64,000 nucleotides of DNA from Prauserella flavalba (GCF_003202235.1 NZ_MASU01000007.1:248001-312000), one strand, 5' to 3'; positions 1 to 64,000 are shown, numbered from the stretch's first letter. Numbers and translations are program-made. Notes: generated by a model from the sequence alone, not told the origin.

Positions 1-111
1 GCCGGTCATCGATCGAAGCCCTCGGGATGTCCCGGGAGCCACTACCGAGGACCGGCTGGGGCGTCCTCGCGCGCGCTGCGTCCGTCCTGTAGTTCTCTTG
101 CTCTTCTTGTA
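1..111 (-). promoter_or_regulatory. probable 5' leader of the next minus-strand gene (outside the window)
   Basis: No coding sequence is visible here. Read on the minus strand, this lies between the rpsO terminator and whatever gene begins beyond position 1. In most bacteria that gene is pnp (polynucleotide phosphorylase); this is an inference because the gene is not in the window. The stretch can fold: GCCGGTC at 1-7 pairs with GACCGGC at 50-56, and CCTCGG at 20-25 could alternatively pair with CCGAGG at 45-50. Structured leaders in rpsO-pnp spacers are known as RNase III targets in other bacteria. Confidence 0.3.
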
Positions 112-148
112 CCGAGGGGGAGCGACCCGGCGGGTCACTCCCCCTCGG
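112..148 (-). terminator. rpsO transcription terminator hairpin
   Basis: A long GC-rich stem-loop starts a few bases after the rpsO stop codon. CCGAGGGGGAG at 112-122 pairs perfectly with CTCCCCCTCGG at 138-148. Inside it GACCC pairs with GGGTC around a three-base loop, separated by one C/A mismatch. There is no clear U-tract, which is common for actinobacterial terminators. Confidence 0.7.
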
Positions 149-154
149 AGCTCG

Positions 155-430
155 TCAGCGGCGGAGGCCGAGTCGCTGGATCAGCGACCGGTACCGCTCG
201 ACGTCCACCTTCATCACGTAGTTGAGCAGCCGGCGACGACGGCCGACCAGCAGCAACAGGCCGCGACGGGAGTGGTGGTCGTGCTTGTGCACCTTGAGGT
301 GCTCGGTGAGGCCGATGATCCGCTTGGTGAGCAGGGCCACCTGGGCCTCGGGCGATCCCGTGTCGGAGTCGTGCACGCCGTACTCGGACAGGATCTGCTT
401 CTTCTCCTCGGTGGACAGAGCCACTCGCAT
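155..430 (-). CDS. rpsO: 30S ribosomal protein S15
   Basis: Small-subunit ribosomal protein S15 binds 16S rRNA and helps nucleate assembly of the central domain. The 91-residue product matches the usual length of 89-91. It carries the family features: an N-terminal helix with the stretch [13 protein letters not shown], a [14 protein letters not shown] segment that contacts rRNA, and the C-terminal [12 protein letters not shown]. An upstream in-frame start would add 16 residues unlike S15. The ATG at 430 is preferred because AAGGAG sits a few bases upstream. It is transcribed alone or with the thpR pair, and a strong hairpin follows it. Confidence 0.98.
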
Positions 431-509
431 TACTCCTTGGTTATGTGCCGTGTAGGTAAGGACGGTCCCGGCCGCCACGGACCGCAGCCGGACTCAACTG
501 TCGAGGGTA

Positions 510-1064
510 TCAGGAGGGTTCTCCGGCGACCGGTCGGCCGAGCGGGAACCGCACGACCGTGGTGTAGGCGGGACCTCGTTCGCCGGGGTCGCTGCGCATC
601 AGCACGGCCTCGTCCGCGATCCACTCCGGACTCCGGTACTCCGCGAGCAGCCGCGCCCACACCGCCAGAGCCGCCGGTGCGTGCCCCCTGGCCAGCGTGA
701 GGTGACCGTGGAAGGCGTGTTCGGCCGGAACCCGCTCATCGGACCTGGCCGCCTCGGCCAGCTGGCCGAGGCCGCTCCCCCGTACCCCTATCCAGAGTAC
801 CCCGCGGAACGTGCCCCCGGCTTCCAGCCGCAGCACCGGGGCCGCGTGGCCGGCCAGCCGTCGCCGCAGCCAGCCCGTCCTGGCCGCGATGTCGTCGCGG
901 CCGTAGAAGCCGAGCGTGACGTGCCAGTTCTCCGGCGCAGCCCAGCGCAGCCTGCGGGAGGAGGGTCCCTCCGGGTGCCGGGCGAGCTCCGCCCGTAGCG
1001 AGGCCACGACCTCCTCCGGCGGTACCAGCGCGCTGAACAGGCGCGCGACGCCGGGCTCGCTCAC
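510..1064 (-). CDS. thpR: RNA 2',3'-cyclic phosphodiesterase (2H phosphoesterase, LigT/ThpR family)
   Basis: Predicted cytoplasmic 2H phosphoesterase that opens 2',3'-cyclic phosphates on RNA ends. The family was once named 2'-5' RNA ligase. The 184-residue protein shows both catalytic signatures of the fold, HVTL at residues 48-51 and HLTL at 120-123, each on the strand where the two active-site histidines are expected. The length is normal for ThpR. Its start overlaps the stop of the upstream HTH gene by four bases, so the two are probably translationally coupled. The in vivo substrate is unknown. Confidence 0.85.
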   Translation of the reverse strand: MSEPGVARLFSALVPPEEVVASLRAELARHPEGPSSRRLRWAAPENWHVTLGFYGRDDIAARTGWLRRRLAGHAAPVLRLEAGGTFRGVLWIGVRGSGLGQLAEAARSDERVPAEHAFHGHLTLARGHAPAALAVWARLLAEYRSPEWIADEAVLMRSDPGERGPAYTTVVRFPLGRPVAGEPS

Positions 1065-1540
1065 CCCGACTTGCCCGCCCTGCGTAGCAGGTCGGCGATC
1101 GCGGGGAAGTCGGCGTCGAGCAGCTCCGCGGCGTCGAGGAGGTTCTCGTCCTCGGCGACCTCGCGCAGCGCGGCGAGCACGGGCTGGTCGTCGGGAACCG
1201 CGCCCACCGGAAAGTTGTCCCTGCTCACGGTGGGCCGTGCGGTCTTAACGTCCTCGAGCGCGGCCCGGATGGCCTCCTTGCTGCCCGCCGCGACGTCGGG
1301 GGTCAGCACCTTCCGTTCCAGCATGATGAGGCGGGACAGCACCACGGGGTTGCCGATCTTCGCGCGGCGCCCGCTCATCACCTGGCTCAGCATGGGGGCG
1401 CTGATGCCCAGCACCTCCGCGAGGTAGGCCTGCGACACGTCGAAGGCGACCACCAGCCTGCGCACGCGGTCACCGAGCGGTTCCCCGTACCACTCACGCT
1501 GCAACGCGATGTTGCGCTGGACGATCTTGTGGTCCTCCAC
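1061..1540 (-). CDS. helix-turn-helix DNA-binding protein
   Basis: A 159-residue cytoplasmic protein with one N-terminal helix-turn-helix of the XRE/lambda-repressor type at about residues 35-65 (the stretch YLAEVLGISAPMLSQVMSG is typical). The rest is helical and acidic, without a recognisable ligand domain. The start is GTG, with a GGGGAGC stretch about ten bases upstream. It overlaps thpR by four bases and forms a two-gene unit with it. The 132-bp space between it and ribF should hold its promoter. Regulatory targets cannot be read from the sequence. Confidence 0.75.
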   Translation of the reverse strand: MEDHKIVQRNIALQREWYGEPLGDRVRRLVVAFDVSQAYLAEVLGISAPMLSQVMSGRRAKIGNPVVLSRLIMLERKVLTPDVAAGSKEAIRAALEDVKTARPTVSRDNFPVGAVPDDQPVLAALREVAEDENLLDAAELLDADFPAIADLLRRAGKSG

Positions 1541-1672
1541 TGTCAGCCTGCTCCCCTCGGCACTTCTGTGCAGACCCCGTCGGCGGTTCGTGAAAGCATC
1601 TTGCCAGGCCGGGTCCGGCAGCCGGGACGGAATGGACCAGCCGTTCGCTTTTGCACCCGGCCGGGTAGCCGC

Positions 1673-2647
1673 TCAGGCGATGCCGAGCAGCTCCCTCGTG
1701 CGTGCCACGTCGTCGCTGATCTGCGCGACGAGCCCGTCGACGGTGTCGAACCGGACCTGCCCGCGCAGGCGGGCGACGAAGTCGAGCGCCACGTGCTGGC
1801 CGTAGAAGTCCTCGTCGACGTCGAGCACGAAGGCCTCGACGGTGCGTTCCCGCCCCGAGAACGTCGGGTTCGTGCCTACCGACACGGCGCCGGGCAGCCG
1901 CTCGTCCGGCTTGGTGGAGCGGACGAACCAGCACGCGTACACCCCGTCGGCGGGGATCGCGGCGAAGCGCGGCGCCGACAGGTTCGCCGTGGGGTAGCCG
2001 AGGTCGTGCCCCCGCCCGTCGCCGCGCACGACGATGCCCTCGAGCCGGTGGGGTCTGCCGAGCGCCTCGGCAGCGGCGGCCACGTCGCCCGCGTCGATGC
2101 ACGAGCGCACGTAGGTGGAGGAGAACGTGATCTCGCCGTCGTCGTTCCCGTCGCCGGGCAGCGTCTGGCCCTGCAGCTGTGCGCCGTGGGCGACGAAGCC
2201 GAACCGCCTGCCGAGCGTGCGCAGGGTCTCGACGTTGCCCGCGGCCTTGTGCCCGAACGTGAAGTTCTCCCCCACGATCACGGCCGCGGCGTGCAGCTTG
2301 TCGACGAGGATCTCGTGCACGAACTCGTCGGCGGTCAGCCGCGACAGCTCGGGCGTGAACGGCAGCACGGCGAAGACGTCGACGCCCAGGTCCTCGACCA
2401 GCTCGGCCTTGCGCCGCAACGTGGTCAGCTGCGCCGGGTGGCTGCCGGGCCGGAGCACCTCGGACGGGTGCGGGTCGAACGTGAGCACCACGCTCGGCAC
2501 GTCCCGTTGCCGGGCGGCCTCCACCGTCCTGCTGATCAATGCCTGGTGCCCCCGGTGCACCCCGTCGAAGACCCCGATCGTGACGACGCACCGTCCCCAG
2601 CCACCGGGCAAGTCCGTCAAACCCCGCCAACGCTGCACGGTGCCCAC
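1673..2647 (-). CDS. ribF: bifunctional riboflavin kinase / FAD synthetase
   Basis: Makes FMN from riboflavin and ATP, then FAD from FMN and ATP. The N-terminal nucleotidyltransferase domain has the GVFDGVHRGH signature at about residues 25-34, with the HxGH-like motif, and the SSTYVR motif further on. The C-terminal kinase domain starts near residue 200 with GRGHDLGYPTANL, where the PTAN motif binds Mg-ATP. The length of 324 is typical. Its start is one base after the truB stop, so the two genes are co-transcribed, an arrangement conserved in many bacteria. No FMN riboswitch is visible. Confidence 0.96.
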   Translation of the reverse strand: MGTVQRWRGLTDLPGGWGRCVVTIGVFDGVHRGHQALISRTVEAARQRDVPSVVLTFDPHPSEVLRPGSHPAQLTTLRRKAELVEDLGVDVFAVLPFTPELSRLTADEFVHEILVDKLHAAAVIVGENFTFGHKAAGNVETLRTLGRRFGFVAHGAQLQGQTLPGDGNDDGEITFSSTYVRSCIDAGDVAAAAEALGRPHRLEGIVVRGDGRGHDLGYPTANLSAPRFAAIPADGVYACWFVRSTKPDERLPGAVSVGTNPTFSGRERTVEAFVLDVDEDFYGQHVALDFVARLRGQVRFDTVDGLVAQISDDVARTRELLGIA

Positions 2648-2648
2648 C

Positions 2649-3548
2649 CTATGCCGGGGCCAGCACGACGACCGGGCGGGTGACGTCGCGCGCGTCGGCG
2701 GCGAGCGCGAGCACGTGGCCGCCGGGGTCGAATACGCCGTAGGTCCCGGCGATCCCGGCCGCCGGGATGGACTGCCCGTGCCGGACGGCCCTCGCGGTGG
2801 CGGCGTCGACGTCGCGCCGGGGGAACGCCGCGGCGACGGCCTCGTCCAGGCTCAGCGACAGGCCGGGCTCGGCCTCGAGCGCGTCCAGCGTGCGCGCGGC
2901 CGCGAGCGTGAACGGCCCGACGGTGGTGCGGCGCAGCGCCGCGAGGTGCCCGCCGACGCCGAGCCCCGCACCGAGGTCGCGCGCGAGCGCCCGCACGTAG
3001 GTGCCGGACGAGCAGTCGATCATCACGTCGAGCTCGACGCGGCCGGGCTCCCTGCGCGTGGCGAGCAGGTCGAAGCGGTACACGGTGACGGGCCGGGGAG
3101 GAAGGTTCACGTCCTCCCCCGCGCGCGCCCGCGCGTAGGCGCGCTTGCCGTCGACCTTGACCGCGCTCACCGTGCTGGGCACCTGCTGGAGCTCGCCGGT
3201 GAGGCCGGCGATCCCGGCCGCGATCGCCTCGTCGGTGACGCCCGCGACCTGCTCGGGCGTGGCCTCGGAGAGCCGCTCGCCCTCGACGTCGTCGGTGGTG
3301 GTCGAGGCGCCGAGCGCGAGCGTGGCGAGGTAGGTCTTGCGATCCAGCGCCAGGTGCCCGAGCAGCTTCGTCGCTCGCTCGATGCCGAGCACGAGCACCC
3401 CCGTCGCCATCGGGTCGAGCGTGCCGGCGTGGCCGACCTTGCGGGTGCCCATGATGCGGCGGGCCCTGGCGACCACGTCGTGTGACGTCATGCCGCTGGG
3501 CTTGTCGACGATCAGCAGGCCGGGAGGCGGAGGAGGCGGTTTGGGCAC
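2649..3548 (-). CDS. truB: tRNA pseudouridine-55 synthase
   Basis: Isomerises uridine 55 in the T-loop of tRNAs to pseudouridine. The 299-residue product begins with the family opening LLIVDKPSGMTSHDVV and carries the catalytic motif GHAGTLDPMATGVL at residues 39-52, with the nucleophilic aspartate at about position 45. The C-terminal part looks like the PUA-like RNA-binding domain common in actinobacterial TruB. The start is GTG. It lies 30 bases after the MFS gene and one base before ribF, matching the widespread truB-ribF linkage. Confidence 0.96.
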   Translation of the reverse strand: MPKPPPPPPGLLIVDKPSGMTSHDVVARARRIMGTRKVGHAGTLDPMATGVLVLGIERATKLLGHLALDRKTYLATLALGASTTTDDVEGERLSEATPEQVAGVTDEAIAAGIAGLTGELQQVPSTVSAVKVDGKRAYARARAGEDVNLPPRPVTVYRFDLLATRREPGRVELDVMIDCSSGTYVRALARDLGAGLGVGGHLAALRRTTVGPFTLAAARTLDALEAEPGLSLSLDEAVAAAFPRRDVDAATARAVRHGQSIPAAGIAGTYGVFDPGGHVLALAADARDVTRPVVVLAPA

Positions 3549-3578
3549 GGCCGCACACTGTAACGAAACGCCGTCACC

Positions 3579-4916
3579 TCATGCCGGGGCGGCCACCCGC
3601 TCCCGCCCCGGCGCGCGCACGTCCCACGGCCGCCTGCGCAGCCGCACGGGCACCGGCTCGCCGCGCTCCTGCGCCGCGAAGACGGCCGCCCGCGCCCGCA
3701 GGTACCACACGACCATGCGCCACGTGCCCAGCGCGAGCACCGCGACCACCGACAGCAGCGCGATCCGGAAGTTCCCGCCTGTCGCCTCCAGCAGCACGCC
3801 GATGAGCAGCGCGGTGATGGTGGTGGCGACGAAGCCGCCGACGTTGACCACGCCGGTCGCCGTGCCCACGCGCGGCAGCGGGTTGTAGTCCCTCGCCAGA
3901 GCGAAGCCGATCGTGGAGACCGGGCCGCCGAAGGAGAGCAGGGCGAACGCGGGCACGAGCACGGCGAGCGGGATCCGGCCGGGCCAGCTCAGCAGCACCG
4001 CCCACGTGGCCGCGGTCGTGGCGAGGAAGCCGAGCACGATCGGCATGCGGGCCTCGGGTCTGCGGCCGATGAACCCGCCCACCAGCGGCCCGCCGATCAT
4101 CGAACCGGCGACGAACACCACCAGCAGCGAGCTCGCCGTGGTCGCCGCGTAGCCCTGGCCCTGCACCAGGAACGGCACGCCCCACAGCAGCACGAGCACG
4201 TTCTGGCTGAACATCGTGGAGAAATGCGTCCAGAAGCCGAGCCGGGTACCGGGAACGCGCAGCGCCGTGAGGACCTGCGCGCCGACCTCGCGCATCGACA
4301 CCGCCTCGGACTCGGTGGTGCGCGCGACCGGGGTGTCGTGGACGCGCCACTGCACGACGGCGACGAACAGCGCGGTCCCGAGCCCGGCGACGAGGAACGT
4401 CGGCAGCCAGCCCGGGCCGGCGAGCAGCAGCGTCAGCGGCAGCGTCGCGGCGAGGTTGCCCACGAAGCCCAGCGCGCCCGTGAACGCCGTGACGAGCATG
4501 TACTGGCGGGCAGGGAAGTGGTTGGCGGCGAGGCGGAGCACCGAGACGAACGTGAGCGCGTCGCCGACACCGAGCACGCCGCGCGCGAGCAGGCCGAGCG
4601 CGTAGGTGTGGGCGACGGCGAGCAGTACCTGCCCGGAGCCGAGGAACAGCAGCGCGGCCGTGAGCATGGCGCGCGGTCCGAACCGGTCGACGAGGACGCC
4701 GGTCGGGATCTGCATGGCGGCGTACACGCCGACCTGCAGGACGGTGAAGGTGCCGAGCGCGGCGGCGCCGACCCCGAACCGGTCGGCGGCCTCGAGTCCC
4801 GCGACCCCGAGCGAGGTGCGGTGGAAAACGGCGAGGATGTAGACGAAAGCGGCGGTCAACCAGATCAGCCACGACCGCGCGCTGGCTCGCGCGGCCGCCG
4901 GGCTCCGGGACGGCAA
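3579..4916 (-). CDS. major facilitator superfamily (MFS) transporter
   Basis: A 445-residue polytopic membrane protein with about 12 hydrophobic segments, a central cytoplasmic loop near residues 200-225, and a very basic C-terminal tail. The loop between helices 2 and 3 carries an MFS motif A-like GVLVDRFGPRAML. The long N-terminal half with RGVLGVGDALTFVSVLR resembles the anion/phthalate type of MFS permease, but the substrate is not evident. The start is TTG, chosen because AAGGGGG lies six bases upstream. It is directly upstream of truB and may share its transcript. Confidence 0.85.
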   Translation of the reverse strand: MPSRSPAAARASARSWLIWLTAAFVYILAVFHRTSLGVAGLEAADRFGVGAAALGTFTVLQVGVYAAMQIPTGVLVDRFGPRAMLTAALLFLGSGQVLLAVAHTYALGLLARGVLGVGDALTFVSVLRLAANHFPARQYMLVTAFTGALGFVGNLAATLPLTLLLAGPGWLPTFLVAGLGTALFVAVVQWRVHDTPVARTTESEAVSMREVGAQVLTALRVPGTRLGFWTHFSTMFSQNVLVLLWGVPFLVQGQGYAATTASSLLVVFVAGSMIGGPLVGGFIGRRPEARMPIVLGFLATTAATWAVLLSWPGRIPLAVLVPAFALLSFGGPVSTIGFALARDYNPLPRVGTATGVVNVGGFVATTITALLIGVLLEATGGNFRIALLSVVAVLALGTWRMVVWYLRARAAVFAAQERGEPVPVRLRRRPWDVRAPGRERVAAPA

Positions 4917-4954
4917 GAAACCCCCTTGGTGTTCGTGATCACGGACAGGCGAAA

Positions 4955-4971
4955 GGGACGGGTGCCGTCCC
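4955..4971 (-). terminator. possible terminator between the MATE and MFS genes
   Basis: A perfect 7-bp stem, GGGACGG paired with CCGTCCC, closes a three-base loop in the 118-bp space downstream of the MATE exporter gene. There is no U-tract. It could end the MATE transcript, or it could be a leader structure of the MFS gene that follows. Confidence 0.35.
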
Positions 4972-5034
4972 GGTTACTTGTATCGGCTAACCAATGCTCG
5001 TTCATACCGTCTTCGGCCGTGCGATTGCCCACAC

Positions 5035-6354
5035 TCACACGCGCACCGCGCCCTCGACGGCCCAGCTGCCCGAGCGCCAGCGCACGAGCACGAACACCAA
5101 CCGCAGCAGCATGAACAGCGACAGGCCCGACCAGATGCCGACGAGCCCCCAGCCGAAGCCGAGCGAGGCCCAGATCAGCGGGAGGAAACCGAGGATCGCG
5201 CTGGCGAGCGTGGCGTTGCGCAGGAACGCGGCGTCGCCAGCGCCGAGCAGGACGCCGTCGAGCGCGAACACCACGCCGGCGACCGGTTGCAGTGCCACGA
5301 AGAACCACCACGCACCGGGCATCTCACCGAGCACGCCGGGATCGGACGTGAACGCGTGCGGCAGGACCTGCGACAGCGCCGCGAAGACCACGCACAGCGC
5401 ACAGCCCAGGATCAGCCCGTACAGCGTGATCTGCGCGGCGACGCCCCGTGCCTTGCGCCCTGAGCCCGCGCCGAGCGCGGCGCCGACGAGCGACTGCGCG
5501 GCGATCGCCACCGAGTCGAGCACGAGCGACAGGAAGGTCCACAGCTGCAGCACGACCTGGTGGGCACCGACGGCCTCGGTGGACGTGCGGGCCGCGACCG
5601 TGGCCGCGGACAGGAAGCACGCCTGGAAGCCGAGGCTGCGCAGCACGAGGTCACGGCCGAGCTTGAGCTGCGCCCACATCACCGACGGGTGGGGGCGCAG
5701 CCTGGCCCGCTCCCGCGCCAGCGCGCCGAGGAACAGTGCGCCGGAGACGGTCTGCGCCACGACGTTCGCGACGGCGGAGCCCTCGAGGCCCATGCCGACG
5801 GGGTAGACGAGCACGGGGCACAGCACGGCGGAGAGGCCGTTGCCCGCGAGGACGTAGCGCAGCGGCCGCACGGCGTCCTGCACGCCGCGCATCCAGCCGT
5901 TGCCCGCCATCGTCACGAGGATCATCGGCGTGCCGCAGAGCGCGATCCGCAGCCACGACACGGCCTCGGCGGTGATCGCCTCGTCGCCCGACATGGCGCG
6001 CGCGACGGGCTCGGCCAGCAGCTGGCCGAGCCCGAGGATCACGAACCCGACCGCGAGCGCGAGCCATGTCGCCTGCACACCCTCCTCGACGGCCTCGGCG
6101 CGACGCCCCGCCCCGTGCAGCCGCGCCGTGCGCGCGGTGGTGCCGTAGGACAGGAACGTCAGCTGCGTGGAAACCAGCGACAGGAGCACCCCGCCGAGCG
6201 CGAGCCCGGCCAGCGGCAGCGCGCCGAGATGCCCGACGACGGCCGTGTCCACGAGCACGTACAGCGGCTCGGCCGCCAGCACCCCGAGCGCGGGGACGGC
6301 GAGCCCGAAGACCTTGCGAGCGGGGACGCGTTCGTCGAGGGCGTTGACCACCAC
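5035..6354 (-). CDS. MATE family efflux transporter (DinF subfamily)
   Basis: A 439-residue integral membrane protein with about 12 helices in two repeated halves, as in multidrug and toxin extrusion proteins that exchange organic cations or drugs for Na+ or H+. The opening with RKVFGLAVPALGVLAAEPLYVLVDTAVVG matches the MATE first helix and its PxxxxxxxEPLY pattern, as in DinF-like members. A dinF-type gene between rbfA and truB is a conserved actinobacterial neighbour. The start is GTG. It is divergent from the methyltransferase gene with 47 bp between them. The transported compound is unknown. Confidence 0.9.
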   Translation of the reverse strand: MVVNALDERVPARKVFGLAVPALGVLAAEPLYVLVDTAVVGHLGALPLAGLALGGVLLSLVSTQLTFLSYGTTARTARLHGAGRRAEAVEEGVQATWLALAVGFVILGLGQLLAEPVARAMSGDEAITAEAVSWLRIALCGTPMILVTMAGNGWMRGVQDAVRPLRYVLAGNGLSAVLCPVLVYPVGMGLEGSAVANVVAQTVSGALFLGALARERARLRPHPSVMWAQLKLGRDLVLRSLGFQACFLSAATVAARTSTEAVGAHQVVLQLWTFLSLVLDSVAIAAQSLVGAALGAGSGRKARGVAAQITLYGLILGCALCVVFAALSQVLPHAFTSDPGVLGEMPGAWWFFVALQPVAGVVFALDGVLLGAGDAAFLRNATLASAILGFLPLIWASLGFGWGLVGIWSGLSLFMLLRLVFVLVRWRSGSWAVEGAVRV

Positions 6355-6387
6355 CCGAGCGTAGCCAGGCCCTCCGACACTCTCGGT

Positions 6388-6393
6388 TACGCT
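6388..6393 (+). promoter_or_regulatory. candidate -10 element TACGCT for a leaderless transcript
   Basis: TACGCT fits the actinobacterial TANNNT -10 pattern and ends eight bases before the ATG at 6402. No ribosome-binding site is visible, so transcription probably starts at or next to the start codon. Confidence 0.5.
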
Positions 6394-6401
6394 CGTGCGC
6401 G

Positions 6402-7436
6402 ATGCCCGAGTACGCGATCCTCATCCTCCCTTCGGCCAACCGCGTCTACACCGAGACGTCGAGCCGGCTGCTGTGCGCCGAGCTGACGGTGTTCGGCGAG
6501 ACGGTGCTCTCGGCGGACGTGGCCGACGTCGGCGTGCGCACGATCGGTGGCGCCGAGTACGTCACGTTCACCGCCTCCTCCACGCTGACGGGAGGCGACG
6601 TCGCGGCGCTGTCGAACCTGTCGTCGGCCTACGTGCTGTTCGAGGTCGAGGGCGAGCTGCTGCGGCCGCTGACGCTGGCCCCTCGCGACCGGTTCGACTC
6701 CGACCTGCTGACGATCCAGAAGTACACGGGCAAGACCAACGAGCTGTTCACCAAGCTGCTGCTGAACCTCACGGTACTGGCCACGGACCGGCCGCGCGCA
6801 CTGCTCGACGGGCACCTGCACGTGCTGGATCCCTTGTGCGGCAGGGGAACGACGCTCAACCAGGCGATGATGTACGGCTACGACGCCACCGGTCTGGACG
6901 TCGACGGCAAGGACTTCGACGCCTACCAGCAGTTCATCAAGACCTGGCTGCGCACCAAGCGGATCAAGCACACCGCCGACGCGACCTCCTTGCGCCGCAA
7001 CAAGGTCCGCCTCGGCAGGCGGCTCGACATCTCCTACGCCGCCACCAAGGAGGAGTACAAGGCGGGCGACACGCGCACGCTCACCTACCTCAACTGCGAC
7101 ACCCTGCACACTGACGAGCTGCTGCGCCGCGGCTCGGCCGACGTGGTGGTCACCGACGCTCCCTACGGCGTGCAGCACGGCAGCCGGACCCAGGACGCGG
7201 GCCTGGCACGGAGCCCGAGGGACCTGCTCGCCGCCGCCGTGCCGGTCTGGACCAGGGTGCTGCGCACCGGTGGCGCGCTGGGCATCTCGTGGAACACGCA
7301 CGTGATCACGCGTGCCGAACTGGCGGCGATCCTCGCCAAGGCGGGGCTCACGGTCCGCGAGGGCGGCCCGTACGAGGGCCTGGCCCATCGCGTGGACCAG
7401 GCCATCGTGCGCGACGTCCTCGTGGCGACGAAGTAG
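6402..7436 (+). CDS. TRM11-like SAM-dependent RNA methyltransferase
   Basis: A 344-residue predicted methyltransferase with a Rossmann-fold catalytic domain. SAM-binding motif I is DPLCGRGT at residues 143-150, and the catalytic motif IV is DAPYG at 252-256, a variant of the D/N-PP-Y motif of amino-methyltransferases. Together these place it with TRM11/THUMP-type tRNA guanosine N2-methyltransferases. The first 130 residues may be a divergent RNA-binding domain. The target RNA is not shown by the sequence. It runs opposite to its neighbours, appears leaderless, and ends facing the phosphatase gene with a palindrome between them. Confidence 0.75.
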   Translation: MPEYAILILPSANRVYTETSSRLLCAELTVFGETVLSADVADVGVRTIGGAEYVTFTASSTLTGGDVAALSNLSSAYVLFEVEGELLRPLTLAPRDRFDSDLLTIQKYTGKTNELFTKLLLNLTVLATDRPRALLDGHLHVLDPLCGRGTTLNQAMMYGYDATGLDVDGKDFDAYQQFIKTWLRTKRIKHTADATSLRRNKVRLGRRLDISYAATKEEYKAGDTRTLTYLNCDTLHTDELLRRGSADVVVTDAPYGVQHGSRTQDAGLARSPRDLLAAAVPVWTRVLRTGGALGISWNTHVITRAELAAILAKAGLTVREGGPYEGLAHRVDQAIVRDVLVATK

Positions 7437-7605
7437 CCCGTCAGGTCGCCGGGATGGTCTCCTCGGCCCGGTCGCGGCGGGTGCGGAGGCCCCGGTAGCG
7501 CCGGCGAGCGCGTCCGGGTCGGCGCGCTCGGGTTCGTGCCCGCGCCGGGCGGCGACGTCGGGGTAGACCTGCTGGACGCCTGGCACACCTGACGCCCCCA
7601 CCGCA

Positions 7606-7652
7606 CCCAAGGGCACTGTGGTTGCGTTGGACGCGACCGAAGTGCCCTTGGG
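7606..7652. repeat. intergenic palindrome, CCCAAGG-type variant
   Basis: A 47-bp imperfect palindrome. CCCAAGGGCACT at 7606-7617 pairs perfectly with AGTGCCCTTGGG at 7641-7652, and the inner arms pair partly around GCGT and ACGC. It lies between two convergent genes, just past the stop of the phosphatase gene. It is the most diverged member of the palindrome family seen at 9401, 16277, 32381, 35264 and 38630. The remaining 7437-7600 spacer shows nothing recognisable. Confidence 0.7.
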
Positions 7653-7660
7653 GGCGATGG

Positions 7661-9250
7661 TCAGTCCTCCACGTGGGCGACGCCGGGCCTGCCGGCCTCC
7701 ACGTAGACGCTCGCGCGCGTGGTCACCGGCGAGCCGGGCGTGGTCACCTGGTCGAGCACGCGGTAGTCGGTGCGCAGGTGCCGCGGGCTCAGCTCGCAGC
7801 GCATGTACCCGCGCTGGGCGTTGTGGAACCGCATGTGCGGGTTCTCCCGCAACCAGGTGCGGCCGAGGGTGTCCATGTCCTGGCCGTTGCCACCGGAACT
7901 GACCGACGTGCCGAGGAACTCCGTGCCCACGGCCGGAGCATCCGGGTCGTCGAAGTCGACCTTCAGGTCGGCGGCGACACTGCGGTGGGCGTCGCCGGTG
8001 AGCACGACGAAGTTGTCGACCTTCCGGCGCCGCACCCCGTCGAGGAGGTTGCGGCGGGCCGCCGCGTAGCCGTCCCAGGTGTCCATGCCGAAGCCCTGCT
8101 CCGCGCCGTCGAGATGGTCGGCCTGCATCATGAACACCTGGTTGCCCAGGACGTTCCACGTCGCGCGGGAGCGTTCGAGGCCGCGCAGCACCCACGCCTC
8201 CTGCTCCTCGCCGAGCATCGTGCGCGCGGGGTCGAGCCGGTCGGTGCAGCCGCTGCGCAGGCCGTCACCGCACGCCTGGTCGTCGCGGTACTGGCGGGTG
8301 TCGACCATCGTGAACTCGGCGAGCCTGCCGTAGGACACCCGGCGGTAGAGGCGCATGTCCGGCCCGTGCGGGCGCTGGACGCGGCGCAGCGGCTGGTTCT
8401 CGTAATAGGCCTGGAACGCCGCGGCCCTGCGCCGCAGGAACACCGCGGGATCCTGGTCCGGCTCGGTGTCGGCCTGCGAGATGTCGTCGGCCCAGTTGTT
8501 CTCCACCTCGTGGTCATCGAGCACCACGAGCCAGGGGGCCGCCGCGTGCGCCGCCTTGAGGTCCGCGTCGCTCTTGTACTGCCCGTAGCGGATCCGGTAG
8601 TCGGTGAGCGAGAACGTCTCGGCCGCGGGCAGGTGACCCCGGCCGATGCCGCCCTGGCCGCCGCCCTCGTAGATGTAGTCGCCGAGGTGCAGCACCAGGT
8701 CCAGGTCTTCCTCCGCCAGGTGCCGGTAGGCCGTGTAGTAGCCGTCCGGGTAGCTCTGGCAGCTCACCACGCCGAAGGCGAGCGACGACAGCGCGGCGCC
8801 GCCCCACGGCGCGGTCCGCGTGCGTCCGACCGGGCTCAGCTCGGAACCCGCGCGGAAGCGGTACCAGTACTCGCGGTCCGGGCGCAGCCCCTCGACCTCG
8901 ACGTGCACCGAGTGCGCGAGCTCCGGCGACGCCTGCTCGGTCCCGGCACGCACCACGTGGCGGAAGCGCGGGTCCTCGGCGATCTGCCACGCGACGTTGA
9001 CGGCCTTGCCGGGCATCCCGCCCGTGCCGTCCTCCGCCACCGGGTCGGGTGCGAGCCGGGTCCACAGCACGATGCCCGACGACGTGGGCTCACCCGAGGC
9101 CACGCCCAGCGCGAACGGGTCTTCCCGGAACCGCGGGGCCGCCCATACCGGTCCCGGGGACGACCCGGCCACGGCGAGCGCCGTGGCGAGCGTGCCGCCG
9201 CCCGCGAGTGCCAGGAAGCGCCGACGGTCGAAGTCCGATCTCTCTGCCAT
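7661..9250 (-). CDS. phoD: secreted alkaline phosphatase D family protein (PhoD), Tat exported
   Basis: Predicted extracellular phosphodiesterase/phosphomonoesterase that would release phosphate from organic phosphates. The start at 9250 (529 residues) follows an AGGGAGAG ribosome site; an upstream in-frame start adds 38 unlikely residues. A Tat signal is present at residues 9-15 (RRRFLAL), followed by a hydrophobic stretch and a likely cleavage near VWAAP (about 36-40). The N-terminal PhoD domain is followed by the metallophosphatase domain, with HLGDYIYEGG and LDDHEVENNW as metal-ligand motifs. Phosphate-regulated expression would be expected for the family, but no PHO box was identified by eye. 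Confidence 0.9.
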   Translation of the reverse strand: MAERSDFDRRRFLALAGGGTLATALAVAGSSPGPVWAAPRFREDPFALGVASGEPTSSGIVLWTRLAPDPVAEDGTGGMPGKAVNVAWQIAEDPRFRHVVRAGTEQASPELAHSVHVEVEGLRPDREYWYRFRAGSELSPVGRTRTAPWGGAALSSLAFGVVSCQSYPDGYYTAYRHLAEEDLDLVLHLGDYIYEGGGQGGIGRGHLPAAETFSLTDYRIRYGQYKSDADLKAAHAAAPWLVVLDDHEVENNWADDISQADTEPDQDPAVFLRRRAAAFQAYYENQPLRRVQRPHGPDMRLYRRVSYGRLAEFTMVDTRQYRDDQACGDGLRSGCTDRLDPARTMLGEEQEAWVLRGLERSRATWNVLGNQVFMMQADHLDGAEQGFGMDTWDGYAAARRNLLDGVRRRKVDNFVVLTGDAHRSVAADLKVDFDDPDAPAVGTEFLGTSVSSGGNGQDMDTLGRTWLRENPHMRFHNAQRGYMRCELSPRHLRTDYRVLDQVTTPGSPVTTRASVYVEAGRPGVAHVED

Positions 9251-9400
9251 GTCTCTCCCTCTGCCGTGGCCGAACCGGACCATCCAGCCAGGGCGGGGCA
9301 ACGCGGAAACGATCATCCGCGGAACGAGACGTGACGACGCGACCAACTTCGCCGCCGTCGGCACGGGCGAGAAGCGGGCAGCCGTGATGCCTCACGCGCC

Positions 9401-9425
9401 CGCAGTGAAGGCCACCTTCACTGCG
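9401..9425. repeat. half-length palindrome (GTGAAGG type) downstream of rbfA
   Basis: CGCAGTGAAGG and CCTTCACTGCG form an 11-bp perfect stem around CCA. It lies 29 bases after the rbfA stop, so it may act as the terminator of the nusA-infB operon. It equals one half of the 53-bp palindromes at 16277 and 35264. Nothing else is evident in the 203-bp gap 9251-9453. Confidence 0.75.
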
Positions 9426-9453
9426 CGGCGGCCCGGGAGCGAGGCGGGGCTCG

Positions 9454-9906
9454 CTACTCGTCGTCGGGGTTCTCCTCGCGGGGGGCACGGTAGGGGTCGG
9501 CCTCGCCCGCGTGCTTCGCGCCGGTCGCCTGGCGCGCGACCTCGGCATCGGCCTCCCGCGCCCTGGCCAGCAGCTCGTCGATGTGCCGGGCGTCGGCGGG
9601 CACGTTGTCGGGGACGAACGTCAGGGTCGGCGTGTAGCGCACACCGGTGCCCTGCCCGACCTTGGTCCGCAGGACACCGCGGGCGGACTCCAGCGCCGCC
9701 GCGGCACCGGCGAAGTCCGGCGCGGAGTCCAGGTTCTCGCCGAGCACCGTGTAGTAGACGGTGGCGTCCCTCAGGTCACCGGTGATCTTGGCGTCGGTGA
9801 CGGTCACGTTGCCGAGCCGAGGGTCCTTGACCTCGTGCTCGAGCGCGGACGCGACGATCTGCGCGATCCGCTTGGCCAGCCTCCGTGCGCGAGCCTGATC
9901 GGCCAC
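9454..9906 (-). CDS. rbfA: 30S ribosome-binding factor A
   Basis: Late 30S maturation factor that binds the 16S rRNA 5' domain through a KH-like fold and is needed at low temperature. The 150-residue product has the family core with [22 protein letters not shown] followed by [23 protein letters not shown]. The C-terminal 30 residues are acidic and disordered-looking. A longer reading frame exists, but the GTG at 9906 is chosen because AAGGGGG lies eight bases upstream and homologues begin near [13 protein letters not shown]. It is the last gene of the rimP-nusA-infB operon here. Confidence 0.95.
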
Positions 9907-9940
9907 GACGCACCCCCTTACTCGTTTCGCAAACCAGCCA

Positions 9941-10237
9941 CTAGTCGTCATCCGGGCCGAGCAGCCGGCGGCGGGCCGACAGCAACTCCAGCTCGGGCCG
10001 TGCCGCGACGAAGCGTTCACACGCGTCGAGCACGTCTCTCACATGCTCGCCGTCCGCAGCCACGACGGCCACCCCGACCAGCGCACGCCGGTGGAGATCG
10101 AGGTGACCCGCCTCGGCCACGGACACGTCGAAGCGCTTGCGCACGTCGGCGAGCAGCGGCCGCACGGCGGACCGCTTCTGCTTCAGCGACCGGACGTCGC
10201 CGAGCAGCACATCAAGTTCGAGGGAGCCCACGAACAC
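9941..10237 (-). CDS. DUF503 (YlxP-like) family protein
   Basis: A 98-residue cytoplasmic protein that opens with [22 protein letters not shown], the hallmark of DUF503/YlxP. Members sit between infB and rbfA in many Gram-positive genomes and are suspected of a role in ribosome or translation biology, without a firmly established function. The start is GTG with AAGGGTG upstream. Gaps of 70 bases to infB and 34 bases to rbfA suggest a single operon. Confidence 0.85.
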
Positions 10238-10307
10238 CGGTCGTCACCCTTCGCACGAGAGACCGCTGGGCGGGGACTTCCGCCCCCGCCCAGCCGGCCC
10301 GTCTACG

Positions 10308-13157
10308 TCACTCGCGCGGCTTCTCGCGCTGCTCGTAGGTCTCGATCACGTCGTCGACCTTGATGTCCGAGAACTTGCCGAGCGTCAGACCGCACTCGTA
10401 GCCCTCGCGGACCTCCACCACGTCGTCCTTGAACCGGCGCAGCGAGTTGACCGGCAGGTCCTGGGCGACCACGACGTTGTCGCGGAGCAGGCGCGCCTTG
10501 GCGTTGCGCCTGATCTGGCCCGAGACGACGAGGCAACCGGCGATCGTGCCGTGCTTGGAGGATTTGAAGACCTCGCGGACCTCTGCCCTGCCGAGCTCGA
10601 CCTCCTCGTACTCCGGCTTGAGCATGCCCTTGAGGGCCTGCTCGATCTCCTCGATCGCCTGGTAGATCACCGTGTAGTACCGGACGTCGACGCCCTCGCG
10701 GGTGGCCCGCTCGGTCGCCTTGCCCTGTGCCCGCACGTTGAACCCGAGGACGATCGCGTCGGAGGCCGTCGCCAGGTCGATGTCGCTCTCGGTGACGCCA
10801 CCGACGCCGCGGTGGACCACGTTGAGCTCGACCTCGTCGCCCACGTCGATCTGCATGAGCGACGCCTCGAGGGCCTCGACGGTACCCGAGTTGTCACCCT
10901 TGATGATCAGGTTGAGGGTGTTGGTCTCCTTCAGCGCGGAGTCCAGGTCCTCCAGGCTGACGCGCTTGCGCTTGGCCGCGTTCTCCGCGTTGCGGATGCG
11001 GGCCTGGCGGCGCTCGGCGATCTGCCGGGCCACCCGGTCCTCCTCCACCACGAGGAACGTGTCACCCGCGCGCGGCACCGACGTGAAGCCGATGACCTGC
11101 ACCGGACGCGACGGCGTCGCCTCGGTGACGTCGCGGTTGTACTCGTCGACCATGCGGCGCACGCGGCCGTAGGCGTCGCCCGCGACCACGGAGTCGCCCA
11201 TGCGCAGCGTGCCGCGCTGGACCAGCACCGTCGCCACCGGACCGCGCCCGCGGTCGAGGTGTGCCTCGATCGCGACACCCTGGGCCTCCATGTCCGGATT
11301 GGCCCGGAGGTCCAGCGCCGCGTCCGCCGTCAGCAGGATCGCCTCGAGCAGCCCGTCGATGTTGATGTTCTCGCGAGCCGAGATGTCGACGAACATCGTG
11401 TCGCCGCCGTACTCCTCGGCGACGAGGTTGTACTCGGTGAGCTGCTGCCGGATCTTCTGAGGGTTCGCACCCTCCTTGTCGATCTTGTTGACCGCGACCA
11501 CGATCGGCGCCTTGGCGGCCTGTGCGTGGTTGATGGCCTCCACCGTCTGCGGCATGACGCCGTCGTCGGCGGCGACCACGATCACCGCGATGTCGGTGGC
11601 CTGCGCACCACGGGCACGCATGGCGGTGAACGCCTCGTGACCAGGGGTGTCGATGAAGGTGATGAGCCGGGGGTCGCCCTCCAGCTCGGTCTCCACCTGG
11701 TAGGCACCGATGTGCTGGGTGATGCCACCGGCCTCGCCCTCGTGGACCTTCGTCTTCCGGATCGTGTCCAGCAGGCGGGTCTTACCGTGGTCGACGTGAC
11801 CCATGACGGTCACGACCGGCGGCCGGATCTGCAGGTCCTCCTCGTCACCGGCGTCCTCGCCGTAGGTGATGTCGAAGGCCTCGAGCAGCTCGCGGTCCTC
11901 CTCCTCGGGGCTGACCACCTGGACGTTGTAGTTCATCTCCGTGCCGAGCAGCTCGAGCACGTCCTCGGAGACGGACTGGGTCGCGGTGACCATCTCGCCG
12001 AGGTGGAACAGCACCTGCACCAGCGAGGCCGGGTTGGCGTCGATCTTCTCCGCGAAGTCGGTCAGCGAGGCACCCCGCGGCAGCCGGATCGTCTCGCCGT
12101 TGCCCTTGGGCAGGCGGACGCCGCCGACGCTCGGCGCCTGCATGTTCTCCATGTACTCCTGGCGCTTCTGCCGCTTCGACTTGCGGCCCTTGCGCGAGGG
12201 ACCACCGGGACGGCCGAACGCACCGGCCGCGCCACCGCGGCCACCGGGACCGCCACGGCCACCGGGGCCGCCGCGGAAGCCGCCGCCACCGCCGCCGGCG
12301 GGAGCGCCACCGGGGCCGCCGCGGAAGCCGCCGCCACCGCCGCCACCGCCACGGAAGCCGCCGCCACCGCCGCCACCGCCGCGGGGCCCGCCACGGCCGG
12401 CACCGGCGCCACCGCCGGGTCCGCCACGGCCACCGGGGCCACCACGGCCACCGGGACCGCCCGCGGGACGGGCGGGACGGGTCGGCATCATGCCGGGGTT
12501 CGGGCGCGGCGGCATGTTGCCCGGGCTCGGCCGGTTGCCACCGGGAGCACCGCCACGCGGGCCGCCCGCCGGGCGGTCGCCGCCCGGACGCGGGCCACGC
12601 TCACCCTGCTGGCCTCCACCGGGACGCGGCGGAGCCGGGCGCGGAGCCGGCGAACCGGAGCCGACGCCGAACGGGTTGTTGCCCACCCTGGGCGGCCTCG
12701 GGCCGGGCTTCGGACCGGGCTTGGGGCCCTGCGGCTTCGGCGGAACGACCGAGCCACCGGAGGGCTGCTGCTGTTGCTGGGACTGCTCCTGCTTGGGCGG
12801 AGCCGCCTTCGCCGCCGGGGCCTGCTCGGCCGGGCGCGGGGCCGGAGGCTTCGGGCCCGGCTTGGGACCCGGCTTCGGGGCCGGGGGGCCGGGGCGCGCC
12901 TGCTGCTGCGACTGCGGCGCGGACGGCTTCGCGGTGGGCGCGGAGCCGTTTCCACCGGGAGCGGACGACCGCCCACCGCGGCCGCCCCTGCCTTCCTTGG
13001 CGGCGAACGCGTCGCGCAGCCGACGGGCGACGGGCGCCTCGACGGTGGACGACGCGGACTTCACGAACTCGCCCTGCTCCTTCAGCTTGGCGAGTACTTC
13101 CTTGCTCGTGACACCGAGCTCTTTCGCGAGCTCATGCACGCGGGCCTTGCCTGCCAC
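10308..13157 (-). CDS. infB: translation initiation factor IF-2
   Basis: GTPase that delivers initiator tRNA to the 30S P-site and promotes subunit joining. The 949-residue protein has an IF2 N-terminal helical domain (residues 1-50), then a very long Pro-rich and Gly/Arg-rich linker to about residue 345, then the conserved core. The G1 motif GHVDHGKT is at residues 453-460, with the switch region GGITQHIG, the G3 motif DTPGHEAF and the G4 motif NKID following. Domains II, III and the fMet-tRNA-binding C-terminal domain complete it. The start is GTG at 13157, with GGAGA upstream. Length and linker are typical of actinobacteria. Confidence 0.97.
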
Positions 13158-13247
13158 TGCTCTCCTCAACTGATGAGGTCTGACAGGCGCGTACCCGCAG
13201 ACCTCGTCCTATCGTCGCGCGTTCATGGCTTCAGCTTCACGGCTGAC

Positions 13248-13634
13248 TCATGACGGGTCGACCTGCTTCCTTGTTCCGACTCGGACCCGGGAAGGTCCCG
13301 TGTCCTCACTCTGCGCGAACCGCTCCAGGTGTTGCCACACGCCCTCGGCGTCGAGCGACCCCTGGACCCTGAGCGCCCTGGGGAACGCCCGCCGCCGTTC
13401 GGCTTTGGAGAGGCACTCCGGTCCGGGATGCAACCATGCACCGCGCCCCGGGAGCCGCCGACGTTCGTCGACGACCAGTGCCCCGTCCACCGCGACCACG
13501 CGCAGCAGCTCGCTGATCAACGCCCGCCGTCGACACCCCACACAGGTACGGACCGGTGTCGCTCCGTAACCCTGGCGTGCGGAATCCGACCGCGGGCGCT
13601 GCACCACTTCCCAGTTTAGCCCGTGGCCTGTCAC
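13248..13634 (-). CDS. ylxR: YlxR family (DUF448) RNA-binding protein
   Basis: Small basic protein of the YlxR family, encoded between nusA and infB in most Gram-positive bacteria. The family has been linked to modulation of RNase P in Bacillus relatives; a role here is inferred. The signature RTCVGCRRR lies at residues 29-37 with two cysteines at 31 and 34, and the GRGAWLHP motif follows. The start used (GTG at 13634) overlaps the nusA stop as GTGA. An internal GTG pair ten codons later is also possible and would give the shorter N-terminus seen in many homologues. Confidence 0.88.
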
Positions 13635-14680
13635 TCAGCCGAACCGGTTGCCGCCGCGTGTGGCGACTCGTCCGGCGTGACCGGCCGCTGGCCGGCGCCG
13701 GCCTCCGGAGCCGCGTCGCTGCGGATGTCGATCCGCCATCCGGTCAGCCGCGCGGCGAGGCGCGCGTTCTGCCCTTCCTTGCCGATGGCCAGGGACAACT
13801 GGAAGTCGGGGACGATGACCCGCGCCGTCTTGGCGCGCTCGTCGACCACCTTGACCGACACAACCTTCGCGGGCGACAGCGCATTCCCCACGAAGCGGGC
13901 CGGGTCGTCGGAGTGGTCGATGATGTCGATCTTCTCACCACCGAGCTCGCTCATGACGTTGCGCACACGAGCGCCCACCGGGCCGATGCACGCGCCCTTG
14001 GCGTTGACGCCGGGGACGGTCGAGCGGACGGCGATCTTCGAGCGGTGCCCCGCCTCGCGCGCCACCGCCGCGATCTCCACCGTGCCGTCGGCGATCTCGG
14101 GGACCTCGAGCGCGAACAGCTTGCGGACGAGGTTCGGGTGCGTGCGCGACAGCGTGATCTGCGGGCCCCGCGCGCTGCGCGAGACCCCGACGACGTAGGC
14201 CTTGATCCGGCTGCCGTGCTGGTAGGACTCGCCGGGCACCTGCTCGGCGGCGGGCAGCACGCCCTCGGTGTCGCCGACCTGGACGATCACCATGCCCCTG
14301 GCGTTGGCGCGCGCGTCGCGCTGGATCACACCCGCGACGATCTCGCCCTCCTTGGCGGAGAACTCGCCGTAGGTCTTCTCGTGCTCGGCGTCGCGCAGCC
14401 GCTGCAGGATCACCTGCCGCGCGGTGGTGGCGGCGATCCGGCCGAAGCCCTCGGGCGTGTCGTCCCATTCCTCGGCGATCTCGCCGTTCTCGTCGAGGGT
14501 GTGCGCGAGCACGCGGACGTAGCCCGTCTTGCGGTCGATGTCGATCTTGGCGTGGGGCTGGTGGCCCTCGGTGTGCTTGTACGCCGTGAGGAGGGCGGTC
14601 TCGATCGCCTCCAGCACGGTGTCGAAGGGGATGTCCTTGTCGCGTTCGATCGCGCGCAGCGCCGCGATGTCGACGTTCAC
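13631..14680 (-). CDS. nusA: transcription termination/antitermination factor NusA
   Basis: RNA polymerase-associated factor that modulates pausing, termination and antitermination. The 349-residue protein has the N-terminal polymerase-binding domain (about 1-125), an S1 domain (about 130-200) and two KH domains. The first KH region includes [18 protein letters not shown] and the second [20 protein letters not shown]. No acidic C-terminal repeats are present, as usual outside Proteobacteria. The start is GTG and overlaps the rimP stop by four bases; its own stop overlaps ylxR. This order is the classic rimP-nusA-ylxR-infB operon. Confidence 0.97.
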
Positions 14681-15216
14681 CTCGACTCCTCCTTCGGTCC
14701 CGCGTTCTCGTCGATCTTGCCGCAGGCGTCGGCTTCCAGCAGCTTGAGCTCCTCCGCCGGGGGTTGCTTGAACTCGATCTCGATGACCGCCTTGGCCACG
14801 TCGGCGTAGTGGACGTCGCGGACGGTCCCGCCGACGAGCACCCGCGCCGAGCTCTCCCCCGCCTCGCCGACTCTGCCGACGAACTCGGCACCCTCCGTGG
14901 GGGTGACGCGGACGAGCCGGAATTTCGCTCGGCGCCAGTGGCGCTTCGCGGTGAGGGGGCGGTCGACGCCCGGTGAGGTGACCTCGAGGGTGTACGCGCC
15001 CGCGATCAGGTGGTCGTGGGCGTCGAGCACCGCGGAGACCGCCCTGCTGACCTCGGCGACCTCGTCGAGGCCGACCCCGTCGTCGCCGTCGACGACGACC
15101 TTGACCAGCTTGCGCCTGCCTGCCTGCTGCACGTCGAGCGCGTCGAGATCGAAACCCGCGGCCGTGACGGCCTCGGCCACGACGGGCTCCAGCCGGCTGG
15201 CGAGTTCGTTGGGCAC
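14677..15216 (-). CDS. rimP: ribosome maturation factor RimP
   Basis: Needed for efficient 30S subunit maturation. The 179-residue product has the two-domain RimP layout. The N-terminal part contains [26 protein letters not shown], the C-terminal part contains [20 protein letters not shown], and an Sm-like domain follows with a short acidic tail. The start is GTG with ACAGGAG upstream. It is the first gene of the nusA-infB operon. The 100-bp space shared with the divergent lipoprotein gene should contain the operon promoter. Confidence 0.95.
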
Positions 15217-15302
15217 CGTGATGCTCCTGTTGTCCTATTCGAAGTGGTGGTCCAGCTTATCGTGCCGGGGCCGGGTCTCGCCGACCAGCAGGCACCGCCT
15301 GG

Positions 15303-15308
15303 CAGGAT
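15303..15308 (+). promoter_or_regulatory. candidate -10 element CAGGAT for a leaderless transcript
   Basis: CAGGAT (NANNNT pattern) ends eight bases before the GTG at 15317, and no ribosome site is present between them. This supports the chosen start of the ferritin-like lipoprotein gene. Confidence 0.4.
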
Positions 15309-15316
15309 GGCTCACC

Positions 15317-16264
15317 GTGACCTTCCGTGCCCCGCTGAACCGGCGTGCCGTCCTGCGCGGCGCGGCGCTGGCCGCCCTGGCGATCCCCGTGGCGGCCACG
15401 GCGGCCGCGTGCGGCACCGGCTACGACGACAGCCCCGACCCGCTGCTGCCCCTGCTCGAGCAGGCCGAGGCCGACGCCGCCGCGGCGAACGCGCTCGCCG
15501 GCTCGAACCCGGGCGTCGCGGAGCTCGCGAGGCAGGTGGCCACCGCGCGGACGGCGCAGGCCCGCGCGCTGCGCACCGAGATCGACCGGCTCAACAAGCC
15601 GAGGCCCGAGCAGACCACCCCGCCGTCGCGGACCGTGGCCGACATCGCGGCGCTGGCGCGGCGCCTCGCCGAGGCACGCGAGCGGGCCGCCGGGCTGGTG
15701 CCGGGGCTCCCCGCGTACCGCGCGGGCCTGGCCGGCTCGGTCGCGGCGGGCTGCGCCGCCGTGCAGCAGCTGGCGCCCGAGCTGGGGGCCGGGCAGCCGG
15801 GCGAGGTCGAACGGCCGTCGACCGGCTCGCTGCCCGCCGAGGCGGTGGACGCGCTGCAGCAGGCGCTCGCGGCCGAGCACGCGGCCGTGTGGGTGTACGG
15901 GCTCGTGAGCGCGTTCCTGCCCGCCGACTTCGAGAAGGGTCTCGACGCGGGCGCCGCCGCGCACCGCGACCGGCGCGACGCGTGCGAGCGGGTGCTCACG
16001 GCCGCGGGCGCCGATCCGCGGCCGCCCGAGCCCGCCTACCTGCCGCCACGGCCGGTGAGCGACGAGGCGTCGGCGACCAGGCTCGTCGTCACGGCCGAGA
16101 CCGACGCGGCCTCGGCGTGGCACGGCGTGCTGGAGCGCACCGACGACGCGGCGCTGCGCAGGCTCGCCACCCAGGCGCTGATCGGCTCCGCGACCCGCTG
16201 CACGAGCTGGCGGATGGAGGCGGGCGAACAGCCCGCCGCGGTGGCCCTGCCCGGCCGAACCTGA
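15317..16264 (+). CDS. Tat-exported ferritin-like lipoprotein (DUF4439 type)
   Basis: A 315-residue predicted surface lipoprotein. A twin-arginine signal (NRRAVLRG, residues 8-15) is followed by a hydrophobic stretch and a lipobox ending at Cys32. The middle is Ala/Glu-rich and probably helical. The last 140 residues, with LPAEAVDALQQALAAEHAAVWVYG, resemble the actinobacterial ferritin-like DUF4439 domain, whose four-helix fold may bind a di-iron centre. Metal binding is not shown by the sequence alone. It is divergent from rimP, appears leaderless, and is followed by a 53-bp palindrome. Confidence 0.75.
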   Translation: MTFRAPLNRRAVLRGAALAALAIPVAATAAACGTGYDDSPDPLLPLLEQAEADAAAANALAGSNPGVAELARQVATARTAQARALRTEIDRLNKPRPEQTTPPSRTVADIAALARRLAEARERAAGLVPGLPAYRAGLAGSVAAGCAAVQQLAPELGAGQPGEVERPSTGSLPAEAVDALQQALAAEHAAVWVYGLVSAFLPADFEKGLDAGAAAHRDRRDACERVLTAAGADPRPPEPAYLPPRPVSDEASATRLVVTAETDAASAWHGVLERTDDAALRRLATQALIGSATRCTSWRMEAGEQPAAVALPGRT

Positions 16265-16276
16265 GTCCCCACCGCT

Positions 16277-16329
16277 GCAGTGAAGGCCACCTTCACTGCG
16301 TTGAACGCAGTGAAGGTGGCCTTCACTGC
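16277..16329. repeat. 53-bp perfect palindrome (GTGAAGG type, full length)
   Basis: Two 26-base arms are exact reverse complements around a single central G. Each arm contains its own smaller hairpin, GCAGTGAAGG-CCA-CCTTCACTGC, and the arms meet at GCGTT-G-AACGC. It starts 12 bases after the stop of the ferritin-like gene and sits between convergent genes, so it may terminate transcription from both sides. It is near-identical to the element at 35264. Confidence 0.85.
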
Positions 16330-16361
16330 GGCTGGGTGAGGCTGAGCCTGGGTGGGCTGGG

Positions 16362-17054
16362 TCAGCCGTGGGCGTCGGCGAGGCGGAGGGCGTCGGTGCC
16401 GATGCGGGCCAGCAGCTCGTCGTCGGTGTGGCCGGCGAAGAAGGCCGCCTCGACGATCGTGACCTCGGTGCCCTCGGAGCGGGACTCGTACTCGCCCTGC
16501 GCGACGTTGGGTGCTCCCGGTAGCTTCACGGTCTCGTCGCGGACGAGGTCGTTGACGTTGCCGGTGCCGTCGGTGTCGGTGATCGCCTTGAGCTGCTGGG
16601 CCCCGCCCGCGTCCGGCATGGTCACCACGACCACGGACACGAGCGCACGGGCCTCGCCGCTCTCGGTGGTGTACAGCGCGCGCGACACCTGGGAGCACGG
16701 GTGCTCGTCGAACCAGTCCGCGACGTCGCCGTAGGAGTTGCCCGCGCAGTCCTCCGACACCTCGGGACCGGCGACAGTCGTGTAGTCGAACTCGCCGCTG
16801 GTGAGCGGGTCCTCGGCGACCTGCGTGGGCTCGGCGGGCGGCGGCTCCTCCCCTGGCGAGCGGACGAACCACCACACAAGCCCGGCCACGAGCGCGACGG
16901 CGAGCAGGCCCGCGCCCTGCACCACCCGGTTGGGTCCTCCCCCGCCCGGAGACGGTGCCTGCTGCTGGGGTGGGGGCGGCGGGTACTGCTGCCGGACCGC
17001 GCCCATCGGCGCGGTGTCACTCACTCCCGGGGTGTACCGCTGCTGTCCAGCCAC
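16362..17054 (-). CDS. single-pass membrane protein of unknown function
   Basis: A 230-residue protein with a Pro/Gln-rich cytoplasmic N-terminus (about 1-42), one transmembrane helix (about 44-64, ending in LVWWFV) and an extracytoplasmic domain of about 165 residues containing two cysteines (about 103 and 120) that could form a disulfide. I recognise no catalytic motif. Proline-rich anchors followed by a small outer domain are common in actinobacterial envelope proteins. The start is uncertain: GTG at 17054 has no clear ribosome site, and GTG at 17024 or ATG at 17006 are alternatives. It ends facing the ferritin-like gene. Confidence 0.65.
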   Translation of the reverse strand: MAGQQRYTPGVSDTAPMGAVRQQYPPPPPQQQAPSPGGGGPNRVVQGAGLLAVALVAGLVWWFVRSPGEEPPPAEPTQVAEDPLTSGEFDYTTVAGPEVSEDCAGNSYGDVADWFDEHPCSQVSRALYTTESGEARALVSVVVVTMPDAGGAQQLKAITDTDGTGNVNDLVRDETVKLPGAPNVAQGEYESRSEGTEVTIVEAAFFAGHTDDELLARIGTDALRLADAHG

Positions 17055-17079
17055 GCGAACGGACGGTAGTCGACGCGCG

Positions 17080-18108
17080 TCACGCCAGAGCGTGCAGCAC
17101 CCGCTCGACGTCCCCCGCGGTGTTGTAGAGGTGGAAACCGACGCGGATCTTGCCCGCTCGCAGGCTCGCCCTCACGCCCGCCTGGGCCAGGCGCGGGCCC
17201 GCGTTCTCCACGGCCAGCGCGACGATGGCGCTGCCGGCCGGCGGCAGGCCGAGTCCGGAGCGGAGGCTGTCGGCCAGTCCCGTGCAGTGGGCGTGGACGG
17301 CCTTGCGGTCGAGCGAGGCGAGGTAGGGCAGCGACACCGCGGCACCGGCGAAGGACAGCCACGCCGGGGAGAGGTCGTAGCGGCGCGGCCCCTCGGCGAG
17401 GCGCAGCGGCAGCCCGTAGACGGCCTGCCAGGGGTCCTCGCCCGCGTACCAGTTGGCGGCGACGGGCACACCGCGCTCCAGCACGCGGGGATGCACGGCG
17501 AGCCACGCGGCCCCGCGCGGAGCCAGCAGCCATTTGTACGAACCACCCACCACCCAGTCGGCCCATTCCAGCTCCAGCGGCAGCCAGCCCGCCGCCTGGG
17601 TCACGTCGAGCAGCACGGGAACCCCGGCGGATTCGGCGGCGTCGCGCAGCGCGGCGAGGTCCACCAGCGCACCGTCCGCCGACTGCGCCACGCTCACGGC
17701 GACGAGATCGTGTCCATCCACAGTGGACGGAAGATCGGCGAGAGGAACCTCCCGCACGGTGACGCCGCGGTGCCCGTGTGCCGCGAACGGGAAGGTGACG
17801 CTCGTGAACTCCTGCTCGGCCACGAGCACCCGGGCCCCGTCGGGAAGACCGGCGGCCACCACGGAGATCGCCTGCGACACGCTCCCGCCGATGGCGACCC
17901 GGTCGGCGGGCACTCCCGTGAGCGTCGCGAACCCCTCGCGTGAGGTGTGCACGGCCGCGTCGAAGTCGGGCGGCGCGTCGGCACCGGTGCGCCAGCGCGC
18001 GACGGTCTCGGCGACGGCGTCGGCCACGTGGGCTGGCGGGATGCCGATGCTGGGCGTGTTGAGGTAACCGGGCGGGACGTCGAAGTCCGCGGCGAAGGCG
18101 TGTCGCAT
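17080..18108 (-). CDS. class V PLP-dependent aminotransferase (cysteine desulfurase-like)
   Basis: A 342-residue fold-type I PLP enzyme of the class V family, which includes cysteine desulfurases, kynureninase-like and isopenicillin N epimerase-like proteins. The expected PLP-binding lysine is K192 in GGSYKWLLAPRG. The aspartate that contacts the pyridine ring is in LLDVTQAAGW (about 168), and the cofactor phosphate region is GGSVSQAISV. A desulfurase cysteine loop is not evident, so an amino-acid lyase or epimerase role is as likely. The ATG at 18108 has GGAGGT immediately next to it and TAACGT eight bases upstream, which fits leaderless initiation. Confidence 0.75.
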   Translation of the reverse strand: MRHAFAADFDVPPGYLNTPSIGIPPAHVADAVAETVARWRTGADAPPDFDAAVHTSREGFATLTGVPADRVAIGGSVSQAISVVAAGLPDGARVLVAEQEFTSVTFPFAAHGHRGVTVREVPLADLPSTVDGHDLVAVSVAQSADGALVDLAALRDAAESAGVPVLLDVTQAAGWLPLELEWADWVVGGSYKWLLAPRGAAWLAVHPRVLERGVPVAANWYAGEDPWQAVYGLPLRLAEGPRRYDLSPAWLSFAGAAVSLPYLASLDRKAVHAHCTGLADSLRSGLGLPPAGSAIVALAVENAGPRLAQAGVRASLRAGKIRVGFHLYNTAGDVERVLHALA

Positions 18109-18119
18109 ACCTCCAGACG

Positions 18120-19628
18120 TTAGCCGCGGTCGAGGAAGGGACCGAAGAGATCGGGCACGGCCCTCTCGGCGAACGCCAGTCCTTCGCTCTCGCCGACGTC
18201 GTGGATCGAGTAGGCGCCCGCGCCGGCCGCGGTGGTCGCCGTGAGCGTCAGCAGGCCCTTGCGACGCTGGAAGATCGACTGCCGGGCCGTCCAGCCGATC
18301 ACGCCGCGCCGTTGCAGCGCGACCGTGCCCCGGCGCACGGTGCCGCTGCGCGCGACGAGGTAGTCGCCGGTGAGGCCGTGGCCGAGGTTGCGGTAGGCGT
18401 CGATCGCGAGCACGACCGCGACCGGCACGAGCACGGCCGCGCAGATCCACGCCAGGCGCAGCAGCACCTCCACCGGCAGGACCCAGCCCAGTACCAGCAA
18501 CGGCAGCACGACCGCGGCGACACCCGCGAGGCCCCAGCGGATGCGCCTGCCGCGCGCCGCGACCGGGTGCGGCAGCAGCCGGACCGACGAGGTCGGCGAC
18601 ACCTCCTCGCGCAGGACGTCCGCGGCCACCCGGTCCGCCACCTCCCTCGGCGCCGAGGGCAGCAGGGTCTTGTGGTCGGTCTTCTCGTTCTCCTTCTGTT
18701 TCGCCAGACCCGTCGCGACGGCGTCGACCCGCGCCGCGCCCACGAGCCGGTTGCCGAGCGGTTCGACGAGCTCGACGCCGCGCAGCCGCCGCTCCTCCAG
18801 CGAGATGGAGCGGGACGTGAGCAGCCCCCTGCGCACCCGCAGGGTGCCGCCGGGCTCCCGTTCGAGGCGGTACTGCCACCACATCTCCACGAACAGCCCG
18901 GTCGCACCGACCACGCCGACGAGAATGCCGATCGCCACGAGCACGAGGATCGCCACCGCCAGCGGCAGGTCCCGCATCCGGTCGAGCGTCCAGGTGATCA
19001 CACCCTCCTGCAGGCCGAACCACTCGGCGACCTGGAGCACGGCGCCGAACGCCGCCACGCCGAGCGTGGGCGTCAGGAAGGACATCGGCGCGTAGCGGAC
19101 CCAGGAGAGGTCGAGTCTCGCGAGCACACCGTCGCGGCGCGGGGTCCCGTCGGCGGAGGGCGCCCGGTCGAGCAGGTCCCTGCGCAGCCGTTCCGCCTCG
19201 GCCTTGCCGACCGGGTGCAGCGCCAGCGAGCTCTGCCCGGCCCCGGTCTGTTCCCCGGTGCCGATCTTGACGTTCACCAGGCCGAAGAACCGCAGCAGCA
19301 ATCCCGCGGTGAGATCGACACTGCGGACGCGCTCCCGCGAGAGCGTCCGGCGCGAGCGCACGAGGATGCCCTTGTGCAGCTCGACCCGGTCGGGCAGCAC
19401 GCGGTACCGGGTCTTGCGCCAGCGCAGGTAGTCCGCGCCCGCGACCACGCCGATGATCAAAATCGAGGCGGGCAGGATGATCGCCAGCGCCAGGCCGGGG
19501 GAGGTCGCGCCACCGACGCCGACACCGGTCGGGACGCCCGCCACCACGCACACGCCCGCCGCGTTGAGGGAGTTGACGGCCACGGTCCGCCGGTCGAGCC
19601 GTTGCCAGGCGACCTCGGTGACCGTCAC
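18120..19628 (-). CDS. bacterial PH domain membrane protein (bPH2/DUF304, YdbT-like)
   Basis: A 502-residue membrane protein with several hydrophobic pairs (about residues 20-70, 180-250 and 370-410) alternating with soluble bacterial pleckstrin-homology segments. Typical bPH2 features are YRVLPDRVELHKGILVRSRRTLSRERVRSVDL near residue 75, a second copy near 265 (LRVRRGLLTSRSISLEERRLRGVEL), and a third near 430. This matches the three-domain YdbT type. Function is poorly known; a related Bacillus pair has been linked to bacteriocin resistance. It overlaps the shorter PH gene by four bases (GTGA), so the two products probably act together. Confidence 0.8.
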   Translation of the reverse strand: MTVTEVAWQRLDRRTVAVNSLNAAGVCVVAGVPTGVGVGGATSPGLALAIILPASILIIGVVAGADYLRWRKTRYRVLPDRVELHKGILVRSRRTLSRERVRSVDLTAGLLLRFFGLVNVKIGTGEQTGAGQSSLALHPVGKAEAERLRRDLLDRAPSADGTPRRDGVLARLDLSWVRYAPMSFLTPTLGVAAFGAVLQVAEWFGLQEGVITWTLDRMRDLPLAVAILVLVAIGILVGVVGATGLFVEMWWQYRLEREPGGTLRVRRGLLTSRSISLEERRLRGVELVEPLGNRLVGAARVDAVATGLAKQKENEKTDHKTLLPSAPREVADRVAADVLREEVSPTSSVRLLPHPVAARGRRIRWGLAGVAAVVLPLLVLGWVLPVEVLLRLAWICAAVLVPVAVVLAIDAYRNLGHGLTGDYLVARSGTVRRGTVALQRRGVIGWTARQSIFQRRKGLLTLTATTAAGAGAYSIHDVGESEGLAFAERAVPDLFGPFLDRG

Positions 19629-20140
19629 GTGGCATCACCGGGGGTCGCGTGCGTGGTCTCGGTCAGCTGGTGCACGAGGTCGGCGGCCAGCTCGTGGTCC
19701 AGACCAGGAATCGTCACGGCGCCCTTGGCCGACGCGGTGGTGACCGTGACGGTCGCGAGCCCGAAGTACTGCTCCAGCGGCCCGCGCTGGGTGTCCACGG
19801 TCTGGATGCGCGACATCGGCGCCACGCGCCACTCCTGCCACACCGCGCCGGTGCGGGTGTAGACGGCCTCGTCGGTCACCTCCCAGCGGTGCACGCGGTA
19901 CCACCACAGCGGCATGCCGATCGCGAGCGGCACGATCACCACCGTGATCGCCACCGCGGGCGCGAACAGCCAGAACCGCGCGCCCGGCAGGAAAACGCCG
20001 AGCACCACGAGCACCAGCACGGGAACCGCCCAGAACACGAGGATTCCAGTGCGCCACCACGCGATGGCCCTGCGGTCGACCTGATTGCGCGGAGGGCGCA
20101 GCCGCAGCCGGGCGCCCTCCCCCTGAGACGTCCCCGACAC
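19625..20140 (-). CDS. single bacterial PH domain membrane protein (bPH2/DUF304, YdbS-like)
   Basis: A 171-residue protein with two transmembrane helices (about 30-75) followed by one bPH2 domain, where WEVTDEAVYTRTGAVWQEWRV and SRIQTVDTQRGPLEQYFGLATV are the characteristic stretches. The start is GTG at 20140, chosen because GGGAGGA lies six bases upstream. It is the first gene of a coupled pair with the 502-residue homologue, the same layout as ydbS-ydbT in Bacillus. Only 20 bases separate it from the dehydratase gene, so all may share a transcript. Confidence 0.82.
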   Translation of the reverse strand: MSGTSQGEGARLRLRPPRNQVDRRAIAWWRTGILVFWAVPVLVLVVLGVFLPGARFWLFAPAVAITVVIVPLAIGMPLWWYRVHRWEVTDEAVYTRTGAVWQEWRVAPMSRIQTVDTQRGPLEQYFGLATVTVTTASAKGAVTIPGLDHELAADLVHQLTETTHATPGDAT

Positions 20141-20160
20141 CCGATTCCTCCCGTTTCCCC

Positions 20161-21108
20161 CTACGAGTGGCTGGAGGTTAGCACCTCCCCGAGTACGGGA
20201 AGCGCGATGTTGCGGCCCGACACCACCACCACGACGGGACTCTCCGTGCGGACCTTCCCGGCCAGCACCGCGGCCAGTGCGGCGGCGCCCGCGCCCTCGG
20301 CGACGAGGCCGTACGCGCTCGCGAGGTGCCGCAGTGCCGCGTGCAGTTCCGCTTCGGTGACGGTGAGCAGCTCGTCGACGTGCTTGGCGACGAGGTCGAT
20401 CGTCACGGAGCCGGGTTCGAGGTTCGCGGCGATGCCGTCGGCGAGGGTGGGGCCGACCTCGACCGGCACCTGGTGCCCCGCGCGCACGGCCGCCGCCATC
20501 GAGGGCGCGGCCGCGGACTCGACGCCGACGAGCCGGACGTCGTCGCGGGTGGCCGCCCACAGCCCGATGCCGGAGGCGAGCCCGCCGCCGCCGACGGCGC
20601 AGACGACCGTGAGCGGGCCGGAGGTCTGCTCGGCCAGCTCGTGGCCGAGCGTGCCCTGGCCCGCGATCACGTCGGGGTCGTTGTAGGGCGACACGTACCG
20701 GGCTCCGCGGGCGGCGAGCTCCAGTGCGTGCGCCTCCGCGTCGGCGTAGGAGGTGCCGGTGCGCACGAGCTCGACGTCGAAGGCCCGCAGAGCGGCGACC
20801 TTGGCGGGTGAGGCGTTGCCGGGCACCACGACGGTCGCACGCCTGCCCAGCCGGGTCGCGGCGAACGCGACGCCGAGCCCGTGGTTGCCCGCCGATGCGG
20901 TGACCACGTGGTCGTCCTCGCCGACGCCGGCGAGCGCGGTGAGCGCGCCGCGCACCTTGAACGAGCCCGTCGGCTGCATGGTCTCCAGCTTGAGCGCAGG
21001 CCCCTCGGGCGGGCTCACGAGCGGGGTCGGCGGCAGCGTCGCGCGCACGATCTCCCACGCGCGCTCGACGTCCTGCGGGACCGGGGTACGTACCTGACGA
21101 TGTGCCAT
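20161..21108 (-). CDS. PLP-dependent serine/threonine dehydratase
   Basis: Predicted ammonia-lyase converting threonine or serine to the 2-keto acid. The 315-residue fold-type II PLP enzyme has the cofactor lysine K51 in TGSFKVRGA, the substrate loop SAGNHG at residues 72-77, and the phosphate-binding GGGGLASG around 170. There is no C-terminal ACT domain, so it resembles the catabolic or short form and should not be feedback-inhibited by isoleucine. A CAGGCT -10 element six bases before the ATG suggests a leaderless message. It is divergent from a LysR gene that is the likely regulator. Confidence 0.85.
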   Translation of the reverse strand: MAHRQVRTPVPQDVERAWEIVRATLPPTPLVSPPEGPALKLETMQPTGSFKVRGALTALAGVGEDDHVVTASAGNHGLGVAFAATRLGRRATVVVPGNASPAKVAALRAFDVELVRTGTSYADAEAHALELAARGARYVSPYNDPDVIAGQGTLGHELAEQTSGPLTVVCAVGGGGLASGIGLWAATRDDVRLVGVESAAAPSMAAAVRAGHQVPVEVGPTLADGIAANLEPGSVTIDLVAKHVDELLTVTEAELHAALRHLASAYGLVAEGAGAAALAAVLAGKVRTESPVVVVVSGRNIALPVLGEVLTSSHS

Positions 21109-21179
21109 GCGCTCAGCCTGCGCCCGGTGGCAGAGTCGCTACCAGGGCGGGCTTCTACGGCTGAGCGTAAGCTTTCGTT
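21109..21179. promoter_or_regulatory. divergent promoter region with candidate LysR site
   Basis: This 71-bp spacer separates the dehydratase and LysR genes. On the minus strand CAGGCT (21115-21120) lies six bases before the dehydratase ATG. On the plus strand TAAGCT (21168-21173) lies six bases before the LysR GTG. Between them TACG-N6-CGTA (21156-21169) is a short inverted repeat overlapping the LysR promoter, consistent with autoregulation. The -10 calls are firmer than the operator. Confidence 0.5.
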
Positions 21180-22109
21180 GTGCTCGACCCCCGCAGACTC
21201 CGGCTGCTGCGCGACGTCGCGAGAACCGGCTCCATCGCCGGTGCGGCGCAGCGGGACGGCCGCACGGCCGCGGCGGCGTCGCAGCAGCTCGCCGCGCTGG
21301 AGCGGCAGACCGGTGTGCGGCTGCTCGAACGGGGTGCCCGCAGCGTGCGGTTGACCGAGGCGGGCCGGGTGCTGGCGGAGCACGCCGACCGGGTGCTGTC
21401 CGAACTGGACAGTGCGGAACAGGCCCTGCTGTCGGTGGCCGGGTTGCGCGGCGGCAGGCTGCGGGTGGCGGCGTTCGGCACGGCGGCCGGGTTCACCGTC
21501 CCGGCGCTCGGCGCGTTCCAGCGGCACCATCCCGGCGTGGAGCTGACGTTCGTGGAGCTGGAGCCCGAGGAGGCCGTGCCTGCCGTACGCGCGGGTGAGG
21601 TGGACCTCGCCGTGACACACCAGTACGCCCAGTTGCCCAAACCGGACCTGCGCGGGCTGCGGCAGACGCCGTTGCGCAGCGAGCGGCTGCTGCTCGCCGT
21701 GCCGCCGAGCCTGCGGCCCGGCGACGAGAGCCCGGTGCGGTTGCGCGACTACGCGGGTGCCCGGTGGATCGCTCCGCGGCCGGTCGCGGGCTTCCAGGCG
21801 GTGGTGGAGCTGACGTGCCGGGCGGCCGGGTTCGAGCCGAAGGTCGGCTTCCGCACGGACAACTTCGACACGATGCGCACGCTCGTGGCCGCGGACTTCG
21901 GTGTCGCGCTGGTGCCGGAGCTGGCGGCGGCGCCGACCCAGGGCGTGACGTTCCTCGAGGTGGCCAGGCCGACGCGGCTGGCGCGGGAGGTGCACGCGAC
22001 CACGCGCGCGGGCGGCGCCTCGCCCGCCGTCGAGCACCTGCTGGGGCTGCTGGTGGAGCGGGTCAGTGCCCGGGGCGGGTCAGCCCGTCCTCGGCGCCGC
22101 CCCGGCTGA
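21180..22109 (+). CDS. LysR family transcriptional regulator
   Basis: A 309-residue LysR-type regulator. The N-terminal winged helix-turn-helix spans about residues 1-60 with the typical VARTGSIAGAAQRDGRTAAAASQQLAALE stretch. The effector-binding periplasmic-binding-protein-like domain covers about 88-290. It is divergent from the serine/threonine dehydratase, so an amino acid or keto acid is a plausible co-inducer. The GTG start is preceded by a close -10 element and no ribosome site. Its 3' end overlaps the converging CapA-like gene by 47 bases, which is unusually long. Confidence 0.88.
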   Translation: MLDPRRLRLLRDVARTGSIAGAAQRDGRTAAAASQQLAALERQTGVRLLERGARSVRLTEAGRVLAEHADRVLSELDSAEQALLSVAGLRGGRLRVAAFGTAAGFTVPALGAFQRHHPGVELTFVELEPEEAVPAVRAGEVDLAVTHQYAQLPKPDLRGLRQTPLRSERLLLAVPPSLRPGDESPVRLRDYAGARWIAPRPVAGFQAVVELTCRAAGFEPKVGFRTDNFDTMRTLVAADFGVALVPELAAAPTQGVTFLEVARPTRLAREVHATTRAGGASPAVEHLLGLLVERVSARGGSARPRRRPG

Positions 22110-23199
22110 GCACGATCCCGTCGGTGCGCTCCAGTGCCTCGGTGCGGCGCGCGTCCGGCGCCGCGGCGGTGAGGTCGGTGAGCCGGATCGGCGGGCCCAG
22201 CTCCAGGAGCGTCGGCACGTACTCCGCGGAGGTGACCCGCCAGCCGCCGCCCTCGCGCGTGAACTCGAACCGCGACGCGATGCCCTCCTCGGACACGCCC
22301 CTCGGCTCCTCGTGCCGGGCCACCGAGTTGCCGTGGCCGTAGGCGACCCAGTTGTCGCCGATGCGCTCGATGGGCTGCACGACGTGGGCGTGGTGGCCGA
22401 GGATCAGGTCGACGGAGCCGTCGGTGAGCAGTCGCCCGGCCAGCGCCTGCTGCTCCGGTGTCGGGTCGTGGACGTACTCCTCGCCCCAGTGCAGGCTCGC
22501 GAGCACCACCTCGGCACCGGCCTCACGCGTGGCGCGGGCGGCCTCGATCACGGCGTCGGCGTCGAGCGGGTTCGACAGCCACGGCTTGCCGCCGGGCAGC
22601 TCGAAGCCGTTGAAGCCGAACGTGAACGAGACGTGGCCGACCTTGACGCCGCCGACGTCGTAGACGAGCGGGGTCGCGGCCTCCCGCTCGGTGCGGGCGG
22701 AGCCGGTGTGCCGCAGCCCGGCCTCGTCGAGCGCGTCGAGCGTGTGCGTGACACCCTCCTCACCCTGGTCGAGGACGTGGTTGGAGGCGGTGGAGCAGCC
22801 GTCGTAGCCGACGTCGGCGAGGTCGTCAGCCAGCTCGGGCGGCGCGCTGAACCGCGGGTAGCCGCTGTACGGGCCGCCGTCCGGGGAGAGCGGCACCTCC
22901 AGGTGGCACAACGCGAGGTCGGCGCCGGACACGAGCGGGCGGACGCCCTCGAGGAGCGGCCCGTAGTCGAAGTCGTCGGTTCCCCCGCCCGCCTCCGCCG
23001 CGGCGTGGTCGGTCAGCGGCGGGTGGATGAGCACGTCGCCGGTGGCGACCACGCTGAACGAGTCCGGCCGCGCGCTCGTCGACGGCGGCGCGCTCGCCTT
23101 CGGCGATGAGGGGACGGGCTCCTGTTCGGCGGGCGGGGAGCTGCAGGCACCTGCCACGAGCGCCACGCCCAGTACCGCACACGCGGCACGACGCATCAT
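22063..23199 (-). CDS. CapA family lipoprotein (metallophosphatase fold)
   Basis: A 378-residue predicted surface lipoprotein. The signal sequence ends in a lipobox LVAGAC with Cys19, followed by a Pro/Ser-rich linker. The main domain matches the CapA/PgsA family (poly-gamma-glutamate capsule synthesis-like): an opening SFSVVATGDVLIH, then ASNHVLDQGEEGVTHTL, and GHHAHVVQPIERIGDNWVAYGHGNSV carrying the metal-binding histidines. Many actinobacterial members have no known link to capsule synthesis. It converges with the LysR gene and overlaps its end. Confidence 0.82.
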   Translation of the reverse strand: MMRRAACAVLGVALVAGACSSPPAEQEPVPSSPKASAPPSTSARPDSFSVVATGDVLIHPPLTDHAAAEAGGGTDDFDYGPLLEGVRPLVSGADLALCHLEVPLSPDGGPYSGYPRFSAPPELADDLADVGYDGCSTASNHVLDQGEEGVTHTLDALDEAGLRHTGSARTEREAATPLVYDVGGVKVGHVSFTFGFNGFELPGGKPWLSNPLDADAVIEAARATREAGAEVVLASLHWGEEYVHDPTPEQQALAGRLLTDGSVDLILGHHAHVVQPIERIGDNWVAYGHGNSVARHEEPRGVSEEGIASRFEFTREGGGWRVTSAEYVPTLLELGPPIRLTDLTAAAPDARRTEALERTDGIVLSRGGAEDGLTRPGH

Positions 23200-23263
23200 C
23201 GATCAGCCTTTCGGGGGACGGCGCCGCCATCCTGCCCGGTCACCCGGAGTGATCAGGATGTGG

Positions 23264-24361
23264 TCACGCGAGCGTCTGCCACCACGCCTCCGCCGTCGAC
23301 ACGGCGGCGACGTCGATCCGCTCGCCGGGACGCGGGATCGCCATCGTCACTCCCCGTGCCTCGGCCTCCTTCCACGCCCGGTCCACCGGGTCGGTCCAGC
23401 CGTGCGGGGCCAGGTTGAACGTGCCCCAGTGCACCGGCACGAGCAGGCCGCCGCGCACGTCCACATGGGCGGCAACGCCTTCCTCGGGCAGCATGTGGAT
23501 GTCGGGCCAGCTGGGCGCGTAGGCGCCGATCTGGATGAGCGTGGCGTCGAACGGGCCGTGCTCGCGCCCGATGTCGGCGAACCCGGGGAAGTACCCGGTG
23601 TCGCCGCTGTAGAACACCCGGTGGCGGGGCCCGGCGATCACCCACGACGCCCACAGCGTGTTGTTGCGCTTGAAGCCCCGCCCGGAGAAGTGCTGGGCCG
23701 GCGTCGCGGTCAGGCGCACGCCCGCCACCTCGGTCCGCCCGCCCCAGTCGAGCTCCACGATGCGCGACTCGGGCACCCGCCAGCGCCGCAGGTGCGCCCC
23801 GACGCCGAGCGGGACGACGAACGGCGCGTCCTGCAGGGCCGTGAGCCTGCGGACCGTGGGCATGTCGAGGTGGTCGTAATGGTCGTGGGAGATCACGATC
23901 GCGTCGAGCCGCGGCAGTTCCTCCAGCCGGCGCGGCACCGGGTGCAGCCGGCGCGGGCCGAGCAGCCGCGACGGCGACGCGCGGTCGCTCCACACCGGGT
24001 CGAGCAGCACCCGCACGCCGTCGAGCTCGACGAGCGTCGAGGCGTGGCCGAACCAGGTGAGGTGCAGCCCGTCCGGGGGCGTGGTGCCGTCCGCGGCCAG
24101 GAGCGGGACGGTGCCGGCCGGGTGCCGCCGCTGCCCGCCGAAGAGGAACTCGCGCAGTGCGGCCTTGCCGCTGCCGGGCGGCAGCCAGCGCGGCGGGGCG
24201 GTGTTGCGGAAAGCGCCGTCGCGGTACTGCGGCGAGTCCAGCAGCGACTCCGGCACCGGACGGCCGCCGAGCGCGGGCAGCACCCCTCGCGCCGCGAACG
24301 CCGTCCCCGCCGTGACGAGCGTGCCCAGTCCCGCGGCCACCACCGCTCCGATCCTCACCAT
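23264..24361 (-). CDS. metallo-beta-lactamase fold hydrolase (UlaG / NAPE-PLD-like)
   Basis: A 365-residue hydrolase with the zinc-binding motif SHDHYDHLD at residues 158-166 and further ligands in QHFSGRG and YSGDTGY. Sequence layout and the N-terminal region resemble the family shared by UlaG lactonases and NAPE-type phospholipase D. A hydrophobic N-terminal stretch (about 5-28) is probably a signal anchor. Substrate unknown. The start is ATG with AAGGGG upstream, and the gene is divergent from an AraC regulator with 88 bp between them, which makes that regulator a candidate controller. Confidence 0.8.
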   Translation of the reverse strand: MVRIGAVVAAGLGTLVTAGTAFAARGVLPALGGRPVPESLLDSPQYRDGAFRNTAPPRWLPPGSGKAALREFLFGGQRRHPAGTVPLLAADGTTPPDGLHLTWFGHASTLVELDGVRVLLDPVWSDRASPSRLLGPRRLHPVPRRLEELPRLDAIVISHDHYDHLDMPTVRRLTALQDAPFVVPLGVGAHLRRWRVPESRIVELDWGGRTEVAGVRLTATPAQHFSGRGFKRNNTLWASWVIAGPRHRVFYSGDTGYFPGFADIGREHGPFDATLIQIGAYAPSWPDIHMLPEEGVAAHVDVRGGLLVPVHWGTFNLAPHGWTDPVDRAWKEAEARGVTMAIPRPGERIDVAAVSTAEAWWQTLA

Positions 24362-24437
24362 GTGCCGGCCCCTTCCCCGAGTCTGCCGGAATCAACGCGT
24401 GATCGGTGCGACGTGTTCCGGAGAGGTTCTCCGCCTC

Positions 24438-24443
24438 TAGTCT
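24438..24443 (+). promoter_or_regulatory. candidate -10 element TAGTCT for a leaderless transcript
   Basis: TAGTCT fits TANNNT and ends exactly six bases before the ATG at 24450. No ribosome site is seen. It defines the start of the AraC-type gene. Confidence 0.55.
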
Positions 24444-24449
24444 GAGGGC

Positions 24450-25391
24450 ATGGACGCGCTGGGCCGCCTGCTCGACGGGCCGAGGGCGCACGGCGCCTTC
24501 GTGCTGAGGGCGCTGCTCGACCCGCCGTGGTCGATCCACGTGCGGGACCGGGCACCGCTCACCCTCGTCGCGGTGGCGACGGGCGAGGCGTGGCTCGTGC
24601 CCGGCGAGGGCGAGCCCGTGCGGCTCCGCGAGAACGACATCGCCCTGGTGCGCGGGCCCGAGCCGTACACGGTCGCCGACGACCCGGCCACCGAGCCGAC
24701 GGTGATCGTCCATCCTGGGCAGCGCTGCACCACACCGGACGGCGAGGAGCTGTGCGAGCTGCTGCGGCTCGGCGTGCGCACCTGGGGCACCGGGGGTGAC
24801 ACGACGCTGCTCGTCGGCGCCTACGAGCTGCCGGGGGCGATCAGCAGGCGGCTGCTCGCCGCGCTGCCGCAGCGGCTGGTGCTGCCGTACGCGGAGTGGG
24901 AGTCGCCGCTGGTCCCGCTGCTGGCGGCCGAGATCGGCAGGGAGGAACCGGGGCAGACCGTGGTGCTCGACCGGCTGCTGGACCTGCTCGTGATCGCGGC
25001 GCTGCGGACCCATCTCGCCCGCGCGGACGCGGCGGGAAGTTCCTGGTACCACGCGCACAGCGACCCGGTGGTGGGCCACGCGCTGCGGTTGCTGCACGAC
25101 AACCCCGCGCTGCCGTGGACGGTCGCCACGCTCGCGGCGAAGACGGGCGTGTCGCGGGCGGTGCTCGCGCGGCGCTTCACCGAGCTCGTGGGCGAGTCGC
25201 CCATGGCGTACCTGACGGGCTGGCGGCTTGCGCTGGCCGCCGACCTGCTGCGCGAGCCGGACACGACCGTCGACGCGGTGGCCCGTCGCGTGGGCTATGG
25301 CAGCGCCTTCGCGCTCAGCACGGCGTTCAAGCGGGTCCGCGGCGTCAGCCCGCAGGAGCACCGCGAGAGCACGGTGACCTCCGTCGGCTGA
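24450..25391 (+). CDS. AraC family regulator with cupin N-terminal domain
   Basis: A 313-residue regulator. The N-terminal 190 residues form a cupin-like sensor domain. It has the sequence WSIHVRDRAPLTLVAV, then a VIVHPGQRCTTPDG segment like other cupin_6-type AraC proteins. The C-terminal domain (about 215-310) has two helix-turn-helix units, ending with VARRVGYGSAFALSTAFKRVRGVSPQEHR. Effector and targets are unknown; the divergent metallo-hydrolase is the obvious candidate target. It appears leaderless. Confidence 0.85.
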   Translation: MDALGRLLDGPRAHGAFVLRALLDPPWSIHVRDRAPLTLVAVATGEAWLVPGEGEPVRLRENDIALVRGPEPYTVADDPATEPTVIVHPGQRCTTPDGEELCELLRLGVRTWGTGGDTTLLVGAYELPGAISRRLLAALPQRLVLPYAEWESPLVPLLAAEIGREEPGQTVVLDRLLDLLVIAALRTHLARADAAGSSWYHAHSDPVVGHALRLLHDNPALPWTVATLAAKTGVSRAVLARRFTELVGESPMAYLTGWRLALAADLLREPDTTVDAVARRVGYGSAFALSTAFKRVRGVSPQEHRESTVTSVG

Positions 25392-25415
25392 GGCGGGAAT
25401 GCCGGTGCCCGGTGG

Positions 25416-25421
25416 GATACT
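25416..25421 (+). promoter_or_regulatory. candidate -10 element GATACT for a leaderless transcript
   Basis: GATACT (NANNNT pattern) ends seven bases before the ATG at 25429. This supports that start over an in-frame ATG ten codons upstream. A GGTGGG overlapping its 5' side could alternatively serve as a weak ribosome site. Confidence 0.4.
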
Positions 25422-25428
25422 GCCGATC

Positions 25429-26181
25429 ATGGACGTGACCTCGTGGATCAGCGCGCTCGACGACGCGGGCACCCGGCTGGCGGGCGCGGCGGAACGCACG
25501 GGCCTCGACGCCGAGGTGCCGCCCTGCCCCGGCTGGCGCGTGCGGGACGTCCTGCGGCACACCGGTGGCGTGCACCGCTGGGCGGCGACGTTCGTCGCGA
25601 ACGGCCGCACCGAGCCGCTCCCGCTCGCCAACGCCGAGGACATCGTGGCCGAGCTGCCCGGCGACGCGGAGCTGGTGGCGTGGTTCCGGAAGGGGCACGC
25701 CGCGCTCGTCGCCGCGTTGCGCGCGGCGCCGGTGGACCTGGAGTGCTGGACCTTCCTCAAGGCCGCCTCGCCGCTGGCGCACTGGGCCCGCCGCCAGGCC
25801 CACGAGACGACCGTCCACCGCGTGGACGTGGAGTCGGCGGCGGGCGCGCTCACGCCGGTGGACGCGGGCCTGGCCGCGGACGGCGTCGACGAGCTGCTCG
25901 CCTGCTTCGGCCCGCGCTCGCGGCGGCTGCGCCTCGACCCGCCGCGCACGCTGCACGTCCACGCCACCGACACCGGCGACCACTGGACCGTGCGCATCAG
26001 CACCGAACGCGCGGGGGTGACCCGCGACGAGTCCGGGGACGACGCCGACACCACGGTGCGCGGCCCTGCGGAACGCCTGTACCTCTCGCTGTGGAACCGC
26101 GCGCCGCTGCGGGAACTGGAGGTCACCGGCGACGAGACGGTCGTGCAGAGGTGGCCGGAGATCCACGCGATCCGCTGGTGA
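25429..26181 (+). CDS. maleylpyruvate isomerase family mycothiol-dependent enzyme
   Basis: A 250-residue protein of the mycothiol-dependent isomerase/DinB-like family. It has the four-helix metal-binding N-terminal domain with PPCPGWRVRDVLRHTGGVHRW (residues 31-51) and HETTVHRVDVE starting at 125, which together supply the three expected metal-binding histidines. A smaller C-terminal domain (about 165-250) follows. Most actinobacterial members have no proven substrate; one characterised member isomerises maleylpyruvate. Presence of this family fits a mycothiol-producing actinobacterium. It ends six bases before the converging CoA ligase gene. Confidence 0.85.
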   Translation: MDVTSWISALDDAGTRLAGAAERTGLDAEVPPCPGWRVRDVLRHTGGVHRWAATFVANGRTEPLPLANAEDIVAELPGDAELVAWFRKGHAALVAALRAAPVDLECWTFLKAASPLAHWARRQAHETTVHRVDVESAAGALTPVDAGLAADGVDELLACFGPRSRRLRLDPPRTLHVHATDTGDHWTVRISTERAGVTRDESGDDADTTVRGPAERLYLSLWNRAPLRELEVTGDETVVQRWPEIHAIRW

Positions 26182-26187
26182 GAAGCC

Positions 26188-27738
26188 TCAGCCGCGCTCC
26201 TTGAGCACACGGCGCAGGATCTTGCCCGTCGGCGACTTCGGGATGCTGTCGACGAACTCGAGCGCGCGCACCTTCTTGTACGGGGCGACCCGCTCGGCGA
26301 CCCACGCGAGCACGTCACCGGCCTCCACGCCGGGGCGTGGCACGACGAACGCCTTCGGCGCCTCGCCGCCCTCCGCGTGCGGCACGCCGATCACAGCGGC
26401 GTCGAGCACGCCGGGATGGCTCAGCAGCACGGCTTCCAGTTCCGCCGGCGCCACCTGGTAGCCCTTGTACTTGATGAGCTCCTTGAGGCGGTCGACGATC
26501 CAGAACACGCCGTGGTCGTCGACCCGGGCGATGTCGCCGGTGTGCAGCCAGCCGCCGGTGATCGTGCTCGCGGTGGCCCCGGGGTTGTCGAGATAGCCGA
26601 GCATCACCTGCGGTCCCCGCACCAGCAGCTCGCCGTCCTCGCCGGGTGCGACGTCGGTGTCGGTGCCCGGGTGCACGAGCCGGGCCTCGGTGTTCGGCGA
26701 CAGCCTGCCGACGCTGCCCGCCGGGGTGGTGGCGAAGGCGTCGTCGTACACCTGGTGGGTGCCGGGGCTCGCCTCGGTCATGCCGTAGCCCTGGCGGATG
26801 CGGCAGCCGAGGCGTCGCTCGGCGCGCTCGGTGACCTCCACGTCGAGCGGGGCGGCGCCGCAGAACGCGTACCGCAGCGCGGAGAGGTCGTAGCGCTCCA
26901 CGTCCGGCGCGTTCGCCAGCGCCAGCACCATCGGCGGCGCGAAGTAGGCGCGGGTGACGTGGTGCTCGGCGAGCGCGGCCAGGTAGGCGCCGGGCTCGAA
27001 CCGGGGCAGGGTCAGCACGGTCGCGCCACCGAGCAGCCCGGAGTGCAGGATGATCGTGAAGCCGTAGATGTGGAAGAACGGCAGCACGGCGGCCTGTACG
27101 TCGTCCGGCCCGACCCGCCAGCCCGCCCGCGTCTGCACCAGGTTCGCGACCAGGTTGCGGTGGGTCAGGCGCACGCCCTTGGCCGCGCCGGTGGTGCCGC
27201 TGGAGAACGGCAGCACGGCCACGGCCGTCGCCGGATCGAGGTCTGGTCGCGGTGCGGGGTGGCCCGCGGCGAGCAGCTCCGCGAAGGGGCGGGCCCGGTC
27301 GTGCTCGCCGAGGACGTAGACGTGCTCGATGCCGTGCTCTCGGGCGACGTCGGCGGCCTTGTCCGCGACGGCCTCCGCCGTCACGAGCACCTTCGCGCGC
27401 GAGGCGCGCAGCTGCTTGCCGATCTCGCCTGCCGTGAGCACCGGGTTCATCGGCGTCACCGCCGCGCCCGCGCCGAGCGCGGCGTGCACCGCGAGCGCGT
27501 AGCGCGGCTGGTTGTGGCTGAGCAGGCCGACCACGTCGCCGGGGCCCACGCCGAGGGCGGCGAGCCCGCCCGCGCCCGCCGAGGCGCCCTCGGCCAGCTC
27601 GGCGTAGGTGAGCGTCTCCCCCGTCACGCCGTCGACGAGAGCGGGCTTGCCGCCGTGGCGCGCCGCCGTGCCGAGCACCAGCTCGGTGAGCGTGCCGCCG
27701 GGGATCTCCACATCGGGAAGGGGACTGCGGTAGATCAA
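26188..27738 (-). CDS. AMP-dependent CoA ligase (4-coumarate-CoA ligase-like)
   Basis: Predicted acyl- or aryl-CoA ligase of the adenylate-forming superfamily, 516 residues. The phosphate-binding loop SSGTTGAAKG lies at 179-188, the aromatic motif GYGMTEASPG near 315, and the GWLHTGDIA core near 393. The C-terminal catalytic lysine is in SPTGKILRR near 509. The overall pattern is closest to plant-type 4-coumarate-CoA ligases, so a phenylpropanoid or medium-chain acid is plausible. It is the last gene of the SDR-amidohydrolase-MaoC operon, after a block of four 21-bp repeats. Confidence 0.85.
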   Translation of the reverse strand: MIYRSPLPDVEIPGGTLTELVLGTAARHGGKPALVDGVTGETLTYAELAEGASAGAGGLAALGVGPGDVVGLLSHNQPRYALAVHAALGAGAAVTPMNPVLTAGEIGKQLRASRAKVLVTAEAVADKAADVAREHGIEHVYVLGEHDRARPFAELLAAGHPAPRPDLDPATAVAVLPFSSGTTGAAKGVRLTHRNLVANLVQTRAGWRVGPDDVQAAVLPFFHIYGFTIILHSGLLGGATVLTLPRFEPGAYLAALAEHHVTRAYFAPPMVLALANAPDVERYDLSALRYAFCGAAPLDVEVTERAERRLGCRIRQGYGMTEASPGTHQVYDDAFATTPAGSVGRLSPNTEARLVHPGTDTDVAPGEDGELLVRGPQVMLGYLDNPGATASTITGGWLHTGDIARVDDHGVFWIVDRLKELIKYKGYQVAPAELEAVLLSHPGVLDAAVIGVPHAEGGEAPKAFVVPRPGVEAGDVLAWVAERVAPYKKVRALEFVDSIPKSPTGKILRRVLKERG

Positions 27739-27763
27739 GGTGACTCCTCGTCGAGCCGGGGTT

Positions 27764-27847
27764 GTCGGGAACGCACGACTCGCGGTCGGGAACGCACGAC
27801 TCGCGGTCGGGAACGCACGACTCGCGGTCGGGGACGCACGACTCGCG
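27764..27847 (-). repeat. four tandem copies of a 21-bp repeat (locus A)
   Basis: Four head-to-tail 21-bp units at 27764, 27785, 27806 and 27827. On the minus strand each reads CGCGAGTCGTGC then GTTCCCGAC. Three copies are identical, and the copy nearest MaoC differs by one base. In transcription direction the first unit begins six bases after the MaoC stop codon, and the block fills the space before the CoA ligase start. A related block lies at 52386-52469. Confidence 0.9.
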
Positions 27848-27853
27848 GGGTGA

Positions 27854-28318
27854 TCAGGCGTAGAAGCGGAACACCGGCTGGGCCACGCACGCGGGCTTGT
27901 CGCCGTTCTCGATCTCCACCACGACGTCGACGGTCAGCTGCAGGCCGTTGCCGGCCACCTCCTCGACCTCGGCGAGCTTCGCGGCGAGCCGCACGCGCGA
28001 GCCCGCGCGCACGGGCGAGGGGAAGCGGACCTTGTTGAGCCCGTAGTTGACCTTCGTGGTCACGCCCTCCACCTCGAGCAGATCTGTCCACAGTGGAATG
28101 ATCAGGGAGAGAGTGAGGTACCCGTGCGCGATCGTGCCGCCGAACGGACCGTCCTTGGCCTTCTCCTGATCGACGTGGATCCACTGGTGGTCGCCGGTCG
28201 CGTCGGCGAACGTGTCGATCCGATCCTGGCCGACCTCGATCCAGTCGCTGACGCCCAGCTCGGTGCCCGCCAGCTTGGCGACCTCGTCGAACGTGACCCG
28301 CAGAGTCTTCGCGGTCAT
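27854..28318 (-). CDS. MaoC family (R)-specific enoyl-CoA hydratase-like protein
   Basis: A 154-residue hotdog-fold hydratase. The catalytic pair expected in this family is seen as ATGDHQWIHVD (residues 40-50), with Asp43 and His48, and the overhang segment GPFGGTIAHGYLTLSL follows. It would hydrate a trans-2-enoyl-CoA to the (R)-3-hydroxy form. The start at 28318 is supported by GGAGG upstream. It overlaps the amidohydrolase stop by four bases, so translation is coupled. Confidence 0.88.
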   Translation of the reverse strand: MTAKTLRVTFDEVAKLAGTELGVSDWIEVGQDRIDTFADATGDHQWIHVDQEKAKDGPFGGTIAHGYLTLSLIIPLWTDLLEVEGVTTKVNYGLNKVRFPSPVRAGSRVRLAAKLAEVEEVAGNGLQLTVDVVVEIENGDKPACVAQPVFRFYA

Positions 28319-29187
28319 GGTGCCTCCTCCAGGCCGAGCGCGCGCACGGCGTTGTCCTTGAGAATCTTGGGCCGCACGTGCGGCTTGATGTCGAGCTTGC
28401 CGAAATCGGCCAGCCACCGGTCCGGCGTGATGAGCGGGTAGTCGGAGCCGAAGAGCACCTTGTCCTGCAGCAGGCTGTTGGCGTAGCGGACGAGCTGCGG
28501 CGGGAAGTACTTCGGCGACCAGCCGGACAGGTCGATGTAGACATTCGGCTTGTGCGTGGCGACGGCCAGCGCCTCGTCCTGCCACGGGAACGAGGGGTGG
28601 GCCATGATGATCGTCAGGTCGGGGAACTCCACGGCCACCTCGTCGAGCAGCATCGGGTTCGACAGCCCGAGCTTCACCCCTCCCCCGCCGCGCATCCCGG
28701 CGCCGATGCCCGTCTGTCCTGTATGGAACAACGCGGGCACACCGAGCTCCTGCGCCACCTCCAGCAGCGGGTGGGCGCTGCCGTCGTTGGGCGCGAAGTC
28801 CTGGAGGCTGGGGTGGAACTTGATGCCGCGCATCCCGTGCCCGGTCACCAGCTCGCGGAACCGCCGCGCGCCCGCCGCGCCCTTCGCCGGGTCGACGCTC
28901 GCGAACGGGATGAGCACGTCCGCGTGCTCGGCCGCGGCACGGGCGATCTCCTCGTTCGACAGCGGCGGGTGGCCGGTTGCGGCCTCGATGTCGACGGTGA
29001 AGACGACGGCGCCGAGGTTGCGTTCGCGGTAGTGCGCGGCGATCTCCGGCAGGGTCGGCGCCCGGTGGTCGGCCGAGAAGTACTTGGCCGAGGCCTCCAG
29101 GAAGTCGTCCGGCAGGGAGAGGTGCCCGTGCACGTCGGTCTCCACGTGCACGTGGACGTCGATCGCGTCGAGTTTCGTGTGGTCCAT
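28315..29187 (-). CDS. amidohydrolase 2 family protein (ACMSD-like)
   Basis: A 290-residue TIM-barrel metal enzyme of the amidohydrolase 2 group, which contains non-oxidative decarboxylases (ACMSD, gamma-resorcylate decarboxylase) and some lactone hydrolases. Visible ligands are the opening HVH in AIDVHVHVE, His in MRGIKFHPSLQDF, His in TIIMAHPSFPW, and the aspartate in FGSDYPLITPDRW. The substrate is unknown. ATG at 29187 is used; a GTG three codons earlier, inside the same AGGGTGAGC context, is an alternative. It sits between the SDR and MaoC genes in one operon. Confidence 0.82.
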   Translation of the reverse strand: MDHTKLDAIDVHVHVETDVHGHLSLPDDFLEASAKYFSADHRAPTLPEIAAHYRERNLGAVVFTVDIEAATGHPPLSNEEIARAAAEHADVLIPFASVDPAKGAAGARRFRELVTGHGMRGIKFHPSLQDFAPNDGSAHPLLEVAQELGVPALFHTGQTGIGAGMRGGGGVKLGLSNPMLLDEVAVEFPDLTIIMAHPSFPWQDEALAVATHKPNVYIDLSGWSPKYFPPQLVRYANSLLQDKVLFGSDYPLITPDRWLADFGKLDIKPHVRPKILKDNAVRALGLEEAP

Positions 29188-29201
29188 GCTGCTCACCCTG
29201 C

Positions 29202-30110
29202 TCACTCCTGGGGCGGTTCGGGCAGTTTCTCGCCGACGCTCTGCGGTTCGGCGCCGACCGTGGTGGGCCACGCCAGCGCGATCGCGTCGGCGCTCCAGCC
29301 GCCCTCGGCGTAGGCCGAGGTCACCTGCTGCGGATGTGACCACAACGAGAGCCGGTCGCCGCCGATACCGATGCACTGGCCGGTGACGTCCTTCGCCGCG
29401 TCGGAGGCGAGGAACGCGACGAGCCCCGCGGCGTCCTCAGGGCTGCCGAAGGCGAGCGCCTGCCGGGCGAAGCGCGGCATCGGCTCCCCGGCGCGCATCG
29501 CGTCGACGTAGCCCTTGAGCGCGGGGATCGTCTCGGTCATGGCGGTGGCGGCGACGGGGATGACCGCGTTGACGGTGATCCCGGCGCGCGCGAGTTCCAT
29601 CGACCACGTCCTGGCGAACGCGGCGATGCCGGCCTTGGCGGCGGAGTAGTTGGTCTGGCCGAAGTTGCCGCGCTGGCCCGCGGGCGAGCCGACGAGCACC
29701 AGCCGCCCGCCCTCGCCCTGCTCGCGCATGCGCCGCACGGCCGCCCGCGCGCACGTGAAGGTGCCGCGCAGGTGGACGTCGATCACCGTGTCGAAGTCGT
29801 CGTCCGACATCTTCCAGAGCACCTTGTCCCGCAGCACGCCCGCGTTCGTGACGAGGACGTCCAGCCTGCCGAACTCCGAGACCGCGCGCGACACCAGCGC
29901 CTCGGCGGCCTCGGTGCCGCCGACGGCGGCGACCTCGGCCACGGCCGTGCCGCCCGCCTCGGTGATCTCCTTGACGGCGGCCTCGGCGGTCGCCGCGTCC
30001 ACGTCGTTGACCACGACGCGCGCGCCCGACGTGGCGAGCTCCTTGGCGTAGGCGAGACCGAGCCCGCGACCACTGCCGGTCACGATCGCGACCTTCCCGG
30101 TCAGGTCCAT
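29202..30110 (-). CDS. SDR family oxidoreductase (3-oxoacyl reductase / HSD17B4-like)
   Basis: A 302-residue short-chain dehydrogenase. The NAD(P)-binding motif TGSGRGLG is at 11-18, NAG at about 90, and the catalytic Ser-Tyr-Lys set is in VGSPAGQRGNFGQTNYSAAKAG (about 140-162). The fold is followed by a C-terminal extension of about 45 residues, seen in peroxisomal multifunctional-enzyme-like SDRs. It probably oxidises or reduces a 3-hydroxyacyl-CoA made by the adjacent MaoC protein. AAGGAGGCG precedes the ATG. First gene of the operon, divergent from MarR. Confidence 0.88.
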   Translation of the reverse strand: MDLTGKVAIVTGSGRGLGLAYAKELATSGARVVVNDVDAATAEAAVKEITEAGGTAVAEVAAVGGTEAAEALVSRAVSEFGRLDVLVTNAGVLRDKVLWKMSDDDFDTVIDVHLRGTFTCARAAVRRMREQGEGGRLVLVGSPAGQRGNFGQTNYSAAKAGIAAFARTWSMELARAGITVNAVIPVAATAMTETIPALKGYVDAMRAGEPMPRFARQALAFGSPEDAAGLVAFLASDAAKDVTGQCIGIGGDRLSLWSHPQQVTSAYAEGGWSADAIALAWPTTVGAEPQSVGEKLPEPPQE

Positions 30111-30159
30111 CGTTGACGCCTCCTTGATGTCAGGTTTCCTGATATAAAGATGTACTCAT

Positions 30160-30184
30160 CAACCGTTACAGTTGTCAACGGTTG
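30160..30184. promoter_or_regulatory. candidate MarR operator in the SDR/MarR divergent promoter
   Basis: CAACCGTT (30160-30167) and AACGGTTG (30177-30184) form a perfect 8-bp inverted repeat with a nine-base spacer. This size fits a MarR dimer site. A second overlapping repeat, CAGTTG (30169-30174) with CAACTG (30192-30197), lies beside it. The region is unusually AT-rich for this genome and contains TATAAA at 30143-30148. Confidence 0.5.
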
Positions 30185-30211
30185 TCTTTGTCAACTGATC
30201 GGGAGCAGGAG

Positions 30212-30637
30212 ATGACGCAGGAACCTCCGCCCGTCCCGTCGGGCCGGGTCGGCTACCTGCTCGCGCGCGCGGGCGGCCGGGCGATCCGCAACCTCAACCG
30301 CGCGTTGGAGCCGTATGGCCTGCGGAGCAGGCACTACACGGTGCTGTCGGCCTCGGCCGAGCACGGCGGCCTCTCCCAGCGCGAGCTGGGGTTGGTGCTC
30401 GGGGTCGACCCGAGCGCGGTGGTCGCGCTCGTCGACGACCTGCAGCGGGAGGGACTCGTGCGGCGCGACCCGCACCCGGAGGACCGGCGCACCCGCCTCG
30501 TCGTGGTCACCGACGAGGGCGCCCGGACGCTCGCGGAGACACGGAAGCTCGCCCGCGGCGTGGACGACGAGCTGCTCGCGGACCTCGACGCGGCCGAGAA
30601 ACGCACCCTGGAGGAGCTACTGCTGCGCCTGCGCTGA
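30212..30637 (+). CDS. MarR family transcriptional regulator
   Basis: A 141-residue winged-helix regulator. The DNA-binding core is LSQRELGLVLGVDPSAVVALVDDLQREGLVRR, followed by the wing with HPEDRRTRLVVVTDEG, both diagnostic of MarR. The start at 30212 is preferred over an upstream one because GGGAGCAGG lies just before it. It is divergent from the four-gene CoA catabolic operon, with inverted repeats between, so it is the likely repressor, released by a pathway ligand such as an aromatic acid or its CoA ester. Its 3' end overlaps polX by 21 bases. Confidence 0.88.
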   Translation: MTQEPPPVPSGRVGYLLARAGGRAIRNLNRALEPYGLRSRHYTVLSASAEHGGLSQRELGLVLGVDPSAVVALVDDLQREGLVRRDPHPEDRRTRLVVVTDEGARTLAETRKLARGVDDELLADLDAAEKRTLEELLLRLR

Positions 30638-32347
30638 GCCGAGGAACGCCCGGAGCCGCTCCAGCGGCCAGGTGTTGATCACGTCGTCCCTCGTCAGCCA
30701 GCCGCGCTGCGCGGTGCCGGCGCCGTAGCGCACGAACCCGAGGTGGTGCACCGCGTGAGCGTCGCTGTTGATCGCGAACCGCACCCCGAACCGCTTGGCG
30801 AGGAGGATGTCCTCGTCCCGCAGGTCGAGCCGGTCGGGCGCCGAGTTGATCTCCAGCGCGGTGCCGGTGCGGGCGCACGCCCGGAACACCTCGGCGAGGT
30901 CGACGTCGACGGGCCCGCGCCTGCCGATGAGGCGCGTGGTGGGGTGGCCGATGACGTGCACGCACGGGTTCTCGGCCGCCCGCACCAGCCGCCGCGTGAC
31001 CGTCGCGCGGTCCTGCGTGAAGTGGGAGTGGATCGAGGCCACGCAGACGTCGAAGCCGCGCAGGAACGACTCCGGCCAGTCCACCTCGCCGTCGGGACCG
31101 ATGTTCAGCTCGGTGCCGTGCAGCAGGCGCATCCCCGCGACCGTGCCGTCGAGCTCCCGCACCCGCTCGCGCTGGGCGAGGATCTTCTCGTCCGACATGC
31201 GCTGCATGGCCATGTCCGGCGCGTGGTCGGTGATCGCGTAGTAGGCGTAGCCGCGCGCGGCTGCCGCCCGCACCATGTCCTCCAGCGAGGCGACGCCGTC
31301 GGTGAGGTCGGTGTGGGTGTGCAGGTCGCCGAGCAGGTGCGCCTCGGTCACCAGCTCCGGCAGCTCGCCGCGCTGGGCGGCCTCGATCTCGCCCCGGTCC
31401 TCGCGCAGCGTGGGCGGGATCCACGGCAGGCCGAGCCGGTCGTAGACCTCGTCCTCGGTCTCCGACACGATCAGCTCGCCGGAGGCGGCGTCGAAGAGGC
31501 CGTACTCGGAGAGCTTGAGCCCGGCGTGCACAGCCAGCACGCGGGTGCGCACGTTGTGCGCCTGCGAACCGGTGAAGTACTGCAGTGCCGCGCCCCAGGC
31601 GCCCGGCGGCACCACGCGCAGGTCGACCTGCAGGCCCTCGGCGGTGCGGATGGAGGTCTTCTTCTCCCCCGCCACGATCACCTCGGCCACCAGCGGCAGC
31701 TCCCGGAACGCGCGCATCAGGGGCGCCGAGTCGGCGGCGGCGGCGAGGATGTCGACGTCGCCGATGGTCTCCCGGAACCGGCGCAGCGACCCGGCGTGCT
31801 CGCACCGCTCGCAGCCCGGCACGGCCGAGAGCACGGCGACGATCTCGTCGGCGACCGCGAGCGCGGCGTCGAGCAGCACCCGGCCGCCCGACTGCCGCAG
31901 CAGCTCCACGCCGCGCAGGATGTTCTCCTCGGTGCGCGGCCCGAACCCCTTGAGCCCGCGCAGCCGCTCGGCGTGGATCGCGGCGACGAGCTCGTCGACC
32001 GAGGCGATCCCGAGGTCGTGGTAGAGCGCGGCGGCCTTCTTCGGGCCGAGCGTGGGGATGGCGACGAGCCTGCGCACGCCGTCGGGGATCTTCGCCCTCA
32101 CCTCCTCGACGGCGCGCACGCTGCCGGTGGCGAAGTACTCGGCGACCTTGTCGGCGATGGACCTGCCGACCCCGGGGATGGCCCGCAGCGCCTTCACGTC
32201 GAGCGTCGACACGTCCTCGTGGTGCCCGCCGATCGCGCGCGCGGCCTTCTCGTACGAACGCACCTTGAACGCGTCGCCGCCGGTGATGGAGAGGAGGTCG
32301 GCGTACTCCTGGAACAGGTCTTCGACCTCGTCGTTCGGCCGAGCCAT
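30617..32347 (-). CDS. polX: DNA polymerase/3'-5' exonuclease PolX (family X with PHP domain)
   Basis: A 576-residue family X polymerase used in base-excision or break repair. The N-terminal part holds helix-hairpin-helix motifs (LRAIPGVGRSIADKVAEY near residue 58). The nucleotidyltransferase site is near 185-235, with GSLRRFRETIGDVDIL supplying the first metal-binding aspartates and QVDLRVV the third. The PHP phosphoesterase domain begins near residue 330 with GDLHTHTDLTDG and supplies the exonuclease or end-processing activity. The length is the usual one for bacterial PolX. It stands alone on its strand. Confidence 0.93.
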   Translation of the reverse strand: MARPNDEVEDLFQEYADLLSITGGDAFKVRSYEKAARAIGGHHEDVSTLDVKALRAIPGVGRSIADKVAEYFATGSVRAVEEVRAKIPDGVRRLVAIPTLGPKKAAALYHDLGIASVDELVAAIHAERLRGLKGFGPRTEENILRGVELLRQSGGRVLLDAALAVADEIVAVLSAVPGCERCEHAGSLRRFRETIGDVDILAAAADSAPLMRAFRELPLVAEVIVAGEKKTSIRTAEGLQVDLRVVPPGAWGAALQYFTGSQAHNVRTRVLAVHAGLKLSEYGLFDAASGELIVSETEDEVYDRLGLPWIPPTLREDRGEIEAAQRGELPELVTEAHLLGDLHTHTDLTDGVASLEDMVRAAAARGYAYYAITDHAPDMAMQRMSDEKILAQRERVRELDGTVAGMRLLHGTELNIGPDGEVDWPESFLRGFDVCVASIHSHFTQDRATVTRRLVRAAENPCVHVIGHPTTRLIGRRGPVDVDLAEVFRACARTGTALEINSAPDRLDLRDEDILLAKRFGVRFAINSDAHAVHHLGFVRYGAGTAQRGWLTRDDVINTWPLERLRAFLGSAQAQQ

Positions 32348-32380
32348 GCGCCCCAGCCTACCGACCCGGTCCGCAGCGTT

Positions 32381-32417
32381 CCCGCCCGCAGTGAAGGCCA
32401 CCTTCACCGCGGGCGGG
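32381..32417. repeat. half-length palindrome (GTGAAGG type) with extended stem
   Basis: CCCGCCCGCAGTGAAGG at 32381-32397 pairs with CCTTCACCGCGGGCGGG at 32401-32417 around CCA, with one mismatch. It begins eight bases beyond the stop of the minus-strand quinone reductase, so it is placed to terminate that gene. It also lies upstream of polX. Confidence 0.75.
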
Positions 32418-32424
32418 CGGGGGT

Positions 32425-33192
32425 TCAGGCGTAGTGAACGCCGATGCCGCCCCGGCCGGGCGCGAACCTCGGCCGCAGCACGAGGTCGTCGTCGTAGTCC
32501 CCGCCGTCCTGATAGCGGAACGGCACCGGCTCTGCGGTGGGCAGCCCGGCGAGCCTGGCCCGCAGGCGCTCGGCGGCGACGGCGAAGTCGGCGGGCGTGG
32601 CGCGGTCGGCGCCGTACACGGCGAGCGGAGGCAGCACCTCCATGCCCGTGTACCAGAAGATGCCGTGCTGGATGGGAAACAGCACGTCGTTCAGCTCGCC
32701 GTGGATGCCGCGCGGGCCGAACGACGCCTCCCGCGCACCGATCGTGGTGACCAGCAGCGCCCGCTTGCCGCGCAGCCCGCCGTCGCCGTAGCGCAGGGTC
32801 CGGCCGGTCACGGGGTCCTTCACGCCGAAGGCGAAGCCGTTGAGGAAGACCCGGTCGAACCAGCCCTTGAGGATGGCGGGCATGCCCATCCACCACAGGG
32901 GGAACTGCACGACGAGCGCGTCGGCCCAGCGCAGCTTCTCCTGCTCGGCGGCGATGTCGGCGCTGAGCGTCCCGCCGGTGTAGGCGCGCTGGGCGGCCTC
33001 CCCGACGAGCAGCCGCTCGCCGGTGTCGTCGCCGAAGTCGCCCGCGCCCACCACCGGGTCCCATTTCATGGCGTAGAGGTCGGAGACGGATACCTCGTGG
33101 CCGAGGCCGGTGAGCCCGCGCACGCCCTCGTCCTTGAGCGCGACGGTCAGCGAGCGCTGGTCCGGATGAGCCACAACCCACAAAACGTTCAT
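32425..33192 (-). CDS. NAD(P)H dehydrogenase (quinone), flavodoxin-like fold
   Basis: A 255-residue flavin reductase of the NQO/modulator-of-drug-activity group. The opening MNVLWVVAHPDQRSLTVAL and the WADALVVQFPLWWMGMPAILKGWFDRVF segment are diagnostic; the latter contributes to FAD/FMN binding and dimer contacts. It would reduce quinones by two electrons and so limit redox cycling. GAGGAC lies before the ATG. It is divergent from a GlxA-type regulator with 71 bp between them, which may control it. Confidence 0.88.
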   Translation of the reverse strand: MNVLWVVAHPDQRSLTVALKDEGVRGLTGLGHEVSVSDLYAMKWDPVVGAGDFGDDTGERLLVGEAAQRAYTGGTLSADIAAEQEKLRWADALVVQFPLWWMGMPAILKGWFDRVFLNGFAFGVKDPVTGRTLRYGDGGLRGKRALLVTTIGAREASFGPRGIHGELNDVLFPIQHGIFWYTGMEVLPPLAVYGADRATPADFAVAAERLRARLAGLPTAEPVPFRYQDGGDYDDDLVLRPRFAPGRGGIGVHYA

Positions 33193-33263
33193 GTCCTCGA
33201 TGGTCGGCGGGTGGGACGGTCGCGACGAGTGGCCCGATGGCCAACATGTGCAAGAATCGGGCC

Positions 33264-34232
33264 ATGACGCGTCACCGCGTCGCCGTGCTGGTCCGGCACG
33301 GCGTGATGCCGCTGGAGCTGGGCCTGGTGCACCAGCTGTTCGGGGCCGCGCGCTCGGCCCGCGGCGAACCGCTCTACGAGGTGGTCACGTGCGCGCTCGA
33401 AGCCGGGCTGGTGCGCACCGACGCCGACTTCCCCATCCACGTCGCGCACGGGCCGGAGGTGCTGGACGGGGCGGGCACCGTGGTACTGCCCGCGACCCAC
33501 GAGCCGGACGAGACGGAGACCGAGGGCAGGCTCGGAGACGCGCTGGCTGCGGCGCTCGCCCGCATCCGGCCGGGCACCCGGATCGCGTCGATCTGCACGG
33601 GCGCGTTCGTGCTGGCCGCGGCCGGCCTTCTCGACGGGCGCACGGCCACCACGCACTGGCAGTCGGCCGAGCAGTTCCGCCGCCTGTACCCGCGCGTGGA
33701 GCTGAACCCGGACGTGCTCTACACCGACTCCGGCGACATCCTGACGTCGGCGGGCGAAGCGTCCGGCATCGACCTGTGCCTGCACCTGATCCGCCGCGAC
33801 CACGGCGCCGCCGTCGCCAACGACGTGGCCCGGCGCACGGTCGTGCCGCCGCACCGCGACGGCGGGCAGGCTCAGTACGTGCCGAGGCCCGTCGCCGAAC
33901 CGCACGTCTCCTCCACCGGCGCGGCGAGGGCATGGGCGCTGCAGCGGCTGCACCGTCCGCTGACGCTGCGGGAGCTCGCCGAACAGGAGTCGCTGAGCGT
34001 GCGGACGTTCACCCGCCGCTTCCGCGAGGAGGTGGGCCTCTCGCCGGGACAGTGGCTGACGCAACAGCGGATCTCGCGCGCGCGGCAGCTATTGGAGGAG
34101 ACGGACCTGCCCGTCGACCGCGTCGCGGAGGATTCCGGGTTCGGCACCGCGGCCTCGCTACGCCAGCACCTGCACGCCGCTCTCGGAGTGTCACCGACTG
34201 CTTACCGCACGACGTTTCGCGGCGTCGGCTGA
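33264..34232 (+). CDS. GlxA family AraC-type regulator with DJ-1/PfpI domain
   Basis: A 322-residue regulator. The N-terminal DJ-1/PfpI amidotransferase-like domain (about 4-185) keeps a cysteine at position 111 in the nucleophile-elbow-like ASICTGAFVLAAAG. The C-terminal AraC double helix-turn-helix covers about 215-318 (LTLRELAEQESLSVRTFTRRFREEVG). The start at 33264 follows AAGAAT by six bases, a possible leaderless -10. It is divergent from the quinone reductase. Family members respond to small metabolites, but the ligand is unknown. Confidence 0.87.
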   Translation: MTRHRVAVLVRHGVMPLELGLVHQLFGAARSARGEPLYEVVTCALEAGLVRTDADFPIHVAHGPEVLDGAGTVVLPATHEPDETETEGRLGDALAAALARIRPGTRIASICTGAFVLAAAGLLDGRTATTHWQSAEQFRRLYPRVELNPDVLYTDSGDILTSAGEASGIDLCLHLIRRDHGAAVANDVARRTVVPPHRDGGQAQYVPRPVAEPHVSSTGAARAWALQRLHRPLTLRELAEQESLSVRTFTRRFREEVGLSPGQWLTQQRISRARQLLEETDLPVDRVAEDSGFGTAASLRQHLHAALGVSPTAYRTTFRGVG

Positions 34233-34258
34233 CATGGAATTCCCGCGGCCTGAAAAGC

Positions 34259-34286
34259 GTTGTCAGCAGCGGAGAGAGGTGACAAC
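34259..34286 (+). promoter_or_regulatory. inverted repeat enclosing the ribosome site of the sigma factor gene
   Basis: GTTGTCA (34259-34265) and TGACAAC (34280-34286) are perfect reverse complements, separated by 14 bases that contain the purine-rich GGAGAGAGG. The right arm ends two bases before the TTG start at 34289. It could be an operator or an mRNA hairpin that affects access to the ribosome site. Confidence 0.5.
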
Positions 34287-34288
34287 GA

Positions 34289-35245
34289 TTGGCCAACGCC
34301 ACTACGACGCGCCGCCGCAGCACCCGCGACGACACCGACCTGGTCCGAGTCTACCTCGACGAGATCGGTGCCACGCCGCTGTTGACGGCGACCGAGGAGG
34401 TCGAGCTCGCCAAGCGCATCGAGGCAGGCGTGTACGCCGCCGAGCTGATCCGGCAGGCCGACGCCGGCCGCCGTGCCCTGCCCGCCGACCGGCGTGACCT
34501 CGCGGCCGTCGCGCACGACGGGGAGCTCGCCAAGGACCACATGATCCGCGCGAACCTGCGCCTGGTGGTGACCGCCGCGCGCAAGAGCCGCAACACCAAC
34601 CTGCCGCTGCTCGACGCCGTGCAGGAGGGCAACCTGGGCCTGCTGCACGCGGTGGAGAAGTTCGACTACGCCAAGGGGTTCAAGTTCTCCACCTACGCGA
34701 TGTGGTGGATCCGGCAGGCGATCCAGAAGGGCAACGCCTTCCACAGCAACACGATCCGGCTGCCCATGCACACCGCCGAGCAGGTCGCCAAGCTCGACCG
34801 GCTGGCGCGCTCGCTGGAGGGGAGCGGGCAGGGGAGCCCGACGGTGGAGGAGCTTGCCGAGGCCGCCGGGATGCCGGTGGAGAAGGTGGTCGCCCTGCGC
34901 CAGGCCGGGCAGTCGACGGTCAGCCTGGACGTGCCGCTCGACGAGGACGGCGAGCTGCACCTCGGCGACCTGGTGACCGCGGGCTCCGTGCCCGAGGTGG
35001 GCGACGCGCTGGAGCACGAGCTGATGGTCGCCGACCTCAACGCCGCGCTCGACACGCTGGAGCCGGCCGAGGCCACGGTGGTGTCGCTGCGGTACGGCCT
35101 CACCGACGGCAACCAGCACACGGTGCCCGACATCGCACGCAGGCTGGGGCTGACCCGCAAGCGCGTGCGCACGCTGGAGGAGCGCGCGCTCGCGCGCCTG
35201 CGCGACCCCGAGCACCACGAGCCCCTGCTCGCCTGGGCCAGCTGA
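34289..35245 (+). CDS. RNA polymerase sigma-70 family factor (group 2, SigB/HrdB-like)
   Basis: A 318-residue primary-like sigma factor. Region 1.2 is VRVYLDEIGATPLLTATEEVELAKRIEAG; region 2 contains QEGNLGLLHAVEKFDYAKGFKFSTYAMWWIRQAI, giving -10 recognition close to that of the housekeeping sigma. Regions 3 and 4 follow, with VPDIARRLGLTRKRVRTLEERALARLR as the -35-binding helix-turn-helix. It lacks the long region 1.1 of the principal factor, so it is a non-essential group 2 sigma, probably stress or stationary-phase related. No anti-sigma gene is adjacent. The start is TTG. Confidence 0.9.
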   Translation: MANATTTRRRSTRDDTDLVRVYLDEIGATPLLTATEEVELAKRIEAGVYAAELIRQADAGRRALPADRRDLAAVAHDGELAKDHMIRANLRLVVTAARKSRNTNLPLLDAVQEGNLGLLHAVEKFDYAKGFKFSTYAMWWIRQAIQKGNAFHSNTIRLPMHTAEQVAKLDRLARSLEGSGQGSPTVEELAEAAGMPVEKVVALRQAGQSTVSLDVPLDEDGELHLGDLVTAGSVPEVGDALEHELMVADLNAALDTLEPAEATVVSLRYGLTDGNQHTVPDIARRLGLTRKRVRTLEERALARLRDPEHHEPLLAWAS

Positions 35246-35263
35246 CCCCTGCCCGGCCTGACT

Positions 35264-35316
35264 GCAGTGAAGGCCACCTTCACTGCGTTGAACGCAGGGA
35301 AGGTGGCCTTCACTGC
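35264..35316. repeat. 53-bp palindrome (GTGAAGG type, full length)
   Basis: Same structure and nearly the same sequence as the element at 16277: two 26-base arms around a central G, each arm a hairpin by itself. One base differs (G for T in the right arm), giving a single mismatch. It starts 18 bases after the sigma factor stop. Confidence 0.85.
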
Positions 35317-35361
35317 AGTTGGCTACCCTCGAAAGCGCGTGCCCGGGGTCGCCGCAGGTCA

Positions 35362-35367
35362 TAGGAT
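35362..35367 (+). promoter_or_regulatory. candidate -10 element TAGGAT for a leaderless transcript
   Basis: TAGGAT fits TANNNT and ends six bases before the GTG at 35374. It would drive the ligase-polymerase pair. Confidence 0.55.
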
Positions 35368-35373
35368 CGGGGC

Positions 35374-36453
35374 GTGGATCTTCCCGTGCGGCCGCCCGTC
35401 AAGCCGATGCTCGCGACACTCGTGCGCGAGCTGCCGACCGGGCCGGGGCTGGTCTACGAGCCGAAGTGGGACGGTTTCCGCTGCATCGTGTTCCGCGACG
35501 GCGCCGAGGTGGAGCTGGGCTCGCGCAACGACCGGCCGCTGACCCGGTACTTCCCCGAGCTGGCCGGGCTACTCGCCGAGGCGCTGCCGCCCCGCTGCGT
35601 CGTGGACGGCGAGATCGTGATCGTCACCGAGGCGGGGCTGGACTTCGACGCGCTGCAGCTGCGCCTGCACCCCGCGGCGTCGCGGGTGCGCAAGCTCGCA
35701 GGGGAGACCCCGGCGAGCTTCGTGGCGTTCGACCTGCTCGCGCTCGGTGACCGGGACCTCACGGGCGAGCCGTTCGCCGAGCGGCGGCGGCTGCTGGAGG
35801 ACATCCTCGACACCGCGCAGGGCCGCGTGCACCTCACGCCGCTGACCGCCGACCCGGACGTGGCGAGGGACTGGTTCACCCGCTTCGAGGGCGCGGGTTT
35901 CGACGGCGTGATGGTCAAGTCGACCGACGTGGCCTACGAACAGGACCGCCGCGTGATGTGGAAGGTCAAGCACGAGCGCACGGCCGACTGCGTGGTGGCG
36001 GGCTTCCGCTGGCACAAGGACGGCAAGGGCGTGGGCTCGCTGCTGCTCGGCCTTTTCGACGACGAGGGCACGCTGCACCACGTGGGCGTCGCGAGCGGGT
36101 TCTCCGTGGCGCGGCGCACGGAGCTCGTCACCGAGCTGGAGCCCCTGCGCGAGAACGCGCTCGCCGACCACCCCTGGCGCGAGTGGGCGGCCGCGCACGC
36201 CGAGGCGGGTGGGCGCATGCCGGGCGGGCTGAGCCGGTGGAGCGCGGGCAAGGACCTGTCGTGGGAGCCGCTGCGCACCGAACTGGTCGCCGAGGTGCGC
36301 TACGAGCATCTGCAGGCGGGCCGCTTCCGCCACGGCGGCAGGCTCGTGCGGTTCCGGCCGGACCGCACACCGGAGTCGTGCACCTACGCCCAGCTGGAGG
36401 AGGTGCCGCCCGCGGAGCTGGCGACCCTGTTCGAGGAGGTGGCGGGCCGGTGA
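35374..36453 (+). CDS. ATP-dependent DNA ligase (LigC/LigD-ligase type)
   Basis: A 359-residue minimal ATP-dependent ligase. The adenylation lysine is K31 in YEPKWDGFRC (motif I). Other nucleotidyltransferase motifs follow: VVDGEIVIV, FDLLALGDRDL, DGVMVKSTDVAYE, and WKVKHERTADCVVAG (motif V). The OB-fold domain completes the protein from about residue 215. It is the stand-alone ligase module used in non-homologous end joining or gap repair, separate from the NAD-dependent replicative ligase. Its stop overlaps the start of the polymerase-domain gene as GTGA, so the two are co-translated. Confidence 0.88.
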   Translation: MDLPVRPPVKPMLATLVRELPTGPGLVYEPKWDGFRCIVFRDGAEVELGSRNDRPLTRYFPELAGLLAEALPPRCVVDGEIVIVTEAGLDFDALQLRLHPAASRVRKLAGETPASFVAFDLLALGDRDLTGEPFAERRRLLEDILDTAQGRVHLTPLTADPDVARDWFTRFEGAGFDGVMVKSTDVAYEQDRRVMWKVKHERTADCVVAGFRWHKDGKGVGSLLLGLFDDEGTLHHVGVASGFSVARRTELVTELEPLRENALADHPWREWAAAHAEAGGRMPGGLSRWSAGKDLSWEPLRTELVAEVRYEHLQAGRFRHGGRLVRFRPDRTPESCTYAQLEEVPPAELATLFEEVAGR

Positions 36454-37454
36454 GCGAGGCGGTGACGCTCGACGTCGACGGCACTGAGGTGACGGTGTCC
36501 AGTCCGGACAAGGTGTTCTTCGCCGAGCGTGGCGAGACGAAACTGGACCTGGTGCGCTACTACCAGGCGGTGGCGGGCCCGCTGCTGGCCACGCTCGGCG
36601 GCAGGCCGCTGCTGATGGAGCGCTACCCGCAGGGAGCGGGCGGCAAGTCGTGGTTCCAGAAACGGGTGCCGAAGTCAGTGCCGGACTGGCTGCGCACCAC
36701 CGTGGTGTCCACCCCGAACGGCACCACGAGCGACGCGCTGGTGGCGGCCGACCTCGCGCACGTCCTGTGGGCGGTGAACCTGGGCTGCCTCGGGTTCCAC
36801 GTCTGGCCCTACCACGCCGACCGGCCCGAGGTGACCGACGAGCTGCGCATCGACCTGGACCCCTCCCCCGGCGTGACGTTCGACCAGGTGCGCGAGGCCG
36901 CGGTGCTGACGAGGGAACTGCTCGGCACGCTCGGCATCGAGCCGCACCTGAAGACCACGGGCTCGCGCGGGCTGCACCTCTACGTGGCGCTGGAACCGCG
37001 CTGGGACAGCTACGAGGTGCGGGCCGCCGCGGTCGCGCTCGCGCGCGAGCTGGAACGGCGTCACCCGGCCCTCGTCACCGCGCAGTGGTGGAAGGAGGAG
37101 CGCGGCGCCCGCGTGTTCGTCGACTTCAACCAGAACGCCCCGCACAAGACGGTGTTCGGGGCGTGGTGTGTGCGGCCGAGGGCGGGCGCACAGGTGTCCA
37201 CGCCGATCGGCTGGGACGAGCTGGCGGACATCGACCCGGCCGAGCTGACGATCGCGACCGTGCCAGCTCGCGTCGCCGAGCGCGGCGACCCGTGGGCAGG
37301 CATGAGCGAGCGGCCGCAGTCGCTGGAGCCGCTGCTGGAGTGGTCGCGCCGCGACCTGGCGTCGGGCCTGATGGACGCGCCGTGGCCCCCGGTGTACCCG
37401 AAGCAGCCAGGGGAGCCGCCGAGGGTGGCGCCGAGCAGGGCGAAGCGCACCTGA
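36450..37454 (+). CDS. NHEJ polymerase domain protein (LigD PolDom-like primase-polymerase)
   Basis: A 334-residue archaeo-eukaryotic primase-type polymerase, the same module as the LigD polymerase domain. Characteristic stretches are LMERYPQGAGGKSWFQKR near residue 52, GFHVWPYHADRPEVTDELRIDLDPSPG near 113-138 with the two metal-binding aspartates, TTGSRGLHLYVAL near 170, and VFVDFNQNAPHKTVFGAW with the third aspartate near 228. It would add ribonucleotides at broken ends before ligation. The start is GTG, overlapping the ligase stop, with GAGGAGG upstream. No Ku or LigD phosphoesterase gene is in the window. Confidence 0.9.
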   Translation: MSEAVTLDVDGTEVTVSSPDKVFFAERGETKLDLVRYYQAVAGPLLATLGGRPLLMERYPQGAGGKSWFQKRVPKSVPDWLRTTVVSTPNGTTSDALVAADLAHVLWAVNLGCLGFHVWPYHADRPEVTDELRIDLDPSPGVTFDQVREAAVLTRELLGTLGIEPHLKTTGSRGLHLYVALEPRWDSYEVRAAAVALARELERRHPALVTAQWWKEERGARVFVDFNQNAPHKTVFGAWCVRPRAGAQVSTPIGWDELADIDPAELTIATVPARVAERGDPWAGMSERPQSLEPLLEWSRRDLASGLMDAPWPPVYPKQPGEPPRVAPSRAKRT

Positions 37455-37498
37455 GCCGGTCCGGGTTTGCCGTCGGCGTGCCCGGGTAGCAGTGTCGG

Positions 37499-38599
37499 GT
37501 GCGCATCCGGCAGTCCCTGAGCGCGCCGGCGGCCTGGCTGACCCGGGCCGCGCGATACAACGGCCCCGAGCGCGGGGCGTTCGTGCAGAGCGTCAAGGCC
37601 GCGATCGCGGCGGTGGTCTCGTGGGTCGTCGCGGCCGAGGTGCTGTCCCTGCCGCAACCGTTCCTCGCCCCGTACACGGCGGTGTTCGTCGTCGAGGCGA
37701 CCGTCTACCGGTCCGTGCGCTACGCGGCCCAGCAGCTCGCGGCGATCGTGGGGGCGGTCGTGGTCGCCGGGGTGACGAACCTGCTGATCCCGTCCACCAT
37801 CGCGAGCATCGGCGTCGCCACGCTCGCCGGGCTGCTCATCGGGCAGTGGCACCGGCTCGGCTCCGCGGGTCCGTGGGTGGGCATCACCGCGCTGGTGATC
37901 ATCACGTTCGGCACGTCGGCGAGCCCGGTACTGCTGCTGGACCGGTTGCTGGAGAGCGCGCTCGGCGTGGCGGTGGGCACGTTCGTCAACGCGGTGCTGT
38001 TCCCGCCGGTCTACGCGAGCGGCGCGCGGGAGGCCGTTGAACGGCTCGGCGACCGGCTGGCTGAGCTGCTCGGCGGGATCGCCGACGGGCTGCGCCGCGA
38101 CGAGGTCGCCGACCACGCGCGGGACTGGGTCAGCGAGGCGGAGCACGTGGAACGGTTCGTCGTGCAGGCGGAGCAGGCCGTGCAGTGGGGGCAGGAGAGC
38201 CGCAGGCTCAACATCCGCACCCACACCTCGCGCGTCAAGGTGCCGGACGACCAGTACCGGTTCCCGTTGGCGACGCTGCGTTCCCTCGCGCCCTACATCC
38301 GCCAGCTGGCCGACGCGCTGCGGGCGATGGCGGACGAGGAACTGCCGAGCCGTCGTCCCGGCGAGGACGAGCGGCACCGCTTCGCCGGGCTGCTCGACGC
38401 GCTCGCCCGGACCGTCCGGCTGCGCGGCGACCCCGGGGCGTCCGAGGAGGACCTGACGAAGTCGCTGGAGGACTGCAGGGAGCGGCTGGACGAACTGGAC
38501 GAGCACCTGACGTCGGACTCCCCGATCGGCCCGGCGATGGGCCTGGTGGGCATGCTCATCCCCGTCCGCCGTGCCCTCCGCGAACTCGAAGCCCGCTGA
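37499..38599 (+). CDS. FUSC / aromatic acid exporter-like membrane protein
   Basis: A 366-residue protein. About six transmembrane helices lie in the first 160 residues (AAIAAVVSWVVAAEVLSLPQPFLAPYTAVFV is a typical opening), followed by a helical cytoplasmic domain of about 200 residues with coiled-coil-like patterns. This is the half-length FUSC layout related to plant and bacterial aromatic acid exporters. The substrate is unknown. The start is GTG. It begins 44 bases after the polymerase gene and may use a separate promoter. Confidence 0.78.
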   Translation: MRIRQSLSAPAAWLTRAARYNGPERGAFVQSVKAAIAAVVSWVVAAEVLSLPQPFLAPYTAVFVVEATVYRSVRYAAQQLAAIVGAVVVAGVTNLLIPSTIASIGVATLAGLLIGQWHRLGSAGPWVGITALVIITFGTSASPVLLLDRLLESALGVAVGTFVNAVLFPPVYASGAREAVERLGDRLAELLGGIADGLRRDEVADHARDWVSEAEHVERFVVQAEQAVQWGQESRRLNIRTHTSRVKVPDDQYRFPLATLRSLAPYIRQLADALRAMADEELPSRRPGEDERHRFAGLLDALARTVRLRGDPGASEEDLTKSLEDCRERLDELDEHLTSDSPIGPAMGLVGMLIPVRRALRELEAR

Positions 38600-38629
38600 G
38601 GCGCCCGCCCGAATCGGCCCCGCGAAAGG

Positions 38630-38680
38630 CCCCCAAGGCCACCTTTGTTGCGTTCAACGCAACAAAGGTGGCCTTGGGGG
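38630..38680. repeat. 51-bp perfect palindrome (CCAAGG type, full length)
   Basis: Two 25-base arms are exact reverse complements around a central C. The left arm is CCCCCAAGGCCACCTTTG then TTGCGTT. It shares the core AAGGCCACCTT and the inner GCGTT/AACGC joint with the GTGAAGG-type elements, so it is a second flavour of the same family. It lies 31 bases after the FUSC stop, between convergent genes; the rest of the 143-bp gap shows nothing. Confidence 0.85.
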
Positions 38681-38742
38681 CAGATAGGTGAGCATGGAAC
38701 GCGGGCGCGCCGGCTGCCCGGCGCGCCCGCGGCCTGCGGCGG

Positions 38743-39150
38743 TCACCTGCCCTTGTCGCGGGCCTTCGCGGTCTCGCGCTCGCTGGCCTTCTCGAGGGCG
38801 CGCACGAGCTCCGGTTTGCTCATCCTGGAGCGGCCGCTGATGCCGAGTTCCCTGGCCCGGCGGTACAGGTGCTCCTTGCTGGCGGAGGTGTCCACTCCCC
38901 CGGCGGTCGGCTTCGGGTCCTGCCCCGCGCCGCCCTCGGCCTGCGCGTCGGAAGGGCCCTGGTGCTGCTTGGGCTCCCAGCGGTCGCCGACCTTCTCGTA
39001 GGAGTGCTTGAGCGCGGCGTACGCGGTCTGGTGCGCGCGCCTGCCCTCGCCGTAGCTCTCCACGGCGGAGTCGTGTGCCTTGACCCAGGTTCGCTCCGCC
39101 TTGTCCGGAGAGCGGCGGACCGTACTCGGGACTTCCTCACGTCCAGGCAT
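38743..39150 (-). CDS. ChaB family protein with C-terminal Rho-N/SAP-like domain
   Basis: A 135-residue cytoplasmic protein. The first 60 residues match ChaB (VPSTVRRSPDKAERTWVKAHDSAVESYGEG, then KHSYEKVGDRW). A disordered linker leads to a helix-extended-loop-helix stretch at about 89-121 (SKEHLYRRARELGISGRSRMSKPELVRAL) like the Rho N-terminal or SAP nucleic-acid-binding motif. ChaB was named for cation transport regulation in E. coli, but actinobacterial forms with this DNA-binding-like tail have no assigned role. It is a short isolated gene. Confidence 0.85.
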   Translation of the reverse strand: MPGREEVPSTVRRSPDKAERTWVKAHDSAVESYGEGRRAHQTAYAALKHSYEKVGDRWEPKQHQGPSDAQAEGGAGQDPKPTAGGVDTSASKEHLYRRARELGISGRSRMSKPELVRALEKASERETAKARDKGR

Positions 39151-39222
39151 CGCAGCCTCCTTGCCTCTGACAGGAGGTTTGCCGCGGAGATCCGGGCCAA
39201 ACGTGCGATCGCCCCGGCCGGG

Positions 39223-40566
39223 TTACGCCGGGTGACCGAAGTAGCGCGGATCGGCGACGGCGAGCCGGTCGGTGACGTCGGCGCGGACGGCGGCCAGCAC
39301 CGCGGGATCCGCGGGGTCGAGCGTCCCGTCCCGCAGCGCGGCCGCGAGCTCCCCCGTGCTGCCCACGCCGAGCGCGGCGAGGCGCTGGGCGTGCCGCCGC
39401 TCCTGCTCGTCGCCGAGGCGCAGCTGACGCGACACGATGCCGAGCACGTTGGCGGCGACCCTGGAGTGGAAGCTCAGCCTGCCCTCGGTGCCGGGAACCA
39501 CCTCCGAGCGCAGGAACTCGGCGACCGCGGTGACCAGTTCCCCGGCCGTGGGCCTGCCGTGCAGATCGGATGCCGGGCCCGCGACCTCTCCGGGGACCTC
39601 GCCGGGACCGGCGCCGAGCGCGAGCAGCAGGTCGTGCTCCTGCTCGCACACCCGCCTGCCCACGGCCGCGAGCTCCACCGAGCGGGTCTGCCCGCTCAGG
39701 TGCCGTTCGGCCTGGACGCGGCAGAGCACGGCCCACTTCGCGGTGCCGTAGACCTCCCACCAGCGCACGGCCTCCGGATCGGGGCGCCGCCCCGCGATCT
39801 CGGCGTAGCCGTCGAACAGCTCCTCCCGTTCCCCGAATCCGCCCACCGGCGGCGCGGTGCCGAAGCGCCACGCCTTGACGCAGAGCCAGCCGAGGTCCTC
39901 GAGCGGGTCGCCGCGGTGCACCAGTTCCCAGTCGAGCACGGCCCGTAGCCCGTCCTCGCCGACGATGAGGTTGCCGTTGCGGAAGTCCCCGTGCACCAGG
40001 GCAGCACCCGAGGAGGCGGGCCGGTTCTCGCGCAGCCAGCGCAGCGCGATCTCGACGGCGGGCAGCGGTTCGCCGGTCTCGTCGTAGCGCGCGGCGAGCC
40101 ACTCCAGCGGGTCGAAGGCGGGCAGCCCGGGCACGTCGGCCACGGGCACGCGGTGCAGCCGCGCCAGCACGTGTCCCAGTTCCTTCGCCAGCCCCGCCCT
40201 CGCCGCCGCGTACCGGGGTTCGCGCAGCAGGCGCCTGGGGATGGTCTCGCCGTCGAGGAACTCCGTGAGCACGTAGGGTACGCCCAGCACACCCCCGTCC
40301 GGGCAGTGGTCGACGAGCGCGGGCACCGGCACCCCGGCCGCGGCGGCGGCCCGCAGCACCGCGGCCTCCAGCGCCAGCTCGCCCGGCCTGGCCCGGCCCG
40401 GCGGGTCGCAGCGCAGCACGAGTCGCACCGGCGTGCCGCCGCGAGGCCGGGCCTCGAACACCCACGTCTGCTTGCTGGCGCCGCCGCTGAGCCGGCGCGG
40501 CCCCGCGATCTCGACCGGGGTCGCCCATAGCTCACCGAGCCGGGCGCCGAGCCGTTCCGCGTCCAT
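39223..40566 (-). CDS. APH-like kinase fused to a DUF6285 domain (candidate 4-hydroxyacyl-CoA kinase)
   Basis: A 447-residue protein. The N-terminal 330 residues are an aminoglycoside-phosphotransferase-like kinase: RRLSGGASKQTWVFEA is the glycine-rich loop, ALVHGDFRNGNLIV the catalytic loop with its aspartate, and LDWELVHRGDPLEDLGW the metal-binding segment. The last 105 residues (from DLHGRPTAGELVTAVAEFLRSEVV) resemble DUF6285, the LvaB family. In Pseudomonas, LvaA (kinase) and LvaB phosphorylate 4-hydroxyacyl-CoA during levulinate catabolism; here both appear fused. It directly follows, and overlaps by one base, the acyl-CoA dehydrogenase gene, which echoes animal ACAD10/11. Substrate specificity is inferred. 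Confidence 0.75.
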   Translation of the reverse strand: MDAERLGARLGELWATPVEIAGPRRLSGGASKQTWVFEARPRGGTPVRLVLRCDPPGRARPGELALEAAVLRAAAAAGVPVPALVDHCPDGGVLGVPYVLTEFLDGETIPRRLLREPRYAAARAGLAKELGHVLARLHRVPVADVPGLPAFDPLEWLAARYDETGEPLPAVEIALRWLRENRPASSGAALVHGDFRNGNLIVGEDGLRAVLDWELVHRGDPLEDLGWLCVKAWRFGTAPPVGGFGEREELFDGYAEIAGRRPDPEAVRWWEVYGTAKWAVLCRVQAERHLSGQTRSVELAAVGRRVCEQEHDLLLALGAGPGEVPGEVAGPASDLHGRPTAGELVTAVAEFLRSEVVPGTEGRLSFHSRVAANVLGIVSRQLRLGDEQERRHAQRLAALGVGSTGELAAALRDGTLDPADPAVLAAVRADVTDRLAVADPRYFGHPA

Positions 40567-41843
40567 CACCGCTCACCGGTCGCGTGTGGACGCTGCCTGT
40601 GCGGGCCGGCGAAGCCGAAGAGGTACCCGGCGACCTTGCGCAGCTGGATCTCCTCGGAGCCCTCCGTGATGCGGTACCGCCGGTGGTGCCGGTAGAGATG
40701 CTCGAACGGCGTGTGCCTCGTGTAGCCCAGGCCGCCGTGCACCTGCATGGCCCGGTCGGCGGCGTCGCACGCGAGCCGGTTGGCGCGGTAGTTGCACATC
40801 GAGACCTTGTCGCTGAGCAGCAGCTGCTCGGTGCGGTCGAGCTCCCACGCGGTCTTGCGGACGAGGGTGCGAACCAGCTCGGCCTCGGTGTGCAGCTCCA
40901 CGAGCGGCCACTGGATCGCCTGCCGGGTCGCGAGCGGGCTGCCGAACGCGACGCGCTCGCGGGCGTAGGCGACGCTGCGGTCGATGCAGTACTGCGCGAC
41001 GCCGACCCCGGACGCGGCCTGGCGGATGCGGTTCTCGTGCACGAAATGCTGGGCGAGCGCGAGCCCTGCGCCGACCTCGCCGAACACGGCCGAGCCGGGC
41101 ACCCGCACGTCGCGCAGGGTCACCTCGGCGTGGTCGGTGGGCATGTTGAACGTCCACCAGTGGAAGTCCACGGAGAAGCCCTCGGCGTCAGTGGGCACGA
41201 TGAACGCGGTGATCCCCCTGGCGTCGCCGGGGTCGCCGGAGGTGCGGGCGAAGATCACGTCGTGGGTCGCCGAATGCAGTCCGGAGTTGAACCGCTTGCG
41301 TCCGTTGAGGATCCAGTCGCCGCCGTCGGCGACGGCCGTGGTCTCCAGCCACGTGGCGTCGCTCCCGTGGTCCGGTTCGGTCAGTCCGAACGCGACCCGC
41401 CGGGTGCGGGTGAGCATTCCCTCCACGAACTCCTCGCGCTGTTCGCGCGTACCGAACTCCAGGAACATGTGCACGAACGGGAAGTTGCCCACGACCGACG
41501 ATTCGTTCTGCAGGTCGTTGTGCAGGCCGAGGCCCTTCGCGGCGAGGTGCTCGCGGATCACCGCCATGTCGAGGTTCGAGCCGCCGCTGCCGCCCGCCTC
41601 TTCCGGCAGCCCGTAGCGCAGCCAGCCCGCGCGGTCGGCGCGGTCGAACATCTCGTCCAGCAGCGCCTCCCATTCCGGGCGCGGCGTGCCGCCGTTCTCG
41701 AAGTCGGTGCGCGAGAACTCCCTGCGGTGGTCGAAGAACCGTTCGTTGTCGTCCTGCTCCTGCAGCGGGCGGATCTCGGCCTCGATGAAATCGTCCAATG
41801 CCGACAGCCGTTCACGGAGGCCGGCGGGCAGTTCGAAGTCCAT
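40566..41843 (-). CDS. acyl-CoA dehydrogenase family protein (LvaC/ACAD11-like context)
   Basis: A 425-residue flavoprotein of the acyl-CoA dehydrogenase family. The FAD-binding LTEPDHGSDATWLETTA lies at about 154-170, and the catalytic-base region TEGSEEIQLRK is near residue 394, with glutamate retained. Family members normally introduce the 2,3 double bond. When encoded beside an APH-type kinase, as in lva operons and in animal ACAD10/11, they act on 4-phosphoacyl-CoA and remove phosphate. AAGGGAG precedes the ATG. Its stop is shared with the kinase start (TGATG), so coupling is likely. It is divergent from a crotonase-SDR pair. Confidence 0.85.
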   Translation of the reverse strand: MDFELPAGLRERLSALDDFIEAEIRPLQEQDDNERFFDHRREFSRTDFENGGTPRPEWEALLDEMFDRADRAGWLRYGLPEEAGGSGGSNLDMAVIREHLAAKGLGLHNDLQNESSVVGNFPFVHMFLEFGTREQREEFVEGMLTRTRRVAFGLTEPDHGSDATWLETTAVADGGDWILNGRKRFNSGLHSATHDVIFARTSGDPGDARGITAFIVPTDAEGFSVDFHWWTFNMPTDHAEVTLRDVRVPGSAVFGEVGAGLALAQHFVHENRIRQAASGVGVAQYCIDRSVAYARERVAFGSPLATRQAIQWPLVELHTEAELVRTLVRKTAWELDRTEQLLLSDKVSMCNYRANRLACDAADRAMQVHGGLGYTRHTPFEHLYRHHRRYRITEGSEEIQLRKVAGYLFGFAGPHRQRPHATGER

Positions 41844-41943
41844 GCACGCTCCCTTTACTGAATTGACACGTCTTGCCCTCGCGACCGGAGCGGGGCCAGA
41901 CTACGAGCGAAAGCCTTGGCACAGCGACGTTCTGGAGGGCACC

Positions 41944-42780
41944 GTGACCGATCCGGCCGAGCAGCGCGTGAGCTGCACCGTCACCGAAGGAGTCGCCGAC
42001 GTGCGGCTCGACCGGGAGGCGAAGCTGAACGCGCTCGATCCCGCGATGGCGTCGGCGCTCATCACCACGGGCGAGCGGCTGCGGCGCGACGCCGGCGTGC
42101 GCGCGGTCGTGGTGTCGGGCAACGGCCGCGCGTTCTGCGCCGGGCTGGACATGAGCTCGTTCCAGGCCATGGCCGTCGACGAACCGGTCCGCCTGGCGCA
42201 TCACGACGAGCATCCCTACACCGGTCCCGCGCGGGCGACGGGACAGCGCGCCGCGTACGTCTGGGCCGAGCTGCCGGTGCCCGTGATCGCCGCGGTGCAC
42301 GGCGTGGCGTTCGGCGGCGGCCTGCAGATCGCCCTCGGCGCCGATATCCGCGTGGTGGCCCCGGATGCGCGGCTCTCGGTGATGGAGATCCGCTGGGGAC
42401 TCGTCCCCGACATGACCGGCTCGCAGCTGCTGCCGGAGCTGGTGGGCCGCGACGTCGCCAAGGAGCTGACGTTCACGGGCCGGATCGTGACCGGCGAGGA
42501 GGCCGCGCGGATCGGGCTGGCGACGAAGGTCGCCGACGACCCGAGGAAGGTCGCGCTCGAGCTGGCCGCGGAGATCGCAGGGAAGAACCCGGACGCGATC
42601 CGGGGAGCCAAGCGGTTGCTCGACCTCGCGGGCCGGACGGAGCTGGCCGACGGCTTCGCCGCCGAGCAGCGCGAGATCGGCGCGCTGATCGGCAGCCCCA
42701 ACCAGGTGGAGGCGGTGCGGGGGAACCTGGAGGAACGGGCGCCGGTGTTCACCGACTCCGGCGAGCAGGCGCGCGCGTGA
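41944..42780 (+). CDS. crotonase / enoyl-CoA hydratase family protein
   Basis: A 278-residue crotonase-fold protein. Substrate and oxyanion-hole regions are GNGRAFCAGLDMSSF (about 60-74) and HGVAFGGGLQIALGADIRV (about 119-137). The glutamates at the usual hydratase positions are not obvious, so isomerase or hydrolase activity is possible. The GTG at 41944 is preferred over a much longer frame because GGAGGGC lies upstream. Its stop overlaps the following SDR as GTGA. Together with the divergent kinase-dehydrogenase pair it probably forms one pathway. Confidence 0.85.
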   Translation: MTDPAEQRVSCTVTEGVADVRLDREAKLNALDPAMASALITTGERLRRDAGVRAVVVSGNGRAFCAGLDMSSFQAMAVDEPVRLAHHDEHPYTGPARATGQRAAYVWAELPVPVIAAVHGVAFGGGLQIALGADIRVVAPDARLSVMEIRWGLVPDMTGSQLLPELVGRDVAKELTFTGRIVTGEEAARIGLATKVADDPRKVALELAAEIAGKNPDAIRGAKRLLDLAGRTELADGFAAEQREIGALIGSPNQVEAVRGNLEERAPVFTDSGEQARA

Positions 42781-43541
42781 ATCCCTTCGACCTCACCGGG
42801 CACGTCGCGCTGGTCACCGGCGGCAACTCCGGCATCGGGCTCGCGATGGCCGACGCGCTCGCGGCGGCCGGGGCGGGCGTGTGTGTCTGGGGCACCAACA
42901 CCGAGCGCAACGCGGAGGCGGCCGAACGGCTGGGCCGCCACGGCGGCGACGTGCTCGCGGTGCCCTGCGACGTCGGCGACGAGGAGCAGGCGGACGCGGC
43001 CATGCGGCGGGTCACCGGCCACTTCGGACGGCTGGACTCGTGCTTCGTCAACGCGGGTGTCACCGGCGTGCCGGCGAAGCTGGTCGACACGGAGCTGAGC
43101 GAGTTCCGGCGGGTGACGCGCGTCGACCTCGACGGCGCGTTCCTGACGCTGCGCGCCGCGGCGCGGGTGCTCGTCGCTCAGGGCGAGGGCGGCAGCCTGG
43201 TCGCCACGTCGAGCGTGGCTGCCAGGCAGGGTCAGCCGCGCGGGCACGCCTACGCCGGGGCGAAGGGCGGGCTGATCTCGATGGTCAACGGCATCGCGGT
43301 GGAGCTGGCCCGGCACGGCATCAGGGCCAACAGCATCCTCCCCGGCTGGGTCAGCACGCCACTGGCCGACCCCGCACTGCGGTCGGAGGGCTTCCAGCGG
43401 CGGGTGCTGCCGCGCATGCCGGTCGGGCGCTGGGGCCGTCCCGGCGACTTCGGCTCCCTGGCCGTGTACCTGGCGAGCCCGGCGAGCGCGTTCCACACCG
43501 CCGACAGCATCACCGTCGACGGTGGGTACCTCGCCTTCTGA
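42777..43541 (+). CDS. SDR family oxidoreductase
   Basis: A 254-residue classical short-chain dehydrogenase. Cofactor motif TGGNSGIG is at 14-21, NAG at about 91, and the catalytic Ser and YxxxK in TSSVAARQGQPRGHAYAGAKGG (about 143-164). The C-terminus ends in the usual DGGYLAF. It is coupled to the crotonase gene by a four-base overlap and could oxidise the hydroxyacyl-CoA produced there, or reduce a 4-oxoacyl-CoA as LvaD does in levulinate catabolism. The latter is an inference from context. Confidence 0.87.
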   Translation: MNPFDLTGHVALVTGGNSGIGLAMADALAAAGAGVCVWGTNTERNAEAAERLGRHGGDVLAVPCDVGDEEQADAAMRRVTGHFGRLDSCFVNAGVTGVPAKLVDTELSEFRRVTRVDLDGAFLTLRAAARVLVAQGEGGSLVATSSVAARQGQPRGHAYAGAKGGLISMVNGIAVELARHGIRANSILPGWVSTPLADPALRSEGFQRRVLPRMPVGRWGRPGDFGSLAVYLASPASAFHTADSITVDGGYLAF

Positions 43542-43546
43542 GCGCG

Positions 43547-44428
43547 TCAGTACTCCTCGGGCCTCGCGGGCCAGCGAGGCGCTGTGGACGGACAGTCCTC
43601 GCTGACCCGCAAGGGAAAATCGGGCTTGCGCTTCTCTAGGAACGCCGTCACGCCCTCGGCGGCGTCGGCCGCGGCACCGAGCTCGTACAGCGCGCGGGAG
43701 TCGTGGCGGTGCGCCTCCCACGGCGTCGGGGAGCCGAGCATGCCCCACAGCAGCTGCCTGGCCACCGCCACCGACACGGCGGAGGTGTTGTCGGCGATCT
43801 CCGCCGCGAGCCTGCGCGCCTCGGTCAGCAGGTCGGCGTCGGGGACGACGCGCGAGACGAGCCCGCCCGCCTTCGCCTCCTCCGCGTCGAACACGCGGCC
43901 CGTCGCCACCCACTCCATCGCCTGCGAGATGCCGACGATCCGGGGCAGGAACCACGTCGACGCGGCCTCGGGCACGATGCCGCGGCGGGTGAAGACGAAC
44001 CCGAAACGCGCGGACTCCGCGGCGATCCGGACGTCCATCGGCAGCGTCATGGTCACCCCGACGCCCACGGCGGGACCGTTGACCGCGGCGATCACCGGTT
44101 TGCGGCTCGCGGCGATCCTCAGTGACACGGCACCGCCGGAATCCCGTGGCACGCCGTCGATCTCGCCGAGGAGCTCTCGGACGTCGTGGTCCTTCTTTCC
44201 CGCGTTGAACGTGTCCGCGCCCCGGCCGAGGTCGGCCCCGGCGCAGAAGCCGCGGCCCGCGCCGGTGACGAGGACCACGCGCACGCCGTCGTCGGCGTCG
44301 ATGCGGTCGAAGGCGTCGATCAGCTCCCGCGCCATCGTGATCGTGTAGGCGTTGAGCCGCTCGGGCCGGTTCAAGGTCACGGTAGCGATGCCGTCGGTGA
44401 CGTCGTAGTCGATCTCGCGGTAGGTCAA
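43547..44428 (-). CDS. enoyl-CoA hydratase/isomerase family protein
   Basis: A 293-residue crotonase. LVTGAGRGFCAGADLGRGADTF (about 67-88) and AAVNGPAVGVGVTMTLPMDVRIAA (about 122-145) form the oxyanion hole; EAASTWFLPRIVG near 163 carries a glutamate at the usual catalytic site. The start is TTG at 44428, chosen because GGAG lies six bases upstream; the frame extends further back into the preceding gene without a better site. It is the last gene of the minus-strand synthetase-dehydrogenase-hydratase operon, and converges with the SDR with five bases between stops. Confidence 0.85.
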   Translation of the reverse strand: MTYREIDYDVTDGIATVTLNRPERLNAYTITMARELIDAFDRIDADDGVRVVLVTGAGRGFCAGADLGRGADTFNAGKKDHDVRELLGEIDGVPRDSGGAVSLRIAASRKPVIAAVNGPAVGVGVTMTLPMDVRIAAESARFGFVFTRRGIVPEAASTWFLPRIVGISQAMEWVATGRVFDAEEAKAGGLVSRVVPDADLLTEARRLAAEIADNTSAVSVAVARQLLWGMLGSPTPWEAHRHDSRALYELGAAADAAEGVTAFLEKRKPDFPLRVSEDCPSTAPRWPARPEEY

Positions 44429-44442
44429 CGCGGGCTCCCTGG

Positions 44443-45552
44443 TCAGAGGGCGAGGCGGTCGGCGAGGCGGGCCCGCTGCTCCCCGGGCGCGCCCAGCAGG
44501 AGCTCGCTCGTCTTGGCCCGCTTGTAGTACAGGTGCGCGTCGTGCTCCCAGGTGTAGCCGACGCCGCCGTGCAGCTGCACACCCGCCGCGGCGGAGTCGA
44601 AGTAGCCGGGCCCGAGCACCACCTGTGCCAGCGCGGCGGCCACGGGCAGCGCTTCGGGGTCGTGGTCGGCGGTCCACGCCGCGTGCCGCACCACCGAGCG
44701 CGCCTGTTCCGCGGTGGAGTACAGGTCCGCGCAGGCGTGCTTCACGGCCTGGTAGGAGCCGATTGGCCTGCCGAACTGCACCCGCACCTTCGCGTAGTCC
44801 ACAGTGGTCTCCAGCACGTGATCGAGCCCGCCGAGCTGCTCGGCGGCGAGCGCGACGGCGGCGCGGTCGCGCACGGCCTCCAGCACCGCGGCGGGATCGG
44901 CGACGGCCACGGCCCGCGCGGGCGTGCCCGCGAAGTCGAGGCGGGCGAGCCCCCGCGTGGGGTCGAGGGTGCGCAGGCGCGTCGTGCGCAGCCCGGTGGC
45001 CTCGCCGGACACGGCGAACCAGCCCGGCCCCTCGGGTGTGCCCGCGTACACGAGCACCAGATGCGCGGCGTCGCCGGAGACCACGAAGGACGCGTGCCCG
45101 TCCAGCGCGAAGACGCCGTTACGGCGCGTCGCGGTGATGCTCTGCGCACTGGAGCCCCAGGTGCCGTCGTCGCCCGCCACCGCGACCGCGGCGACCAGCT
45201 CCCCGGTGGCGAGCTGCGGCAGCAGCTCGGCCGACAGCTCCGCGTCGGCCAGTGCCAGCACGGTGTCGACGGCGAGCACGGCCGAGGCGAGGAACGGCAC
45301 GGGTGCGAGCGCCCTGCCCAGCTCCTCCAGCACCACGGATCTTTCGGTGTGGCCCGCGCCGGATCCGCCGCGGTCCTCCGGGATCACCAGACCGGCCACA
45401 CCGAGCGCCGCGAGCCGGGTCCACAGTGCACGGTCCCAGCCCTCGTCGCCCTCCATGACCTCGCGCATCCTGCTCGACGGCGCGTGGTCCTCGAGCAGCT
45501 CCCGTACGGCCGAGCGCAGCTGTCGCTGTTCGGAGTTCAGCACCAGTTCCAT
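44443..45552 (-). CDS. acyl-CoA dehydrogenase, small partner subunit
   Basis: A 369-residue acyl-CoA dehydrogenase-like protein. The C-terminal region with QFGRPIGSYQAVKHACADLY and GVQLHGGVGYTWEHDAHLYYKRA is typical. The usual catalytic-base glutamate motif is not seen. It begins 12 bases after a larger dehydrogenase gene, the layout of the heteromeric alpha2-beta2 dehydrogenases that act on CoA esters with bulky ring systems in actinobacteria. On that view this is the partner subunit. GAGGGGG precedes the ATG. Confidence 0.85.
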   Translation of the reverse strand: MELVLNSEQRQLRSAVRELLEDHAPSSRMREVMEGDEGWDRALWTRLAALGVAGLVIPEDRGGSGAGHTERSVVLEELGRALAPVPFLASAVLAVDTVLALADAELSAELLPQLATGELVAAVAVAGDDGTWGSSAQSITATRRNGVFALDGHASFVVSGDAAHLVLVYAGTPEGPGWFAVSGEATGLRTTRLRTLDPTRGLARLDFAGTPARAVAVADPAAVLEAVRDRAAVALAAEQLGGLDHVLETTVDYAKVRVQFGRPIGSYQAVKHACADLYSTAEQARSVVRHAAWTADHDPEALPVAAALAQVVLGPGYFDSAAAGVQLHGGVGYTWEHDAHLYYKRAKTSELLLGAPGEQRARLADRLAL

Positions 45553-45563
45553 CGAGTCCCCCT

Positions 45564-46754
45564 CTACGCCTTCGCCTGCGTGCCGACGCGCAGCTCGCGG
45601 AACGGGACGTCCCGGTCGACCTGTGGTTCCTTCGGCAGACCGAGCACGCGCTCGCCGATGATGCCGCGCTGGATCTGGTTGGTGCCGCCCGCGATGCTCG
45701 ACGCGGGCGTGGCGTTGATCGCGAGGGCCAGTTCCTCGGCTGCGGGGTCGCCCTCGTCCCACGCCGCGGCCCGCACGCCCGCGATCAGGCCCGCCACGCG
45801 CACGGCCCGCCACAGCAGCTCCGCACCGGCGAGCTTCGCGACCGAACCGCGGGCGCCGGGCGGGGAGCCCGCGTCGGCCTCCTGCCGCAGGCGCGTGTTG
45901 AACAGCGACAGCGCCCGCTCCGCGGCGTAGAGCGCGGCCAACTCCGTGCGCACGACCGGGTCCCGCGCACGGCCCAGCCGCCGCGCCAGGTCCGCGAGGT
46001 TGGCGTAGGTGAGCGGGTCGTAGCGGCGGCGCACCGAGCCGCCGATCGACACGCGCTCGTGCCCGAGCATCGTCACCGCGGCGAACCAGCCCGCGTCCAC
46101 CTCGCCGAGCACGGCGCCGGCGGGCAGCCGCACGTTGTCGAAGAACACCTCGTTGAACGGCGCCTGCCCGGTCATGTCCTTCAGTGGCCGCACGGTCACG
46201 CCCGGCGCGTGCATGTCCACGATGAACATCGTGATGCCCTTGTGCTTCGGCACGTCCGGGTTGGTGCGCGCCAGGAGGGCGCCGAAGTCGGCGTGCTGCG
46301 CCCCGGACGTCCACACCTTCTGCCCGTTGACGACCCAGGTTTCCCCGTCGCGTACGGCGCGGGTCTGCAGGCTCGCGACGTCGGATCCCGCGCCGGGCTC
46401 GGAGAAGAGCTGGCACCAGATCTCCTCGCCGCGCAGCAGCGGCCGGACGTAGCGGGCCTTCTGCTCGTGGGTGCCGAGGTCGACGATCGTCGGCCCGCAC
46501 ATGCCCATGCCGATCATGAACACGTCGGTCGGCAGGTCGTAGGCAGCGGCCTCCTCGTCGAACACCTGCTGGTCGGCGGCCGTGCGGCCCTGCCCGCCGT
46601 ACTCGGCGGGCCACGTCAGGCCCGCGAGCCCGGCGTCGTGCAGCGCGGCCTGGAACCGTTTGGCGGTCGCGATCCGCTCCTCGGCGGACGCGTTCTCGAC
46701 GGTCTTCGGTACGTTCTCCGCGAGCCAGTCGCGCACCGTGTCCCGGAACGACAT
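45564..46754 (-). CDS. acyl-CoA dehydrogenase, large catalytic subunit candidate
   Basis: A 396-residue acyl-CoA dehydrogenase. FAD-contact region FSEPGAGSDVASLQTRA is at 118-134. Glutamate 233 in MLGHERVSIGG occupies the position of the catalytic base in isovaleryl-CoA and steroid side-chain dehydrogenases, while the medium-chain-type site reads AGGTNQIQ (355-362) with glycine instead of glutamate. This pattern, next to a second dehydrogenase gene, fits a heterotetrameric enzyme for a branched or polycyclic acyl-CoA. It is ten bases after the acyl-CoA synthetase gene in the same operon. Confidence 0.87.
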   Translation of the reverse strand: MSFRDTVRDWLAENVPKTVENASAEERIATAKRFQAALHDAGLAGLTWPAEYGGQGRTAADQQVFDEEAAAYDLPTDVFMIGMGMCGPTIVDLGTHEQKARYVRPLLRGEEIWCQLFSEPGAGSDVASLQTRAVRDGETWVVNGQKVWTSGAQHADFGALLARTNPDVPKHKGITMFIVDMHAPGVTVRPLKDMTGQAPFNEVFFDNVRLPAGAVLGEVDAGWFAAVTMLGHERVSIGGSVRRRYDPLTYANLADLARRLGRARDPVVRTELAALYAAERALSLFNTRLRQEADAGSPPGARGSVAKLAGAELLWRAVRVAGLIAGVRAAAWDEGDPAAEELALAINATPASSIAGGTNQIQRGIIGERVLGLPKEPQVDRDVPFRELRVGTQAKA

Positions 46755-46764
46755 GCGTCTCCTC

Positions 46765-48309
46765 TCAGCGCGCGGTGGTGGCCGCGTACCGTTCCTTGAG
46801 CTTGCCCTTGACGAGCTTGCCGGTGGGTGTGCGCGGCAGCTCGTCGACGAAGTCCACGCTGCGCGGCGCCTTGTAGTGCGCGATGCGCTCCCGCACGTAG
46901 GCCAGCAGCTCCCCGGCGAGCTCCGGTCCCGGTTCCACTGTGGACGACGGCTGCACGACGGCCTTGACCGCCTCGCCCATCTCCGGATCGGGCACGCCGA
47001 TCACGGCGACGTCGTCCACGGCGGGATGCAGCGCGAGGACGTTCTCCACCTCCTGCGGGTAGACGTTGACCCCGCCGGAGATGATCATGAACGCTTTGCG
47101 GTCGGTGAGGAACAGGTAGCCCTCCTCGTCCAGGTAGCCGACGTCGCCGTTGGTCGCCCACGTCGGATGCGCGGGATGCTGCGCCTCGCGGGTCTTCTCG
47201 GGCGCGTTGTGGTAGCTGAACGGCACCTCGTCGCGTTCGAAGTAGACGGTGCCGATCTCGCCGGGAGGAAGCTCGTCGCCGTTGTCGGCGCACACGTGCA
47301 GGATGCCGAGCCCGGCCCTGCCGACGGAACCCGGCTTGGCGAGCCACTCCTGCGGGGAGATGAACGTCAGCCCCGCACCCTCGGTGGAGCTGTAGTACTC
47401 GTAGAGGATCGGCCCCCACCAGTCCATCATTGCGCGCTTGACCTCCTCCGGGCACGGCGCCGCGGCGTGCACGGCGACCCGGTGGCTCGACAGGTCGTAG
47501 CGCGTCCGCACGTCCTCGGGCAGCTTGAGCATGCGCACGAACATCGTGGGCACCCACTGGCTGTGCGTGACGCGGTAGGTCTGGATCGCGCGCAGCGCGG
47601 CCTCGGGCTCGAAGCGCTCCATCATCACGAGCGTGCCGCCGACCGCGTGCACGCACGCGCCGAACCGCAGCGGCGCGGCGTGGTAGACGGGCGCGGGTGA
47701 GAGGTAGACGATGCCGGAGTCGAACCCGTACATCGCCTCCAGCAGCGGGCGCAGCAGGTCGCCCGGCTCGTCGATCTGCCGTTCCGGCAGCGCGACGCGG
47801 ATGCCCTTGGGCCGCCCGGTGGTGCCCGACGAGTACAGCATGTCCGCGCCGGCGGGCTGGTCGCCGGGCACGTCGGCCGACGCCGCGGCGAGCACGGCCT
47901 CGTAGTCGTCGAAGCCGGGGACCTCGCCGCCGTAGGCGAGCTTGACCGCGACGCCGGGCACGAGGTCCGCGACCTCGCGGGGCAGCTCGCCGAGCGCGGC
48001 GGAGACGACGAGCGCCTTCGCGCCGGAGTCCTCGACGATGTAGGCGACCTCGGACGGCGAGAGGTGGTTGTTCACCGCGGCGATATAGCAGCCGGAGCGC
48101 ACGACGGCCCAGTACACCTCGTAGGCGCGCATCGTGTTGTCGGTGAGCAGCGCGACGGTGTCCCCGGGCCGGAAACCCCTGTCGCGCAAGGCGTTCGCGA
48201 GCCGCGCGGAGCGTTCGTCGAGCTCGCGGTAGGTCAGCGTCTCCCCGGATCCCGCCATGATCACGGCGGGGTGGTCGGGCCGTACGGCCGCGTGGGTGCC
48301 CGGATACAT
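46765..48309 (-). CDS. acyl-CoA synthetase (FadD-type)
   Basis: A 514-residue adenylate-forming ligase. [19 protein letters not shown] is the ATP-loop motif (about 157-175), [12 protein letters not shown] the central motif, [18 protein letters not shown] the hinge, and [14 protein letters not shown] the C-terminal catalytic lysine. The long insertion after the P-loop ([21 protein letters not shown]) is seen in some actinobacterial FadD proteins. It activates the substrate for the two downstream dehydrogenases and hydratase. The ATG at 48309 has GAGGAGG upstream. A 20-bp palindrome in its leader is a probable TetR site. Confidence 0.88.
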
Positions 48310-48365
48310 ACGGCTCCTCCTCGAACCGGCGTGTTCCTCTTCGCAGCCTGTCAGCCCCGGACCCG

Positions 48366-48385
48366 AACAGTCAATGCCGACTGTT
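48366..48385. promoter_or_regulatory. candidate TetR operator 1, AACAGTC-N6-GACTGTT
   Basis: A perfect 7-bp inverted repeat, AACAGTC (48366-48372) and GACTGTT (48379-48385), with a six-base spacer. It lies in the divergent space between the synthetase operon and the TetR gene, 57 bases from the former and 31 from the latter. A near copy lies at 49052. Confidence 0.6.
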
Positions 48386-48403
48386 TTTCGCGCCCTCGGT
48401 GGG

Positions 48404-48409
48404 TAGGCT
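48404..48409 (+). promoter_or_regulatory. candidate -10 element TAGGCT for a leaderless transcript
   Basis: TAGGCT fits TANNNT and ends six bases before the ATG at 48416. This favours that start over a GTG two codons upstream, which would overlap the element. Confidence 0.55.
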
Positions 48410-48415
48410 GTGCCG

Positions 48416-49066
48416 ATGGCCCGACCCGTGTCCACGACTCCGCGCAGCCGCAAGGAGCGCACCGAGGACAGCCGCGCGCTGATCCTCGACGCCGCCGTGG
48501 ACTGCCTCGTCGAGCTGGGCTACGCGGGCGCGTCGACACTGGCGATCCAGGCGAAGGCGGGCGTGTCGCGGGGCAGGCTGCTGCACCATTTCCCCTCCCG
48601 CGACGGGCTGCTGGTCGCCGCGGCGCAGCACCTCGCGACGGGCAGGCTCGCCAAGACCGAGGAGCGCGTCGCCGAGGCGCTCACCGGTGAGCCCGAGGGC
48701 CCCGCGCGCGTCGAGCGGTGCATCGAGCTGCTGTGGGTGACCTTCCACGAGCCGCACTTCTGGGCGGCGATGGAGCTGTGGACGGCGGCGCGCACCAACC
48801 CCGCGCTCGCGGAGGCGCTGCGGCCCGCGGAACGGACGCTGCGCGACGCGATCCGCGGCGTGGCCGACCGGCTCTGGGGTCCCGAGGTGTGCGCCCACCC
48901 GCGCTACGACGAGCTGCGCGAGCTGCTGTTCACCAGCATGCGCGGTGCCGCGATGCCGTATGCGTTCGAAGAACGCTCCCCCGCCACCGACAAGCACGTC
49001 GCGATCTGGAAGTCCGTCGCGCGCACGCTGCTCTTCGGCGACGGCTCCGCTAACAGTCAGGGTTGA
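48416..49066 (+). CDS. TetR family transcriptional regulator
   Basis: A 216-residue TetR protein. The N-terminal helix-turn-helix domain is at about 14-60 ([42 protein letters not shown] is typical). The ligand domain is helical and of usual length. It sits between two acyl-CoA operons, divergent from one and reading toward the other, and each has the same palindrome near its start. It is therefore the likely local repressor of both, with an acyl-CoA or free acid as plausible ligand. Operator 2 overlaps its last codons. Confidence 0.88.
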
Positions 49067-49071
49067 CTGCG
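49052..49071. promoter_or_regulatory. candidate TetR operator 2, AACAGTC-N6-GACTGCG
   Basis: AACAGTC (49052-49058), a six-base spacer, then GACTG (49065-49069). This matches operator 1 at 12 of 14 arm positions, with the same spacing. It overlaps the 3' end of the TetR gene and lies 57 bases before the next ligase gene, so it may control that downstream operon. Confidence 0.5.
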
Positions 49072-49128
49072 CGCTGGGCGCCGCGCCAGCATGAGGTTCG
49101 CCACTCCCGACCATCGCCGAGGTTGCCG

Positions 49129-50754
49129 ATGTCAGAGTCCAGCACCGCCTCGTCCCCAGCCCCCGAGATCCCGCGGTTGCTCGGCCGCGGCATGACGATG
49201 GGCGACCAGCTCGCCCGGCACGCGCGCACCATCGGCGACGAGGTCGCCTTCACCTTCGACGGCACCGACCGCACCTACGCCGAGCTGGACGAGCGCGTGA
49301 GCAGGCTCGCGGGCGCGCTGCGCGACCGGGGCGTGTCACCCGGCGACCGCGTCGCCGTGCTCGGGCTCAACACGCTCGAGGTGATCGAGACGTTCTTCGC
49401 CTCGACCAGGCTCGGCGCCGTGTGCGTGCCCGTGAACTTCCGGCTCGTCGCCGACGAGATCGCCTACGCGCTCGAGGACAGCGGCACCACGGCGATCGTG
49501 GTACAGGCTCCGCTCGCGCAGACGATGGCGAAGGCGCGCGAACAGCTCTCCCGCGGCACGGTGTGCCTGACGTTCGGCGGCCCCGCCGAGGCGGCCGGAC
49601 CCGGCGCCGAGGACTACGAACGCGCACTCGCCGACGCGCCCGCCACCTTCCCCGAACGGCGGGTGGACGAGCACGACGCCGCGTTCATCATGTACACGTC
49701 GGGCACCACGGGCAGGCCGAAGGGCGCCGTGCTGACCCACTTCAACCTGCTCATGCACGCGTTCAGCAATATGGCGACGCTGGGCTCGCCGCCGGAGGAC
49801 CGCGTGTGGCTCGCCGCCGCGCCGCTGTTCCACATCGCGGGGCTCGCGGGCATGCTGCCGTGCCTGCTGCGCGGTGGGCGCACGGTGCTGCTGCCCTCCG
49901 GCCAGTTCGACCCGGTGGCGACCGTGGACCTGCTGGAGCGCGAGCGCGTGTCGGCGGTCTTCTTCGTTCCCGCGCAGTGGCAGGCGATCTGCGCGGTTCC
50001 CGGCCTCGCCGAGCGCGACCTGTCCGCGCTGCGGCAGGCGTCGTGGGGAGCGGCGCCCGCCTCGACCACACTGCTGCGCACGATGATCGACACGTTCCCC
50101 CAGGCGGAGATCACCACGGCGTTCGGGCAGACCGAGTGCAGCCCCGTGACGACACTGCTGCGCGGCGAGGACTCCATCCGCAAGATCGGCTCGGTCGGCA
50201 CGCCCATGCTCAACGTCGAGGTGCGCGTGGTGGACGACGACATGAACGACGTGCCGCGGGGTGAGGTCGGCGAGATCGTCTACCGCAGCCCGATGGTGAT
50301 GAAGGAGTACTGGAACAAGCCGAAGGAGACGGCGGAGGCGTTCCGCGGCGGCTGGTTCCACTCCGGCGACCTGGTGCGCCAGGACGCGGACGGCTACTAC
50401 TTCGTGGTCGACCGCAAGAAGGACATGATCATCTCCGGTGGCGAGAACATCTACTGTGCCGAGGTGGAGAACGTGCTCGCCGCGCACCCGAAGATCGCCG
50501 AGGTCGCGCTCATCGGGATGCCGGACGAGAAGTGGGGCGAGACCCCGCTCGCCGTCCTCGCACCCCGCGAGCCCGGCGACCCGCCGACGGCGGCCGACCT
50601 GGACGACTGGTGCGCCGACCGGCTCGCGCGGTACAAGCGGCCCCGCCGCATCGCGGTCGTGCCCGCACTGCCCCGCAACCCCAGCGGCAAGGTGCTCAAG
50701 ACGCAGCTGCGCGCCGACCGCGCCGCGGGCAAGCTCGCCGTGGAGGCCGGTTGA
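49129..50754 (+). CDS. AMP-dependent acyl-CoA ligase (FadD-type)
   Basis: A 541-residue adenylate-forming enzyme. [17 protein letters not shown] is the P-loop (about 187-203), TTAFGQTECSP the substrate/adenine motif, GWFHSGDLVRQDADGYYFVVDRKKDMI the hinge region, and PRNPSGKVLKTQL carries the catalytic lysine. The start is ATG at 49129 with GAGG upstream; the frame is open for 22 codons before it. It is followed, with a TTGA overlap, by a thioesterase-fold gene. This is the second CoA ligase of the island, suggesting a different chain or ring substrate. Confidence 0.88.
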   Translation: MSESSTASSPAPEIPRLLGRGMTMGDQLARHARTIGDEVAFTFDGTDRTYAELDERVSRLAGALRDRGVSPGDRVAVLGLNTLEVIETFFASTRLGAVCVPVNFRLVADEIAYALEDSGTTAIVVQAPLAQTMAKAREQLSRGTVCLTFGGPAEAAGPGAEDYERALADAPATFPERRVDEHDAAFIMYTSGTTGRPKGAVLTHFNLLMHAFSNMATLGSPPEDRVWLAAAPLFHIAGLAGMLPCLLRGGRTVLLPSGQFDPVATVDLLERERVSAVFFVPAQWQAICAVPGLAERDLSALRQASWGAAPASTTLLRTMIDTFPQAEITTAFGQTECSPVTTLLRGEDSIRKIGSVGTPMLNVEVRVVDDDMNDVPRGEVGEIVYRSPMVMKEYWNKPKETAEAFRGGWFHSGDLVRQDADGYYFVVDRKKDMIISGGENIYCAEVENVLAAHPKIAEVALIGMPDEKWGETPLAVLAPREPGDPPTAADLDDWCADRLARYKRPRRIAVVPALPRNPSGKVLKTQLRADRAAGKLAVEAG

Positions 50755-51563
50755 GCACCCCTCCCTACGCGCTCGATCGGTTTCTGACGCTGACGCCGGC
50801 CGGTGACGGCTGGGCGGTGGACGTGCCGCCGGCGTGGACACCGGCGGGCGCCGCGCACGGCGGTGTCCTGTTCGGCATGGCCGTCACCGCGATGGGACGC
50901 CGTGCACTGCATCGGGATCTGCTCACCGCGACCGCTCACTTCCTGCGCCCCACCCTGCCCGGTGCCGCCCGGGTGACCGCCCAGGTGGTGCGCTCCGGCA
51001 GGGCACACGCGACCATGCAGGCGACGCTGAGCCAGGACGGCAAGGAGACCGTGCGCGTGCTCGCCGTGTTCGGCACGCTCCCGCCGGGTCCGCCGGACAC
51101 CGAGCTGAAGCCGCCGATCCTGCCGCCGCCGAGGGAATGCGTGCAGATCCACGGCGCACCGTCGGAGGACGGACGTGCCGACTACCCGTCGACGCTCGAC
51201 GTGCGGATCCATCCCGACGTCGGGTGGCCGCACGGCAGGCCGAGCGGCCGCGCCGAGGTGACCGGGTGGGCGCGGATGTCCGACGACCGGCCCCACGACG
51301 ACGCGTCGCTGGCGCTGCTCGCCGACGGGTTCCCGCCCGCGATCTTCGACGCATTGCCGATGGCCCACGTGCCGACGCTGGAGCTGACCGTGCACGTGCG
51401 CGCCAAGCCGTCCAGCTCATGGCTCGCCGGGCGGTTCACCACGCGCGTGGTCAACGAGCCGTACCTGGAGGAGGACGGCCTGTTGTGGGACGAGAGCGGG
51501 ACGCTCGTCGTGATGTCCCGCCAGCTCGCCCTCGCCGACCGGGAATCGCCGCGGCGACTGTGA
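50751..51563 (+). CDS. acyl-CoA thioesterase-like protein (double hotdog, TesB-like)
   Basis: A 270-residue protein with two hotdog-like halves. AAHGGVLFGMAVTAMGRRAL (about 28-47) and HFLRPTLPGAARVTAQVVRSGRAHATMQATLSQDGKE are typical of the actinobacterial TesB-like thioesterase family. The second half contains RAEVTGWARMSDDRPHDDASLALLADGFPP. It would hydrolyse acyl-CoA esters or act as a hydratase-like scaffold. The start is TTG at 50751, overlapping the ligase stop (TTGA), with GGAGG upstream. It is co-translated with the ligase. Confidence 0.8.
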   Translation: MSTPPYALDRFLTLTPAGDGWAVDVPPAWTPAGAAHGGVLFGMAVTAMGRRALHRDLLTATAHFLRPTLPGAARVTAQVVRSGRAHATMQATLSQDGKETVRVLAVFGTLPPGPPDTELKPPILPPPRECVQIHGAPSEDGRADYPSTLDVRIHPDVGWPHGRPSGRAEVTGWARMSDDRPHDDASLALLADGFPPAIFDALPMAHVPTLELTVHVRAKPSSSWLAGRFTTRVVNEPYLEEDGLLWDESGTLVVMSRQLALADRESPRRL

Positions 51564-51603
51564 GATGCGGCGGAAACCGGGTGGGGTGGCGGCGGGAAGC
51601 TGT

Positions 51604-51609
51604 CAGACT
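51604..51609 (+). promoter_or_regulatory. candidate -10 element CAGACT for a leaderless transcript
   Basis: CAGACT (NANNNT) ends six bases before the GTG at 51616. It supports the shorter start of the phosphatase gene. Confidence 0.45.
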
Positions 51610-51615
51610 GGCGAC

Positions 51616-52383
51616 GTGCTGTGGCTCGAGCTCGAAGGCGCCGTCAACATCCGCGACGTCGGGGGCATCCCCACCGAGGACGGCGGCACGACCGCCCGCA
51701 ACCGGCTGCTCCGCGCGGACAACCTCCAGGACCTGTCGCGCAGCGACCTCGACTACCTCGTGGACACGATCGGCCTGAGCACCGTGGTCGACCTGCGCAC
51801 CGCGTCGGAGATCGAGTCGGAGGGCCCCGCGCCACTGACCAAGTACGCGCACGTGGCGCACGTCCACCACTCGCTGCTGCCCGAGCAGTCGTGGGGCGAC
51901 AACTCCCCGGACGCGCTGCTCACGCGCAGGCAGGAGGACGAGGCCCGCTACGCGGGTGACCGCACGTGTTCGCACTATCTCGGCTACGTCGAGAAGCGCC
52001 CGGACAGCATCGTCGGCGCGCTGCGCGCGATCCTGCGCTCCGAGGGTCCGGCTCTCGTGCACTGCGCGGCGGGCAAGGACCGCACCGGCGTGGTGACGGC
52101 GTTCGCGCTCAGCGTGGCCGGTGCGCGGAGGGACGCCATCGTCGCCGACTACGCCGCGACCGCCGAGCGGATCGAGGCGATCGTGCGGCGGCTCACCGCC
52201 TCCGAGACCTACGCCGAGGACGTCCTGCGCGTGTCCCTCGACCGGCATACCCCGAAGCCGGAGTCGATGGCCGAGTTCCTCGAGCAGGTCGACGTCCGTT
52301 ACGGCGGAGTCACCGAGGTGCTCGCCGCCAACGGCTTCACCACCGAGGAGACGAGCGCCCTCCGCACGAAACTCCGCAGCTGA
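51616..52383 (+). CDS. tyrosine/serine protein phosphatase (PTPB-like)
   Basis: A 255-residue phosphatase with the active-site loop HCAAGKDRTG at residues 149-158 (Cys150 as nucleophile, Arg156 binding phosphate) and an N-terminal GAVNIRDVGGIPTEDGG. This is the signature of the MptpB-like family, which dephosphorylates phosphotyrosine, phosphoserine or phosphoinositides. The loop lysine is typical for phosphoinositide-active members. The GTG at 51616 is preferred because of the close -10 element; an ATG at 51565, right after the thioesterase stop, is an alternative that would add 17 residues. Four 21-bp repeats begin two bases after its stop. Confidence 0.83.
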   Translation: MLWLELEGAVNIRDVGGIPTEDGGTTARNRLLRADNLQDLSRSDLDYLVDTIGLSTVVDLRTASEIESEGPAPLTKYAHVAHVHHSLLPEQSWGDNSPDALLTRRQEDEARYAGDRTCSHYLGYVEKRPDSIVGALRAILRSEGPALVHCAAGKDRTGVVTAFALSVAGARRDAIVADYAATAERIEAIVRRLTASETYAEDVLRVSLDRHTPKPESMAEFLEQVDVRYGGVTEVLAANGFTTEETSALRTKLRS

Positions 52384-52385
52384 CC

Positions 52386-52469
52386 CGCGAGTCGTGCACT
52401 CCAGACCGCGAGTCGTGCACTCCAGACCGCGAGTCGTGCACTCCGGACCGCGAGTCGTGCGTTCCGGGG
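52386..52469 (+). repeat. four tandem copies of a 21-bp repeat (locus B)
   Basis: Four head-to-tail units at 52386, 52407, 52428 and 52449, each beginning CGCGAGTCGTGC and continuing ACTCCAGAC, with small changes in copies 3 and 4. Copy 4 carries GTTCC like the units at 27764-27847. The block begins two bases after the phosphatase stop and nearly fills the gap to the converging hydratase gene. Confidence 0.9.
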
Positions 52470-52475
52470 CGGCGC

Positions 52476-53258
52476 CTACCGACCCGTGACGCTCAGCGAG
52501 CCGAGGCTGGTGAAGTCCGCCGTGACCTCCTGGCCACGTTCCACGAACACCGCGTCGGTCAGTCCGCCGGTCAGCACGATCCAACCCGGTTCCAGTGCGA
52601 CGCCCCTCCGGCCGAGCGCGTTGGCCGCGAGCGCCAGCGCCTCGGCGGGGTGGCCCTGCACGGCCGCGCCCGTCGCCGACGCCACCACCTTCCCGTCGAC
52701 CCCGAGCAGGCACGCTTCCAGCCCGAGGTCGAGCGCGGACGGCGCAAGCCCCTTGGCGCCGACCACGAACCGCGCCGACGACGCGTTGTCCGCAACGACG
52801 TCCGGCAGCGCGAAGCTGAAATCCCGGTAGCGGCTGTCGATCACCTCGAACCCGGCGTGCACGCTGCGCACCGCCGCGAGCGCGGTCGCGGCCGTCACGC
52901 CGGGACCCCGCAGCCGCTCGCCCAGCACGAAAACGATCTCGGGCTCCACCCGTGGATGGATCAGCTCGCCGAGCGGCACCGGCTCGCCCGCGGGCAGCAC
53001 CATCGCGTCCGTGAGCCAGGCCGTGAGCGGCGAGTCGATGCCCATGCGTTCCTGCTTCGCGCGCGACGTCAGGCCGAGTTTCACGCCGACGACGTTCTCC
53101 CCCGCGCCGACCTTGCGCCGCACCAGCGCGTCCTGCACCTCGTACGCCGTCGCCAGGTCGAGTTCGGGCCATTCAGTGGTGATCCGGCCGCCGTCGCGGC
53201 GCGCCGTCTCACGGTCGAGGAGTTCCGTCACGGCCCGGTCGATGCTCCACTCGGTCAT
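52476..53258 (-). CDS. 2-keto-4-pentenoate hydratase family protein (MhpD/XylJ-like)
   Basis: A 260-residue member of the hydratase/decarboxylase family in meta-cleavage pathways of aromatic degradation (vinylpyruvate hydratase or 4-oxalocrotonate decarboxylase). Visible family elements are GVKLGLTSRAKQERMGIDSPL (about 58-78), HPRVEPEIVFVLG (about 101-113) with metal-binding glutamates, and the later GHPAEALALAANALGRRG and LTGGLTDAV. No dioxygenase is nearby, so the substrate source is unclear. It is the last gene of the methyltransferase-VOC cluster and overlaps the methyltransferase stop by four bases on the same strand. Confidence 0.85.
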   Translation of the reverse strand: MTEWSIDRAVTELLDRETARRDGGRITTEWPELDLATAYEVQDALVRRKVGAGENVVGVKLGLTSRAKQERMGIDSPLTAWLTDAMVLPAGEPVPLGELIHPRVEPEIVFVLGERLRGPGVTAATALAAVRSVHAGFEVIDSRYRDFSFALPDVVADNASSARFVVGAKGLAPSALDLGLEACLLGVDGKVVASATGAAVQGHPAEALALAANALGRRGVALEPGWIVLTGGLTDAVFVERGQEVTADFTSLGSLSVTGR

Positions 53259-53809
53259 GTCCGCACCCTAGCCCGGCGGGCCAGCAGCCGGGTCGTGTGC
53301 TCGCCGGGAGTCTCGGTGACGACCTCGAAGCCGGGTGGGAGCCGTCTGCCCAGTTCGCCGTGGGGGACTCTGAACGGGCGGTCCGGTTCGCCGGGTTCGA
53401 GCACGAGTGCCTCCCAGGCGAGCAGGCCACCGTCGGCGACGGCGTGACACGCCGCTTCGAACGCCGCCGCGTCCCAGTAACGCGTGGCCATGACGAGTGC
53501 GTACCGGGCCGGGTCGGCGGCGAGGTAGGCGGGAACGTCCGCCTCGACGGTCCGGATCGAGTCCTGAAGGCGCCGGTCGACGGCCTCGTCGCGAAGTTGC
53601 GCGAGCGCGACGTCCGAGATGTCGACGGCCGTCACCGTCCTGCCCGCGGCGGCGAGCGCGAGTGCGTTCCCCGAGCGGCCGCAGGCGAGTTCGAGGACGG
53701 GGCCTTCGGGGATGCCGGCGTCCAGGGCCCCGGCGAGCAGGGGGTTCGGCGTGAAGTCGGGCGTGCTGGAGGCGTAGCGGTCGTTCCAGCGGTCGCGGTC
53801 CTCGTTCAC
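53255..53809 (-). CDS. small SAM-dependent methyltransferase
   Basis: A 184-residue class I methyltransferase. The SAM-binding motif is PVLELACGRSGNALALAAAG (about 37-56) with the acidic ribose-binding residue in VTAVDISDVAL. The opening DRWNDRYASS is like tellurite-resistance TehB or thiopurine-type methyltransferases. It lies between the VOC gene upstream and the hydratase gene downstream, each junction overlapping by four bases, so the three form a tight operon. The methyl acceptor is unknown. The start is GTG. Confidence 0.8.
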   Translation of the reverse strand: MNEDRDRWNDRYASSTPDFTPNPLLAGALDAGIPEGPVLELACGRSGNALALAAAGRTVTAVDISDVALAQLRDEAVDRRLQDSIRTVEADVPAYLAADPARYALVMATRYWDAAAFEAACHAVADGGLLAWEALVLEPGEPDRPFRVPHGELGRRLPPGFEVVTETPGEHTTRLLARRARVRT

Positions 53810-54171
53810 AGCTTCTGCGCGAACTCGACGATGTTGCCGTCCGGGTCGGCGACATGGAGCGTCCGTTCACGCCAGGGACGGTCCACCGGGCCGGTCAGGA
53901 TGTTCGCTCCCGCGGCGCGGAGACGGGCCGCTTCGGCGTCCACGTTCTCGACGATGAAGCCGATCTCTCCGCAGGGTGCCCGGCCGGCTTCCCGGTTGAT
54001 CAGCTCGGGTAGCTTCGAGCGTTCGAAGAGCGAGAACTTGGTGTTCTCCAGGGAGAACTCGACGTAGCCGTCGCCTTCCTTGCGGACGTCCAGTCCGATG
54101 ACGTCGCGGTAGAAGGCGGTGGAACGGCTGAGTGACTCCACGTACCAGATCACGTAGTCGATGCGGCGCAT
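53806..54171 (-). CDS. VOC family (glyoxalase/bleomycin resistance-like) protein
   Basis: A 121-residue vicinal-oxygen-chelate protein with two beta-alpha-beta-beta-beta repeats. The first begins RRIDYVIWYVESLSRSTAFYRDVIGL and the second is in IGFIVENVDAEAARLRAAG to the closing VADPDGNIVEFAQ, whose glutamate would bind metal. Members include lyases, dioxygenases and antibiotic-binding proteins; the role here is unknown. It leads the three-gene operon with the methyltransferase and hydratase. The ATG at 54171 has AAGGG about twelve bases upstream. Confidence 0.85.
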   Translation of the reverse strand: MRRIDYVIWYVESLSRSTAFYRDVIGLDVRKEGDGYVEFSLENTKFSLFERSKLPELINREAGRAPCGEIGFIVENVDAEAARLRAAGANILTGPVDRPWRERTLHVADPDGNIVEFAQKL

Positions 54172-54294
54172 GTCGATACGGTAGCCCTTCGCGAGGGAGC
54201 GAGGAGTGCCAAGCACACCTCCGGCGCGCCGTGGGAAACTGCCGCTCCACGGCCCACTCGCGCCCAGATCGTCGCGCTTGAACCACAACGCCCT

Positions 54295-54711
54295 AGACTG
54301 GAAGCCTTGCGGTACAAGGCAATCGCCATGCTTGCCGACCAGCGCGATGACGTGGCCGAGGAGCTGGCGCTGGAATTGGCGATCACCGTCCACAAGGCAC
54401 AGTGGGTGGTCGATCTCGCGGCCATGCGGCGTGGGGACATCGACTCGGTGAGGGCCGGCGCCTGCGGCTGGAGGGCAGGAAGCCCGGGCGGCTGCGTCGA
54501 GCGCCTGGACGCGCGGTGCACCGGGTCGACCCCGATGGTGCCGCGGCCTGGGCTCAGGCCCGTCGGCAGGAGCGCATGGTGGAGTTGCTTCCCGGCGACG
54601 ACGGCATGTCCACCTGGAGCGCGACACCGGCGTACTGGCGATCACCACACCCGCGGGGATGCGGTACGCCAGTACGCCGGGCGGCCGGGAATCGCTGCGG
54701 ATCAGTCCCAG
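54295..54711 (+). pseudogene. remnant of a DUF222 / 13E12-type HNH endonuclease gene
   Basis: Three consecutive pieces of one protein family appear in three different frames. Frame 1 (54298-54455) gives LEALRYKAIAMLADQRDDV then EELALELAITVHKAQWVVDLA. A second frame (about 54455-54610) gives AVHRVDPDGAAAWAQARRQE then RMVELLPGDDGMST. The third (about 54608-54710) gives HLERDTGVLAITTPAGMRYA and STPGGRESL, which resembles the C-terminal HNH part. The middle of the usual 400-plus-residue protein is missing between pieces two and three. DUF222 proteins are multicopy in actinobacteria. The 54172-54294 stretch before it holds nothing recognisable. Confidence 0.7.
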
Positions 54712-55103
54712 TAGACGACCGGGTCCATCAGCTCGACGCCGTTCTTCCACTGTTCCGGCTGGAGCGTGAACATCAAAGCCTCGTTCGCGCAGTCCGTGGC
54801 CGGGCTCTTGTAGAAGCGCCACGCCTGATCGTCGCGGTTGTACACCGAGCCCGCAGGGAACTCGGTGGCACCGCAGATCCCACCCCACGACGGGTCCGGG
54901 TAGGCGTGGAACCGGCCGCCGAAGTAGCGGGACTCCCAGAAGCAGACGTGACCGGGTGGGCACTGCTGTTGGATTCGGGCCTTCGTGGCGGCGTCGAGCC
55001 CGTGTGGTGACGACGGCGCCGGTTGTGCCGCCGACGAGACCGGGGCGGTCAGGATCATGGTTGCTCCGGCGACAGCGGCCAGAGTGGACAGTGCTTTCCG
55101 CAA
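54702..55103 (-). CDS. secreted peptidase inhibitor I36-like small protein
   Basis: A 133-residue exported protein. A Sec signal peptide covers about residues 1-27 (LRKALSTLAAVAGATMILTA), followed by a mature domain with four cysteines (CPPGHVCFWE, GGICGATEF, ATDCANE) that could form two disulfides. The CFWES...GGRFHAYP pattern matches the peptidase inhibitor I36 / crystallin-like family of Streptomyces. The start is TTG at 55103, selected because GGGGGAGGT lies directly upstream; the frame runs 25 codons further back without a signal. Its 3' end touches the DUF222 remnant. Confidence 0.75.
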   Translation of the reverse strand: MRKALSTLAAVAGATMILTAPVSSAAQPAPSSPHGLDAATKARIQQQCPPGHVCFWESRYFGGRFHAYPDPSWGGICGATEFPAGSVYNRDDQAWRFYKSPATDCANEALMFTLQPEQWKNGVELMDPVVYWD

Positions 55104-55215
55104 CGAAACCTCCCCCAAGGTTCGAACGATGAGGGGCTCTTTCGCTTGGCATTCCCCAGTTGAGCCCCCGCTGATCACGACCGTCCCAGAGCGAGCGGAT
55201 CGCTGTCAACCCGGG

Positions 55216-55830
55216 TCAGCTGAACAGGCCCGACCAGTACGACCAGAAGCGCTGCACGATGAGGATCACGATGAGCAGACACCAGAACAGCAGCGGCGCC
55301 AGATGCCGCCGGGCGAGCGTGGGACCGCCGGGGAGATGACCGGCCACGACGTTGTGGACCGTGGTGTACCAGAAGATCGGGATGGTCACCGCCCACACGA
55401 CCATGCAGTAAGGACACAGCGCGCCGATGCTGTAGAGACTCTGGACGATCAACCAGTGCACGAAGCCGACGCCGAACAGGGTGCCCGCCTGGAACGCCAG
55501 CCAGAACCAGCGCGGCAGACGGGCGCCGGCGAGGACGGCGACGCCGACGGTGGCGACGACGGGGAAGGCGGCGAGGCCGATCAGCGGGTTGGGGAAACCG
55601 AAAGCGGCGGCCTGCTCGCTCTGCATCACGGAGCCGCAGGAGAGGGTGGCGTCGATGGAGCACGACGGCTGGTAGAAGGGGTCCTCCAGCAGCGCCATCT
55701 TCTCGATGGTGAGTACCAGCGCCGCGACGGTGCCGATGATGCCGCCGATGACGAGCACCCAGGCGACGATCGTGCGCAGGCGCGGTGGCACGCCGGTGTC
55801 GACGAGCGGTTCCGTCGCCGGTGCGGACAT
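55216..55830 (-). CDS. vitamin K epoxide reductase (VKOR) family protein
   Basis: A 204-residue membrane protein with about five helices. The outer-loop cysteines Cys57 and Cys65 (CSIDATLSCG) and the active-site CPYC at 139-142 give the complete VKOR set. In actinobacteria VKOR reoxidises DsbA-like proteins and passes electrons to menaquinone, so it drives disulfide formation outside the membrane. No fused thioredoxin domain is present. AGGGAG precedes the ATG. It is next to a cysteine-containing secreted protein, a possible client. Confidence 0.92.
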   Translation of the reverse strand: MSAPATEPLVDTGVPPRLRTIVAWVLVIGGIIGTVAALVLTIEKMALLEDPFYQPSCSIDATLSCGSVMQSEQAAAFGFPNPLIGLAAFPVVATVGVAVLAGARLPRWFWLAFQAGTLFGVGFVHWLIVQSLYSIGALCPYCMVVWAVTIPIFWYTTVHNVVAGHLPGGPTLARRHLAPLLFWCLLIVILIVQRFWSYWSGLFS

Positions 55831-55920
55831 GCCGGAATCTCCCTCGCGTCGCAGGTCAACGTCCTTCCGCCTTCGAAGGTACGCAGTCGCGGCGCGTGGT
55901 GCCGAAGCAGGGCCGGGGTC

Positions 55921-56694
55921 TTACGCGGACCTCACGGACGGGAGGTCGTCGCGAGCCCATTCGGCGAGCCTGGGCTCGACGGCGGCGTAGAACTCGGGGT
56001 CGAGCCCCATTCCCGTGTGCGAGCTGTGGACCTCGACGCCCTCGGCGTCGGGGTCCTCGCAGAGCCGCCACGGCGCGATGGAGTCGTTGCGCGAGTACAC
56101 GGACACGGCGGGTACGTCCGGCGGCAGGTGCTGGGCGAGCGCGGCCGAGTTGGTGCGGTAACACGTCCCGGTGAAACAGTCGGCGGTCAGCAGGCCGGGT
56201 ACCCCCAGCATGGACAGGCGGGCGAGCCGCCTCGCCACGCGCACGATGCGCGGATGCGCGCCGAGCGGGTCGCGCACGGGGCTGCCGAGCATCACGAGGC
56301 CGCGCACGAGGTCGGGTCTGCGGACGGCGGCCAGTCTCCCGAGCCAGCCGCCGCGGCTCTGGCCGAGCACCACGACACGCCCGCCGGTGGCCTCGGCGTG
56401 CTGCTCGAGCCTGCGCTCGATGCGGTCGCGCAGCGTGGTGGCGCAGCCGATGTTCATGCCGATGCGCGCGCCGAGGGGCCGGTAGCCGCGGGCCCGGAGC
56501 CACCGGCCGGTGAGCGACAGGCTGTGGTCGCCGAAACCGAACCCGGGGATGAGCAGCACTCCCCGGCCCCGGCCCTGCGCCGGGTCCTTCGGCTGCCAGA
56601 CCGGGTGCCGGAGCAGGCGCGGGATCATCGCGAGCATCACGAGAACCACCTGCTCACGCTTCGCCATCCGGAACGGCGGGCGTCGGCTCCACAT
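55921..56694 (-). CDS. alpha/beta hydrolase (lipase-like)
   Basis: A 257-residue alpha/beta-hydrolase. The oxyanion region is VLLIPGFGFGDHSL, the nucleophile elbow is VVLGQSRGGWLG (serine around 113), and the late SRNDSIAPW and SSHTGMG supply the acid and histidine. The N-terminal 30 residues are basic then hydrophobic and may associate with the membrane. The substrate is unknown; lipase or esterase activity is most likely. The start is uncertain: ATG at 56694 has no clear ribosome site, and ATG at 56667 is an alternative. It is an isolated gene. Confidence 0.75.
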   Translation of the reverse strand: MWSRRPPFRMAKREQVVLVMLAMIPRLLRHPVWQPKDPAQGRGRGVLLIPGFGFGDHSLSLTGRWLRARGYRPLGARIGMNIGCATTLRDRIERRLEQHAEATGGRVVVLGQSRGGWLGRLAAVRRPDLVRGLVMLGSPVRDPLGAHPRIVRVARRLARLSMLGVPGLLTADCFTGTCYRTNSAALAQHLPPDVPAVSVYSRNDSIAPWRLCEDPDAEGVEVHSSHTGMGLDPEFYAAVEPRLAEWARDDLPSVRSA

Positions 56695-56824
56695 GCGGAT
56701 CGGGTACCCATTCGATCACCGGCCACACGGGGTGACGTGATCGAGCACTCGTTGATCGGCCTCACCACGACGCGTTATGTTCGAGATCCTTACAGACGAT
56801 GGCCGTCTAGGAAGTCGGTGAGCC

Positions 56825-57922
56825 ATGACAGCGGACCCCAACGATCCCGGAGTGCCCGGGGTCAGCGTCCTCGGCACGGCGCAGCGTGCCGCCTGGCTCG
56901 ACCGGACGCTGCCGCCGGTCGAACGGCTCCCCGGCGGGCTGTGGTCCGTGCCGGTGCCCATTCCGGACAACCCGCTGCGGTACACGCTCTGCTACCTGGT
57001 GCCCGGCGACGACGGCATCGTGGTGGTGGACCCCGGCTGGAACACGCGCGAGGGCTGGGACACGCTGCTCGCCGGGCTGGCCGAGGCCGGGGCGACGACG
57101 GCCGACGTCACGGGCGTCGTGGCGACCCACGTGCACCCCGACCACCACGGGCTCTCCGGCCGCCTGCGCGAGGAGTCGGGCGCGTGGGTCGCGATGCACC
57201 CCGCCGAGCGCGACACGCTGCCGCAACGCATCGCCGTGGCGGCGAGCCGGAACTCGCTGCCGACAGCGGGAGGCTGGCTGCGCCTGTCCGGAGCGGGCGA
57301 GGACGAGATCGCGGAGCTCGTGAGCCCGTTCGACGAGTCGGCCACCACGGACGATCGCGCCGCGATGGCGGAGCCGGACGTGCTACTGGAGGACGGCGAC
57401 CTGGTGCCGATGGCGGGGCGCAGGCTGCGCGCCGTCTGGACGCCGGGGCATACGCCCGGGCACCTGTGCCTGCAGGAACCCGACGCGCGGCTGCTGCTGA
57501 CGGGCGACCACGTGCTGCCCCGGATCACGCCGAACATCGGGCTGTACCCGAACTCGGCAGGCTCCCCGCTCGGCCGGTTCTTGGAGTCGCTGCGGAAGAT
57601 CGAGGGCTACGACGACCACGACGCGCTGCCCGCGCACGAGTACCGCTTCCGCGGGCTCGCGGCGCGGACGCGGCTGCTGCGGGAGCACCACGAGGAACGC
57701 TGCCGCGAGGTGGTCGCCGTCGTCGCGGGGCTGGGCGAGCCCACGGTGTGGGAGGTCGCGCGCCACCTCACGTGGTCGCGGCCGTGGGAACAGATCGGCC
57801 ACATGCGTTTCGGCGCGCTCGCGGAGACGGGCGCCCACATCGACCACCTCGTGCGCCGCGGCGAGCTCGCCTGGCGGCACGGGGAGAACGGCAAGCCGAT
57901 CCGCGTCAGGAGCACCACGTGA
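56825..57922 (+). CDS. metallo-beta-lactamase fold hydrolase, thiolase-operon member
   Basis: A 365-residue metallo-beta-lactamase-type hydrolase. The zinc motif is ATHVHPDHHG (about 98-107), further ligands are in TPGHTPGHL and LLTGDHVLPR, and a C-terminal helical domain (about 270-360) follows, as in the RNase Z-unrelated thioesterase-like group. It is the first gene of an operon with the thiolase/crotonase fusion (GTGA overlap) and TetR, so it may hydrolyse a CoA thioester. The substrate is not known. Confidence 0.82.
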   Translation: MTADPNDPGVPGVSVLGTAQRAAWLDRTLPPVERLPGGLWSVPVPIPDNPLRYTLCYLVPGDDGIVVVDPGWNTREGWDTLLAGLAEAGATTADVTGVVATHVHPDHHGLSGRLREESGAWVAMHPAERDTLPQRIAVAASRNSLPTAGGWLRLSGAGEDEIAELVSPFDESATTDDRAAMAEPDVLLEDGDLVPMAGRRLRAVWTPGHTPGHLCLQEPDARLLLTGDHVLPRITPNIGLYPNSAGSPLGRFLESLRKIEGYDDHDALPAHEYRFRGLAARTRLLREHHEERCREVVAVVAGLGEPTVWEVARHLTWSRPWEQIGHMRFGALAETGAHIDHLVRRGELAWRHGENGKPIRVRSTT

Positions 57923-60282
57923 CCGATCTCGACCCCCGCACCCCCGTCCTCGTCGGCGTGGGACAGTCCTCCGAGCGCATCGGGGAGCCCGGCTACCGAG
58001 GGCTGTCGGCGGTGGAACTGGCCGCCGAGGCCGCCCGCGAGGCGCTGGCCGACACGGGCGCCGAGCCCGCCGCGATCGCCGGGGCCATCGACACCGTGGC
58101 CGGCATCCGGCAGTTCGAGATCTCCACGCCGGGTGCGTTCGCGCCGCTGGGCCGGTCGGACAACTACCCGCGCTCGGTGGCCAACCGCCTCGGCGCGTCG
58201 CCGGCGAGGGCGGTCCTGGACGTCGTGGGCGGGCAGGGCCCGCAACACCTGGTGACCGAGCTGGCCGAGACGATCGCGAACGGCGGCGCGGAGGTGGCGC
58301 TGGCGTTCGGGTCCGAGGCGATCTCCACCGTGGCCCACCTGCTGGCCTCGGAGGACAAACCGGACTTCACCGAGCACGTCGAGGGCAGCCTCGAGGACCG
58401 GGGGCTGGGGCTGCGCGGACTGGCGACGCGGCAGCAGGTGCTGCACGAGCTGATCGACCCGCCCAACCAGTACTCGCTGTTCGAGAACGCGCGCAGGGCA
58501 CGGCTCGGGCTGTCGCGTGTGGACTACGCGGCTGTGATGGGCGAGCTGTTCGCGCCGTTCAGCAAGATCGCCGCGACGAACCCGCACGCGGCGGCGCCCG
58601 TGGAGCGGACCGCGGCCGAGCTGGTGACGCCGTCGGAGTCGAACCGGCCCATCACCGACCCGTACCCCCGCTACGTCGTCGCGCGCGAGAAGGTGAACCA
58701 GGGCGCCGCCGTGCTGGTGATGTCGGTGGCCGCCGCGCGCAGGCTCGGGATCCCGCGCGAGAAGCAGGTCTTCCTGCACGGGCACGCGGACCTGCGCGAG
58801 CGGGACCTGTTGCGGCGCGAGGACCTCAGCACCGCACCCGCGGCCGTGCTGGCGGTGCGGCACGCACTGGAGGTCGCGGGCATCGGCGTCGACGACCTCG
58901 CGGTCATGGATCTCTACAGCTGCTTCCCGATCGCGGTGTTCGCCGTGTGCGACGGGCTCGGCCTCGCCACCGACGACGCGCGCGGGCTCACGCTCACGGG
59001 CGGGCTGCCGTTCTTCGGCGGCGCGGGCAACAACTACTCGATGCACGCCATCGCCGAGCTGGTGCAGCGGCTGCGGGAGCAGCCGGGCGCCTACGGGCTC
59101 GTCGGGGCCAACGGCGGGCTGCTCAGCAAGTACTCGGCCGGGGTTTACTCCACGGCGCCGACCGGGTGGCGGGCGAGCCGCGACGCCGAGCTGCAGGCCG
59201 GGATCGACGCGGGGCCCGCGCCCAGGGACGTGGTGCACGCCGACGGGTGGGCGACGATCGAGACCTACACCGTGAAGTACGGGCGCGACGGTTCCCGCAC
59301 GGGCGTGGTGATCGGCCGGCTCGAATCCGGTGAGCGGTTCCTTGCCAACACCGAGCGCGGCGACGACGAGATGCTCGACGTGCTGACCACGGGCGAGCCC
59401 ATCGGCACGAAGGTGTTCGCGCGCTCGTTCGGTTTCGGCAACCGCGTCACCACGAGCGAGGCGCGGATGGCGGAGCTGTTCCCGCCGAAACCCGCCGTGC
59501 TGCGCGACACCTACGAGCACGTGCTGGTGCGCCGCGACGGGCACGTGCTGGAGGTGACGATCAACCGGCCGCAGGCGCGCAACAGCCTGCACCCGGAGGC
59601 CAACGCCGAGCTGGACGAGATCTTCGACGCCTACTTCGCCGACGACGAGCTGTGGGTGGCGATCCTCACCGGCGCGGGCGAGAAGGCGTTCAGCGCGGGC
59701 AACGACCTCGCCCACACCGCGTCCGGGAAGTCGTTGTGGGTGCCCAAGAACGGCTTCGCGGGGCTCACGTCGCGGCGAGAGCTGCCGAAGCCGGTGATCG
59801 CGGCGGTGAACGGCTACGCGCTCGGCGGCGGGCTGGAGATCGCGCTCGCCTGTCACCTGGTGGTGGCCGACGCGACGGCGCAGTTCGGGCTCACCGAGGT
59901 GCGGGTGGGGCTCGCCGCCGCGGCGGGCGGGCTGGTGCGGCTGCCGAGGGCGATCCCGAAGGCCGTGGCGACGGAGCTGATCCTCACCGGCAGGCGGATG
60001 GGCGCCGACGAGGCCCGCTCGTACGGGCTGGTCAACCGCGTGGTGGAGGCCGGCACGGCACTGGAGGGCGCGCGAGCGCTCGCCGCCGAGATCCTGGAGG
60101 CCTCGCCGGTGTCGGTCCGCGCGTCGCTGCGCATGATGGCCGAGACCGAGGGCATCGCTGACACAATCGAGGCCGTGAACCACCCATCGGCAGCGCTCGA
60201 CGACCTGCTCGTCAGCGAGGACACCATCGAGGGCGTCACCGCCTTCGCCCAGAAACGCCCGCCCCGGTGGCGGAACCGATGA
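57919..60282 (+). CDS. thiolase-like / enoyl-CoA hydratase fusion protein
   Basis: A 787-residue two-domain protein. Residues 1 to about 515 are a thiolase-superfamily domain of the acetyl-CoA acetyltransferase-like type (PVLVGVGQSSERIGEPG opening; LPFFGGAGNNYSMHAIAELV). The usual nucleophilic cysteine position reads VVGGQGPQHL (102-111), and the usual catalytic histidine region reads GGLLSKYSAG (399-408) with tyrosine. Normal thiolase chemistry is therefore doubtful. Residues from about 530 form a crotonase, with GAGEKAFSAGNDL and NGYALGGGLEIALACHLV. It starts GTG, overlaps the hydrolase, and its stop overlaps TetR (ATGA). Confidence 0.85.
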   Translation: MTDLDPRTPVLVGVGQSSERIGEPGYRGLSAVELAAEAAREALADTGAEPAAIAGAIDTVAGIRQFEISTPGAFAPLGRSDNYPRSVANRLGASPARAVLDVVGGQGPQHLVTELAETIANGGAEVALAFGSEAISTVAHLLASEDKPDFTEHVEGSLEDRGLGLRGLATRQQVLHELIDPPNQYSLFENARRARLGLSRVDYAAVMGELFAPFSKIAATNPHAAAPVERTAAELVTPSESNRPITDPYPRYVVAREKVNQGAAVLVMSVAAARRLGIPREKQVFLHGHADLRERDLLRREDLSTAPAAVLAVRHALEVAGIGVDDLAVMDLYSCFPIAVFAVCDGLGLATDDARGLTLTGGLPFFGGAGNNYSMHAIAELVQRLREQPGAYGLVGANGGLLSKYSAGVYSTAPTGWRASRDAELQAGIDAGPAPRDVVHADGWATIETYTVKYGRDGSRTGVVIGRLESGERFLANTERGDDEMLDVLTTGEPIGTKVFARSFGFGNRVTTSEARMAELFPPKPAVLRDTYEHVLVRRDGHVLEVTINRPQARNSLHPEANAELDEIFDAYFADDELWVAILTGAGEKAFSAGNDLAHTASGKSLWVPKNGFAGLTSRRELPKPVIAAVNGYALGGGLEIALACHLVVADATAQFGLTEVRVGLAAAAGGLVRLPRAIPKAVATELILTGRRMGADEARSYGLVNRVVEAGTALEGARALAAEILEASPVSVRASLRMMAETEGIADTIEAVNHPSAALDDLLVSEDTIEGVTAFAQKRPPRWRNR

Positions 60283-60893
60283 CCGCGTCCGCCTCCCCGC
60301 ACACCGGGCGCCCCCGGGACCCGGAGGTGGACCGGCGCATCGCGCTCGCCGCGGTGGAGCTGTTCGGTGAGGCGGGCTGGGCCGGGTTCAGCGTGGAGTC
60401 GGTCGCGCGGCTGGCCGGCGTCGGCAAGGCGTCGATCTACCTGCGCTGGCAGACGAAGGAACAGCTGCTGCTCGACGCACTCGCCGCGCATGTCGCCAAC
60501 GTCGCCGACGCCGACACCGGCACGCTGCGGGGCGACCTGGTGGATCTGGCGAGGCAGCTGCTGAGGCTCTACGTGGGCACGAGCCGCAAGGCGGCGCTGC
60601 GCATGAGTGTGGAAGCGCCGACGATCCCCGGCCTCGCGCAGCGCTGCGAGGACCTGCGCAAGGCGCAGATCAAGGCCGCACGCGCGATGGTCAAACGCGG
60701 CATCGCCAGGGGCGAACTGCCCGAGGACACGTCGGTGACGCTGTTGCTCGACACGCTGTGCGGCGGTGTCGTCATGCACATCATGTCGACGCCCGCGCAC
60801 CTGCAGTCCACGTTGCCGGGCCAGATCGACACCTACGCCGACCAGCTCGTCGACTTCCTGCTGCGCCCGCCGCTCACGGCTCCCGGACGCTGA
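60279..60893 (+). CDS. TetR family transcriptional regulator
   Basis: A 204-residue TetR protein with the DNA-binding domain at about 20-65 (IALAAVELFGEAGWAGFSVESVARLAGVGKASIYLRW). The C-terminal region fits the TetR ligand domain type common in mycolic-acid-related actinobacteria. The ATG at 60279 overlaps the fusion gene stop (ATGA) with GGTGGCGG upstream. It is the third gene of the operon and probably regulates it. Its last 20 bases overlap the converging MFS gene. Confidence 0.88.
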   Translation: MTASASPHTGRPRDPEVDRRIALAAVELFGEAGWAGFSVESVARLAGVGKASIYLRWQTKEQLLLDALAAHVANVADADTGTLRGDLVDLARQLLRLYVGTSRKAALRMSVEAPTIPGLAQRCEDLRKAQIKAARAMVKRGIARGELPEDTSVTLLLDTLCGGVVMHIMSTPAHLQSTLPGQIDTYADQLVDFLLRPPLTAPGR

Positions 60894-62094
60894 AGCGGCG
60901 GCTGCTCGGCACCAGCGCCGCCGCGGCGGGCGCGAGGAAACACACGAGCGCGCACGCGCCGAGCACCGCCGGGGCGCCGAAGGCGTCGAGCGCGGGCGCG
61001 ATCAGCGCGAGGCCCACGGGCGCGAGGCCGTAGGAGAGCAGGAAGTCCAGTGACGAGACACGGGCGAGCTTGTCGGGCGCGACCTCGCGCTGCGTGGCCG
61101 TGAACCACGGGACGTTGAAGAGCTCGATCCCCACACCGGCGAGCACGTAGGCGGCCACGACCACGGCGGGGTGCACGGGCAGCAGCAGGCTCAGCGGGGC
61201 GAAGCCATAGCAGGCGAGGCCGGCGAGCGCGACCCAGCCCTGCGCGCGGGGACGCCAGCGAGCGACGATCAGCGCGCCCGCGAGCGCACCGGCCGTGTAG
61301 GCGGTGAGTGCGGCGGCGAGCACGGCCTCGGTGTCGTAACGGTCGCGGCTGACCAGCGGTAGCAGCACCCCGGTCGCCGAGTAGCCGGTGGCGATCACGG
61401 CTGTGAGCGCGCCCAGTCCGGCGAGCAGCCACGGATGCCTGCGTGCCTCGCGCACGCCGTCGGCGAACTCGGTGACGAACCGTGCACGCGTACGGGCGGG
61501 CGAAGGGGCGTGCGTGGTGGTCCACGGCGGCACGACCGCGGCGAGCAGCCACAGCACACCGGTGGCGAGCATCAGGGCGCCGGTGTCGACCACCGTGGCG
61601 GCCAGCGCGGTGAGCGCGGGGGCGACGAGCGTGGTGACGCGCACGGCGAACGTCTGCGCGGCGTTGGCCTGCTGGCGGCGCGGCTCGTCCACCACCTCGG
61701 CGGTGAGCGCCTGGAACGCCGGCCTGCACGCGCCCTGGCCCGCGCCGACCACGGCGGCGGCGACGGCCATGAGGGCCAGTGAGCGGCCGAGCCCCAGTGC
61801 GATCAACGGGGAGCCCACGGTCGCGGCCAGCCCCGACCACCACACGACCTTGCGGCGGGAGTGGCGGTCGGCGAGCACGCCGCCGACCGGGACCGCGACG
61901 AGGAAACCCGCCGTGCGCGTGGCCAGCACCAGTCCGAGCCCGGCCGCGCTGAGCGAACGGTCGAGCACCGCGAGCCCGAGGACGAACGGCAACGCCCAGG
62001 TCGCGAGCCCGGACGCGGTGGTGCCCGACCAGAGTCGCAGGAACGACGTGTCGCGCAGGACGGATCGGCTCGGGGCGCCGGCTGTCTGTGTCAC
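60874..62094 (-). CDS. MFS transporter (enterobactin exporter EntS-like)
   Basis: A 406-residue 12-helix transporter. The opening RDTSFLRLWSGTTASGLATWALPF and GGVLADRHSRRKVVWWSG (motif A) place it with the DHA3/EntS-type drug and siderophore exporters. The start is GTG. It is divergent from the FecCD-type importer with 128 bp between them, and a Zur-like palindrome lies in that space, so both could belong to one metal-linked export/import unit. The substrate is unproven. Confidence 0.82.
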   Translation of the reverse strand: MTQTAGAPSRSVLRDTSFLRLWSGTTASGLATWALPFVLGLAVLDRSLSAAGLGLVLATRTAGFLVAVPVGGVLADRHSRRKVVWWSGLAATVGSPLIALGLGRSLALMAVAAAVVGAGQGACRPAFQALTAEVVDEPRRQQANAAQTFAVRVTTLVAPALTALAATVVDTGALMLATGVLWLLAAVVPPWTTTHAPSPARTRARFVTEFADGVREARRHPWLLAGLGALTAVIATGYSATGVLLPLVSRDRYDTEAVLAAALTAYTAGALAGALIVARWRPRAQGWVALAGLACYGFAPLSLLLPVHPAVVVAAYVLAGVGIELFNVPWFTATQREVAPDKLARVSSLDFLLSYGLAPVGLALIAPALDAFGAPAVLGACALVCFLAPAAAALVPSSRRFSVREP

Positions 62095-62145
62095 GGGGCG
62101 GTAACTCCTCCGGGGTCTCGCTCATTCTGGCACGCACAGGCTAGA

Positions 62146-62160
62146 CGAAAATGGTTTTCA
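62146..62160. promoter_or_regulatory. Zur-like box in the MFS / FecCD divergent promoter
   Basis: The 15-mer CGAAAATGGTTTTCA holds a perfect GAAAA-TGG-TTTTC inverted repeat (arms 62147-62151 and 62155-62159). It matches the actinobacterial Zur consensus TGAAAATGATTTTCA at 13 of 15 positions. It lies 63 bases before the permease start and 51 before the MFS start. A Fur-family regulator other than Zur is also possible. Confidence 0.6.
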
Positions 62161-62222
62161 TTTGTAGTATCGGCTGCCGCCGGGTGACGACCATCCGGGA
62201 AACGTCCACTGTGGAGGGTCGT

Positions 62223-63302
62223 GTGACCGTGACGGAGGCGGCGCCCGAGGTCGCGCCGCCGGACAGCCCCCGCGCGCGAGGCCTGCTCACCGTGGTGGCG
62301 CTCGTGCTCGTGCTGGTGACGTCGGTGATCGCCGGCATCTCGCTCGGCCCCGCCGTGGTCCCCCTGCCCGACACGCTGCGCTACCTTGGGGCCGCGCTCA
62401 CGGGCGGCACGATCGGGCCGGGCGACGTGACGGGCTACTCGATCATCTGGCAGGTCCGCACACCGAGGGTGCTGCTCGCGGTGGTGGTCGGCGCCGGGCT
62501 GAGCGTCATCGGCGTCGCCGTGCAGGCGATGGTGCGCAACGCGCTCGCCGATCCGTTCATCCTCGGGGTTTCGTCGGGGGCGTCGGTGGGTGCGAGCGCG
62601 GTCGTGTCGTTCGGGCTGTTCGCTGGCCTCGGGATCTACGCGCTGTCGGCGGCCGCGTTCCTCGGCGCGCTCGCGGCGTCCGTTCTGGTGTACGTCGCCG
62701 CGCACGGCAGGGCGGGGCTCACCCCGCTGCGGCTCGTGCTCACCGGCGTGGCGCTGGCCCATGGGTTCCAGGCGCTGATGAGCGTGATCGTGTTCTTCGC
62801 GCCGTTCGGCGAGGCCGCGCGCTCGGTGCTGTTCTGGCTGCTCGGCAGCCTCGGCGGGGCGGCGTGGGGCTCGCTGCCCATCGCCGCGGTGACCGTCGCC
62901 GTGGCGATCGTGGTGTTGCTGCGGCAGTCCAGCGCGCTGGACGTGCTGGCGATGGGCGACGAGTCCGCGGCGAGCCTCGGGGTCGACGCCGCCGCCGTGC
63001 GCCGCAGGCTGTTCCTGCTCACCGCTGTGGTGACGGGCGCGCTGGTCGCGGTCAGCGGCGCGGTCGGCTTCGTCGGGCTCGTCATGCCGCATCTGGTGCG
63101 CATCCTGGTCGGTGCGAGCCACCGCAGGGTCCTGGTGATCGCCCCGCTCGCCGGTGCGATCTTCCTGGTGTGGGTGGATCTCGCCTCCCGCACCCTGTTC
63201 GCGCCGCGCGAGCTGCCGCTGGGCGTGATCACGGCGCTCATCGGCGTGCCGGTGTTCGTGACGCTGCTGCGCCGCCGCGGTTATCTCTTCGGAGGCCGCT
63301 GA
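62223..63302 (+). CDS. FecCD family ABC transporter permease
   Basis: A 359-residue membrane permease of the iron-siderophore/cobalamin importer class, with about 10 helices. Diagnostic stretches are WQVRTPRVLLAVVVGAGLSVIGVAVQAMVRNALADPFILGVSSGAS (about 74-119), the GDESAASLGVDAAAVRR cytoplasmic coupling region, and VGFVGLVMPHLVRILVGASHR. The start at 62223 (GTG) is preferred because GGAGGG is just upstream; the frame opens 24 codons earlier. It is followed one base later by its ATPase gene. No binding-protein gene is upstream, so it should lie beyond the window. Confidence 0.88.
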   Translation: MTVTEAAPEVAPPDSPRARGLLTVVALVLVLVTSVIAGISLGPAVVPLPDTLRYLGAALTGGTIGPGDVTGYSIIWQVRTPRVLLAVVVGAGLSVIGVAVQAMVRNALADPFILGVSSGASVGASAVVSFGLFAGLGIYALSAAAFLGALAASVLVYVAAHGRAGLTPLRLVLTGVALAHGFQALMSVIVFFAPFGEAARSVLFWLLGSLGGAAWGSLPIAAVTVAVAIVVLLRQSSALDVLAMGDESAASLGVDAAAVRRRLFLLTAVVTGALVAVSGAVGFVGLVMPHLVRILVGASHRRVLVIAPLAGAIFLVWVDLASRTLFAPRELPLGVITALIGVPVFVTLLRRRGYLFGGR

Positions 63303-63303
63303 G

Positions 63304-64000
63304 ATGGAGCTGACCCTCGACGCGGTCTCGGTGGAGATCGCGGGCACCCGGCTGATCGACGAGCTGAGCCTCAAGGCAGGCGACGGCGAGGTGGTGGGAC
63401 TCGTCGGCCCGAACGGCAGCGGCAAGTCCACCGCGCTGCGCTGCGTCTACCGCGCACTGCGGCCGAGCTCGGGTGCCGTGCTCGTGGACGGCACCGACCT
63501 CGCCACACTGTCCATTCGCGACAGTGCGCGCTCGGTCGCGGCGCTCACCCAGGACAGCACCGCCGACCTGGACTTCACCGTCGCCGAGGTGGTGGCGCTC
63601 GGCCGGTTCCCGCACCAGCGCGGCAACCCGGTGCTGAGCGAGCGCGAACGGGAACTGTGTGCCGAGGCGATGCGGCGCACCGGCGTCACCCATCTCGCGC
63701 GGCGCGGAGTGCTCTCACTGTCCGGCGGGGAACGCCAGCGCGTGCTCATCGCCCGCGCTCTGGTGCAGGAGCCCCGGCTGCTCGTACTCGACGAGCCCAC
63801 CAACCACCTCGACGTGCGGCACCAGGTGGAGCTGCTCGCGTTCCTGCGCGACTGCGGGCTCACCGTGCTCGTCGCGCTGCACGACCTGAACCTCGCCGCG
63901 TCGACCTGCGACCGGCTCGCCGTGCTGCACAACGGAAAGCTCGTCGAGACCGGGCCACCGGCCGACGTGCTGACGCCCGAGCTGGTCCAGCGCGTGTTCG
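63304..64000 (+). CDS. FecE/BtuD-type ABC transporter ATP-binding protein (partial)
   Basis: The ATPase of the importer, cut by the window end after 232 residues. Walker A GPNGSGKST is at 35-43, the Q-loop in LTQDST, the signature LSGGERQ at 139-145, Walker B LLVLDEPTNHLD at 159-170, and the H-loop in VALHDLNLA. It starts one base after the permease stop with GGAGG upstream. The family imports iron-siderophores, haem, cobalamin or zincophore complexes. A Zur-like box upstream of the permease favours a zinc-linked role. Confidence 0.9.
   Translation, partial: MELTLDAVSVEIAGTRLIDELSLKAGDGEVVGLVGPNGSGKSTALRCVYRALRPSSGAVLVDGTDLATLSIRDSARSVAALTQDSTADLDFTVAEVVALGRFPHQRGNPVLSERERELCAEAMRRTGVTHLARRGVLSLSGGERQRVLIARALVQEPRLLVLDEPTNHLDVRHQVELLAFLRDCGLTVLVALHDLNLAASTCDRLAVLHNGKLVETGPPADVLTPELVQRVF

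Follow-up and report, generated by a model that had tools for sequence, protein, structure and literature searches.

A kinase-DUF6285 fusion gene and its overlapping acyl-CoA dehydrogenase gene in Prauserella flavalba: a predicted one-chain counterpart of the LvaA-LvaB kinase

Gene organization of the locus

The window, a stretch of 64,000 nucleotides from Prauserella flavalba (GCF_003202235.1, NZ_MASU01000007.1:248001-312000), was analyzed around a gene in which an APH kinase is joined to a DUF6285 domain and which adjoins a gene for an acyl-CoA dehydrogenase (ACAD), referred to here as ACAD-X. In other bacteria, the two-part LvaA-LvaB kinase readies hydroxylated fatty acids for breakdown. 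The features assigned to the locus, with positions counted from the first nucleotide of the window, are as follows.

39223..40566, minus strand: kinase-DUF6285 fusion gene (447 aa), putative one-chain counterpart of LvaA plus LvaB (Pfam, single continuous frame, all-fused clade with n = 37, AlphaFold2)
39796..40497, minus strand: APH kinase domain, residues 24-257, with catalytic H192, D194, N199, D212, and E214 (Pfam, 38% identity to LvaA over 320 aa)
39241..39495, minus strand: DUF6285 (LvaB-type) domain, residues 358-442, predicted all-helical (Pfam, AlphaFold2; LvaB also matches PF19802)
40566..41843, minus strand: ACAD-X, an acyl-CoA dehydrogenase whose catalytic position is occupied by Glu394 and which carries the motif YRHHRRYRITEG, not of the LvaC type (Pfam, alignment, tree)
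41844..41943, no strand: divergent intergenic region of 100 bp between ACAD-X and the crotonase gene, presumed from the sequence to hold promoters
41944..42780, plus strand: enoyl-CoA hydratase/crotonase (NCBIfam NF005699, above cut-off)
42777..43541, plus strand: SDR oxidoreductase, 36% identical to LvaD (Pfam, alignment)
43547..44437, minus strand: second enoyl-CoA hydratase (NF006109, above cut-off)
44443..45540, minus strand: acyl-CoA dehydrogenase, partner of 45564..46754 in a possible heteromeric pair (Pfam, NCBIfam; 5-bp gap to the hydratase gene)
45564..46754, minus strand: acyl-CoA dehydrogenase, pimC-large-like member of that pair (Pfam, NCBIfam; 23-bp gap)
46765..48462, minus strand: acyl-CoA ligase (AMP-binding), FadD4/PRK13390-like, exact start uncertain (Pfam, NCBIfam; 10-bp gap)
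48410..49066, plus strand: TetR-type regulator, divergent from the ligase

ACAD-X lies upstream of the fusion gene, and its TGA stop codon overlaps the ATG of the kinase gene by a single base (TGATG), an arrangement from which the two genes are predicted to be translationally coupled, in agreement with the initial annotation. The divergent crotonase-SDR pair described there is also present, the crotonase stop codon overlapping the GTG start of the SDR gene. Farther upstream, the ligase, the ACAD pair, and the second hydratase form an operon-like run with gaps of 10, 23, and 5 bp, and this run together with the divergent hydratase-SDR pair suggests the breakdown of a CoA thioester. Across 25 loci of the family, the neighbors recur at orthologue level (ECH at 340 bits or more) in 11 cases for ECH, 7-8 for the ACAD pair, 6 for the ligase, and 7 for the SDR. 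Variovorax, Cupriavidus, and Sulfitobacter likewise have relatives of the ligase and of the ACAD pair in the vicinity of their DUF6285 kinases. Clustering of neighbor families around ACAD-X returned mostly lineage-specific and antisense frames and was set aside.

The fusion protein and its relatives

The initial annotation had proposed that a kinase and a DUF6285 domain share one polypeptide, and a profile search agrees on both parts. Within the single 447-aa frame, Pfam places APH (PF01636) at residues 24-257 (132.5 bits, E = 2.8e-38) and DUF6285 (PF19802) at the C terminus, at residues 358-442 (90.4 bits against a cut-off of 28.1, E = 1.2e-25, full model covered). The kinase motif HGDFRNGN...LDWE retains every catalytic residue listed above. 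The AlphaFold2 model of the fusion (mean pLDDT, 91; pTM, 0.90) has an all-helical C-terminal domain; in a fold search with this model, the DUF6285 part obtained no match of its own, the match list being occupied by the kinase domain. The fusion is not a chance arrangement, since the source genome has a single copy of DUF6285, and of the 120 family genomes sampled, 26 have the domain, with one long frame spanning it and the kinase in nearly all of them.

A complete lva operon was located on plasmid p12939-PER, where it comprises genes for a regulator (annotated PrpR), a kinase, LvaB, an ACAD, an SDR, an acyl-CoA synthetase, a DUF485 protein, and a symporter. The protein annotated there as "4-hydroxypentanoyl-CoA kinase subunit LvaB" matches DUF6285 (85 bits, E = 4.8e-24), which supports the earlier equation of DUF6285 with LvaB. 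The proposed kinship of the kinase part to LvaA was likewise borne out, both by its identity to LvaA of the same plasmid (38% over 320 aa, E = 1.5e-52) and by its placement in the kinase tree described below. Among the other genes, the 36% identity of the window SDR to LvaD is at a generic SDR level, and the window ligase is 29% identical to LvaE, which at E <= 1e-60 matches 19 ligase-like places in the source genome, the better ones lying away from the window ligase. According to the account of Rand et al. (2017) given in PMC6692424, LvaB bound LvaA in a pulldown, and growth on levulinate needs each of lvaA, lvaB, and lvaC. Both LvaA and LvaB act in making 4-phosphovaleryl-CoA (PMC6692424, PMC9399607). 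A cluster of P. citronellolis that has an LvaA homologue without LvaB (PMC6692424) counts against the LvaAB reading.

A tree of 110 kinases, obtained by a quick search with SH-aLRT support only and no bootstrap, separates an LvaA-like clade (89 rows) from an ACAD10/11-type clade (21 rows) at SH-aLRT 100. DUF6285 is fused or adjacent in 85 of the 89 LvaA-like rows. The ACAD10/11-type clade, which includes the six other ACAD-linked kinases of the source genome, is without a DUF6285 of its own; its two rows tagged as split are second kinases close to the DUF6285 of another kinase. The window kinase belongs to a clade of 37 rows, all fused (SH-aLRT 100), which come mostly from Pseudonocardiaceae, with Williamsia and one Streptomyces in addition; its position relative to LvaA inside the LvaA-side clade is weakly supported. 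Other fusions (L146, L150, and L213/L214/L270) fall elsewhere in the tree, and on this placement the fusion probably arose more than once, an origin that the starred branches by themselves do not force. By these comparisons, the window protein is identified as a predicted one-chain LvaAB.

The APH family name is the only reason to think of a kinase conferring resistance to aminoglycosides or other antibiotics. Every NCBIfam resistance model scored far below its cut-off, the gene context is catabolic, and the kinase falls in the LvaA clade, so that we regard such a role as exceedingly improbable. APH-fold kinases with other substrates exist, and 25-hydroxysteroid kinase (25-HSK) is the rank 2 Foldseek match of the fusion model, which counts against action on a CoA-bound hydroxyl; for both reasons, the hydroxyl could lie elsewhere than at C4 or not on a CoA thioester. 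The kinase would then act on a different alcohol, for instance, a terpenoid or steroid with a tertiary hydroxyl, as 25-HSK does, and another enzyme would eliminate the phosphate. The 25-HSK structures 9fsg/9ft5 occupy Foldseek ranks 2-4, the eliminating lyase of the 25-HSK pathway is unknown (PMC8449060), and a mycobacterial locus has genes for a family III CoA-transferase and an HMG-CoA-lyase-like protein upstream of ACAD-X. However, by sequence the kinase groups with LvaA and DUF6285, its structural alignment with 25-HSK shows just 20% identity, and further chains of the APH fold (3dxp and Rv3168) rank beside 25-HSK, making this alternative unlikely.

ACAD-X and its dependence on the kinase

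ACAD-X has the N, middle, and C domains of the acyl-CoA dehydrogenase superfamily (Pfam), and its fold matches 2wbi (Z, 39.7; rmsd, 3.1; 384 aligned) and 6fah (Z, 39.1; rmsd, 2.5; 376 aligned); human ACAD11 heads its structural match list, which is nearly flat. LvaC and ACAD10/11 share the signature residues R626, H634, R637, and D753 (PMC12440821; for the catalytic Asp, also PMC11342911), and the elimination activity of ACAD11 was impaired most by Ala or Leu at R626, H634, or R637 (PMC12440821). At these positions (ACAD11 numbering), ACAD-X has F267, Q275, S278, and E394, thus none of the four signature residues. The R/H/R/D set is kept in the six other kinase-linked ACADs of the source genome and in those of the lva plasmid, Thermus, and Paroceanicella. 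In the ACAD tree, ACAD-X (16 rows, SH-aLRT 100) and the R/H/R/D enzymes (21 rows, SH-aLRT 99) form separate groups within one superclade (SH-aLRT 99). Given the absent signature residues and the separate, supported group, the window ACAD is not LvaC, and the initial assignment of this neighbor to the LvaC/ACAD10/11 type had to be dropped. The motif YRHHRRYRITEG is invariant across 26 diverse ACAD-X; according to the alignment, its R388 and R391 are common to LvaC, whereas H386, H387, and R389 are absent from LvaC.

The distribution of ACAD-X follows that of the kinase. At E <= 1e-120, ACAD-X was called in 23 of the 120 family genomes, all of them among the 26 with DUF6285 (Fisher, 1e-21, kinship ignored), and in 22 of the 23 both lie within the same 18-kb stretch. 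In support of the initial proposal, most relatives have the kinase gene linked to an ACAD gene. When contigs of genomes from all phyla were scanned with ACAD-X, at least 596 stretches matched, of which at least 519 were confirmed. Among 80 stretches kept, an APH kinase and DUF6285 were within reach in 31 (15 fused and 16 split) and not in the other 49. Taking the unlinked loci as a sign of independence was overturned, as DUF6285 was present elsewhere in the genome in 22 of 22 such cases tested, compared with a background of 26/296 in Actinomycetota and 15/200 in the phylum of Reyranella (overall range, 7-22%). In all 20 unlinked cases inspected, an LvaA-like kinase was fused to or near DUF6285 (one at 1.2 kb). 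Conversely, ACAD-X was found in 12 of the 28 DUF6285 genomes tested and was missing from 16. These counts span Actinomycetota, Chloroflexota, Pseudomonadota, and Acidobacteriota and are uncorrected for kinship. The dependence of ACAD-X on an LvaAB-class kinase is one-way: in all genomes tested, ACAD-X occurs only where the kinase does. We also discarded a strict rule by which every DUF6285 locus lacking ACAD-X would have an R/H/R/D neighbor, since several such loci have neither nearby. A tblastn search of plasmids with the DUF6285 domain alone gave 4 records and was too insensitive.

Proposed pathway and comparison with known systems

Based on these data, we consider it likely that the fusion is a one-chain LvaAB-type kinase for acyl-CoA hydroxyls, that ACAD-X works in the same pathway, and that loss of the phosphate follows; the chemistry, the 4-position of the hydroxyl, and the substrate are inferred. 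The APH domain would transfer a phosphate from ATP to the hydroxyl of a hydroxyacyl-CoA (C4 by analogy), while the DUF6285 domain would play the part of a separate LvaB, which binds the LvaA-type kinase and is needed for activity. ACAD-X, as the product of a translationally coupled gene, would act alongside. Loss of the phosphate, slightly preferred as the work of an LvaC-type ACAD in trans or else achieved by ACAD-X through other residues, would open the way to beta-oxidation.

With phosphate removal by an LvaC/ACAD10/11-type ACAD in trans, ACAD-X would serve another step of the pathway as an ordinary alpha,beta-dehydrogenase, a scheme to which we assign somewhat less than an even chance. It agrees with the canonical Glu394 and the lack of phosphate residues in ACAD-X, with the six R/H/R/D ACADs that adjoin other kinases in the source genome, and with three Actinomycetospora loci in which the order is ACAD-X, kinase-DUF6285 fusion, and an R/H/R/D ACAD frame directly downstream, so that the fusion has one ACAD type on each side. 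Relatives of the LvaC-type enzyme are present in 113 of the 120 family genomes; help in trans is therefore always possible, and such near-universal presence is permissive and weak evidence. The scheme also leaves unexplained why many ACAD-X loci have no linked R/H/R/D ACAD.

Alternatively, ACAD-X could replace LvaC functionally, handling 4-phosphoacyl-CoA with Glu394 as the base and H386/H387/R388/R389/R391 in place of R626/H634/R637, and perhaps passing electrons to ETF instead of to the substrate. This proposal is a tentative one. The one-way dependence on the LvaAB kinase in several phyla, the coupling to the fusion, the invariant motif, the superclade shared with the R/H/R/D ACADs, and the first rank of human ACAD11, albeit in a nearly flat list, all point toward it. 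In addition, an R/H/R/D ACAD rarely adjoins ACAD-X-associated kinases but does occur next to the kinase-DUF6285 genes at several loci that have no ACAD-X in the vicinity (Thermus, Paroceanicella, the lva plasmid, G031, and G159); in G031, a single uninterrupted frame spans DUF6285 and the R/H/R/D ACAD. On the other hand, F, Q, and S stand at the very positions whose replacement is most disruptive in ACAD11 (PMC12440821), and R388 and R391, being found in LvaC too, are not special to ACAD-X. Given how tightly it tracks the kinase, ACAD-X may eliminate the phosphate itself. More speculatively, it would represent a second kind of ACAD for phosphorylated acyl-CoA from LvaAB-type kinases, with a Glu base, a cationic motif of its own, and possibly a net-oxidative reaction (4-phospho-2-enoyl- or 2,4-dienoyl-CoA, electrons to ETF).

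LvaAB, ACAD10/11, and DUF6285 as a family are already known. In the literature searched, which omits many journals and is thus weak evidence, no description of an LvaA-LvaB fusion was found, nor was any mention of DUF6285; within that literature, the fused LvaAB form and its partnership with ACAD-X appear undescribed. Through the present analysis, DUF6285, a domain without an assigned function, is linked in many bacteria to the known kinase subunit LvaB, and ACAD-X is singled out as a widespread dehydrogenase family (at least 519 stretches) whose presence predicts an LvaAB kinase even at distant loci. Removal of 4-hydroxy acids via phosphorylation was assigned in mammals only recently (2024-2025 papers), and as the bacterial version lacks residues essential in ACAD11, the mechanism is directly testable.

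Among known systems, the Pseudomonas lva (levulinate) operon resembles the window in its APH kinase, which shares a side of the kinase tree with that of the window, in its DUF6285 partner, and in a cluster that includes the ACAD, SDR, and acyl-CoA ligase families. It differs in that LvaA and LvaB are separate polypeptides, the gene order is different, and the ACAD is of the LvaC type, while the window has a further ACAD pair together with two hydratases. Next to the window module, no regulator of the LvaR type was observed, and the nearest regulator found is a TetR in place of a sigma-54-type activator. The split loci of Mycobacteriaceae keep the tandem order ACAD-X, kinase, and DUF6285, but with DUF6285 as a separate gene; one of them (L225) differs further by its HMG-CoA-lyase-like and family III CoA-transferase genes upstream of ACAD-X. 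The 25-HSK of Sterolibacterium shares the APH fold and phosphorylates an alcohol to permit elimination, yet its substrate is a steroid and not a CoA thioester, and it is monomeric, with no DUF6285 partner reported. Finally, mammalian ACAD10 and ACAD11, which are known to act on 4-hydroxyacyl-CoA, also couple a kinase with an ACAD. There, however, the kinase is fused to the ACAD, with no description of a DUF6285 part; the other kinase clade is made up of the bacterial ACAD10/11-type kinases, and the window ACAD is without the R/H/R/D residues.

Genes flanking the kinase-DUF6285 fusion

Two further features were read in the window, the first from a Pfam match and the second by inspecting the translation by eye:

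38743-39150 (-), ChaB domain protein
35374-37454 (+), neighbouring frames, ATP-dependent DNA ligase-like and LigD-type polymerase-like

At the C-terminus of the ChaB domain protein, a match to Rho_N was weak and fell below the cut-off. Judged by their translations, the adjacent plus-strand frames resemble an ATP-dependent DNA ligase and a polymerase of the LigD type.

Kinase and dehydrogenase genes at other loci

The P. flavalba genome carries six more pairs of an APH kinase and an LvaC/ACAD10/11-type (R/H/R/D) acyl-CoA dehydrogenase, all without DUF6285 (loci L063, L130, L131, L132, and L133). In genome G031, a single continuous frame (L071, 8236-10863, +) comprises DUF6285 and an R/H/R/D-type dehydrogenase, with repetitive sequence linking them; it may be a fusion of LvaB and LvaC. 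Three loci of ACAD-X, the separate dehydrogenase clade, come from MAGs titled Bifidobacterium breve (L244, L251, and L258), a name that looks at odds with their content.

Relation to lva clusters

The P. aeruginosa plasmid p12939-PER (L166) carries a complete lva operon at 3750-12930, whose regulator bears the annotation PrpR. At loci L057 and L163, from Thermus and Deinococcus, the next gene encodes a histidine phosphatase family protein; in Thermus it comes straight after the kinase/DUF6285 genes, in Deinococcus straight after the kinase. The lva cluster of P. citronellolis reportedly also includes such a gene (PMC6692424).
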